A stretch of DNA of 64,000 bases, taken from the NCBI GenBank assembly GCA_003024785.1, contig PUQB01000283.1, positions 93,106 to 157,105 on the forward strand, given 5' to 3'. The position numbers and the translations under genes are program-made. Numbering within the stretch: the first letter of the stretch is position 1; every line of letters begins with the position of its first letter. The notes below the pieces were generated by a model. That model was not told the DNA's origin. It worked only from the letters and a program-made list of their open reading frames with translations, and did not search any database. This document shows positions 1 through 64,000 of this stretch, in pieces. The stretch comes from Selaginella tamariscina (taxonomy: Eukaryota; Streptophyta; Lycopodiopsida; Selaginellales; Selaginellaceae).

Positions 1-2238
1 AGCCTAAAGAATTATGAATTTAGTAATACAACATTATAAAGAAAAAATAATTTTAAAACAAACAAAGTTATAATAATAATAAATATATGAAATTTGTTAT
101 AAAATCACCATATAGACTAAATATAAAAGTCAGCTTAATATTATTTATATAAAGTCATACATATTAATATTTGCACAAGTATATGTTGCAATAATAGATA
201 TGATATAATTATGTATAATAAACATCTATATATTATGTATATATACATTAACAAAAAAGGCCTAGAATATTCTTGTTCTTTTGTTATTAAATATATATTT
301 ATTAGTATAAATATTTATACATTATTTTAAATAGTAATTATGTTGTCTATGTAATTATTTATATCATAGTTTTTTTTATAAAATGTAATTTTTTTTTAAA
401 AAATTCTACTTTTTATATATTAAGACAAGTCTATACTTATATAATATCATTAATATAGAGATTTTTAAATAGTCATATTGTAATGTTATTACTAAATTCT
501 ACCTAATTGAATTTTATATTGTAATATACTTTGATTTATATTATACATCAAAATAATTAGTCTTTTAGAATTATTTTTGTTAGTTAAAACAACCAAGTAT
601 TAGAATTTTATATTTTTTATATATATATTTTAAAATATACCTTACGTAGTTTAATAACAAATATTTATAAGATACACATTTCAAATTTTTTTTTCATATA
701 ATTTGGAAAGAAGGGAAAATTTTGTATAAAAAGATATTTATAATGTTATTTATTTATTATTGATATTAATAAATATATTTGTTTATAGTTCAATGTTATA
801 TAGTTGACCTTATGTATTTAACCATGTAAATTAGTTGGTTATACAAAACTCCTTTACTTTAATGATATATATTTCTTATGTTTTTATAATTTTTCATTTT
901 CATAATGTTAATATATACATATATATATATATATTCAAATAAGAAATATAAACTTAAAAAATTGAATAATTTTTTTTTCTTTTTTCCTGAATCAGATAGA
1001 CATTTAAATTTTCATATACGTAGATATAGATAATATATGTAGTTTATTTAAATATGCAAATGTAAATAAATATTCAAAGAGTTAATTAATATATAATTTA
1101 CTTCATTATTCATTAAAACTTTAATTGCCTATTGTCCATAAGTATGCATATGTATAATATATTACAAACATTTACACAAACCAAATTATACACCAATATA
1201 TGCATATATAACATCTTTTAAATTCTATATTAAGTGTAAGCAAGGACAAGTTCAAGCATGTTCCAGCAAAAGATTTAAAAATACACACATTTCCATTATA
1301 ATTAATCATATATAACATATAAATGTTGCATGTGTGTGTGTGTGACACACATAAGTGCATATGGTGTAGAAACTTTTTGCATCATAATATTATGGTATGT
1401 AATGGTATATACATAATGTGTATATCTAGGATGCCAGTACGGTTCTAAATATTTAAAAATGACTAATAAAAAATGATTAATTATGTTTAAAAAGTTTTAA
1501 AATTATTTCATCACGCCTACTTTTTGATTCAACTTAACAGAATTTACTTTTCTTTTAAATATCACAATTTATAATATTACTAAAACAATTTAATTTAATG
1601 CATGACTTTGACATATCTTTATCTCAGATTTGTATACAAAAGTTAAAAGCTTAAAGAAGTCAGGGAACTTTGACTATTATGTTTTAATAAATTTAAATAA
1701 AATAGAACTATCATATAAATTAAAATTTTCAAATAATAATATATTATTTTTGACAATAAGCTTCAAAAATAATGTTATAAATTACACATTCTTACCGGTG
1801 TAAATAAGGTTTATAGGTAATAATATATCAATATACGCACACACACACACTAAACTGTTTATATTCCAGTGGTGTTTCGTTATGTATAAACTTTATATTG
1901 TCATATATTTGTAGTTAAATATGCTACGTTCGTAATTATAATTAATGTTTGAATCACCTACTATATTTTAAATTAAATATAACATCAATGATTTTATTTA
2001 AATTTTAAAATTTAAATTGATATCTTGTTTTCAAAAAGAATCTAATCATGATTTACTGTTTTACTTTTGTGTTCTCCATAATTTATAAAATACAATACTA
2101 ATACAAAAGTCATGTTTGCTAATATTAGTCTATGTTTATGCAGATTGATTAATATTAATGAAAATTAAAATAAAAAATACTATTATTCTTAATTATAAAC
2201 AATGATAAAGATTGTATATAACTTATCTATACTAATGT

Positions 2239-2316
<78 letters not shown>

Positions 2317-2802
2317 ATTATTAGGCAACAACTAGGTATGCTATATACACATACACACAGATGAGCATGTGTGTGTGCGTGAGAGAGAGAGCTTTGTTTG
2401 TGAAGAGATATGTTAACTTTTAGTTAAAATTAAATTTAAATCGCTCAATTAGAATATATCGATTATATTCTAGCCTTGGAAGGCTCACTTTTCACTAGCA
2501 ATTGTCATTTGGTCCCTAGTAAATTAAATAATGCCACATATTTAATTATTATTGCCACTGTGCTTTTTTATGAGACTGATTAATCAAATTTGAAAAAAAA
2601 TTACTAATAGAGTACAATTTTTATTTAACCCGTTATTGAAAAGGGTTTTTACTTATGTATGTTATATATAATGTATATAACGAAGGTGCACCTACTCAAT
2701 ATATTTAATAAAAAAGATATATTAAATTTTTAATTCTTTAGAAACTTCATTGTTATTTTCTTATATAAAATTATTAATTATAATTTATGAGTCTCTCTCT
2801 CT

Positions 2803-2838
<36 letters not shown>

Positions 2839-2894
2839 TCACAAACATGTGAATGTGTAAAGAGAAAGAAAGATCTTTTAGTTGTTACATACTC

Positions 2895-2934
<40 letters not shown>

Positions 2935-3965
2935 ATTATATAGTTGTGTACATATATATGTATTTTCATTTATATAAAAATAATTTATATTAATTATACT
3001 TATAAGGAAATCTTTTCTTTCTCTTTCCATATATAAATAAATATAAAAATTTCTATACATGTGTAAACAAATGTTATGTATATATTTAAATTTAAATCTA
3101 ACTTTTATTAATCTCTTATAAAATTCATGACATTTTTAATAATACATGGTAAGTTTGAATGAAATATATTAATTATATATAGAGACACACACACACGTTT
3201 ATGTTGTGTTTGTGTTACATATTAGAGACTCTAAAAAGACTGCATATTATTCACATTAATGCATTTATTTATTTATTTTTATATATATATAAATAAGATA
3301 ACCTTGTGTGTTGCTTCAGTTGTCTCTCCTGTATTTGCGGGTTCTTAAAAATTAAAAAAATATAAAATTTGATTAATTAATCTTGATACATATGGTCAAT
3401 TATGTTTAATAAGTATACAACTAATGTAAAATTGTTTAGTTATTTGGTTACTACTGAAAAGTCGAGGCAAAATTGTTCAGTTACTTATTACCACCAAAAA
3501 ATCATGTAAATGCTTTGTAAATTACAAATAATAAATAATTAACAAATAAAAAAACAAACCCACAATAGAATAAATCATTTCTTTTAATTATATTAGTTAA
3601 AGCAATTAACCATTTGCTAGTGAAAAATAAACTTAAAAGATTATTATTTTTTAAAATAAAATTTAAGCCATTCAATTAAGATATATTTTAAAAATATATT
3701 GCATCAATTGCAATAAATATAAAATTAACATTAAATTTAAACTGGTGATTTATAAAGTAAGAATTATTTAGTATAGAATCAGCAGGGGATGTATATATAT
3801 ATATATATATATAGACAATCGTAGGTACTTCTTGGCAGATTATCACATTTTATGCAATACATTTTGTTTCTATCACAGCGCAAAATGTATCAATATACAC
3901 ATAGCATGATATGTACAAATCTATAGTAGTATGTACAAACGTCTATGCTTAATTTATGTGTTAAA
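1..3965. other. AT-rich intergenic DNA, no gene seen
   Basis: The stretch is AT-rich throughout and has no ORF with coding character; the short ORFs are chance openings over dinucleotide repeats. It contains several microsatellites, including (TA)n next to (GA)n near 2241-2313, (AT)n near 2808-2836 and 2904-2926, and (TA)n near 3790-3813. I see no RNA gene or transposon ends. Confidence 0.7.
2241..2313. repeat. (TA)n(GA)n compound microsatellite
   Basis: About 34 bp of alternating TA runs directly into about 39 bp of alternating GA. A weaker GA run follows near 2380-2390. Confidence 0.95.
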
Positions 3966-4361
3966 GATTCACGTTACCTTAACAGGAAATCATGGCGTCT
4001 GGAGGGCAGCACATAAGCTGTATGAGCAGCTTCAAACGCAACACAACCTCGCCAGATGCACGAGATGTAAGAAGCAGTAGACTTAACTGGAAGGAACTGA
4101 CCGCAAACAAACTTGCATATCACCAACTGATTTCCCCAACCATTGAATACAGCTCCCACTGCAAACCTCCGTCCAGGCTGTTGCTGAAACATTTCCATGT
4201 CACGAAGCTTTCATCCTCTGTCACCATCAGTTATCAGACGTGCCTATGTGTACAGACCACGATATAGATACATTACTTAGACTCTTCTCTACCTCGGGAT
4301 TTGAAGTATAAAACGAAACAGTTGCATGGTGAGCAAACCAGTACTTGTGTTGTGGGAAAAT
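3966..4361 (-). pseudogene. Inverted partial copy of the gene at 6003-6955
   Basis: Read on the minus strand, this segment matches about 6520-6966: the end of the second exon, the small intron and most of the third exon, through the GTAACGTGAATCT at the end. It has no match to the first exon. Relative to the other copy it lacks roughly 40 bp of the third exon around 4200 and has several small indels. In-frame stops (TGA, TAA) lie just after the acceptor-equivalent site. A 74-codon frame (3974-4198) with the QQPGRRFAVGAVF motif stays open and matches a frame in the other copy, which suggests that this is the ancestral coding frame. I infer a truncated, inverted duplicate that is probably non-functional. 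Confidence 0.75.
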
Positions 4362-6002
4362 CAAGCCTCTTGAATTATCAGTCATGTATGTTAATTTATA
4401 CGATCTTATCAATTCATTTAAAGGGATGACATTGATTAATATTTATTTTAGTTTTGTTGTGCACCGAGTGAATATTACAATTAAGGACTCTGGACAACGA
4501 TGGTGATTATGTTTAGGGCAACATTAGAGTGATAAAAAATAATAACTTAATTAAGTATCAATTTCAATAATAACAAGAGCAAATTGACTTTTAATTTATT
4601 AGATTTACGACGGTAACCATTTGGAAAGAGTATTGTAAATTATATAAATTGACCATAACATGTAACAAAAGATATCACAATTTTTGATTTGCATTCAAAA
4701 TAAAATTAAGTGAAGAATTCATATAGAAACACATTTAATTATTAAAATTTTATTAAGTTATACAAAGAGCATGTGAAAATCAAAGCACTTTAATTTAAGA
4801 ATTTCTTAAGTTATAATGTTAATGAAAATATAAATAATTAATTTTACTTAAAAATTAAGTACATTAAGATAAGATATTAAGCAATGAAAATGCCCCTAAT
4901 AAATAATTTAATGTTTGAATCATTTACATGTATTCTTATTCTTATGTTTTATTTTTCAAAGTACATATAATAACAATGATTTAATTAAAATTAAAAAAAG
5001 CTAATAAGTTTTTAAAAACAACAAAATAAGTTTAATTGAACATTATTTATGGTTTGATTTCAAAAATTGAAAGAGATGTGCAAATTTATTAAATATTAAC
5101 AATAATTAAATTTTAAAATATGATATTCTTAACTTAAATGTATATATATAGAGAGAGAGATAGGTGGCTGTGCACACACACACACATATATATATATAGT
5201 CATGGATGCTCAACACATAAAAGAGCAAAACTATTTATTAAGTTAAACAATAATAACATTATAATCACTTATTTAATAAAATTAAGAATATTTCATGTGC
5301 AAAACTATCTATTAAAATAATAACAATGTAATCACTGATTTAATAAATTAAAAATACTATAAATATATATGCACAACATGTTACAATGGTACTCGTGTTG
5401 CAGTTCAAATAAAATGTTATCGTAAGAGATATAACATTGATAACAAGAGGTGACTTAGATATTTAAAAGCATGTTAAATAATATATATTATGTATTAACT
5501 ATACTAAGTCATCGTTCTTTTTTATAAATAATTAATAAAAGTAAAATGATAAGGATGGTACTTCAAACCCATTTTTAAAATTAAAATGATGATTTTAACT
5601 TTTTTATTTATTAATTTAGATGGTAAATAATTAGGTGTAATAGTCATGTTAAACACAATAATTATACGACACAATTACCTTCGTATAACTATATCATTTA
5701 TTTAAATTATGTTATGAGTCATTTTTAAATTATATATTCAAAATTACTACAGGGCAAAACAGGTTTTTAGTTCTTTCATGAGAAGATTTCAATTAAGAAG
5801 AGTACATCACCACGACAGGAAAACTTCGCATTAATTGTATTTACTTCTATATAATTAAAATCAAATTAAATATATATTTCTAATTTAAATAATATTAATT
5901 AATAAAATATTAAAAATTCATATAAAATTTTAATGGTTAACTTTTTAACTCCTAATTAAGTGGAATAACCCAAAAGCCAGTTTCTTAAACGGACGCTAGG
6001 CT
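4362..6002. other. AT-rich spacer between the inverted gene copies
   Basis: AT-rich DNA with a short (TA)n/(GA)n and (CA)n cluster near 5140-5200. A loose direct repeat carrying a run like caaaactatttattaa occurs near 5228 and 5300. No gene is seen. The last 60 bp before 6003 would hold the promoter or 5' UTR of the next gene, but no clear TATA box stands out. Confidence 0.6.
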
Positions 6003-6955
6003 ATGGCTACGGCAGATGATCTACGGGATCGTCTTGCGGAGGCGCCCGTGGAGGATGCGGTTGATTTGTTGTTTCCTGATATGGACAGGAAGAGGAAGGA
6101 GGAGATTGTACTCTATCTTCACTCTGGAGGCGTGCGGGATACGCAGGAAATGAAGGAGAATTGGACTACAGAGCGGCTACACGAGGAGCTGTGTGTTCCG
6201 AAAGATGCAGAAAATGGCCTTCTTCCCCCACGTAAGTTTAGTAGCATTTCTTTCTTCATGTTCCTGCAGTTTCATACTCGCAGCTTCACGACGATGGCCT
6301 GATTATCTTCAATCAAGCAACTGGGGATCCGTCTCGGGATCTTCCAAGGGTCTTCAGTGAGGTCTCGGTTGGAGACGCGGTCGAGGTGGGGGAGTTCTGG
6401 TATAGACTGTACCGTCACGTTTGGGAAGAGGATGCCATATTCGACAGCTTTAGGAGGCTCTTGGACGAGATAACCAGATGCCATCTGCCTGTTGTCAAGT
6501 ACAGATTTAGTATGGAACTCCCACAACACAAGTACTGGTTTGCTCGCCATGCAACTGTTTCGTTTTACACTTCAAATCCCGAGGTAGGGAAGAGCTAACA
6601 TTGTCTAAGTATATCGTCGTCTGTGCACAGAGGCACGTCTGGAAACTGGTGGTGACAGAGGACGAAGAAGGGAAGTTTACTGACATCTTTAGCGGGGCTT
6701 GCATTGTCAACCAAGGAAATGTTTCGGCAACAGCCGGGACGGAGGTTTGCAGTGGGAGCTGTATTCACTGGTTGGGGAAATCAGTTGGTGCTATGCAAGT
6801 TTGTTCGCAGTCAGTTCCTTCCAGTTGAGTCTACATTACCACTGGTTCTTACGTCTCGTGCATCTGGCAAGGTCGTGTTGGGTTTGAAGCTGCTCATACA
6901 ACTTATGTCCTCCCTTCCAGACGCCTTTGGCTTCCATGATTTCCTGTTAAGGTAA
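6003..6955 (+). CDS. Unrecognised multi-exon gene, probably incomplete or decaying
   Basis: The GC-rich coding stretch contrasts sharply with its AT-rich surroundings. Proposed exons are 6003-6231 (ATG start, donor GTAAG), 6270-6583 (acceptor CTGCAG, donor GTAGG) and 6631 to about 6951 (acceptor CACAG, possible donor GTAACG). The first two junctions keep frame and give about 181 residues that are acidic and charged, with a helical N-terminal part (MATADDLRDRLAEAPVEDAV) and an aromatic part near YRLYRHVWEED. In the third exon the reading frame appears to shift near 6700-6710: RHVWKLVVTEDEE is in one frame and QQPGRRFAVGAVFTGWGNQ in another. The second frame is also open in the inverted copy at 3966-4361. 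No further exon is visible before the retroelement at 8340. I do not recognise the family. It could be a truncated gene or one with a sequencing indel. Confidence 0.55.
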
Positions 6956-6965
6956 CGTGAATCTC

Positions 6966-8244
6966 TTGTTGCTCTCAAATATTATTATATAGTTTAGCAC
7001 ATAATAAAGCGTAGACATTTGTACATTTATACATATATATACTACGTAAATCATTCTTATTTTATACCTCATTATAGTTTAAATTTTATGTTAATCTTAC
7101 ACTTATTTAAACATGATAACCCAGATTTCTAAAAATATATCTTTAACATATATATGTCTTTAACAATATCTTAGAAAAATATTTTCTATTATATATTTTC
7201 TAATAATAATATATTTAAATATGTCTTTAACAATATCTTAGAAAATATATTTTCTATTATATATTTCTAATAATATATTTAAATATGTCTTTAACAATAT
7301 CTTAGAAAATAATATTACATAAAGTTAATACATCTCAGACACCATTGGAATATCAAACATATAACTAGACAGTTTAGTATATATATGATATATTAATATA
7401 TTATACATGTATAAAACATTAGTTGTTCCTAGAAACCTTATTTACACTCTAAGTATAATATGTGTAATTTATATATAAATTATTATTTATTTACATAATT
7501 AAGTGTTTGAATCAGCTACACGTATTCTTGTTACATATTAAATTAAATATAACAACAATGATTTTCTTTAAATTTTAAATTGGTATTTGTTTTTAAAAAG
7601 AATAAATTAAGTTCAATTTGTAAGGTACATACCGTAGTTACCTTACAAAATAAAAAATTATTTACGGTTTTGATTTGAAAGTATTCTCACGAATTATATT
7701 TTAAAATTTATGAAACTCAATATTTACATACCAATTAAAAATATTTTTTCTTAACATCAAGGATGTGCTAATATTTATAACCTTAGTACGAGGTATGTAT
7801 AATGTTGCTTCAGTACCAAGATATTTTAAAAAATATACTTTAACATCGAAAATCTTTATTAATTATGACCTCAATGCCAAGGAATATTATTTAATAATTA
7901 TCTTATTTCACTTATTTATTTACAAGTGTATTTAATTGAATAAAATTTTAATCTTAAACTACATAGACTCATTTTATTTTAAATTAAATATTTAATTGAC
8001 CATATTAAAGATAATATTATGTAATTGACCTTTTAAAATACATATTCAAAATAAATCTCAATATTTTTTTTTCTTCTAATTATTATAAGAATATTTTAGA
8101 TTCTATATAAAAAATGCAATAATATTTAATGACATTGTCAAAAGTTATTTTCACTCGTTATGTAATTAAATGTGTTAGTTATATATAGAAAATCAATAAT
8201 TATAATTATGTGTACAAATCTTAAATTAACTTTAAGATCTTCAT
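6966..8244. other. AT-rich intergenic DNA
   Basis: No coding signal is present. A tandem repeat at 7150-7312 is listed separately; the rest is AT-rich sequence without recognisable structure. Confidence 0.6.
7150..7312. repeat. Tandem repeat, about 65-68 bp unit, 2.5 copies
   Basis: The phrase ATATGTCTTTAACAATATC recurs at about 7152, 7219 and 7283. Each is followed by TTAGAAAATATTTTCTATTATAT-like sequence. Copies differ by small indels. Confidence 0.85.
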
Positions 8245-8318
8245 AATTAGTTTTTATATAGAATATACATAATGTACATACACATGTATATTATGTATAT
8301 TCTATATAAAAACTAATT
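8245..8318. repeat. 29-bp perfect inverted repeat just upstream of the LTR element
   Basis: AATTAGTTTTTATATAGAAT and the nine bases that follow pair perfectly with the segment ending at 8318. The spacer is 16 bp. It lies 21 bp left of the element at 8340 and could be a small foldback or MITE remnant, or simply an AT-rich hairpin. Confidence 0.85.
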
Positions 8319-8339
8319 AATTGATTTTAATACTGAATT

Positions 8340-8542
8340 TGTAAGATACTGTATATTAGTTAATATACCGTATATACGCATGTGTATATACACACATGCG
8401 TAGTGACACATGGGTGGTGATCTGGCCCCCATGTGTCAGTGCCACGTGTCGCATGTGTGCCACGTGGCAGAGGTCTCCTGTATATAAGCAGGGTTTTTGT
8501 AAACTAATACATCGACATTTTCATTATATATCTGCTCTTTCA
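8340..8542 (+). repeat. 5' LTR of the gypsy element
   Basis: It starts TGTAAGATACTG and ends CTTTCA, and matches 13042-13241. It contains an 11-bp inverted repeat TGACACATGGG/CCCATGTGTCA (8404-8414 and 8428-8438) and a near-palindromic CGCATGTGTATATACACACA block. The sequence just after it, TTGGTGGAGAAGTTGGG, is the presumed primer-binding site. It is not the usual initiator-methionine tRNA match. Confidence 0.9.
8443..8487 (+). promoter_or_regulatory. LTR promoter: two G-boxes and a TATA box
   Basis: Two CACGTG palindromes (8443-8448 and 8461-8466) lie 15-38 bp upstream of TATATAA (8481-8487). The same arrangement is in the 3' LTR. CACGTG is the core bound by plant bZIP and bHLH factors, including ABA-response factors. 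A role in stress-induced transcription is inference. Confidence 0.6.
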
Positions 8543-8595
8543 TTGGTGGAGAAGTTGGGTATTCCTTTCTTCCGCCTTTTCTTTTTCTTGTTTCC

Positions 8596-9804
8596 ATGAC
8601 AATGAACATGGAGACGGCTTTTAGCATTATTGCTACTGCTATTGATGCACAAACTAAGTTGTTGGAGCGCTTTGTTGAGGGTCCGTCCTCCTCTTCCCCG
8701 TCTGAGCCTCATGCCGGGGGATCTGCTTCTAGTACTCCTTCATCTTCTTCACAGGCCACAAATCCGAGGGTTCGACCCCGATCTTTTTGTGGTGATCCGG
8801 GAGATGATGTATACCACTGGTTTGATCATTTCCAAGTCATTGTTCGTTACCATGGTTGGGATGAGGCCCGTGCTCTCAGAGAATTCCCTACATGTTTGGA
8901 AGGCCCTGCGCTCAAGTGGTATAATGGATTGGCTGCGGAGATTCAAGCCAATAGTAATCGGTTAACGGAATGCCTCAAACGTACGTTTGGCAAAGTTGAG
9001 GATTCAGATGATGCTTTCCAACAACTGCATGCGATACGACAACATCCTGGTGAGTCTGTTATGCGGTTCAGTATTAGGTTCGGGGATTTAGTTCGGCGTG
9101 CATATCCTAACATGCCTGAGCCTATTAAGCTCGGTATGTTATGGCCAACTATGCGACCCGAACTTGTTCGATTCGTTCGGGCTCTTCGTCCTACCACATT
9201 GGAGGAAGCTTTTGCACTAGCTCAACGTTTTGAGTTGGTGCCTGGTGAGGGCCGTGTTCCCCTTGGGTTACCTGCTCCTCTTGTTCAGCGTGCTGATCCA
9301 ATGGAGGTTGATGCTGCTGCATATGTGCCCGCACGGCAAGCCTTTCGTGGTCGACCTCGGGGCCCACCCCGTGGACCACCTCCACGAAATCGTCCTGCAC
9401 CTGCTCCAGTCCTGCCCGTGGTGGTCAAAATCCACGGATTCGTGACAGGAGGAATCGGAACAATGCAGGTCGACCCAATCAAGTTCATTGTTGGGCCTGT
9501 TGGGCGCCTGGACATACTTGGCGGGCATGCGATGTGTATCCTGATTGGCGTCCACCACATCCAGGCTGGCGACCATATGTTCCGGATGGTGTGCCTGTGG
9601 CGGCCATTATGTCTGATGATGAGCTTCCAGATGACGAAGCCTCTCTTGCAGTGGATCTGTTGCGGAAAACCAGTAATCGTACGGGCGACGGAGGGATCCC
9701 GTGCGATGGAAGACTTCACCTCCATGCTTTTTCCGCTATGCATATCAAGGGTTTGCAAGTTCCACCAATCATCCAGTTTTCACATTTTCTGCACGAGTGA
9801 ATGA
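8596..9804 (+). CDS. gag region, frameshifted near its end
   Basis: The ATG at 8596 opens a 402-codon frame. About residues 60-220 match the Ty3-type gag domain, with recognisable stretches DDVYHWFDHF, LEGPALKWYNGL and RRAYPNMPEP; a Pro/Arg-rich tail follows. The zinc knuckle, a CX2CX4HX4C motif reading CWACWAPGHTWRAC, is encoded at 9489-9530 in a different frame, so a frameshift lies between about 9400 and 9480. The final part of the long frame is therefore out of register. Gag would form the cytoplasmic particle that packages the element RNA. Confidence 0.8.
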   Translation: MTMNMETAFSIIATAIDAQTKLLERFVEGPSSSSPSEPHAGGSASSTPSSSSQATNPRVRPRSFCGDPGDDVYHWFDHFQVIVRYHGWDEARALREFPTCLEGPALKWYNGLAAEIQANSNRLTECLKRTFGKVEDSDDAFQQLHAIRQHPGESVMRFSIRFGDLVRRAYPNMPEPIKLGMLWPTMRPELVRFVRALRPTTLEEAFALAQRFELVPGEGRVPLGLPAPLVQRADPMEVDAAAYVPARQAFRGRPRGPPRGPPPRNRPAPAPVLPVVVKIHGFVTGGIGTMQVDPIKFIVGPVGRLDILGGHAMCILIGVHHIQAGDHMFRMVCLWRPLCLMMSFQMTKPLLQWICCGKPVIVRATEGSRAMEDFTSMLFPLCISRVCKFHQSSSFHIFCTSE

Positions 9805-10190
9805 TCTTTCAGTCACAGCTTGTGGATACAGGATCCAGTATGTCTTCCATAACTCTTCTCTAGCGCATCGGTGCTCATTACCCTTAAGACGTGCAGATAA
9901 GGTCTTGCACATTTTATATGGTAATGGGCAGTCTCGTGCAGTATCACAGTACACCACTTCGACTACGCTGGTTATGGGTGCCAACTGTAAGTTTCCCTCT
10001 GGGTCTCTTAGGGTTGTCCCTTCCCAGGTCTTTGACATCATTCTGGGATGTGATTGGTTAAAGCAGTCGAAAGGTACATGTGATTTTTCACTCTCTCCTC
10101 CTGTATTACGCTTGGAGTCTGTGTCTTGCAGTCTGTTCCTTTACGTCCAGAGAAGCTTGTTGCTGTTTGTATCACGCATACAGCTCCTTT
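9700..10190 (+). pseudogene. Aspartic protease segment of pol, broken frame
   Basis: A VDTGSSM active-site motif (DTG codons at 9825-9833) and, downstream, VFDIILGCDWL near 10029-10060 fit a retroelement aspartic protease. The two motifs are not in one open frame, and at least one indel separates them. In the family this domain cleaves the Gag-Pol polyprotein. Confidence 0.75.
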
Positions 10191-10249
10191 GATTCCGGTC
10201 TTGGGGTGGTGTTCATCTCAACAGGTTCAAATGCCGGATCCGTCACCTG

Positions 10250-11074
10250 AGTGTCGAGCACATGCATCGAACAACTTAAGAAACAGTATGCAAGTTTGTT
10301 CAAATTTGATCTGTCCCAAGGTGCACGTGTGAAGACTCGACACTGTATACCCACCGGCAATGCAAAGCCTTTCAAAGTCCCGGTTCGACGCAGGTCACCA
10401 AAGGAGTTATCAGCCATGCGAACAGCTGTTACTGATATGATTGGTAACGGTGTGTCGTCCGTCACGGAGTCCATGGGCATGTGAACCTCATTTGGTTCCC
10501 AAGCCTGATGGATCTCTCCGATTTTGTGTGGATTACCGACCTCTTAACGATGTTACCATCAAAGATGTCTATCCACTTCCGAACTCTGCCGATCTATTAG
10601 ATCGTTTGGGTCAGAGTCGATGGTTTACTAAGTTGGATTTGGCATCAGGATATTGGCAGGTTCCTATGGCTGAGGAGGATATTCCAAAAACGGCCTTCCG
10701 GACACCATTTGGTCTTTACGAGTTTTTGGTCATGCCTTTTGGATTGACTTCAGCTCCTGCCACCTTTCAACGCATGATGGATGAGCTTCTTTCCGATATG
10801 CCTGATATCACTGCCGATTTTATCGACGATGTGCTCATTCATGGGTCTGGTTCTTGGGAGGATCACATTCGTGATGTACGGCGCGTTCTTGATCGATTTC
10901 GAGAAGTTGGCCTGAAGTTGAAACTTGAAAAGTGTGTGTTTGGTTCGACCGACACCACTTACTTGGGTTACCGTATATCTCGAGAGGGTTTACAGGTGGA
11001 TCCAATGAAGTTGCGAGCTGTTCGAGAGTTCCTCGTCCCCGTACAGTACAGGAAGTCCAGCGTTTCTTGGGCAG
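10250..11074 (+). CDS. Reverse transcriptase segment of pol
   Basis: The frame 10441-11112 holds most of the RT domain: PKPDGSLRFCVDYRPLND, FTKLDLASGYWQ, TPFGLYEFLVMPFGL and the catalytic FIDD (10818-10829), which is the common Ty3 form of the YxDD box. The N-terminal part (10251-10440) is in another frame, and the frame shifts again near 11040-11075 before RNase H. It would copy element RNA into cDNA. Confidence 0.88.
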
Positions 11075-11635
11075 GTGCAGTACTTGGGTCGATTCATCGA
11101 TCATCTCACTGATCGAACTGCCCCTCTTCGGGAGTTAGTTCCACAGGTATCTTTCAGGTGGACTCGCAGGTGTCAGCAGGCATTTGACCAGTTAAAAGAG
11201 TTCCTGACAACTCCACCATTGCTTCAATACCCAGATTTTACTCGTCCGTTCATTTTACGAGTAGATGCCTCAGATGTTGGTATTGGTGGTGTATTGATGC
11301 AAACTGATGCTGTGGATTCTTCAATTCGACACCCGGTGGCTTACATTAGTCGAGTACTCACGCCGGCTGAGCGGAATTATTCCACTACTGAAAAAGAATG
11401 CCTTGCTGCTGTTTGGGGTTTTGAACGACTTCATGCCTACTTACATGGGAGTGAAACACTTTTGGAGTGTGATCATGCTGCTGTCACTTCCTTATTAAAA
11501 CGGAAGAATTTAGTGGGTCGCGTAGCCAGATGGGCATTACGTCTCCAGGTATATAACTTTAAGGTGGTGCACAGGCCTGGGCGAACAATGGTGGATCGAG
11601 CATCTCCGATTCCACTTTGCCTGCTCATGCAGTAG
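11075..11635 (+). CDS. RNase H segment of pol
   Basis: A 186-codon frame begins with the RT connection region (FIDHLTDRTAPLREL) and continues with the Ty3-type RNase H signature RPFILRVDASDVGIGG, NYSTTEKECLAAVWGFE and DHAAVTSLL, containing the expected acidic residues. It stops shortly after the VHRPGRTM motif, so it is out of frame with the integrase that follows. Confidence 0.85.
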   Translation: MQYLGRFIDHLTDRTAPLRELVPQVSFRWTRRCQQAFDQLKEFLTTPPLLQYPDFTRPFILRVDASDVGIGGVLMQTDAVDSSIRHPVAYISRVLTPAERNYSTTEKECLAAVWGFERLHAYLHGSETLLECDHAAVTSLLKRKNLVGRVARWALRLQVYNFKVVHRPGRTMVDRASPIPLCLLMQ

Positions 11636-13041
11636 CTGCAGCATTCGGTTTGATACAAGCCCCTCAGGTATTCGATGCCGACTTACCATCCTTGGAACAG
11701 TGGCAGGATGCTCAAAAACATGAACCATGGACGAGGCAATTACGCGATGCGTTTGCAAATCCGTCTTCCGAACCTCGGTTTCGACAATATCATGCTCAGT
11801 TTCGACTTCAGGATGGTTTATTGTATTTTATTGGGACAAATCCAGAGGACAGATGGCGTTTGGCTGTACCCTCTACATATGTTCCACACCTTCTTCGAGC
11901 ATATCATGATTCACCTATTGTTGGAGGTCATCTTGGTCACCAACGAGTGTTGGAGAAGCTGCCCGATCATTTTATTGGCCAGCATGCGTGGTGATGTGAT
12001 CAGGTATATTCAAAGTTGTCCCACTTGTCAAACTCGGAATTCCTCTACGACTCGGGCCATGGGGTGTTGGAATCCATCAATGTCTCTCGCCCTTTTGAGT
12101 TAATTGCAGTGGATTTAATGGGACCTTTTCCACGTTCTTCTCAAGGTAACCAGTACATCATTGTTGTATCCGATTATTTAACTCGATGGGTGGAGGTTGG
12201 TGCTCTTCCGGATGCAACTGCCATGTCAACAGCTTTGTTTCTGTTCGATAATGTGGTTTTGCAGCATTCTTGTCCAGAGCGGATGTTATCAGACAATGGC
12301 CCCGCTTTCATTGCAGAGGTATTCCGAGTGTTGTGTGAGAGGTTAGGGGTAAAACATTCATTTGCCTCTCCGTATCATCCACAAACTGATGGTTTGGTGG
12401 AGCGATTGAATCGGACCTTCAAGGGTATGATCTCGAAGTATGTGAACTTCAATCACACGGACTGGGATTGGTATTTGCGATGTTTGAGATTTGCTTATGT
12501 AACAGGCATTCAGAGTTCGATTGGTATCTCTCCATTCAAGGCATTGTATGGATATGATCCTAAGTTGCCTAGTGAATTGGGGTTATCATCGAATCTGCCA
12601 CGTGCCGAGGATGCAAAGATGTGGGCTCGACATTTGGATGCTGTTTTGCCTCTTCTGCGTGCAGAGTCTGCTGAACATCTTGGTCGAGCTCAAATGCGGC
12701 AGCAATCTTCTTACAATGCACGACATCAAATTCCACCAGATTTTGCTGACGGTGACTTAGTCCTGGTACGTTTTCCCAAGCTGACTGCACCTGGGCTTGC
12801 AACTGGTTTATTACATAAGTGGCTTGGTCCCTACCGAGTACTCCGAAAGGTTGGTCCTCAGGTATATCAAGTACAGTTGGTGGGATCTCATGAGGTTGAG
12901 ATAGTTCACGTGGTTCGAATGAAACGGTTTGTCGTTCGAGACTCGTTGAGTACATTTGGTCATACCTTAGATGGCCCAGCTCACACGGATCCAGGACCAT
13001 CAGATCCATCACCATCTACACAGCCGCAGAGGGGAGGATAG
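11617..13041 (+). CDS. Integrase segment of pol
   Basis: The HHCC zinc-binding part is split. HDSPIVGGHLGHQ is in the frame 11617-11994, and the CPTCQ pair near 12019-12033 is in another frame. The core (12016-13041) is open: D at 12112-12114 (AVDLMGPF), D at 12292-12294 (SDNGPAF) and E at 12400-12402 (LVERLNRTF), giving the D,D(35)E spacing. A GPY-type C-terminal part (LLHKWLGPYRVL) follows. The tail is Pro/Ser-rich without an evident chromodomain. The stop codon lies just before the 3' LTR. Confidence 0.88.
13026..13041 (+). other. Polypurine tract of the gypsy element
   Basis: GCAGAGGGGAGGATAG lies directly before TGTAAG of the 3' LTR, the expected place for plus-strand priming. Confidence 0.8.
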
Positions 13042-13241
13042 TGTAAGATACTGTATATTAGTAATATACCGTATATACGCATGTGTATATACACACATGC
13101 GTAGTGACACATGGGTGGTGATCTGGCCCCATGTGTCAGCGCCACGTGTCGCATGTGTGCCACGTGGCAGGAGGTCTCCTGTATATAAGCAGGGTTTTGT
13201 AAACTAATACATCGGACATTTTCTTATATATCTCTCTTTCA
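13042..13241 (+). repeat. 3' LTR of the gypsy element
   Basis: It matches 8340-8542 apart from a few single-base indels and one C/T difference. It carries the same G-box pair and TATA box. The flanking bases on the right begin AATT, as on the left. Confidence 0.9.
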
Positions 13242-13905
13242 AATTTTAATTAATATAATAATTCTAATACTAATTAATTAATTAATGTGTAATGGAAACC
13301 AAATATGTTATAATATAAAAGCTAATTCAATATAACATTATAATAAACTTATGATATATTAATGTGACTATTAAAAACAAATCAAAAGTCTATATGTATT
13401 AAACTTATTTATTATTAAAATAAATAAATAGTTTTATAAGAAAAAAACTATGACATTATAAAAAATACATTTGCAAAAGAACAAGAATATTCTAAAAAAC
13501 TTATGTATATACGCATGCTATATGCACAATTATATATTATATTGTTACTTGTTGCAAAACAAATTAATTTCATTATATATGGTGACTTAAGTAAAATCAT
13601 AACATATATAATACAGAATTGAAATTTATCTTACCCCATTTTAAATAAAATACTTTGCATATTATTTTTTAAAGAGTATGCTGTTTATGCCATACACATA
13701 TATAATGTCCGTTATAGTTTAATTTTAATAGTTTTATATTTATATCACTACAAGAGAAGTTAAATACAAGCTTAAATACATAACAGCCATTTATTAAATA
13801 TCAAATGTATAATATAAATATGATTTTAATATACCTCTCCGCTTCTAGTCTTATTCTATGAAAACAAACTGATTATTTAAAAAATTAAATTTTATAAAAA
13901 GAGAA
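13242..13905. other. AT-rich spacer
   Basis: No coding or structured feature was seen. The right-hand 200 bp probably include the 3' UTR of the minus-strand gene ending at 13906. Confidence 0.5.
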
Positions 13906-15668
13906 TTATGATGTGGATGGTAATGGCTTAGACATTAGTTGCTGCATTGCACGGGCGTATGTCTTGTGTTGGTATGTAAGCGTCGACTCCAAAAGATCAA
14001 AGAGCGATGTCTTGGGTTCCCATTCTAATACAAAATACATATACATATATACTCACAAAATATATACACTACACATTACATATACAGAGTGTATATGGGT
14101 CCAATATTTATACCAACACAAACTCTCTCGCTCTCTCTCACACACACACACATGCTTGTGCGTACCTAGCTGCTGCTTGATAATGGTCATGTCAGGGATA
14201 CGCTTATCACTGTCGTCGTATCCTTCTCCGTAGAACTCCTTGGAGCTCACGTCCACTGTGGCCTCCTCTAATTGTGGTCTGCCACTAACCTTCGAGTACA
14301 CCTGCACAGATATGCATTAGATATATTGACATTTCAGACGTGTATGAGACAGAGCGAGAGAGAAAGAGACCTCGGTCATCATTAAGGCAAGCTCTTGAAC
14401 CGTAACTTCATTTTTCGGGTTTCCCACATTGAAGATATAACCATTTGCCCTTTGCGGATTTTCCTAAACAAATGACGGTTTAAATTGATATTACTATATA
14501 AGAAATACTTGTATATATTTAGTTAATAGATTAATACAATAATCGAATATATTCGTTATATTATAATGTTTCATTATCAATTAATAAGAGTACTTACCAC
14601 CATCCGCAAAAACGGCATCAATTGCGTCTTTTTATATACACAAACGTTCTCTGTGACTTTCCACCGTCCACCAGCTTTAGAGGCTCCCCTTTTAATAAAT
14701 TCTATACAAAAATTCACCGACATCATGCATATTATTTTAATACCATCATATTATTATTATACAATTAATATGTAACACACGCGTTGGCACATACGTGTGT
14801 GTGTGTTTATAGATAGATAGATAGACGATATAAAGCATTGTATACATGTACATACATAAAATAATGCATAATATTGATGTTATAGTGCATATAAATATGT
14901 ATATTTATGCATACCGTGCTGAAGCAAGCCAACACTCGTGGTACACCTTCACTGGGACCGTCGATTCCAGGAATAAATCCATCCTCGGTCCAATCCAATT
15001 AAAAGGTCGCACAATGGTAAACTCAAGACCGTTTTCTGCTCCCTCGGCTGCATAAACAAAATATACAATGTAAAATAATTAACTATATAGTATATATACA
15101 TAAACTTTATACTGAAAGTTAGATCTATATGCATGTGTCGATGAAAAAAGAAACATATCATGTGTTGCTTTAAATTTACCATAAATCACGCGCTCGATAA
15201 GCTGTTTAGCACAAGCATAGGAACCATCTCTGTTTATCAATAGGACCGAATATGCACGGTGACTGGTCTTCCTTTAGAACGTAGTATCCCGGTTCCTGTA
15301 TATATATTACGATATTTATATAGATGATATGCATATATATGTAGATATCGTGGACTTTACTATAATATAAATCAGCAAATACTCGGCAAAGTAATAAACC
15401 TTCTTTTTCTTATTAATTTAACTAAATATAATAAAAACAAATGAACATTAAGACTGTGTATGTATAATGTATAAACTCTACATGGACACACTACATGAAC
15501 CTACATATAAAATATGTATAGCATCAATCCAACAGGCAGAACTCAACTATTTTATATATATGTACACAAATCCGACATATCGCTTGTTGACACATTGCAA
15601 ATACATTGCGCTTACCAATACATATACGTTATCCGATGTATACAGTATGTATATGTATATAAAATAAA

Positions 15669-15720
<52 letters not shown>

Positions 15721-16705
15721 TATATATATATATATATTATATTATATTATATATATACGGTAAATGGATATAGTATATTCAAGCATATATGTGTGCATAT
15801 CATACGAATACCTTTCTCAGAGGGCTTTCTTCTGGCAAAAAGCTACCAATTGTCTTGCATAGACTTCACACGTAGAAAAATGGATCAACCTCTTGTTGTT
15901 ATCAGAACAATATTTCACCTATCATATTACAATCAATATATATATATATATATAACGTATATTATACATGATATACAGATGATTTAAATATAATACTAAA
16001 TCTTAAAGTAATTGATATTGAACGTACCACAGGCCAAAGCATCTATAAAATTGCTGTAAATAAGTGTCCAGCGGCCTCGTGTTGTGTAATCTGCGGTGTG
16101 CATATCGCAGCTAGGTTAATCGTCTGCAACAACCAAATAACTAAATATAACATACATCAACATAACACACACACACACACGACGGATGAAGGACAAATAT
16201 ATTCTACATAGATCTACAATATTAAACATATACATGGATGGGGCTACAGAAATGTACAGATTTGGATAAAGAGCAGCCACATTCCAGTATACCATATAAA
16301 TACACATATATATGATGGAAAATGTGGAGATTTGGGAGGGCAAAATGCATCTACACACATATATACATACACATCATATACAGATAGATGGACGCATACA
16401 TGCACATATACATAGATTTGAGTGAAGAAGAGCTTCATTACGTACCAAATCGGCGAGCTTGATGAGGCCCTCAAGGCGAGAATCGTGCTTGATATTAACG
16501 ATGGAACTCGATCCGGCTACTCCACGGCTGCGACGGATCCAACAAATGCTGTATCTTGTCGCTGTACACATCGATTGCAAACACGGAATGTGGTGTCTCC
16601 CACATGAGCTTCTCGCACAAATGGGATCCGATGAATCCCCGGCACCGATCATGCAAATCTTTAGCGCCTCTATGGGATTCCCATCCAGATCTACCTCGTC
16701 GCCAT
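13906..16705 (-). CDS. AXS: UDP-D-apiose/UDP-D-xylose synthase, nine exons, several indels
   Basis: This cytosolic NAD-dependent short-chain dehydrogenase family enzyme turns UDP-glucuronate into UDP-apiose and UDP-xylose; apiose is needed for rhamnogalacturonan II. Exons on the minus strand: 16446-16705, 16028-16123, 15812-15918, 15180-15295, 14915-15047, 14598-14688, 14371-14463, 14166-14301, 13906-14024; all introns are GT-AG. Recognisable stretches in order: VDLDGNPI, NIKHDSRLEGLIKLADL, TINLAAICTP, NNKRLIHFSTCEVY, YYVLKEDQSPCIFGP, the YxxxK-type YACAK, FTIVRPFNWIGPRMD, LKLVDGGKSQRTFVYIK, VSSKEFYGEGYDDSDKRIPD and SLFDLLESTLTYQHKTYA. Single- or double-base indels break the frame in the first six exons, for example one G short in the GAGGFIG dinucleotide-binding loop near 16640, a T short near 14976 and an extra A near 14635. 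The last three exons are clean. The start is the ATG at 16705 and needs one more indel. Either a very recent pseudogene or a real gene with assembly errors; I favour the latter. Confidence 0.9.
15672..15750. repeat. (TA)n microsatellite in an AXS intron
   Basis: Over 40 bp of perfect TA, followed by interrupted TATATTAT. It lies in the intron between the exons at 15180-15295 and 15812-15918. Confidence 0.95.
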
Positions 16706-16801
16706 GGATTTTCCCAGATCCGCTCTCCCCACTCCTTCGAGCTCCCACACCTGCCTGCCCTTCTTCTTCTTCCCTAGGAGCTTAACGATAACCCAAGGTA
16801 T

Positions 16802-17590
16802 ATTCTTTAATATATTCCGTCTGTGTTTGGCATGTTCTGTTAGCTTACCGGGATATGTCGGCGTATCGACGTTTTGTTAGTTTGTGAGTGCGAAACATCA
16901 ACCAACAGTTAACGTGTAATGTAAGAAATAAGCTCGTCCGGCATATTCTGTTTACTTTTAGTATATTCTTTTGGCAGCTATAACAGAATATGCCGGAATC
17001 TTAAGTATAGTGTGTGAATGTGTATGTATATACTGAGTGTATAAATTAGTAAAATATGTATGCATATGTTCTAATACACATACGCATAGCTATACGCGTA
17101 TAAAAATATATTCATCATGATACTAGAAGAACAGACTGTACATTAGCTGGTATGTTTCTAAAGTATATTCTGTTTTACAGCAGATACCAGGGAATCATGG
17201 ATATTTAAACAACATATAATTAGTAAAATCTTAATTTAAGAATGTAGTTAATACTATGTGCAACTTTATGATCATTGGTAATATGTGTATCTAGTAATCA
17301 CGCCACACCCAGGCACGCACGTATGCACACATATTATGTACGTAAAACAGTCCTGATGGTAAGTTCTATAGTATATTCTGTTTAGAAATTCTAATTAATG
17401 TTTGCAACATTAATGTAATTTAATATAAAGCTTAGAATGCTAATTTATAGGATGCTGATGGTATGTTCTATTAGTATATTCTGTTTAGCAGCATATGCCA
17501 GGGAATCGTGAATATGATAGAATATGCCAGGGTATCAAAGGGCGGGAAGTGTCAACAAAACGTTGAAGTGTAATGTAAGGCGTACTCCAC
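16802..17590. repeat. Repeat-rich block with recurring TATATTCTGTT motif
   Basis: Variants of GTATATTCTGTTT..CAGCA.ATRCCAGGGAATC occur at about 17162 and 17474. Shorter copies occur near 16800, 16942, 16960 and 17370, and the reverse complement (AACAGAATATGCC) near 16982 and 17517. The block lies upstream of AXS and may be a decayed MITE cluster or solo LTR. Confidence 0.6.
16937..16997. repeat. 16-bp perfect inverted repeat, 29-bp spacer
   Basis: TCCGGCATATTCTGTT (16937-16952) pairs perfectly with AACAGAATATGCCGGA (16982-16997). Confidence 0.95.
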
Positions 17591-20500
17591 TTAAAGTGTA
17601 GTTTGTAAGGAAGTATATAGTTAAGTTAAAGTTTATATTATATTTAACATTATAATAAAAATCTATTATATTCTAATCTTCTTTGTAAACATATTATAAT
17701 TTCAAGTGAAGCCATATAAGATCTTTACGTAATTTTATATATTTACGTCTATTATATAATAATACACCAGCTAATTATAAATACATGTATTACGTAGCAT
17801 TACTAGAAATAAGTGTTAGTGATTAATATAATTATAAAACCACATATATTTTATATACAATTAAATTTATAATGTAAATTGTTTCTTACTTTAACCTAAA
17901 ATTTTGCTTAAAATATTTTAATTATAAAAATATTGAAGTATCCTATCGAACTATGTAGTTGTATCTCTTAAATTTTATTTCAATTTAACTTTTAATTAAA
18001 TTATAAAAAATTAAAATATCGTAAACTTGAAATAAATTATAATATATATTCTTATTGAATAATTTAAATTTATTTACTTTAAATTTTCTTAAAAATCATT
18101 ATTTTGCAAATAAAAACGTTTAGATCCTAAATGATTTAAGTTTTATTCAACACATATATTGTATGTGCATGTATATTTATTTAAATTATGTATAAATGTC
18201 TCATTATTTAAATTCTCAATATGAAATATAAATGCATATAGATAATATTTGGATATAATATCTAAAAATATAATGAATATATATTAAAATCGAATTAAGT
18301 TATGTTTCATAATTTGAAGCTTTAATAAATTATATATATGTTTACTTATATGCATAAATTACATTCAAGAAATAATAATTATAATTCTACTATATATGAA
18401 TAGAATATAAATAATAATTTAATTTTCATGAATGATATAGTGATTTACATATTTGGGTTTTGGACAAATTTATTAAGTTATATAAACAAGTGATATAATA
18501 TTAATAAATTTTTTATAACTAGTTTAATAAAATATCAAGTTGTAAATCACACATGGAAATTTTCTTTCATATAATTACATATAATAGTAATATATAATTA
18601 TATGCACATTTCATATTATAATAACCAAAAATAAAAAAATGTCATAACATAAAATTAATTATTAAGATTTAAATTTTTCATACTACTTAATAATTTTAAT
18701 AACTAATATATATAAAATATAAACTTACTAAAATTAAAAAATTATATGTGCAATTAAAATTTTTTTAAAAAATAACTAGGATTTTTTAAAAGATAATCAA
18801 ATATTATAAAAAATTAATATGAAATATAATATTAATTTTACTTATATAAATGTTTTATCTATACAATTAATGCTCGACAATGTATAAGGATATATATGTA
18901 AGCAAAATTAAAATTTAAAATATAAACCTTATAATTGTATCCATATAAAAAATATGTTATTTTTGAAATTCCTACCTTAAATTGCCATGTTCATTAATAT
19001 ATGTTATGCATAGTATAATTTGATATATATAATTAAACATTTAATTAAAACTTACTTTAATTTAATGATAATTGAGATAATATATAAATAAATATTCATA
19101 CAAATATATAATAAAATTTGATACTATATTCAATATCAACATTTTGTACTATTTGATTATTCTACAAAAATCTTCATATGTTTAAAAAATGATTATGATT
19201 TAAATAAAATTATATTTTAATAATATTTAAAATTTGCATTGGTAATTGCATAAGTTTTTTTATTACCTTATTGTATTAAAACAATATTTGTTAAAAGATT
19301 ATATATTCTTGGGCTATATATATAAATCACTTATCTCTTTTACAATGATCATAATTCAATAATTAATTAAATTAAATAAATATTGTGTAGTATTTAATTA
19401 TATTTATATACTTTTCATAAATTTTAATTGTATGATAAATACATAAGTTACATTATATACCAATGTTAATCTTATAAACCAATAATAAATTATCTTAGTT
19501 ATATGATTAGCCTCTATATATACTTTAATTATTAAGGTAACCTACATATTTACAATAATTACTGTGTTATTGTGATGATTAATATTTCTATTATGATTAT
19601 GATTGTTTGTAAATGAACTTATAAATTAGAAATAAAAATTTCAAAATATAATAATTTTTATAAATGTAATTGATTAATAATTAAGGAGAATCTTAATTCA
19701 AATGAGATTTTTTTATTTTGAATACATCATATATCAAATTCAATTAACAAGAAAATTAAATATGATACGAATTATATAGAAAGATAAATAATTCATTATT
19801 TCATAATAATGAGCTAATTTAAATAAATTTGCTATACTTTTTGACTAATAAAAGTTTTATATATTAAACTTTTAACATTAAGTTAATAATTATTAATTTT
19901 CAATTCGTATTCATTAAAATAAATTATTAAATTATTAATTATTATAAGTATTTAATTAGTATTTTATGTCTTTTTATTTTCTTAAATTATGAAAATACTC
20001 TTTCATGATATCATTAATATTAATAATTGCAATTTCCAAACGGTTTAGCTTGAAGATTAATTAAAAATTTAAAAATTAATACTTCTAATATTAACTTAAT
20101 AAAATCGTATTTAGCTCTATTTTAAATAAATTCAATTTATGTAATGACAATAGAATAAATACGATAACTTCACACTTAAGTAATTTAATAAATGCTTGGT
20201 TTAATTTAATTTATATTTTAAAATTTATATAATGGTCCTTATATACATATATATGTATATATATAAGAAATATTTATGCTTGATGAAAAGATTATTATAA
20301 TTTAATAAAGAAAACATTATAATTTGAACTAAATGAATTTTGTTATTAAGTAGTAATGGGATGCATGCGCTATAAAATTATATAAAGTTGTAAAACTTGT
20401 GTATATTTTTAATTTTTAAAGTATAAAGTGTTATATAGGCTAGTTTTACATTGTTTATAAATTATTTATACTAAATATTCAATAATAAATAACTTTAAAG

Positions 20501-23428
20501 AGATAGTGTGTGTGTATGTGTGTTAAAACATGTTTACTATGAGCATGAACCATCTATATTTAATATATGTATATAGTTATTTAACTTATAAATAATTTAT
20601 TTTATATATGTCTATTTATATATGCTCTATTCATGTTATCTATTATTTGAATGTGTTATTTACATGTGTTGTAAATACAAAATAAATGTGTGTATTCTTT
20701 TATGTTTACCATATTTATAAATACAAAAGTTAAATTATTGAATAAATCTTTTTTCTTTCAGAATTTAATTTTAAAAATAATTTTTAATTAGCATAATTTT
20801 AAAACTTAAAACATAATAATTTTTTTCTGACTGTTTGTCAATTATCCTTTTTTGTATATTTAAAAGTGGTCTTATAAAAAAAATAATGCTCAAGCTATTA
20901 TACATTCTTTCTTTTCCTAAATTCTATTTAAATCTTATTTTGACATTTTAATATAATAATGATTCTAAAAACATATTCTCTTACTTAATAATAAGTATAA
21001 TAAAAAAAAATTAAGTTTAATGCCTCTCTTAAAAATTTCTAAAGAAAAATTGTTATATTCTTCAAATATAAATCATGTATGATTTTACATTTTGAATATA
21101 GGAAATTATATATTAAATAATTATGAATGCTTTGTTATGATTATTATAAAATTAAACATAAATATGCCTTATTAATAAACCATTTTTAAAAATTTTTGAG
21201 TAATGCCTTAAATTATGTACAATACTAAATATAAGATTTAAATAGTATATTAAAAAATAAATATAAAAAATCAAAAAATTAAGCTAGACAATTATGAATT
21301 AATTATTATAATTAAAAAATTTATTATGATTATTTGTAAAATAATATTTACTCACAAGTTTTTAACTCATTACTTATTATTTAACTTAAGTTCATATTAA
21401 AGCTTTTATAAGTGTTATTAATGTTGATTTCCATCACTTTAGACATATATATTTCTTTGAAATTTTAAAACATATATACTTAATAAATCTTTCAATTTTA
21501 TAAACGAATGTAGTTTAATACTATAAAAACTTTTACATCTTTTATTATAAAAAGTACATGTATAATTTAAAATATTTATATAATATTTATGTTTATATTA
21601 AGTTTTTGTTTTTTAATCTTAACTCTTTTGTCATATTTAATACTCTTTTTATTTTTTTAAATTTAATCACTTCTTTATAATTTATTTTAAGTTTTATGTT
21701 ACAAACAAATTTGTGTATATATGTGTTCTATGTATAATATTCATTTTTGATAAAAAAAATGTAAGTGATTGAATTTCTACATTAAAATATTTATGATAGG
21801 TTGTTAACATATAATGTTTTTTATAACATGAATTTCATACCTCATTTACTTTACCCTTAGAATAATAAAACAATATTATCTTAAAAACTAACAATGTGAT
21901 AGCTTTTTATAAATATATTTAAATTAAAAAATTTAATCAACGTGAACACTCATTTGTAAGTATGAGTGTGATTTTGTAATAAAATGTGTTTAATAATGTT
22001 TGTATATATGTGTTTATATTCTTTAACATACACTTACAAAAATAATTAAAATTTTAAAACAAGTAATAACAAATTTAAGTTTTAATTCTATTGAATTTAT
22101 AATATATCAATTAAATTTATCAATAAGTGACAAGATACTATTATTATTAGTGATCATACCAATTTAGCTAAAAATACTTATTTTTAAACTAGTATAAAGG
22201 TTAGATAATTAATAATAATAACAATATTTAATTTTATCATATATATACACTTAATGTTTGTAAGTTTATTATTAATAGGATATTATTAAAGTATAATTTA
22301 TCTTCAAAATACTCATAATAAGGTTCATTAACTTGAAAGAATATATGCTATAACTATTTAACTTTATAAGTTTAAATAAAATAAAATATAAAGATTAAGA
22401 AATAAATGTTATTGTGAACGTGTTAAACATAAATGACTTAAAATTTATAATTCATATTAATATTTATATTATAAAATTTATATTATCTTGTATAAAACTT
22501 AAGTAAATTTAAGGATACAAATTAAAAAAACAAAGTTTTAAGTATGTAAGAATTTAAAAGGAAAACATGATAACCGTATACTTATTTATAATAAACTTAA
22601 TAAGAAAGTTTATGATAAATGAGTTTATATTTGAGCAATAATTTTAAATTTTTAATTAATTAGTATGGCGACCTAGTTTTTAAAAATGATGTATTTAAAC
22701 TTTTTTTTTTAACTAATTAATTCATTGATAATTGAGTATTATATTTACTCACTTTATTCAAAAAAGATATATTTAAAATTTACATGGGAAAACCATTTAA
22801 TATACTTTTTTTAACAAGTATATTCTATTAAGTAAATTTTAAGTATATTTACATTTTCTTAACGATGTCTTTTATAATCATGGGGAGGGACGAGTTACAA
22901 AAATTAATTATAAACGCTTCCTTCGTGATGTGAAATATGTCAAGAAGGTATTTAATAAATGATTTTCATATAACAACTTTGTCCAATATCTGTAATTTTT
23001 AAAAGTCATGCATAAATACTATAAGACACGTTTTCTAATTAAGTGTTCCTTACCACACAAATTAAAAGAACCTATGTTAATAAAATAAAATATTAAAAAA
23101 AATTAAATTCATCTATTAATAACATATGATTTTAAATTTTAAATTTAAATATTACATAATTAATATGTTAAAGACGATATGACAAGATAAACAAAAATGA
23201 AATAGGTTTGTAAAATGTTTTTGATATATCATTTGTATAAAAAATGATGTATGATATTGCAAAAAAAACATATTATTTTATATTATTTAATCATAGTACA
23301 TATGTAAAAAATTTACTTATATATTCATATGTAATGCATATATGTAGAGTTATGTGACATTAATACATCTCTTATTTTTCATTATACACACATGTATGTA
23401 TATTAAAATAGGTAAATTTTTGTATTTA
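17591..23428. other. Long AT-rich gene-free region
   Basis: Nearly 6 kb of highly AT-rich DNA without any ORF above 60 codons. I see no transposon ends, RNA gene or strong repeat in it beyond homopolymer and TA runs. Confidence 0.7.
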
Positions 23429-25275
23429 TATGATAGCCTCAATTAGCTTTACTTTATAAAAGTATAACATAAAAAAAATTTAATTTGGTAAATATTTTGT
23501 ATTACTAATAAATAAGATTGTTTTGTTTATAGATGTTCCTTTTTATTTATAACATTTTAAATAGATAGTGTATTAAGATATGTAATTCAAATATTTTTTT
23601 TATTTGTTTTTTTACTCCTTAGAACTTGAAGTTTTTTAAATATACCAAACATAAAAATGATGCTTCTTTAACTTATTTTTATATTTTTTTTTATCTTTTT
23701 TGTTCTCAATTCTCATTTAATTGTATGTTATTTATTTTAAAATTTTCATATATTAAATATAATAATAAGAAGTTACATTTATCGTTATGAATTAATTTTT
23801 TATTATATTAATGATGATTTTATTGTTATAATGTATTTTAAAAAATTTTGATAAAAAATTCACCTTTGAATCAAGTTTTATACGATCCTTCAAAATTTTA
23901 AAATACATTATATATATTATGTTAAATATAAAAAAAACCACTTTAATTATTCATGTTATGCAATTCAAAAATTTATTTTATAAATGATAATGTAAGTTAT
24001 GTGATTAAGTATAAATTATAGATTAATTGTAATATATTTTAAAAGTTACTGAATTTATGAAATTCAAAACAAAGTTTGTTTTAAGGTTACTAAAGGGTTT
24101 ATATATAAAAAATTAAATTATTTTTCTTATGTTTTGAGTAATTACTATATAATATTTACTATCTTATTTTAAATGTTTTTCTTAAATTTAGTAGTCTTTC
24201 AAGAATAAAAAATTCATAAATATTATATTTTATACTCTATTGATTATTATTATAACATCTTACGAAGGTAAAATAAAAAAAGAGTACAAAAATTATAACA
24301 TTGAAAATTGAAAAATTATACGTTATTTAAGTTATATAATAACATTTGAATGATAGCTTCAATTAGCTTTACTATATAAAAGTATAACCTATTTTTTTTA
24401 ATTTGGTAAATATTTTGTATTAATAAAAAATAAAATTGTTTCGTTTATAGATGTTCCTTTTTATTATAACATTTTAAATAGATAGTGTATTAAGATATGT
24501 GATTCAAATATTTTTTTAATTTTTTTTTACTCCTTAGAACTTTAAGTTTTATTAAATATAACTAAACATAAAAAAGAGATGCTTCTTTAACTTATTTTTA
24601 TATTTCTTCTTTATCTTTTTTTTTCTCGATTCTCATTTAATTGTATGCTATTTATTTTTAAAATTTTCATATATTAAATATAATAATAAGAAGTTACATT
24701 TATTGTTATCAATTAATTTTTTATTATATTAATGATGATTTTATTTTTATAATGTATTTTTAAAATTTTTGTAAAAAATTTACTTCTGAATCAAATTTTA
24801 TATGATCCTTCAAAATTCTAAAATACATTATATATATTATGTTAAGTGTAAAAAAAACCATTTTAATCATTCATCATGTTATAAGATTCAAAAAACTATT
24901 TTATAAATGATAATGTAAGCTATGTGATTGAGTATAAATATATAAATTAATTATAATATATTTTAGAAGTTATTGAATTTATGAAATTTAAAGCAAAGTC
25001 CGTTTTAAAGTTACTAAAGGGTTTATATATAAAAAAAATAAATTATTTCAGTTATCGTTTATGTAATTACATATAATATCTACTATCTTATTTTAATGTT
25101 TTTCTTAAATTCAATAATCTTTCAAAAATAAAAAATTTATAAATATTATATTTCATACTCGTGTTGATTATTATTATAACAACTTATAAAGGTACAATGA
25201 AAAAAAAGTACAAAAATTATAACATTAAAAATTGAAAAATTATACGTTATTTAAGTTATATAACAACATTTGAAC
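23429..25275. repeat. Tandem duplication, about 0.92-kb unit, two copies
   Basis: The unit starting ATGATAGCCTCAATTAGCTT near 23430 recurs near 24352 and stays collinear to about 25275. Landmarks found in both copies are TTTATAGATGTTCCTTTTTA, TCTCATTTAATTGTATG, ATACATTATATATTATGTTA and AATTATACGTTATTTAAGTT. Copies differ by scattered substitutions and short indels. No coding content. Confidence 0.9.
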
Positions 25276-26023
25276 ATTTTTCTATTTAATGGTGTAGTTA
25301 TGCACAATTTGTTTATGTGAGCAAGTGTGTGTGTGTGTGTGTGTTCCCCTTATAAAAAGTCATTCAAATTTTAGCTATTTTTTGTATGATATGAATTAAA
25401 GAGAAAGTGTTTTAATGTATTTAGAAAATTATGTAAATATCAAAATTAATAATATACATAAGTATATAGTAAAGAAGTATATTCTAGAATCCAAATTATC
25501 CTCGAATATACCTGATGAGTAAACGAGTGTGACACGCGCAGTCAAGTACATGTTTTTCCCTGCTAGTTGGTACTTTATATTTACAGTTTAAATAATCTAA
25601 ATATATTTTAATTATATATAAATATAATTTAAATTGACTAAGTATAGTTAAAAAGAATGTGAAACATGAGCCACAGAAAACAAACACCATGTCATAAGAC
25701 ACCAGGTCAGGTTTAGGGCCTATGTAGCTTTATTAAAACAAATTTCTTTCTTTTTGGTGAACAGTGAGACAAACACATGAACAGTGTAATAAAACATTCA
25801 TATGTGGAGGATTCAACAAGGGAGCTGTACACTTCAAGGGATTATATATGAATTCCCAAGGTACCCATTTAATAAAAACATATATAAATATATAGAGTAT
25901 GGAAGATGAACAGGGGATGATGGAATTTGGGGATATGTGGGATTTGAGTGTATGTGGGGATTAGATCCTATGGGATCTGTGGGGAATCTTGGGGCTCTTC
26001 ATGGGTTTCCCTGATAACGGGGT
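25276..26023. other. Upstream region of the PRAF/RLD gene
   Basis: AT-rich, becoming G-rich after about 25900 (GGGGATGATGGAATTTGGGG). The last part is probably the 5' UTR. A (GT)n tract lies at 25325-25344. No clear core promoter motif could be assigned. Confidence 0.5.
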
Positions 26024-32618
<6,595 letters not shown>

Positions 32619-32905
32619 GTATAAAGCAAATTCTTTATTTAATTTCTTTCGTTTTTTCTATCTATACTATTTCGTTAATGAAGAATGGTATGGAGAGGTG
32701 AAGATTATCAACCACGCATAAGTCCTCTGCCACAAGGTAAATATTATCTTATATATATATATAATTTTTTCCGCATTAATATAATGATTATTTATATGTA
32801 TTTATAATAATTGTATATAAAATTATATTATGATAGATGTTGTTAGCGAGTACAAAGGCTGTAGTGGACGTCTTGTTGCTCTGGAGATTAGCAATCTTTG
32901 TAACA
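32619..32905 (+). other. Probable 3' UTR of the PRAF/RLD gene
   Basis: The sequence after the stop has some higher-complexity, GC-containing stretches (32683-32737 and 32837-32935) separated by an AT-rich segment with GTAAAT and GATAG at its ends. They look like UTR exons around an intron rather than coding sequence. Confidence 0.35.
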
Positions 32906-32950
32906 TATATCTTCTTAAGAGGCCAAAAGAATTTTCCATTTGTTAAATCT

Positions 32951-32989
<39 letters not shown>

Positions 32990-33836
32990 TGAATATATAA
33001 CTTGTTGTGGACATGAAATACAGTACCTATGTTGTAATATCATACACGGTATATTATATTATACTAATTACAACTCATTAAACTATGTAAAATCATATTT
33101 AAATGTTGATCATGAATAAAATAGATTATTATTAAGTTTTAAGTTAAAATTAGTTTGCATTATAAAATAGTTAAACAATATCATGTAAATGTGTGTGTGA
33201 GAGAGAGAGAGCAATAAACTATACATCTCATGTGTACTGTATATATCCAATGATATGTGGTATTTATAATTTGCTTTAATTTAAATATTTATTTTGTATA
33301 ATTTTGTAAATAATAATATTTTATGTAAATATATGCTATAGAATTTTCTTCACTAGTTACTGTGTGTGTAATATTACAAGCTTTTAACTAATAATTAGAT
33401 GTGAATGAAAATAGATTTAATACATTTTAGATTTAATTAAATTTAATACATTTTAGATTTAATATTCTCCAAAATTTTGTAAGCAAATGAAATAAACATA
33501 ACTATTAACTAAATATATATAGCATTATATATATTATATTTTTGTTAAGCTATTATATATTCTTATACATATGTATATATCCAACACTTTTGCCTTCATT
33601 TGAATATATATACACAGATCAATTATTCAATTAATTCAATACTGATTCTAACATATACTATAGTTTAAATATTTAAATTATTGTTCCAGGGTTTTAATAA
33701 AGTTTAAAATACACGTATTTAATTATAAATAGTATAATTCATATTATCTGGATTTATTACATATTTAACATTAATATCTATAATATATCATTTATCTTAA
33801 GAGGCCAAAGGAATTTTCATCTGATAATTTTTATAG

Positions 33837-33904
<68 letters not shown>

Positions 33905-33925
33905 TATAAAGTTCTGTAAGAGAGA

Positions 33926-33969
<44 letters not shown>

Positions 33970-34215
33970 CTAAGTATATAACATCCGATGTTGTATTTTG
34001 GACATGAAATACATTGTAAAAATGTGGTACCTATGTTGTAAATATCATACATTAGTATATCATAAATTTGGTATTTATTTATGCTTTAATTTAAATATTT
34101 ATTTTGTATTTTAATGGTAATAGAGCTTCTGTTTAACTAGTGCGTTAGTGTGTGTAAAGTTTATATTGAACTACATTAGACTACATGCTTTTAGCTAATA
34201 ATTAAATTTTCATCA
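32906..34215. repeat. Direct duplication of about 0.45 kb, copies 0.88 kb apart
   Basis: CTTAAGAGGCCAAARGAATTTTC at about 32912 and 33797 is followed in both copies by a (GT)n tract, TTGGACATGAAATACA-like sequence, GTACCTATGTTGTAA, TGCTTTAATTTAAATATTTA and an AACTAATAATTA-like motif. The first copy runs to about 33400, the second to about 34215. The second has extra (GA)n and (GT)n expansions at 33838-33900 and 33930-33968. Confidence 0.8.
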
Positions 34216-36245
34216 AATGTTATTTAAATATATTTACTTTAATATTCATAGGTTCAACTTATACAAAATTTATTCCATTGTGATGCAGGTTTGATTTTAC
34301 ACATGAAATTATTAGTTCTTACAATAGTTTTATAGATTTTGACAATAATCACATTGATTTCCAATATATATATGTGTTGTGTGTGTGTGTCATCATGTGT
34401 AAACTAAAGTGATTTTATTTATTAAAAAGAAAGAGTTTGAAAGTCCGGTTGTCACTAAAGTATGTATCTTTTTATGTATGTATATATGATATTTTATACA
34501 TATGCTAGAATTAGATTCTCTAGTTTTCATATGCACATTTGCTGAACCATAAGCCGGGATATGTAATTGAATTTAACCTTTTTATGATAATTCTACACAC
34601 ATAACCCAAATAAAATTACATTAAGCTAGCATATTTTTATTGTAATTTATACAAAATAAATATTTAAATTGAAGCATAAATAGTTACTGTATATATATAG
34701 ACATTCCATATTTGAAGTATACTCATAGAGCTCTCTCTCACACACATTCACATTCACACACATGTACATGTATATTGTTTAACTGTTTTATAATGTAGGT
34801 TAATTTTATTTAAAACTCTATATTAATCTCTCTTTTTATTGCACACACATGCACGCATTTTATTTTATTATTTGATTTTTATACATTATTTTTAAGTTTT
34901 AATATGTTATAGTTAAATGTGTTGTAATTATCAACTGTGTTTAAAGTGGTACTTAACTATACTTTCACACAAGCGCACACACATACACAATATGTGTATA
35001 TTTATAAATTTATCTGACCTGTTCAGAGGATATAGATGTTTAAACCAGAGCTTGCAGTATTATAAATACATATAAATAATCATTATATTAATTTGAAATT
35101 ATATTTATAATATAATAATGTTTTTCAAATGCTACATACAGTTAAAACTTCACAATAAATAACAACCGTTAGCTAATAATTATAAATGAAAATCTTGAAG
35201 TGCTGTATGTATATATATATACATAACAGGTCGCATTATAGTTTTATAGTTTAGATTTAATATTTTACTTATCCAAAATATTAAGATTATGATTATATTT
35301 TTAAACAGCTACAAGTTCTTCCACCACAACAACGCTCATTTAATTCTACATATTAAATTATTAACAGTAGTTTTTAAAGTTTTTCAATAACGAGTACTTG
35401 TCTCTCTATGCATATTACCTGTTCATCAAATACATGTAAAATTTATTTATAGAATAAAAAGAGTTCCTAACCCTAAGCCTAAACACGTTTAATACGTTCA
35501 ATATGTATAATTTTTAAAACTTCATGTATCTAACATATACATATACAAGTGGCAATACATGTAATTATATATTTAAGTATAAATCAAATATATGCAATGA
35601 ATATATTATGTTTATAAAATAGTTAGCAATTAAAATATACACAGGTAAGTGAAAAAAAATATAAAAATGTAGATTTAGCTGTATAATAAAATTACAATAA
35701 TAATTACAAGTAACTACATATACATAATGTAATTGTAGTTACCGCCATTAAATATTTAAAATACAATCTTAACCATTCTATTATTTACATGTTGGATGTA
35801 TACCAGAAACATACTATATTTTCTATTGTCTTTTTTGTAATTAATTAACATTACTTAAAGGGTAATATTACTCTCCAGCATTTAGGAATTAGAACATCTT
35901 TATAAAAATTTACTTAGTTTGATAAGTATAAACGATATATAAATATATGATATTTATCAAATGTATACCATTCTTAAATATAAATGTATGATTAATAATA
36001 AAAATAGTAATATTTTAAGAACGTGTTTTAAAACAATGTGTTAGATTGTAACACATTCTTTTAATTAAGGCTTTAGTTATAAGGAAAATGAAAATAAAAC
36101 TCTAAATTTATAAATGTATTAATATAATTCTGCTTATCAGATATATATTAAATTATCTATGAATCTCACATTATCTTAAGTGTTACTGTTTAACAGCATT
36201 GAATCCAAAATTGTGTTTGCTAATATATGAAAATTATAGCAAACA

Positions 36246-36280
<35 letters not shown>

Positions 36281-36620
36281 TGTGTGTGTGTGTTTGTGTG
36301 TGTTTTATAGAGGCTTACTCATCAATGTCCTTCTCCATCTTGGTGACATGGGGAACCTCTAACTACATGAGAAACAAACTGCATAGGAAAGTAATTAAAT
36401 AATACGGGAATGTACAAAATAAAACTTAACAAAATAAATTAATTCTCAAAACCATTTCTTGTATAATCTAATAATAAATAATTAAATGATTTAATTCAAT
36501 TTAATTTAATGTATCGAGTTCTAATGTAAATATTCTAGTGAATATATTAACACGGACAACTATATAATTAGCTGCATGTATAAACCGTTAAAAACATTGC
36601 ATAGGGTTAAAATATATCAA
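34216..36620. other. AT-rich intergenic DNA
   Basis: No gene seen. It contains (CT)n(CA)n(GT)n near 36245-36303 and scattered short TA runs. The right end probably holds the 3' UTR of the minus-strand gene. Confidence 0.6.
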
Positions 36621-38141
36621 TCAATAACATCTTCTCATCGTGCTTCTTATCTCTTTTCGGCGCTTCCTCGTCTCCATGAGAAGCCGTTCATTTTTAATAC
36701 CATCTTCCTCAATCTCATCTAGTATGCCACCTTCTTTACTTCTCAGCGTTTCAAGTTCCACTCTGAAATCAACATCCTTGTCATTTGCCGCTAATTTCCT
36801 TAACACTTGCGAGATCTTGTCCAGATGCTTACCGCCACTGCAGGATGCTGATCCCCAAAATGGAGAAACAATCACTACGTTGGGCAAAACCATCTCAGGA
36901 AAATGGCCATAGGAATCATCTATCATTACCACACGCTTGAGATCCCTCCCCAACTGTGATAAGTCTTTGCTGTGGTTATAAATCCTGTGAGAAAATATCT
37001 TCTTCTCTGGATCCAAGAACATGTCAACGATCGGATCCGCATAGTACTGTTGCGAGCCAGTCCACAGCACAATCTCGTAAAGCTCTACCATTTCGTTAAG
37101 AAAATCATCCACTCCATCCCGCTTTGCAATGTAAAACTCACAATCTTTCTCGTTTCCGTGGCTGCAGCTATAACCACATGAGGTCGTACTCATGGAATGT
37201 ATCAGAGTCTGGTCCAAGTCCAATACTAGAGTTGGCTTCCCGCTAGATTCTGGAGGTAACAATGGATTTCTGACGACTGTTTCTCCATAATTTTTTTTAA
37301 AAGATATCCTACCGTCGTAATAATACATTGTATCTCCTTCTAGTCCGCAAAATGACTTTTCAATGCCCTCTGGAGTCTCAAGCATGATCCTAAGTGAATA
37401 ATAATTTTTTTGTGTTGCATAAACAAGTGGACTCTCCGTCGTACCCATTACACCAAGCAGCTCAAAAAGCTTGTCCACGCTATGATGTGTGAGGTACTTC
37501 ATAGCCTTACCCTTTCCATTGGCATCGTAGACGTAGTGTGTATCACCAAAGATCACATCCAAGTCCACCCCATTACCAACAAGGACAGGAAATATATCAT
37601 CCACATCCATATCCAGACGCTCCTTGATGTATATCTTACGCTTGACAACCTCCAAGCGCTCGTAATTATATATCTTCTCGTGTATAAAAGGATCGAGTTC
37701 ATCACCAGATGTATCTAGGATCTCTCTCAGCTCTTTCAGGCTCTTCCCATGGAGATCCTTCATATGGTAAATAGTTCCATTCTTATGGAAGATATAGCTC
37801 TCTGAATCTATATACCATTTGAATCTCCGGGCGTCTATCCACAAAGTCTGATTTGAAGACCTCTTCTTTACATATATAATGCCCGGGAGCTGAATCTTGA
37901 GATGTAAAACGGATTTATCAAAAAAAGAAGAAATCAAGCTCCATCCATATGAGGTTAGCATGTAGACCTCCGCCTCCTTTCCAACTTGAGTTAGAATCCT
38001 AATTTTTGATATGGCTTCTTCCAACGACTTCAAGCCATTGAGCTCAACATGTGCAGCAGAAGAATGAGTACGTACTGCTTCTTCTGTTTTTTCAATTTCT
38101 TCCAGCGGATCCAATATGCAATAGTAAACTGTGCAATCCAT
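36621..38141 (-). CDS. HAD-superfamily FCP1/SCP-like phosphatase with a long novel N-terminal region
   Basis: An intact single-exon ORF of 506 residues, using the ATG at 38141; the frame is open upstream but without an earlier ATG. The C-terminal part (about residues 300-450) matches the FCP1/SCP (NIF) domain of CTD-type phosphatases: LVLDLDQTLIHS with the DxDxT nucleophile motif at 308-312, LWTGSQQYYADPIVD with the motif II threonine at about 361, and LGRDLKRVVMIDDS with motif III lysine and metal-binding aspartates at 408-409. The enzyme class removes phosphate from Ser/Thr residues, often of the RNA polymerase II C-terminal domain. The first 290 residues are not recognised. They hold at least two similar modules of the form YxFxxxGxxxxMKxLxxxSxxxLxxxL (around IYHMKDLHGKSLKELREIL and AMKYLTHHSVDKLFELLGV). 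The C-terminal tail is charged and coiled-coil-like. It has no introns or frame breaks, unlike its neighbours. Confidence 0.85.
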   Translation of the reverse strand: MDCTVYYCILDPLEEIEKTEEAVRTHSSAAHVELNGLKSLEEAISKIRILTQVGKEAEVYMLTSYGWSLISSFFDKSVLHLKIQLPGIIYVKKRSSNQTLWIDARRFKWYIDSESYIFHKNGTIYHMKDLHGKSLKELREILDTSGDELDPFIHEKIYNYERLEVVKRKIYIKERLDMDVDDIFPVLVGNGVDLDVIFGDTHYVYDANGKGKAMKYLTHHSVDKLFELLGVMGTTESPLVYATQKNYYSLRIMLETPEGIEKSFCGLEGDTMYYYDGRISFKKNYGETVVRNPLLPPESSGKPTLVLDLDQTLIHSMSTTSCGYSCSHGNEKDCEFYIAKRDGVDDFLNEMVELYEIVLWTGSQQYYADPIVDMFLDPEKKIFSHRIYNHSKDLSQLGRDLKRVVMIDDSYGHFPEMVLPNVVIVSPFWGSASCSGGKHLDKISQVLRKLAANDKDVDFRVELETLRSKEGGILDEIEEDGIKNERLLMETRKRRKEIRSTMRRCY

Positions 38142-38479
38142 CTTCTTTTTTAGCCTAAACCTTTTAGGTTTCAAATCTAAAATAAGAAAAGAGCATATTC
38201 CATTTTCAAATTTAAAATGATACACAGAATATGTTTATTACTTATCAAGTTGTCTAGATTAAAAAAAAACTTTGAAGAACTTAATCTTATTACTTTGAAA
38301 ATCACTTCCACACTTTGTTAAAAAAAAATTTGAAATTGCAATATTCCTTCGTTCTCGTAGAAAAAATAAAAGTTATTAAAATACATATGTATCTAATATT
38401 ACCAGTGCAACCAGCGTGGAGCCTTTTATTTTTACATGTTTTTAATAATTAAAAATTGTAAGTAAATGAGAAAAATATT

Positions 38480-38616
38480 TTTATTTATTATACTCACAAA
38501 TCTTCCAGGCATTAAAATATTTTGCTCATTTACTTACAATTTTTAATTATTAAAAATTGTAAGTAAATGAGCAAAATATTTTAATGCCTGGAAGATTTGT
38601 GAGTATAATAAATAAA
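38480..38616. repeat. Perfect 137-bp palindrome with no spacer
   Basis: The arms 38480-38547 and 38549-38616 are exact reverse complements around T38548. The flanking segment 38447-38478 repeats part of the right arm again in direct orientation (AAAAATTGTAAGTAAATGAG), so the block contains three related copies. It lies about 340 bp upstream of the phosphatase-like gene. It could be a foldback element, a recent inverted duplication or an assembly artefact. Confidence 0.95.
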
Positions 38617-39288
38617 CATAATACAGAGTGATTAAATTAGACTGGTTTTCACATCTTTGCGTGTCCTGGATCAAATAATATAAAATTTGAGTAATCCTGG
38701 TAGTATTAATTTAATGTTTCCTATGGGCAAATAACAAAAGATGTAAAGTGTGTGTCCGAGAGAGAGTGATTGGTTTAAATTGTTAAGGTAGCAGCTACAA
38801 CTGTATACCGAACGGTTGGTATTCCATGGAGGTTGTGAAATGGTATATAAGGATAGGTCCCTAGAGCGATTAACCTCAAGACTCATAAAGATAATGTGAT
38901 CAGACTTAGACAAGCTCATACCAATAAAAATGTGTTACTACATATCGCATGACAAAAGCTATTTACAGGTGAACAATCGCTCTATAGAACTGGGACAGGT
39001 CATAACTAACCCCTCATGGACATGATTTAAGGTTGGTACAGGTAGATTAATGTTAAGCAACCCCAAACACATAACCACGCTATGAAAGACTGTAACTAAC
39101 GAACTTACTTAAGTTGTTCAATCCAGATATTTTATACACCTTCAGGATGAACACCTTGCCAGAAAGCTCATCCGATTATGAGACATTAGAATTAAACTTT
39201 CCTTTAGCAAAAAATACCTAATTCCCCAATCTATGGGTCAATCTCCTTCTCTAAATGCTCGTGGGAAACAAGTTCTACGGCTACATAT
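38617..39288. other. Less AT-rich intergenic DNA, unknown origin
   Basis: The region 38700-39290 has higher GC and complexity than its surroundings but no ORF with recognisable content. It may be a transposon relic or an untranslated region. Confidence 0.4.
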
Positions 39289-39450
39289 ATGGAAAAACAA
39301 AAACAGCCAGAAACTGTTACAAGGACGGATCAGGCTGCCGGCCCCAGCAAGAAACCTAAGCTTTTTGAAGAAGTTGAACTACTGCAAGAGGCAATAAATG
39401 CCCTCTCCAAAGAAAGTAACAAGGATGTAGAAACTCCTTGTGTCTTCTGA
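39289..39450 (+). CDS. Possible small protein or exon, 53 codons
   Basis: An ATG-to-TGA frame in a region of higher complexity. It is hydrophilic, with a basic PSKKPK segment that could be a nuclear-localisation-like motif, then an acidic amphipathic stretch (LFEEVELLQEAINALSKE) and a CVF end. No family recognised and no supporting neighbour. It could equally be a relic of a retroelement gag or a chance ORF. Confidence 0.2.
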   Translation: MEKQKQPETVTRTDQAAGPSKKPKLFEEVELLQEAINALSKESNKDVETPCVF

Positions 39451-40630
39451 AGTCCTTGTTGTCGCCATTCCAAATGCAAAAGCAGGTTTATGAGTGTGTG
39501 TAACTCTTCATTACATTGCAGTAACCAGATAACCAGCCGGTCCTCCCAAAGTTGGCTCCAAACAATGGAAGGCCTTCCATGTGTGTACATGTTTGCATAT
39601 TTAAAGACACATGTTAAGATCTTAAACTATACATTACAAATTATGTATGTTTTTCTCATCTGAAGTGGTGACTACAACAGGGTCGATCACATTGGATGCA
39701 TTTGGTAAATCACATGATTATCATAATAATTAATCACTTCATTTTACTAGAAACATGGCACAAAATCTTCTCAGGGAAAGTAGAGAACAAGGTGTATATG
39801 TTTGTGCGGGATACAAGTTATGTTTCTTTTACTATTTTTAATTTTTGTGCACAACAAACATCAATATATATTATAGACACAAGATATATCCATATAGACA
39901 AAATATGAACATAACTTGTATTGTTTTAACTTTTAACATAACATATTAACACAAAATATAAATATCACAAAGTCAATCTTAAACTCTTCAATAATCTCCT
40001 TTGATGCATTGGAGCTTGCACGCAAGAATGTCATACATAGATGCATGATATGTATATATGCGTATTACAGGTATGGTAAAGAGGGGCATCCACACTGCAC
40101 GCCACCTTGTGATCCTCTGCAGATAAGTCCAGGGTTTCTGGAGCACTCCTTGGGTTAATTGCAGTCCTGATCTTGGATATTGTTCAAGCAGTTGGCTTAA
40201 TTAAGGAAAAAGAAGCATTATCTTGTGGATTAACTTTGTTACATGGTAATATGCCCAATCAACTATTTAAAAGTTCATTACGTAAACCCTAGGGCCTAAA
40301 CCCAAGGTTATTATGTAACCTTTATAAATGGTATGTAGAAAAAAGACAGAGAAAACTATTGCCCAGCTCTTAAAAAAGTTATAAGTATATTAATATATTT
40401 AGTTAAATGTATAATACTAATAAATAAACATTTTTGAAGAATACATATTAGGATATACCATGGAACCTTACAATATTATTTACATATTTAATTATAAAAC
40501 TGAAGGTTGGCATGTGCAACGTGAATGAGAGTTCAAGCTTGAAGAAACTAATAATAATGCTAAATATTAACTCTTCTTATGAATGAGTTAATATCAAAAC
40601 CATATAATTGTATTGTCGTGTTTGGAACAA
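39451..40630. other. Intergenic DNA, no gene seen
   Basis: Mixed-composition sequence without a convincing ORF or transposon end. Confidence 0.5.
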
Positions 40631-40639
40631 CTTGTGGTT

Positions 40640-41130
40640 TGAAATAATGGGATTTCAATCTCAAGGTTGGAGCTGCTCTTTGACTTAAATCGTGGGGTTG
40701 GAGCCTCATTACTTGGGGCTTTGTGAGGCATAACACTCACTTCATAAGCATTGAGTCTAGGCTCACTTTGTTAGTGTGGAGGCTCAATTCATGTGCATAG
40801 GGGCACTTTTTGTGTGCATGGAGGATCATCTTGGGTACATGAGGAATCATTTTATGTGCATATCACTTTATCAATTTAAAGGTTCTCGTTGTATGCATGG
40901 CATATCACTTTGTGTACATGGGATCTCACTTCGCTCTCACTTTATTAACAAGACTGACTTTATGGATATTGAGTCTTTCTTTGGTCTAGAAGACTCACTT
41001 CACGGGCGTGAAGGTTCAATTTGTGATTTAGGAGACTTACTTCATAAACATGAAAGCTCAATTTGTTGCATGAAAAAGCGCATCACTTCATGGGCTTGTT
41101 ACTTCACTTTATAAGAAAAAAGTATAACTT
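40640..41130. repeat. Decayed minisatellite, unit about 20-21 bp
   Basis: A phrase like AGGCTCACTTTATGTGCATGG recurs at 20-22 bp steps: about 40760, 40780, 40802, 40822, 40842, then about 40988, 41010, 41032 and 41053, with less regular copies between and before. Copies share a TCA(C/A)TTx core and a GCATG(G/A) end. A 112-codon frame runs through it and inherits the periodicity, but nothing indicates that it is translated. Confidence 0.75.
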
Positions 41131-41199
41131 CATAGTTCCATGACCCTTACTTTGTGTCGTTTAAGTATTGTTTTATGGGACATAACTTTGTGGGGTTGG

Positions 41200-44100
41200 T
41201 GTTTTCACTTTGTATAAATATAGATTATTATTTTTTTATATATAATTAACAATGAAAGTATATGAATTTTTTTTTCTTTATTCAATAATGTAAAGCTCTT
41301 ATAAATGGGATTGAAAATTAAATTTTTAACTATTATTTTCATTATTGATCTAAACATACATGTTCACTACATGAACTATTTATTCATAATATTTTTTTGA
41401 AGAAATTTTAAGAACATATAAAAAATTTATTCATTATAAGGGAGATATGTTCTTATATATTTAATCACATTAATTGAGTGATGCAATAACGAAATGAACT
41501 TTCAATTCGATAATCATCATTATTTAATTTAATTAATTTTAACAATAAAAACAATTGAATAATTTCACTCAATGAGATAAAAAATATTCATTTATTTAAA
41601 TCCAACAATTAAGGTAATTAAAATTCATCAAATAACACTTAAATTTACCACAAGTTAAACTACAAAGACACATTAGACTCACAGTGTTGGACATTTGAGA
41701 TATGTTTACAACAGTCAAATCTCACTTTTGATTATGAAAGTTTACTAATGTCTTAAAAGCTTTATCATAAAGTATTTGAAAATAAATTTCCTTGTATTTT
41801 CTATGTATAAATGTAATATTAATATTCTTATGTCGCCCATACACATACACAAACACAAGGCACATTGTTAGGATCATAGTTACTCACTTAAAAGATTTTA
41901 GTTATGTTTATTTCTTTGGGGTATATAATGAGAAAAATATCAAAAATAATATATGATGAAAATACAAGAGTTGAATGAAAATATAAAATTATGGGTTGCA
42001 ATTATAATATGAAGGTTGAGATGGAATATGCATTTACAAAAATAGTAAAATATAGTCTATACAAAAGTTATTATAACGATAATAAGGAAGGAATAAGTTA
42101 AAATAACTAGACTAGACTGGGGATATGTGTATAACTAAATTAGAATAGAACTAGATATAATATACACTCTCATTTTACTCTCACTTTGTCTTTTTGCTTG
42201 ATTCTTTATTTTTTAGTATATTTTTCTCTCTTTGTTACTACCTATTATATATTTTATCATCCTTATTTTATTCCACTTTATGAAGTTTAATCTTTATTTT
42301 ATTACATATGCACCTTATTATGTTCATCCCTTATCACGGGTTGACGGTTGATGGTGGTGACATAATTACGTTTCTAGATTTATGAAATTCTAACTTAACA
42401 ACACTCCTCTTATGCTTATGTGATATGTACGAGTGATAAAGTTTGAATAAGAAAAGTTAATGACTAAGGTATTATTATTTATTAATTAAGTATTTTAATG
42501 TTGATGTTTTAAAGTTTTACAATATAGTTGTTTTTCAATGTCCTATATCACAATCTTGTAGGTGGAATATATAATTACCAAGCAATTAGAAAGACTAAAA
42601 TGGGAGAATGAACATTATATTATGAATCTTGGACCATTTGAAGTGTTCTTATTTAATTCTAGTTCAAATAAAAAGCTGCTTGCTCATGTTAAAATCTTAT
42701 ATTTCAATATTAATTAATAAATTTATTATCTATATCATTTTATATATAAAATAAAATTGTAATAAAATATTAATTTTATAAATGTATTTATAGTTATATA
42801 ACAATTTTAAATAGTACTATTTTAAAGTCACTTCAATATAAGTTAGTTTGTCTATTACAATCATATATTGGCGTTTAAAGTTTGTATTATATGTATGTGA
42901 GGGGGTGCAAATTAAACACTATATATAATATTTATTTATATAATAATGACAAATTCTTTCCCTATTTGATTTCTATAAGTTCAATCATTAAACTCCAAAA
43001 GTCTTACATTTATATAATTTGAATATACTAATCTATTTATTTAAAATTGTTTACAGCACATTACTTTTTAAGAGTTGGGGTCCTATTCCATGTTCTTCTT
43101 GTGAGAGTGCATAATGTAGCTTATATCATTAATGTTTATTGATATTGTGATAGAACGAGTACATTGTCAAAGAAAAGTTATTCAAAATATATAATAATAT
43201 GATAAACTTTTTTATCTGGAAGATCTCAAAATTAAGTTCTTCCATTTAAATAATCGTACATTAAAAACTTTACAATAAGTAAAATAAAACATTTTTTAAT
43301 ATAATTATATTGTTAACAATCTAGGTTTAGACATTTACTTATGCTATTGTAATAACTTATGGTGACTACGTCTTGAAATGAAAGGAATTTGTATTTGAAA
43401 CATTGTGGAAATTAATTTCATAAGTACTAGATTAAAGAAGTAATAAAAGTTAAAATTAACATGATATTTCCATATATACCTTTGAAAGTTTATATATACA
43501 TGGGACACTTACAAAATGGGCCTTAGTTTAGGATGTATATAAGAAATTGAAGGAAAATTAATGTTTCCTTTAATTTTCTACCTATTTACATTACAAAAAT
43601 ATGTATGTATTAACCTTAAGGAACCTTGCATCATAATTTATAAATTTTTTTCCCGTGTCGTAACAGGAAGCATCCTAAATCCCCTTAGAAAGTATTATAA
43701 TAAAGGGAGCTCATTGTGCAGACTAGCTTTTATATAATAATTAATTAATTAAGCTAGTTTGTAAAATAAGGGTCCACCTTTTATTTCAATAATTTTAAAT
43801 GCTTGTTGTTATAGCAAGAGAGAAAATCTTAATGAGAAAAATTAAGAAGATTGAATTTCTTATGAATTAAGAAACAACAGTTTTTAAGATTAATATATTT
43901 CTTAATTTCTTATTTATGTGAATAGGTTTTTAGTGTACGATATAGGTAAGAAATCCTCAAAAATTAAGGTAAATGTTAATTTCCCTTACATGTTGGCTTT
44001 ATTTTACCAATTAATTAATATATATGATTGAAGTTTATTAAGTGTGCATTGGTAAATTATCATAAATTTTAACTAAACAAATGCTAATAACTTATGTCTA

Positions 44101-44489
44101 ATTAATCGTGTTTTGGAGTTAAATACTAATTAAGGGTTTCTTACTTATATTGTGTATTAAAAATTCATTCAGTCTAACATTTAAAAATATATTAACCCTA
44201 AAGAACTTTATATTTTAATACACAAAGATTTTGATGTATTTTCATTTTTATCGCTAAGATTTTTCCTCATGTAAAGCATTTCAAATCCAGAATATTAAAA
44301 TAAAGGGTGGGACCTATTTTACAAACTAGCTTAAATATACTAATAATAAATATTTATTTAATTTTAGAAATATTTTTAAATTTAGTTCTTGAAGTTTTAA
44401 GTCTCAGGAGTGTAAATTAGGGCTTTCTCTTGTTTAGTGGAGCAAGCTGCATTATAGGTTCTTAAACACCTCTATTAACACACTTGCTA

Positions 44490-44544
<55 letters not shown>

Positions 44545-45794
44545 TTATAGTAGCAGAAATTTTGGAACCAACATAAGATACTTTCCTACAAAACTAGACA
44601 TTTAATAATTTTAGATTTAGGTAATGTCATTTTGTAAATTATAATAAATATTTATATTTATTTATAGCAAAATTATTAAATGAGCATTAGTGAGTTTAAA
44701 TTTTTAGTAAATGCGACTATATTATTGCTATATACTTGTGCGTGCGTGTAATAAGTTATGTCTTGGAGTTACATATGTATTGTAACTTACACGCACGTGT
44801 TTACTGACTTATCCAAGATCAATTATTTAGATATATAAAATTTTCTTATAATTTCTACATTATTTACTGCTGTTTTAAAATTAAAATTTATTCTTAATTT
44901 CACGATTTTTCAGTTTGAGAACTTTATATAGATTCATGTCTTGAAGGAGCATATCTAACTTTATATGTGAAAATATAAAAATAAATATACACATCTTATT
45001 CATGAATGTGCATAGATTGATTTTCAGGCATGTGTTAAATCCACACACATGTATATTAACATCATTAACTTTATTCAAAACTGTTTGTCATGTATAGTGT
45101 TGCTAACAACTGTTCCAAAGTTTAAATAAGAGTTCTTCAAATATCTATTTAATATTATGACAAACTTGAAAAATGTCAAAATTAAGGATCAAAACTCCAT
45201 GAAGTTAATCAATTTAAATAATCGTTAGGTAAAATATTAAAGATTTTTTAGTATTATTATATTGGTTAAAGTTCTAGGTTTAGGTATTTACTTATGCTGC
45301 TGCAACGACTTGTGGCGGCTACGACTCGAAATGGAAGGAATTTGTATTTGCAACATAATGGAAATCAATCTCACAGGTATTACACTACATTGAAGAAGTA
45401 ATAAAAGCTAGAATTTAAAACATACATATATAAGTTTTGCATTGTGTGTGTATATATCTATCTATATATATATACACCCCAAACTTCAATAATTTTAAGA
45501 ATCAATCAAAATGGAATGTGCATTAGTAAATTATTAAAAAATAAATAAATAAGCAAATGCTAATTATAATTTTGTATTATGTCTAATAGCTGTGTTTTAG
45601 AGTGAACTACTAATAATAAATGTTTATTGATTTTTTAAAATAATTTTTAATTTAGTTTTTAGATGCATGAAGTCTGTAATTTGAAGTTTCAGGAGTATTA
45701 ATTTAAAACATCCACTGATGTAAATTATGTAGTCACTTGCTACTCTCTCTCTCTCTCTCTTTATATATATATATATACAACAGATTTTAAACTA
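41200..45794. other. AT-rich intergenic DNA with dispersed duplications
   Basis: No gene seen. The segment 43302-43440 (CTAGGTTTAGACATTTACTT through GAAGTAATAAAAG) recurs at 45265-45405. Further collinear matches follow, at 44045-44160 with 45515-45620 and at 44365-44410 with 45645-45700. This suggests an old direct duplication with unequal deletions. A (TA)n(GT)n tract is at 44490-44540 and a (CT)n(TA)n tract at 45740-45778. Confidence 0.6.
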
Positions 45795-46330
45795 ATGTTT
45801 AACAGCAGATACTTTGCTACAAAAACTAGACAACAGCAACCAATGAAAAAAAACCTACACAATTTCCAGCAGAAACAAATACGTGGACCAGTAGTGGAAA
45901 AGAACGTGGACGAGCTTAGTGAATGCATAAACTGGATGTTTAAGTGCCAGGTTAAACTTAAGAGAGGATTAGTAGCACTCGGATGCATGCAACTTGCAAC
46001 GGCCTGGTGGATTATCGGTACTCATTACACTCCGACGCCCTCTATCTATTCTATACTTGTTTAAGCACTGGGGTCACATTCCAAATTGCTTATGTTCTCC
46101 ATCACACATTGAAACCGCTGGTGTGTGCGTGGGAGCGTGCGTGCGTGTGAGAGAGAGATTGAACTTATATTTATTTGCAGCTAGTCAACAGGATGAGAGT
46201 CGTGGAGTCCATCAAGGCTGTGAACGACATGCTTGCAAGGTCGAATGTGGTTGCAAGGTATACTGTGGTTGCTCTCGGTGGCGCCTTTGCTTACGAGGTT
46301 GTACCTCATTTTGTGAAGATTACTTGGTAA
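45795..46330 (+). CDS. Small unrecognised two-exon protein
   Basis: Exon 1 is 45795-46017 (ATG, about 74 codons; MFNSRYFATKTRQQQPMKKN start, NVDELSECINWMFKCQVKLKRG, then a hydrophobic LVALGCMQLATAWWIIG). It ends at GTACTC. Exon 2 starts after TTATTTGCAG at 46181 and ends at the TAA at 46330. In the frame giving RMRVVESIKAVNDMLARSNVVARYTVVALGGAFAYEVV it carries a second hydrophobic segment. The donor as placed is one base out of phase with that frame, so either the donor is elsewhere or there is an indel. Two short hydrophobic segments suggest a small membrane or organelle protein, but I do not recognise it. Confidence 0.45.
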
Positions 46331-46674
46331 TTCTTTCTTATTATACACCATCTCTCTCTCAGCACAGGAATCAATATGTACAATATATACTGTGGGCGTC
46401 AGAAGTTGTATCACATTTCTTAGCATTCTGTTTTAAATTTTAAAAAAATCCGAATATTCGGTGAATAAATAGCCGACCAAACCACTTTTTAAATGGTTCC
46501 CCACAGAAAGTGACCGTCCAACATTCTGGAATTCGTCCGGCCACCTCTTTTTTAAGCAAATGCCGGTTTTCTTATATGCTAAAATTCTTAATTTACATTT
46601 ACATTCCTCCGGTGGAGCATCGCACTCACATGGAAAGACAAAACAGGGGGCTCTGTGAGAGGGGATCTATCTAC

Positions 46675-47184
46675 ATGGGATCGTGTACAAGCAAGCCAGG
46701 TTCATCGGGGAGTACCAGAACGAAGAGGAAGAGCGGAGATCATCAGCCGACTGGGCTCGATAAGTACTCATTCTCTGCTGTGAATCCGGCTTTTGCAGAT
46801 TTCGAGGGCCTGCACGGATGCTCGCCGGAGGAGGAGGAAGCCGCTGCCCGGCTCCGGCAGCTCGCCCAGCAGTCTTTTCTAGTCACACCATCGAACGAAT
46901 TGCCGGATCAGTCGTCCGATGTGGATCTTACTTCTCTTGCATGCGGTCGGGAGATCGAGGAGATTGAGGAATTGCCGGGTCCGGCGGTGGATGTTCAACA
47001 GGAGGCTAGTAATAATAATGCACTGAAGAGGACAGGGAGCTACAGGGGCAGGAATCATTACAACCACCATCGCCACAAGGTGAGGGTTACCGAGGAGAAG
47101 CTTGTGATGAGTTCCTCGTGCATGCCCAGTTACTCTCTCGGCGTGGTTGTGACTCCCGAGTGTCGTATCAAAAACAGGTTCTGA
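46675..47184 (+). CDS. Predicted N-myristoylated small protein, unknown function
   Basis: A 169-residue intact ORF in GC-rich sequence. I chose the ATG at 46675 because it gives MGSCTSK. Gly2 with Ser6 fits N-myristoylation and Cys4 a palmitoylation site, so plasma-membrane attachment is likely. The frame is open further upstream (from 46510), but that part has poor coding character. The rest is mostly disordered: a basic Ser/Lys stretch, an acidic Glu/Ala-rich helix (CSPEEEEAAARLRQLAQQSF), an IEEIEELPG motif, a His/Asn-rich segment (RNHYNHHRHK) and a conserved-looking C-terminus (SYSLGVVVTPECRIKNRF). The plant-like MGSCxSK start is shared by several unrelated membrane-anchored families, so the name stays open. 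Confidence 0.65.
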   Translation: MGSCTSKPGSSGSTRTKRKSGDHQPTGLDKYSFSAVNPAFADFEGLHGCSPEEEEAAARLRQLAQQSFLVTPSNELPDQSSDVDLTSLACGREIEEIEELPGPAVDVQQEASNNNALKRTGSYRGRNHYNHHRHKVRVTEEKLVMSSSCMPSYSLGVVVTPECRIKNRF

Positions 47185-50100
47185 TAAATAATTAATTTAA
47201 ATGTACATTTAATACTAATTAAAATGGTATAAATATATATACTGGTATTGTCTGTACGTTCCTGACCAAGAGTATTTATATAGAAACACAGTGAACATAA
47301 ATTTTCAGAAAGACAGGTTGAAAGAGTCTATACTTTCTATGTAAGACAATTATATTCTTTTATATAATAGTTATATTTAACTTAATGGATTTTCAATAAC
47401 CCATTTATACTTTAACAACTTTTTATTTAATGACTTGTATTTGGCATCATATCTAATATCTGTTTAACTTAAGTACATCCAAGCATTATAAATATATTAT
47501 TTCAAAAGTTTAAACTTCTTTAAACTCATAATTCAATAGAATTAGTGAATGAAAAATATTATTAGTAAAATTTGCTAATTTTAATAAGTATAAATCTAAT
47601 TTATTCTCATTGTTTATCGATACATCTACTTAAAAGCAAAATAGAATCTTTTTATATACCCTTTACTGTCGTGTTTACATTTGAATTGATAACTCCGATA
47701 AACTTTGTCTTATGCAAAACCTCAAATAATCAATTAACCATTCAAATTCAAAGATAATAAAATGTTAAAAAAGAAAGAAAAATAATATAAAAAAGAATAA
47801 TGTAAATAATTAATGGTTTGGGTTGATAAAATAATTATTATTGATTTTTTTTTTCAAATCCATAATCTTTATGAAAACCTTTAATAATAAATTTAAATCT
47901 TTTTTTTCAAGATTAATAATCTCAATTTGTCCCATTTTTAGCTCTTATTTATTTTGAACTTATTTTATTTAAAATGTATAACAATTTATTTTAAGATTTT
48001 ATTTCGATTTGATATCTTTATTACTTATGCAAATTTATTATACTTATTTAATTAATTAATTTAGTAACATTTTAAATTTTAAGTTATGCATCTTTACTCT
48101 GCATTATAATTTTAACTTGAATAATAAGTTAATATGTATTAATGTAATATAATATATTATAGGTGAATAACAATTAAATTTAAATAAGAATTGGACAATA
48201 ACTTGGATTCTTTATGTAAATTTTAAATAAGGACTTGTATAATTTCCTTTAAAAATTCTTTAATCGTCCATGTAAGATAAACATTATAAAATATAATAAA
48301 TATTATATGTTTTATATAATAAAGAGTGAGATATGAGAAAATGAAGATTTAAATAATATAATTTTTTAATTAAAATGATTAATGAAATGTAATAATGAAA
48401 TAAAATTTTAAATAATCATTTTTTAATTGGAAATTTTATTTAATTCTTGCCTTGCTTAATTAGAATTAATTTTAAAATTTTTATTTATCATTTTAACAAA
48501 TTGTATTATCATTTTAACATTATAATTCTTTTCTCAGCCATTATTTTTTAAGAATTCTTATTTTAGTTTAATTTTTTTTCTTTCAGTTTTATAAGAACAA
48601 TTATAATATGTAGTACTTTAATTATTTATTGTGTTATTTTAAATTTAATTTAATTTAAATATAAACTTTATGTCATTCATCTTCATAATCAATACTCTTC
48701 TTTTATTAAATTAAAACTTATATAAGGTAACATATATATCATGTATTTATAACTAGGAATATATGATGAAAATATATTTAATAATATGAATTATGCCTTA
48801 TTAGATAATATGAAGTTTACCCTTCATTTAGTGTCACATGTTTTTAATATATAAACTTATATGTATGTTATTAAATCTTCTTTAATATTTTAACAATTTG
48901 ATTAATCTTTATTACAAACTTTTTACTTATTTTTTAAATTCAAACCTATAAAAAAAAATTTCTTAATTAACAATAGAAACATTAAAATTTTTAATAATTT
49001 ATTATCTTTAAGTTAATATTTATAATCTTGTGTAATGTAAACTCAGAATAATTTTTTTAATTTTAAAACTAATACATCAATGTGAATATGTTTTTTCTAC
49101 ATATCATTAACATTATAAATAAATATATTGAGTTTGTTATTTGATTTTACATCTATTTTAATACATGGGCATTATAATATTAAAAATTCAATTTTATTAT
49201 ATATATACAAATAAGTCGTTATAATTAAATATTTTAGTATTTATTAATTATTATTCTAGATACATGTGAAAAGTTTGTAGAATATTAAAACATAACTTTG
49301 ATGCATGAAAACCCAATAGATATTCACTTTGACTATATAAAAATACTAAATTTAATTATTATTATTTTTATTTTATTAATATATAGTAAAAAAATTAAAT
49401 ATACTTTTAACTTTTCTGCATTTGGTAAATGTAAACATATATCGTTTATATATATATATATATATATATGCATAGTATATGTGTATTAATGTAATAAAAA
49501 TCCATTACAAAAAACCATATATATAAGTTAAAATCGACCTTAAACCTACTATTCTAGTATATACTTCTTTTGGTATATAAGGAAAAATATTTTTAAAAAG
49601 ATAATATCATTTTAAAAAACAATATATGTGCGTGGGTGTGTGTGTAAACTAGTAATTGAAAAATAAAACATTATATACATATGTACTTGCAAATGCATAA
49701 GAGTGTAAAATTATATAAAGTTAATATGTTAATTCCATAATTAATATAACTATTCAAACATTATGAAATTAAAAATACATCTAATATTTCTAAATTTACA
49801 TGCATACTATATAAATGTGTATACGTGTGTGATTATATTATGTAACATATACGATTATTTGACAATATTTTTCATTTCTCATTAATAAAAGTTTAATAGT
49901 TTATTATATATATACTTTAGATTATTTTTTTAATATAAATATAAAACATAAAATAGAGACAAACCTGTTAAATAAAAAAGAATAATAATGTTTGGGAAAA
50001 TGCTAAGACTGAATTTTATAGTTTTAAAAAATTAAAAAACTTAATAAACTCAAAAGAAATATTAGATACATCTATTAGTTAACCACATTGATGTACATAG

Positions 50101-50570
50101 ATATGCATGTGTATAAAATTGAAATAGTCGAGGAATAAAGCTATATAAAATTACATTATATGTTTTAAATTAAAAGTAATTAAATTTTCAATTTGTAATG
50201 AACTAAAGTTTTGATTTTATAAATGTCAAAAGACTTATGAAGAATACATATATACATATATACATTTTAAAATGTATATGCATGCATCTACTTCATCTAA
50301 TGTCTTAGTACGTTTTTGTAATTAATAAATTATAATATACTTTTAAAAAATTTATTATTATATCTTGAACTTATTATTATTATGTTATATTTAAGTAATA
50401 ACATATATGTATGTGTGTATATGTATGTATGTATGTATGTGTAAGCATGTACAACTATGTAATTAGAACTTTATGTACCATGTCATACATCCACGTCACC
50501 AAATTATATCCATGTCATAGCTTCAGTCCTATGACAGTTGGCAGTTTATAATCACGGCACGCAGAACATG
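47185..50570. other. AT-rich intergenic DNA
   Basis: About 3.4 kb without coding signal. Microsatellites include (TA)n at 49447-49470 and (GTAT)n near 50408-50440. No transposon structure seen. Confidence 0.65.
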
Positions 50571-50579
50571 TTGGAAACT

Positions 50580-50592
50580 CACGTGACACGTG
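50580..50592 (+). promoter_or_regulatory. Twin CACGTG boxes upstream of the zinc-finger gene
   Basis: CACGTGACACGTG holds two G-box/ABRE-type cores (50580-50585 and 50587-50592), about 135-147 bp before the ATG at 50727. AAACCC-type motifs lie downstream at 50630-50665. They are in promoter position in an otherwise AT-rich flank, so regulation by bZIP or bHLH factors is plausible but not shown. Confidence 0.5.
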
Positions 50593-50726
50593 CCTTAAAT
50601 TGAAGCGAAGGCCATCGGACGGCGGATCCTAAACCCCTTTCCTAAACGGGAGGGGCACAAACCCTTTCCTTTTGGTGAAGCGCAGCGAGTCGAGTGATCA
50701 TACGAGCGGGAGTAGGATTGGCGGGT

Positions 50727-52325
50727 ATGACGCAGGTAATCCCTCTGTGTCTCTCTCCTCTCCCTCTCTCTGTGTTTTAGGGCTCATCGATTTCTTCAAA
50801 ATCAATTTCTAGGGTTCGTTGATTTTTAAATTTCTTTTCAGCAGGTGGATAATCGAGCTGCGTCTGGCACGAAGCGGGCTCGTTCCGAAGGTAATTTATG
50901 TATATGTATATATTATATGTATCTGACTTCAAAACCAAACCCACAACACGAGACATGGAAAATGTATATATACATTTCATATATGTATTGTGTATATTGT
51001 ACATTTTGTTTTATAATTACCTTCACACAAATACATGCATATATGTCTTGTGTCGTTTTCACAAACATATGGCTTTGTAGCTAGTTACACACACTCTTGT
51101 ATATACTCCTGTCCGTATCTCGTTTATGCCCAAGAGTTTTATGAATTTATGGTTTTGTAATTAGATATGTATACACTGTATGTGCGTTTTCATTAATTAT
51201 TTAGGTCCCCGTGGTGAAGGAGATTGGACGTGTCCTGTGTGTGGCAATGTCAATTTTGCTTTCAGACCTACGTGTAACATGCGGAAATGCGGGGCTTCTA
51301 AGCCGACAGAAAGCACACCGGTACATATATATTGCTATGTTAGAATACATTAATATTTATATACATAGAGAGGGAGAGGGAGGGAGTCCTATTTTAGCAT
51401 TAGAGAGCATACTCAAATTATAATTGAACTTATAAAGTAAGATAGCTGTTTAGTAAACAAATAGGTCTCTTGTATATAGATAATTCGCTTTTTATATGTG
51501 TGTGTGCGTGTGATGAAAATACCTGTGTAAGTTTGTTTCTTTTATGTTTTGTGTACAGAGGCATTTGGGACCTTATGATCAAGCACCTCCAGGGTTGTAT
51601 TTAGCCGGTCCAGGTGTACCGCCTCCGCTTGCTATGGGAGGATATCCTCCGTATCCACACCCCGTATCCCCTGTTCCATACGACTACGGTGGTATGAACG
51701 TGCCTCCTCCGTATAGCCCGATACCCCTACCAGGTGCTTACGGTCCTATGGGAGGTAACTGTGTGTGTGTGTGTGAATGTACGTATATATTAGGTAGATG
51801 TTTAAAGTTAAATGCATAGTTTAATGAAAACTTTGTTAGATTATGATCCGTATTAACTTTATGTATCAAGTTGGCTATGTAGGACCTGGTTATGGCGTGG
51901 ACGGTTATGGCATGATGGTTCGAGGTCCAACTGTATGTAAAATCTTTAAACATATAGATAGCTGGTTTATATATGACACGTGCCTCTCTGCTTATACTGC
52001 GTTTAATTATTGCGTGTGTGTGTGTTGTAAATAACATGATATATTAAGATATGTTTTCTTCATTTTAATCTGGTTTCTTTTAGTATCCTTTCATGCAGAT
52101 TCCAGGACCTCGACCCGGAGTTCAGATTGAAGAAAATGGTTCACGAAAGCGTAGGGGAGGTAAATGTTTAATACAATCTGCACATCGAAATATATTATAT
52201 GGTGTGTGTGTGTGTGTGTGTGATAGTTCAAAGCCAGATAATTTTATCATCTTTACATATATTTTCGTATATGGAAAATATGTATATGCACAGACATGCA
52301 TGTATACTTATACACATTTTGTGTC

Positions 52326-52386
<61 letters not shown>

Positions 52387-52868
52387 TACACGCCTTTATT
52401 ACAGGGCCAGAAACATCGGAGGGCGACTGGATATGCCCAAAGTGTGGGAACTCAAACTTCGCATTTAGGACGGTCTGCAACATGCGTAAATGCGGAACGC
52501 CAAAGCCTGCAGAACCGGTTTGTCCAAATCGTGTTTTCATAACCCCCGGTTTAATTCATGACACGCACCAGGTCNNNNNNNNNNNNNNNNNNNNNNNNNN
52601 NNNNNNNNNNNNNNNNNNNNNNNNNNNNNNNNNNNNNNNNNNNNNNNNNNNNNNNNNNNNNNNNNNNNNNNNNNNNNNNNNNNNNNNNNNNNNNNNNNNN
52701 NNNNNNNNNNNNNNNNNNNNNNNNNNNNNNNNNNNNNNNNNNNNNNNNNNNNNNNNNNNNNNNNNNNNNNNNNNNNNNNNNNNNNNNNNNNNNNNNNNNC
52801 CCCGGATCCCCCACAGAAGAGTAGTTCCCGTAAGTCTCTCTATCTCTCTGTCACTGTCTCTCTCTCTC

Positions 52869-52899
<31 letters not shown>

Positions 52900-53069
52900 A
52901 ACTTGTTGTGTTTTATAGAAGGACCAACACCTGAGGGTAGCTGGACATGCGATGCTTGTGGGAATGTAAATTATCCATTCAGAACAAAATATGTAACCGC
53001 AGGAATTGTGGCGTTGAAAAGCCAGGTGATGCAAAATTGGTTACAGACGAATCCCCATCATCTAACTAG
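50727..53069 (+). CDS. RanBP2-type zinc-finger protein with three fingers
   Basis: Exons: 50727-50735, 50845-50890, 51205-51320, 51559-51754, 51871-51932, 52084-52159, 52405-52517, a partial exon ending about 52829 after the gap, and 52919-53069. The start MTQVDNR and the basic TKRARSEG lead into finger 1 (GDWTCPVCGNVNFAFRPTCN, C at both ends of MRK). A Pro/Gly/Tyr-rich linker follows (PPGLYLAGPGVPPPLAMGGY). Finger 2 is GDWICPKCGNSNFAFRTVCN and finger 3 starts GSWTCDACGNVNYPFRTK. The fingers follow the plant W-x-C-x2-C-x10-C-x4-C form. RanBP2-type fingers of this class bind single-stranded RNA, so a nuclear RNA-binding role is likely. In the last exon two extra bases (near 52992) shift the frame just before the last cysteine pair; the other frame continues to TAG at 53069. 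The second exon has a tandem CAGCAG acceptor. The exon after finger 2 is partly lost in the run of N. Confidence 0.85.
52329..52376. repeat. (TA)n microsatellite in a zinc-finger gene intron
   Basis: About 46 bp of perfect TA between the exons at 52084-52159 and 52405-52517. A (CT)n(GT)n tract lies at 52856-52898 in a later intron. Confidence 0.95.
52575..52799. other. Assembly gap of 225 N
   Basis: A run of N inside the zinc-finger gene, between the exon of finger 2 and the short exon ending DPPQKSSS-like. It marks unresolved sequence, probably including a small exon. Confidence 1.
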
Positions 53070-53660
53070 GTACGCTTTAGTTTAACTTATATTAGGTTAA
53101 CTTAAAGTAGTAAATATAATCTATTAACTAATATTAAAATACTAAGTAGTAAGAACACCGTCATAATCTGAGAGTTCTTTACCTGGCGTATGTAAATATA
53201 TATACACTGAGTATGTGCATATATTTCCTGATTAATTTGTTATTTATTTCTATATTTTATTGTATTTTATTATGTGTTGTGAGTCTGTTGTTACTGTTTC
53301 TTTGGTTTTCCAGTAACTAAGTCGTCGTGGAGGGTCCGTGTTGGTCGGGTTGTCGGTCTACTTATACGGTCTACGGTCTGTGTACGGTCCATGTACGTCT
53401 ACGGTCTTGTACGTGTCTACTCCTTTTCTTTTTACCCTGAAAGTGTCTGTTTATAAATTCTGTGCAGTCGGGTGTTTTTACACTTCAGAGAATATACCAT
53501 TATGCTGAACATATGCTGAAACCTCCTGATACACCCTTTCCGTGCATACTTGTACACGTACGGCTCTTAAACAGCCCTCTTTTCTTTTCATATTTATATA
53601 TGCTTACATGTATATACATGCATACATGTGAACACATTCATATCTGTGGTAGAGATGCTT
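53070..53660 (+). other. Probable 3' UTR with a TACGGTC-motif cluster
   Basis: Downstream of the stop, a higher-GC segment (53310-53600) follows a TTTTCCAG that looks like a splice acceptor, so it may be a spliced 3' UTR exon. TACGGTC or a one-base variant occurs five times between 53362 and 53412. Confidence 0.35.
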
Positions 53661-54590
53661 AGGATATATGGTTATTATTCTAAATAATATTATTCCAAGA
53701 ATATGATTATAGTGTATATCCATATAAATGATGTAATTTTATTAACTATGTTAAAATCTCAGCTTAACATAGCTGTAATTTAATAATATATGAAACTTTA
53801 TGGTTTACAAATCTTTGAGACTTTCTGAGCTTTAAAATTAAATATAATATTAATAAATTAAGTGGATTCATTAAAAATGTAAATTGGAAATATTTATAAT
53901 GTTATTTGTTATGACTTATGTGTTATATATTAATGTATTGCTTATAAATTCATATATAGAAACCTCTCCCATGTATTCAATTCAATGTATATTGTTTTGA
54001 TATATATATATAAGTAAATGAATATATAATTGGCTATATTATACTTAATAGATAATGAATTTATTAATATCAAAACTAATAGCACTGTTAGTATATTATA
54101 TATAGTAGTGTTAAATATATTGTTTTAATACAGTTTATACTTTCAATACGTGTATTTTTAAATAACCAGATTTGAGTTCATGAAATATCATAACGATTAG
54201 TATGTAAAGAGGGTAAGGAGTGTGTGTGTGTGTGTGTGTTTATACACACCCTAAAATTTGTCATATTTATATATATACCTCTTGAAATTTATATTTACCT
54301 AGAAACTTCAATTTAATTTTTTTTCTGCATTTCAAAATTAAAAATTAAAAATATTTTTAAAAATTTAATAAAAGAAAATATTGTTTTATTATATTTAGCC
54401 CAATTAAACATATATTGTAATGTAACGTAATTATTTTTAAAAATATTGGCATTTCTTAACATTTGTTATTATGATATATTTTAATAAATTTTATTTTGTA
54501 AGATCCATGTGTACAATTGCATGTGCACATATTATTATTAGTGTAATGAGTTTTAATAGTTGTTGGATTAGTTTCAATTTGGATCATTTG
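53661..54590. other. AT-rich intergenic DNA
   Basis: No gene or structured feature was seen apart from a short (GT)n at 54219-54239. Confidence 0.6.
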
Positions 54591-54989
54591 CAGTTAGGGT
54601 TCTTGAATTAATAGATATATATATTTTTATATTTCAATATGAACCATTTGCTCTTGTATATAAGTTAGGGTTCTTGAATTAATGGATATACATATTTTAT
54701 ATTTCGAGAGCTGTCACATTGGTGGAAGTGAGGGGCACCTTTAATTGTTCTTACGGAGTGCCCGAATTTATGTCTTTTTTGTCTTCTTAAATCTAGTTTT
54801 TCCATTGTCTAAATTTATTTCTTTATTATAAATTTTGTCTTTTTTTGTACATGGATCTACAACAGGTAAATCCTTTGTTTATGGAGTAGTTACTCATGCA
54901 GTTGTTAAATGCCATGTGGATGCAATTGAACAATCACTCTTAGTTGATGGTAGTATTCACAATCCAGGGTACTTATGCTCCTGTTGTAA

Positions 54990-55560
54990 ACCTTGTCGTC
55001 CGGCCGGATTTTTTTTGCGGAAATCATGAAGATGATGTGTACCATTGGTTTGACCATTTCACCGTGGTTGTTACATATGATTCATAGGATTGTGCTCAGT
55101 GTTTACACGAGTTTCCTACTTGTTTTCAATGCAGTTTGGTATTCGCTTTTAGAGCCTTTTGCTGTGTACAGAACCTAACATGTCGGAACGCATCAAGTTA
55201 TGTATGTTGTGGCTAGCACTTCGTCGAGACCTTGTGGGACATATGCATGCACTAGCTCCAATGACTCTTGACGATGCTTTAAGGCTGGCACCGATATGAG
55301 TTGTCACCTCCTTTACGTTCTCTCATTCCACTTCATGTTGGGATGGACCTGCTCTGATGGAGGTTGATGCTGTTGCTACTCGTGTACCAGCACAAGGTTA
55401 AGCCTGTGGGCGAGGACGTGGACGTGCAGTTCGTTGTTGGGCATGTGATGAGGTTGGACACATGTATCGGCGCTGTCAACGGGTTCCCGATTGGCATCCC
55501 CCATTTCCGGGGTGGAGGCTTGGTGTCAACAACGTCCGATTGACACCGCTGCAGTAGAAG
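54990..55560 (+). pseudogene. gag remnant with zinc knuckle
   Basis: DDVYHWFDHF-like sequence near 55032-55061, an ALAPMTLDDALRLA-like stretch near 55250-55290 and a CX2CX4HX4C knuckle (CWACDEVGHMYRRC) at 55435-55476 are in different frames, separated by stops. A matrix of deletions has removed most of the gag core. Confidence 0.8.
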
Positions 55561-56124
55561 GTCCTAATGTGGTGGATCTTCTGGGAAATGACGAATCGCA
55601 CGAGTAGAGGAGAGTCCTTGTGCGAATAAATTAGTGATCCCTTTGTCTTTCTTTCGGGAGTATCATCAAGGGTTCACTTGGCACCAGTTCATCCGGTCTT
55701 TACTTTTCAAGCTCGATTTAATCACACGCCACGTCTGTTTTTCTTTTAGTGTTAGTAAATACAGGTTCGAGTTTGCCTTTTATTTTTCAGTTTGTTACTA
55801 CACGTTGCAGCCTTCATTTGTGTCGTGCGATAGAACTAGTCTTCATTCTGTACGGCAACGAACACAGTCATGCTTGTTCGCGAGATAATGTTGACATAGT
55901 TGTTCGTGTTGGACAATCGTGAGCTTGAGCTTCAATCTTTGCGGGTGGTGCCGAGTTAAGCTTTTCACCTTATTCTTGGTATAGATTGATTGACTTGCAA
56001 TCTATTCCACTTTGTCTATTTACTTCCACCTCTGGTTGCATCACTTTTGTTTCACCTTTATTTTCAACCATCTTCCCTTCATGTTCCTCATTTCCCTCTT
56101 TGAATCCATCAAACGATCGTCGTG

Positions 56125-57409
56125 CTGCAGTCATTAATCAACTCAATAAGGAGTATGTTGATCTTTTCAACTTTCACTTATCATCTGGGGCCAAGATTGC
56201 GACACGCTACCCTATTCCAACTAGAGATGCTAGGCCAATCATGGTACCTATTCGGCGTCAATCACCAAAGGAGCTCAAGATCTTATGAGTGAATGTTAAG
56301 GAGATGTTGAAGAAAGGTGTTATTCGAAATCTCAAAGTCCTTGGGTGTGCGAACCTCATCTTGTGACAAAGCCAGATGGGAGCATTCAATTTTGCATCGA
56401 CTATCGCCCATTAAATAATGTAACTATTTTAGATGTGTACCCACTTTCTCATATTGCAGACCTTTTGGATCGACTGGGCGGAGCCGTTGGTTCACCAAGT
56501 TAGATCTCGCCTTTGGATATTGGCAAATTCCGATGTCTGACATGGACATTCTAAAGACTGTTTTGGACACAATTTGACTTGTACGAGTTCTTGGTGATGC
56601 CTTTCGGTTTGAGCAATGCTCTAATGACTTTTCAACGTATGATGGACGAGGTTCTCTACAATATGTCGGAGTGACTGCTGACTTCATCGATGATGTTTTA
56701 ATCCACTCGGATGGAACGTGGAAGGAGCATGTCGGTGATGTATGCAAGGTTTTGGATCAGCTGTGGGAAGTTGAAGCCGTTTAAGTGTGTGTTTGGATCC
56801 AAGGACACCACTTATTTGGGTTATTGCATTTCACGTGAAGGTTTGCAAGTCGATCTTGACAAACTGGTTGCAATTTTGAAGTTCCCTACGCCGAAGTGTG
56901 TGAATGATGTGCAACGCTTTCTTGGTAAGGTACAATATCTGGGTCATTTTGTAGATCATCTTTCAGATCATACTGCACCATTGCGGGTGCTACTGAAGTC
57001 ATCAATGACTTCTTTTGTTTGGTCTAAGGATTGCAAGCAGGCATTTGTAGATCTCAAAGAGCTGTTGACGACTCCTTTAATTTTGGTGTACCCGGATTAC
57101 ACTCGTCCTTTCATCTTGCGTGTAGATGCTTCTGACATCGGTCTCAGGGGCATATTGATGCAGGAGAGTACAAGTGTTCCTGGCCAACGACGTCCCATTA
57201 TGTACATCAGTCGTACGTTACAACCAGCAGAGGTGAACTACTCCACAATAGAAAAGGAGTGTCTAGCAGCAGTTTGGAGTTTTGAGAAGCTCCATGCCTA
57301 CTTGCATGGTTTGCAGACGTTGTTGAAAGGTGACCATGCAGCAGTCACATCGTTGTTGAAGCGAAAGAATTTGATTGGCCATACTGCTCGGTGGACCTTG
57401 AAGCTTCAA
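56125..57409 (+). pseudogene. RT and RNase H remnant, truncated by insertion
   Basis: The N-terminal RT region (INQLNKEYVDLFNF) starts near 56138. Core motifs DVYPLSHIADLLDRL, YEFLVMPFGL and FIDD (56683-56694) are spread over several frames. From 56711 a 259-codon frame is open: CVFGSKDTTYLGYCISREGL, the RT connection and RNase H (RPFILRVDASDIGL, STIEKECLAAVWSFE, DHAAVTSLLKRKN). It runs out of retroelement sequence at 57409, where the nested LTR begins. Confidence 0.85.
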
Positions 57410-57550
57410 TGTCAGAGTTTTAACCCAAAGGGCCAACACGTGGCTGCCGGGTGGCCATTCAGCGTCATCACCCTGTGTGAGCAACGCTAAGTTTCCCAGA
57501 ACAACCCCAACGACCCCTAAGGTTAGACTCTAATGCCCAAGTGGACAGGA

Positions 57551-57703
57551 GACTTAGGGTTTAGCCTAAGTCTCCCTAGAGTGTCTGCCCCTAAAACCCT
57601 TGAGGATAACCCTAGTTGACTTAGGGTTTAGCCTAAGTCTCCCTAGAGTGTTTGCCCCCAAAACCCTTGAGGGATAACCCTAGTTGACTTAGGGTCTTGC
57701 CCT
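57551..57703. repeat. 67-bp tandem repeat within the LTR, about 2.3 copies
   Basis: GACTTAGGGTTTAGCCTAAG starts copies at 57551 and 57618, and GACTTAGGGTC starts a partial copy at 57685. Each full copy contains the CTTAGGGTTTAGCCTAAG hairpin and an AACCCT-type motif. The same array is in the other LTR (about 62801-62955). Confidence 0.9.
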
Positions 57704-58404
57704 AGAAGACCTAGACAGGCTCATGTCCTAACCCCCATCGAGGAGACGTGTGTTCCACACATACCCCTAGACAGAGCTAAGGCATCGTCACTTACCCCTT
57801 GAGGAATCACCCTCATCCGGGAGTACGACCCCTTTAGGGCGACAAGGGGGTACCCTGAACCATGACTAACCCCTAAGGGTTTGAGTGGCCAAGTTATACC
57901 CTAGACCTAGGGCTAGTACTTAGTGAGGACACGAGTGTGCGCCGTAGGCGGACACGAGTGTTCTGCTAAGCAAACTCCCTAAGGCTAGGTTTGGGATAAC
58001 CCTAAGCACACGACCTTGCGAGTGCCTTACGAAAGGGCTTCTGCTAATGAGCTTAGGTTGTTCAACCCCTGGATTCCAAGGAGAACACTTCCCTAGCCAA
58101 GTGTGCCAAAGCACACCTAGTTACGAAACCTAACCTCCCTTGAGTGGATGCCCAAGGCTTAGCACCCTAGTGCAAGCACAAGCATGCCTGTTTGCTAAAG
58201 TATCCAACCCTTTAGTGACATGCCCATGACATAACCCCAAAGGGCGTGCCTCGGGCGTTGTACCATGTGACGTTTAGCCCAGTGTCACATCTCCATGTGA
58301 CACTGCCTTCTATGATGTGGGCTATCATGCCATAGCCCTTAGATTCAAGAGTTGCACCAAGTACCACAAACATGGTTCCTAAATGCCAACTCTAGAACCC
58401 CTCA

Positions 58405-58686
58405 ATGAACCCTCAAGAACCAGGTAACATGAACCTGTCAAACAAGATCCCACGCCCACAGTTGGACAAGGACACAGATGTGCCTTGCTTAGCCGTGAGT
58501 GCTACACCTAGCTTGACGTGGAGGAGGAGGCTGGAGATAAGCCTCAACCTCTGCCTCTTGGAACGTGCATTTCGACAAGACCTCCCAGGCATGGATTCGC
58601 CAACGTTAAGGATAAGCTACCCCGAAGGTGGGACGTACCCCTGGCATCTGGAAGTTAGGGCGGCACAACAGAGGGTTGTACCTTAA
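58405..58686 (+). other. 93-codon ORF inside the LTR, antisense to the element
   Basis: An ATG frame, MNPQEPGNMNLSNKIPRPQL at its start, that is also open at 63649-63930 in the other LTR. The two differ by about seven transitions, of which three change the residue. No family recognised. Being open in two recent copies of the same LTR is not independent evidence of translation. Confidence 0.35.
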
Positions 58687-58876
58687 CGACACAAGCTGAA
58701 GCTTGCACCGGCAGAAGAGCAACGAACTCATTCATGAACCCAGGAGCTCTCCTACGTATACTCTACTTTATTTATGTGACGGAGCCCCCCCCCCCTCTTT
58801 TCCTGTTTGTGTTAGTGGGCTGGCACTGAATTTTAGCCCCTTAGACAAATTAGCAATATGAGCTTATAACTCACCC

Positions 58877-58975
58877 TTACTCCTACCCCTAAACCCTACC
58901 CAAGGGGGTGGGGGTTTTAGGGCATGGGTTAGGGCAACCCTAGGGTTAGGTCAACCCTAGGGGTTCCTAATCCTA
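58877..58975. repeat. Telomere-like degenerate block in the LTR
   Basis: CCCTAAACCCTACCCAAGGG and then GGGTTTTAGGGCATGGGTTA, GGGCAACCCTAGGGTTAGG form irregular plant-telomere-like motifs on both strands. They are not an ordered telomeric array. Confidence 0.7.
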
Positions 58976-59465
58976 CTTAACACGCCGAGCTCATCCAATC
59001 AGCCTATTCGGGACTAACCAAAACTAACATATCATTTATGCGGAGTTAGCCAAAAGTTCACATAATTTCATTACCCCCCTTGCATTACGCGAAGCCAAGT
59101 ACTTCAGAACCGTCGTTCACTGAGTCGTAAACCCAGCGCGGAGGCACCACCTGCGACATGAAGTCACTGGAGACCTTTTGCACGTCTGCAAAGTCTGTCA
59201 CCCGACGCACACAACACTGGTTAATTTCTTTACTTAACTAGAATTTATATTGGAGGCCTCTAGTTAGTGTTGTTGCCGGCCCCTTGGTTAATAAGAAATA
59301 AAGACTTGCTTTATTCCTTAATATTAAACTATTGACGACCCTGTCGTCTAGACACAACAAGCACTTCTCAAATGCTTGACCAAACACCTTCACGTTTCTC
59401 CAATTGTTCCACATTCCACATGTTATGGTATTATAGCTTACATCTGCATCCCTCGGTGTTTCTCA

Positions 59466-62400
59466 TTACCCCTTTTCATAAGGGTCTGCTACTATACCTA
59501 TCCTTTAGTATATAGCTACGCCAGACTAAGTATGAGACTTTTATCGGAATCAAGCTCTTTTCCGATAAGAGTACAAGTCGTAAAACCCTGTTCTTTGTAA
59601 ACATGTCAATCTGGCCAGAGGCGATCACAGAGGCGCATGGCTGTACACATGTATACAACAAGGTCTTGCCAATCTACCAACTGCCATTCACTTGGTGTTT
59701 ATTAACATAAATTTATTCCCGATAGGAATCAAATTCAGTCAAATCCGCGACCAAGTGTGATAGCCTTACCATTCGTCTTTCGCAACCATCTTTGTACTCT
59801 TTCATAACACCGACCAGTTCAGGGACCAGATAAGCTAACATACCTTTCTTACAAACCAATGTGGAAACCAGGAAATTCAACCCATCTCTAGTGCCTCAAT
59901 CGACAACCTTTAGATAACACGTCTTAATTGTCATCTCATTGTACTCATTCCCCAAAGAGCACATCATACTAGATGCCGTTCAATACTTCCTAACTCTTTA
60001 TCTACTAAGTTCAAAATACCAAATTTTAAGACTTAGTTTCCACGATAAGAGTCTCTCTGAATTCAGAATACTGCACGCCTCCATAACATTATATTTATTT
60101 CCAACTCTTAAACTGATTTCGTAAATGTTTCTCAACACTATACCGAAGTATAGCATTTCACTAATTGAAGCAATTAGTTTTTGATAAACATCTTTTTAAA
60201 CTAATCCTTATTCTATAAAAATTGTAATTTCGATATTGATACTTTGAATGGATAATGATCGTTTTAACGTTCAAATCCTAAGCTTATCAACTAGTTGTTA
60301 TACTAGCGATATAAACTTACAATCATATCAATTTATCAAAATGCTACAACTATAATATAGACATGGTCTTAGTTTACATGAACCGAACTTCAATTTTGAG
60401 ATGGAATATAATGTTATGACAGTATTTCCGAGGAACTTTGTTCAGAGACTAAGAGGAATCATGAACTAGTGTCTGGTTCATCTAATTGATTTAGTAAGAT
60501 ATCAACCTCCACATAAATGTTATCATAACACTGAAGTGTTATATCAACTTCATGTTTTAGTCATACCTTATAATTCAATAGATCTCCCCAAACATGAATA
60601 AAATATCTAGTTCAGTACATTGAACTAAGATACATTATTCACTCTAGACACCTAGCAATCCAGAAAGTATCACATTGCCCCTCAAGCAATGTATTGAGAA
60701 ATGTCTCATTTCTCAACTAACTTGAAAACACGTTTCAAGTTATAACACTAAGGTAGTGCCTTACCAAAGTGTAGACTCAAATCCACTTGAGTCTTTATAT
60801 TTATGATTACGGCCACCTCATGTGATCATAACCAAGTTTGATATTGAGCGCTCCAAACTCAATATTGAAGAGATATCATACTATACTTTGACAAGTCATT
60901 TATAATCAATCTTAAAAGATTGTCAAAATATTTCAAAGTTTAAATATAAATATCTCACAGATGAGGTGATAGGAAACCTCATATTCTCGAACCGGATATT
61001 GGACGAACCTTGAACTACAATCATCAAGAAGGGACACCATCTTCTTGAGCTAATCCCGCTACACAATATCATACTTACAAGAATATTGAACCAACTCAAG
61101 GAACACCATCAAACCTTGAGATAGAACTAACAACTAACCCAAGGAATACAATCAAACCTTGAGTCAAGAATAGTTCTATTTTTCAATATTCCGAAAGATT
61201 GAAGATACATACTTTATTTGTTCTTTAAGTGCCCACATTTGCGACCATGATGCAGAGTCAAAGAATAATCGTATTCGACTCTAAAATGAAATTGATATTG
61301 AAAATCAATATCAACTTTTAATTCTCATCGAACACCGACTCTCTGAGGAGGTACATGCACTTAAACCTCCAATGGAAATCCGACTATTACTAGCTCATTG
61401 GTAATTCTCAACATAAGTTATCAAACTTAGCAAGTTTCCTTACTTAGTCGATAAACAAAGTGAAGAATCCCAAATCATGCTCTTCTTAACCAAGGAATCA
61501 CCCTTGTTCAAGAGCTTATCCCCACATTGCAAACAACGTTACAATTTCAAGATTAAAGAGTTAAAATGAAAATGCACAAGTGTGCGCCGAACGCCTTCAC
61601 TATGCAAGTCTTCATTACTCAGTAAACTAAAAATGTAAACGTATGTTTCCAACATTTCTCTTTCTGATAGATCATGCCATCTATCCCAAAACTGATATTG
61701 ATAAGAAACAAAATTCTCTAGCTATTATCCGAAGTTTCTCTCATGATCTCTTATGAAACAACTTCATAATCGAGCTAGCTAACTTGAATACAGAGTGCAC
61801 GCTTACAACTAACTAAGGTTTCAAGTTGTACTAAGTTCAAATTAGGTGACTTGAACTTAGTAAACTATTCCACCTAATGTTACTTGTAGCTAGCATCATC
61901 AAAATATTGCGAACATCGGACAATACTTTGATTACATTGGATCTTCGAATCAACTTTTAACATATTCATCATATGTTAAATTTGACATTTCGTTGTATTA
62001 TAAGTTCATCATCATAGTCTGCTTTTGGAGTTATACTCTGAAAAACACGCACTATAATGAGAGCTTATTTTACACTTTATGTCAAAATGTAGTGTTCATT
62101 CTTATGTTTGAATATGCCCCTTCTCCGAAGTCAAAGATGCACTTCTGAACATAAGTCTTTCCCCGTTTGAACACTATTGGACGATATTGAATCTTGACTA
62201 AGCCAAAACTCAATGGACACTGTTGTTTCAAATCATGTGTTATCCCAAATTCAAACACCTTAAAGAAAAAGAAAAATTTTCAATAATGTGTAGCTTAGGA
62301 TATCACAAGACCACTTCACAAGACTTAGTTTGTAAGCCAGAACAAACTAACATGCCACGTCTTGTGGAAGTAATGGTAAAGTAACCTGGACAACCATAAG

Positions 62401-62634
62401 GTAAAATAACCTGGCATACAACTTGGAAGCTGACTTCCAAGTGCTACCTTCTAAGTCCATAACCCACACCCACTTATGAAGTAGGTGTACTCTGAAGAGT
62501 TATAGATCTCAGGACCAACTCTCCACGCAGAATTCAGACATTAGCCGAAAGTGATAGAGTACTTCAAGAATTTAGAACTAACTAAACCCTAAAATACACT
62601 ACACTTTAGGTAGTCCTACTGACCGTAGAGAATA
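59466..62634 (-). other. Internal noncoding domain, dense array of short hairpins
   Basis: Perfect inverted repeats follow one another almost without pause. Examples (stem/loop): 59541-59568 (8/12), 60160-60178 (7/5), 60525-60542 (8/2), 60694-60716 (9/5), 60720-60740 (8/5), 60773-60794 (8/6), 60907-60922 (7/2), 61024-61048 (8/9), 61292-61314 (10/3), 61830-61861 (11/10), 61956-61980 (10/5), 62325-62350 (8/10), 62421-62442 (9/4). Nested pairs also occur: GAATATTGAA at 61081 with TTCAATATTC ending at 61191 encloses ATAGAACTA/TAGTTCTAT (61121-61179). No coding frame is visible. The pattern suggests a strongly folded RNA. Confidence 0.8.
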
Positions 62635-62647
62635 GGCTCCGATACCA
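62635..62647 (-). other. Primer-binding site of the nested element
   Basis: Minus strand TGGTATCGGAGCC, two bases inside the LTR end. It matches the complement of plant initiator-methionine tRNA except for one G in place of A, and sets the orientation of the element. Confidence 0.85.
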
Positions 62648-62649
62648 AT

Positions 62650-64000
62650 TGTCAGAGTTTTAACCCAAAGGGCCAACACGTGGCAACACGTGGCTGCCAG
62701 GTGGCCATTCGGCGTCATCACCCTGTGTGAGCAACGCTAAGTTTCCCAGAACAACCCCAACGACCCCTAGGGTTAGACTCTAATGCCCAAGTGGACAGGA
62801 GACTTAGGGTTTAGCCTAAGTCTCCCTAGAATGTCTGCCCCCAGAACCCTTGAGGGATAACCCTAGTTGACTTAGGGTTTAGCCTAAGTCTCCCTAGAGT
62901 GTCTCCCCCAAAACCCTTGAGGGATAACCCTAGTTGACTTAGGGTCTTGCCCTAGAAGACCTAGACAGGCTCATGCCCTAACCCCCATCAAGGAGACGTG
63001 TGTTCCACACATACCCCTAGACAGAGCTAAGGCATCGTCACTTACCCCTTGAGGAATCACCCTCATCCGGGAGTACAACCCCTTTAGGGCGACAAGGGGT
63101 ACCCTGAACCACGACTAACCCCTAAGGGTTTGAGTGGCCAAGTTATACCCTAGACCTAGGGCTAGTACTTAGTGAGGACACGAGTGTGCGCCGTAGGCGG
63201 ACACGAGTGTTCTGCTAAGCAAACTCCCTAAGGCTAGGTTTGGGATAACCCTAAGCACATGACCTTGCGAGTGCCTTACGAAAGGGCTTCTGCTAATGAG
63301 CTTAGGTTGTTCAACCCTGGATTCCAAGGAGAACACTCCCCTAGCCAAGTGTGCCAAAGCACACCTAGTTACGAGACCTAACCTCCCTTGAGCGGATGCC
63401 CAAGGCTTAGCACCCTAGTGCAAGCACAAGCATGCCTGTTTGCTAGAGTATCCAACCCCTTAGCGACAAGCCCATGACATAACCCCAAAGGGCGTGCCTC
63501 GGGCGTTGTACCATGTGACGTTTAGCCCAGTGTCACATCTCCATGTGACACTGCCTTCCAGATGTGGGCTATCATGCCATAGCCCTTAGATTCAAGAGTT
63601 GCACCAAGTACCACAAACGTGGCTAAATGCCAACTCTAGAACCCCTCAATGAACCCTCAGGAACCAGGTAACGTGAACCTGTCAAACAAGATCCCACGCC
63701 CACAGTTGGACAAGGACACGGATGTGCCTTGCTTGGCCGTGAGTGCTACACCTAGCTTGACGTGGAGGAGGAGGCTGGAGACAAGCCTCAACCTCTGCCT
63801 CTTGGAACGTGCATTCCGACAAGACCTCCCAGGCATGGATTCGCCAACGTTAAGGGTAAGCTACCCCGAAGGTGGGACGTACCCCTGGCATCTGGAAGTT
63901 AGGGCGGCACAACAGAGGGTTGTACCTTAACGACACAAGCTGAAGCTTGCACCGGCAGAAGAGCAACGAACTCATTCATGAACCCAGGAGCTCTCCTACG
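62650..64000 (-). repeat. 5' LTR of the nested element, cut by the window edge
   Basis: Collinear with 57410-58755, offset 5240-5244. It has one extra AACACGTGGC unit near 62685 and scattered substitutions, many of them transitions. It keeps the 67-bp tandem repeat, the 11-bp hairpin (63528-63553) and the 93-codon frame (63649-63930). Confidence 0.93.

Follow-up and report, generated by a model that had tools for sequence, protein, structure and literature searches.

What can be inherited, and what can selection act upon, in an LTR element whose interior encodes no protein and is crowded with short hairpins? The question is raised by the right-hand end of the window (the whole stretch of 64,000 nucleotides of Selaginella tamariscina DNA that was analysed), where a preliminary description, made by eye, had placed such an element at 59466-62634 and had proposed that its RNA may be selected for its structure.

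Anatomy of the element and its insertion site

That the hairpins belong to an LTR element is borne out by two similar LTRs, TGTCA..TGACA ends, a primer binding site (PBS) and a 5-bp target duplication, TTCAA, flanking the whole. Its parts are as follows.

57407..59014, minus strand: left LTR (the 3' LTR on this strand), truncated, delimited by alignment to the right LTR and to other copies
59015..62649, minus strand: noncoding interior with hairpins, within which 59466-62634 falls
62635..62647, minus strand: PBS, recognized by its sequence, TGGTATCGGAGCC on the minus strand
62650..64000 in the window, minus strand: right LTR (the 5' LTR on this strand), with the plus-strand letters TGTCAGAG at its start

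The left edge originally given, 59466, was wrong, since the boundary between LTR and interior falls at 59014/59015 when this copy is aligned to its right LTR and to further copies. In other copies, the left LTR runs about 200 bp past the point matching 59014 and terminates in ...CTATGACA, after which comes a C-rich stretch (read in three copies) that is the polypurine tract of the minus strand. The window copy is without these roughly 200 bp of the far LTR end, the polypurine tract and the first interior bases, and its interior is therefore 59015-62649, about 3.6 kb long. The right LTR has a full length of 1,798 bp and ends at contig position 157552, 447 bases past the window; over the part in the window (1,324 aligned columns) the two LTRs are 97.3% identical. 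A 2-nt spacer separates the PBS, which we take to be of the initiator-Met tRNA type, from the right LTR. Both LTRs contain a 67-bp tandem repeat (57551-57695 and 62801-62945), and hairpins of the form GACTTAGG...CCTAAGTC are found in the left one at 57548-57575 and 57618-57639. The insertion point falls within a Ty3/gypsy ORF, at its RNase H region (56702-57487; PF17919, E 1.1e-30; PF17917, E 5.2e-30), and the flank past the element, read from stretch L065 beyond the window end, continues, by eye, as gypsy coding sequence.

A large family with a common noncoding interior

The genome searched was the window's own assembly (300.7 Mb, 1,391 contigs). A 32-mer spanning the LTR/PBS junction gave, with at most three mismatches, 603 forward and 601 reverse matches in the whole genome, against none in either direction for the reversed pattern used as a control, from which about 1,200 LTR/PBS junctions per genome are estimated. 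All 20 of the sampled zero-mismatch junctions are followed by this noncoding interior, 85-94% identical (16 match over the full 1.2 kb fetched and four over 238-926 nt), as do all three matches of a pattern that barred the usual base context near the junction. No autonomous coding partner was thus found among 23 sampled junctions of about 1,200, which leaves room for a rare one. Two LTRs, a PBS, a target duplication, many copies and a common interior without a gene lead us to class the element, on its sequence, as a LARD-like non-autonomous LTR retrotransposon on the minus strand, the likeness to LARDs being one of description.

At two places, LTR/PBS junctions in the same direction lie 5,460 bp (G000:C258, 349257 and 354717) and 5,533 bp apart (G000:C334, 2433 and 7966), a spacing that is expected for tandem arrays with a common LTR and suggests their presence. 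A more diverged subfamily was also sought by taking the most divergent copy in the first sample as query; this copy has full-length relatives at 82-86% identity, which points to an old copy and away from a second subfamily.

Copies for comparison came from 20 of the places found in the first genome search, from 20 junctions out of 100 listed (in roughly contig order, their interiors unseen at the time of choice) and from 16 of the 44 matches listed for the diverged query (chosen toward low identity); having been chosen by listing order or for low identity, they are not a random sample. L002-L008, duplicates of L009-L015, and L001, the window's own copy, were left out. L061, with 358 nt matched, was dropped from the 59466-61500 set, so that 15 of the 16 stretches fetched with it, besides L065, were used. 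L072, 99.9% identical to L070, was dropped from the tests of branch changes, covariation, G.U states, consensus folds (59466-61471) and pairing in structures A and B (see below). The resulting samples were the 21 copies nearest to the window's, 41 copies for 61450-62649, and 36 and then 52 copies for 59466-61500 (51 without the near-duplicate).

Coding capacity and known RNA families

The interior had been described as devoid of ORFs, and indeed open stretches are at chance length in 21 of 21 interiors, the longest measuring 74-104 aa against a mean of 94 in mono-shuffled sequence. A search for hidden coding capacity yielded nothing above chance: none of nine ORF pieces from the interior matched LTR-element proteins, and a weak Pfam match to RecJ_OB on a 73-aa piece (E 0.01; 16.3 bits, cut-off 27) was taken as chance. 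The same holds for three sub-threshold Rfam matches in 57300-64000, the best being Yfr20 with 28.4 bits against 44, while no Rfam family reaches its gathering score in the window. In particular, neither a hammerhead ribozyme nor 5S RNA has an Rfam match in the window or in 57300-64000 (a scan that stops with the window, inside the right LTR), and no known microRNA family matches at Rfam thresholds in either.

Hairpins in excess of chance

Perfect Watson-Crick stems with loops of 2-12 nt were counted and compared with 200 shuffles keeping dinucleotides within 300-nt blocks. At least a dozen perfect stems of 8-11 bp had been noticed by eye; the count for 59466-62634 is 13 stems of at least 8 bp (8-12 bp), far above the shuffle mean of 0.78 (sd 0.83, maximum 4), and the excess is found equally with stems of at least 7 bp (20 vs 3.12) or at least 9 bp (8 vs 0.22). 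The 13 hairpins are listed below.

59541..59568: 9 bp, loop 10
60160..60178: 8 bp, loop 3
60525..60542: 8 bp, loop 2, at the tip of structure A
60694..60716: 10 bp, loop 3, found in 21 of 21 copies
60718..60742: 10 bp, loop 5, all pairs invariant in the alignment of 36 copies
60773..60794: 8 bp, loop 6
60841..60865: 8 bp, loop 9
61024..61048: 8 bp, loop 9, all pairs invariant in the alignment of 36 copies
61292..61314: 10 bp, loop 3
61829..61862: 12 bp, loop 10, at least 8 bp in the window copy only, among 21
61956..61980: 10 bp, loop 5
62325..62350: 9 bp, loop 8, all pairs invariant in the alignment of 41 copies
62421..62442: 9 bp, loop 4

When arms made of simple repeats are excluded, 13 of 13 stay, against 0-5 per tile in 18 other 3.2-kb tiles of the window, which without this filter are raised by microsatellites to up to 54 stems. 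Although the interior is hairpin-bearing as claimed, it is so together with the LTRs (four stems vs 0.34 in 57400-59460, all four within 57407-59014, and three vs 0.21 in 62650-64000), which makes the excess a property of the whole element. Nor is the chain regular throughout: a run of 11 stems of at least 7 bp occupies 60525-61120 with centres 23-84 nt apart, but elsewhere gaps reach 614 nt. Within the interior, a 32-nt hairpin module is present twice in direct orientation (61089-61120 and 61132-61163; 88% identity, 43 bp apart), and some hairpins may therefore have been born by duplication.

Folding energy and strand

Folding energies of the single copy, calculated in 150-nt windows against shuffles, gave for the interior a mean z of -1.92 on the sense strand (19 of 40 windows below -2) and -1.98 on the antisense strand (18 of 40). 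The corresponding sense and antisense means are -2.12 and -1.58 in the left LTR and -2.77 and -2.06 in the right LTR, against -0.35 in the remaining window (41 of 382 windows below -2). Consensus folds were computed in 120-column windows from 19 diverse copies (19 of 52 for 59466-61471, 19 of 41 for 61465-62640). Mean z is -2.64 sense and -2.11 antisense over the 33 windows of the first region, and -3.55 and -2.01 over the 19 windows of the second; one z of -13.9 in the consensus analysis is due to shuffles that barely fold. The interior thus folds better than shuffled sequence in single copies and in consensus, 61450-62649 included. Sense is the lower strand in 21 of 33 windows (p 0.19) and in 15 of 19 (p 0.026), and in 36 of 52 when both regions are pooled (Wilcoxon p 0.013), p values that are optimistic given that the windows overlap by half. 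On balance, then, the fold is better on the strand of the would-be genomic RNA, with statistical support. An asymmetry of G.U states at perfect stems (shared sense-G.U type, 42 vs 19 in short stems; 110 vs 75 in three long-loop stem classes pooled) is weak and suggestive only.

Changes during spread and after insertion

On a tree of copies, internal branches hold the changes that occurred while the element spread and terminal branches those that followed insertion. In the 21 nearest copies, a test of variation looked strong, but singletons in stems were depleted too (23 vs 52.7), and larger samples were taken for this reason; in these 21 copies there is no contrast between internal and terminal changes (odds ratio 1.18, p 0.70), both being depleted to about 0.3. 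In the 41-copy set, variants shared by at least two copies number 4 in short-hairpin stems of at least 7 bp, against 15.3 expected from base context, while singletons in the same stems are not depleted (21 vs 17.3). Such stems in 59466-61500 carry 48 internal-branch changes where 91.6 are expected and 227 terminal ones where 260.9 are expected (odds ratio 0.60, p 0.001); the figures for 61450-62649 are 7 vs 24.3 and 34 vs 48.1 (odds ratio 0.41, p 0.028). Controls made of helices of at least 6 bp with long loops of 41-80 nt, selected likewise, give odds ratios of 0.89 and 0.92, neither significant.

The direction of this contrast held in eight of eight tests, four with p <0.05, when stems of at least 7 bp were chosen from one copy at a time, that copy being excluded from the test, although one of the eight rested on a single change in total. 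With stems of at least 8 bp picked in this way it held in six of seven tests, one with p <0.05 and one reversed (1.30), and a further test had no changes. The 16 long-loop controls for the stems picked from single copies have odds ratios of 0.86-1.19, none significant. Shift tests that preserve the layout of the stems are weaker (p 0.01-0.50 for short stems across samples and cut-offs), and one control class, stems of at least 7 bp with loops of 41-120 nt in 59466-61500, is equally depleted in shared variants (14 vs 30.9, p 0.001): either some of the long helices are real (e.g. 61081-61090/61182-61191) or the test is loose. Overall, changes in hairpin stems were removed more often than changes elsewhere during spread, a statement that is statistically supported.

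Covariation and two predicted domains

Compensatory changes, which the preliminary description had named as a check, were counted against a null in which partners are permuted. In 51 copies of 59466-61500, 11 types of compensated pair occur at short stems where 6.0 are expected (p 0.018), and 17 where 9.7 are expected with stems of at least 6 bp (p 0.008), against p 0.13-0.68 in four control classes. The null is as high as 6 because seven of the 11 types are G-C to A-T, the direction of ordinary C-to-T decay. An excess of shared double changes that keep pairing is found with the fold of copy L014 alone (18 vs 7.7, p 0.003; of 24 shared double changes in all, 18 keep and six break the pair), with that of the window copy (16 vs 7.5, p 0.003) and with that of the old copy L066 (15 vs 9.7, p 0.04), and the antisense fold of L014 has the same excess (18 vs 6.7). 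For 61450-62649, one compensated type against 0.3 expected is not significant (p 0.29), and double changes that keep pairing (1 vs 0.5 and 2 vs 0.9) are too sparse to judge. The check thus came out in favour of a fold in 59466-61500 and found too few changes for a verdict in 61450-62649. Two parts of the interior stand out.

60478..60586, minus strand: structure A, a hairpin of 43 bp, nearly continuous, predicted for the sense RNA (z -5.5)
61075..61197, minus strand: structure B, a predicted branched fold with closing stem 61081-61090/61182-61191 and arms 61095-61120 and 61121-61179

Structure A spans about 109 nt, with 43 pairs, bulges and a 4-nt loop, and is the clearest place of covariation. 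Its nested pairs 60486/60578, 60506/60560 and 60527/60540 are in a compensated state in eight, three and nine copies, respectively, and G.U states occur in further copies at the first and third of these. Of its changed cells, 121 of 173 are still paired (0.70 against a null of 0.63; p 0.001), whereas the number of compensated types in structure A alone (5 vs 3.1, p 0.15) is not significant. Structure B folds with -40.4 kcal/mol in the sense RNA (z -7.0); changed cells stay paired at a rate slightly above that of the null (0.44 vs 0.40, p 0.02), and compensated types are not in excess (3 vs 3.2). It corresponds to a nested form that had been reported at 61081-61191, here confirmed and slightly larger (closing stem of 10 bp, 7 bp at 61095-61120 and 9 bp at 61121-61129/61171-61179). 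The second nested form reported, CTAGCT/AGCTAG, exists at 61718-61723/61773-61778 but is weak, its inner 6-bp GAAGTT/AACTTC stem competing with a 7-bp stem.

What the fold may be for

We favour, with reasonable confidence, the explanation that this is a noncoding LTR element with a selected RNA fold which is used by the proteins of an autonomous partner; the element probably owes its spread to the folded RNA itself. It would be transcribed from its LTR on the minus strand, and the RNA would form a succession of local hairpins and small branched domains. This fold might then be used by the Gag and reverse transcriptase of some autonomous element, most likely for packaging, for dimerization or as a stability scaffold, after which a tRNA primer would start the copying of the RNA, followed by integration. 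As the interior encodes no protein, selection would act there on the RNA fold. Much of the interpretation first offered is in keeping with these results, namely the LARD-type noncoding interior, the excess of structure and the evidence for selection on the fold; what has to be given up is the left edge and strict regularity, and the three roles it named (packaging, small RNAs, a protein scaffold) are not told apart by sequence alone. A bolder version, to which we would give only a small chance, is that the interior is an RNA-only genome in which protein genes have been wholly replaced by selected hairpins and junctions, including a 43-bp precursor-like hairpin, that hijack the partner's particle or the host small-RNA machinery, so that a family of about a thousand copies would have an RNA fold as its entire heritable trait.

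Rather improbable, too, is an explanation at the level of DNA, whereby near-palindromes are perfected by template switching in reverse transcription or repair, or serve as protein-binding sites, with RNA folding incidental. Template switching at near-palindromes would also yield paired double changes, and the DNA-level explanation would fit the similar z of the single-copy interior on both strands, the perfect Watson-Crick nature of the majority of the listed stems and the equal covariation excess of antisense folds. However, in 36 of 52 windows the consensus fold has its lower z on the sense strand, structure A has bulges and a long span and varies through sense-strand G.U states, and repair on a template should leave its mark on inserted copies too, whereas terminal changes at stems come close to neutral in the larger sample. 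Somewhat less probable again is that the hairpins, structure A above all, are Dicer-like substrates whose small RNAs act on the element, its partner or the host. Plant microRNA precursors are of a size comparable to structure A, which with some 109 nt, 43 pairs and a 4-nt loop is also the best-covarying place; against this, most stems have 8-12 bp, too short for Dicer-like substrates, and no known microRNA family was matched at Rfam thresholds.

Two further origins are very improbable. Decay of an ordinary coding LTR element might be suspected from the location inside a Ty3/gypsy element and from a PBS of a type common in plants, but the same noncoding interior is found at 23 of 23 sampled junctions, no ORF exceeds chance in 21 of 21 interiors and the nine interior ORF pieces are without a match to LTR-element proteins. 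Chance and composition, that is, the production of such stems by AT-rich sequence with microsatellites, is the least credible of all. The up to 54 raw stems in other tiles would speak for it, but these are simple repeats, counts with complex arms being 13 here and 0-5 elsewhere, and since local dinucleotide shuffles yield 0.78 stems this explanation is rejected at that level.

Comparison with known elements

LARDs are characterized by a long noncoding interior, LTRs, an assumed mobilization in trans and 'well-conserved RNA secondary structures' (PMC7215508). The element here shares with them (e.g. Sukkula of grasses) long LTRs, a conserved noncoding interior of kilobase size, the absence of gag-pol and an assumed trans-mobilization; conserved RNA structure is supported here as well, within the limits given above, except that covariation in 61450-62649 is not significant. 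With LTRs of 1.8 kb and an interior of 3.6 kb, it differs in its dimensions and is likened to LARDs by description. TRIMs and Cassandra are also non-autonomous and geneless, and Cassandra is reported to form tandem arrays with common LTRs (PMC7215508); the junctions 5,460 bp apart suggest LTR-sharing arrays here too. TRIM LTRs are short (a few hundred bp or less) with almost no interior, in contrast to 1,798 bp and 3.6 kb here, and unlike Cassandra the present element has no 5S RNA match in Rfam. Retrozymes are reported to be LTR elements of plants, non-autonomous as well, whose way of life depends on RNA structure (PMC4918200). The element here resembles them in these respects and differs in having no hammerhead ribozyme match and a far longer interior and LTRs. 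In Ty1, folded RNA motifs serve packaging and dimerization (PMC5454406), a role for folded LTR-element RNA which may apply here as well, although the Ty1 domain is the 5' region of a coding RNA whereas the folds described here span a noncoding interior.

Among the open-licence papers listed, none with a test of selection on a LARD interior was seen. With some 1,200 copies of the family in a single genome, the contrast between changes during spread and changes after insertion offers a way to test selection on noncoding retrotransposon RNA, and it directs attention to two domains with a testable role, 60478-60586 and 61075-61197.

Other features of the window

Elsewhere in the window, 8340-13241 is a Ty3/gypsy element with gag-pol-like ORFs between direct repeats (8340-8542 and 13042-13241, 96% identical) that are probably its LTRs. 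A tandem duplication of about 930 bp, 90% identical, lies at 23424-25274, and a run of N at about 52,570-52,820 appears as X in translated ORFs. Two inverted arrangements were also seen, one of 145 bp that match their own reverse complement at 98% (38476-38620), the other a two-piece inverted repeat, 86-88% identical, at 3965-4357 and 6519-6964.
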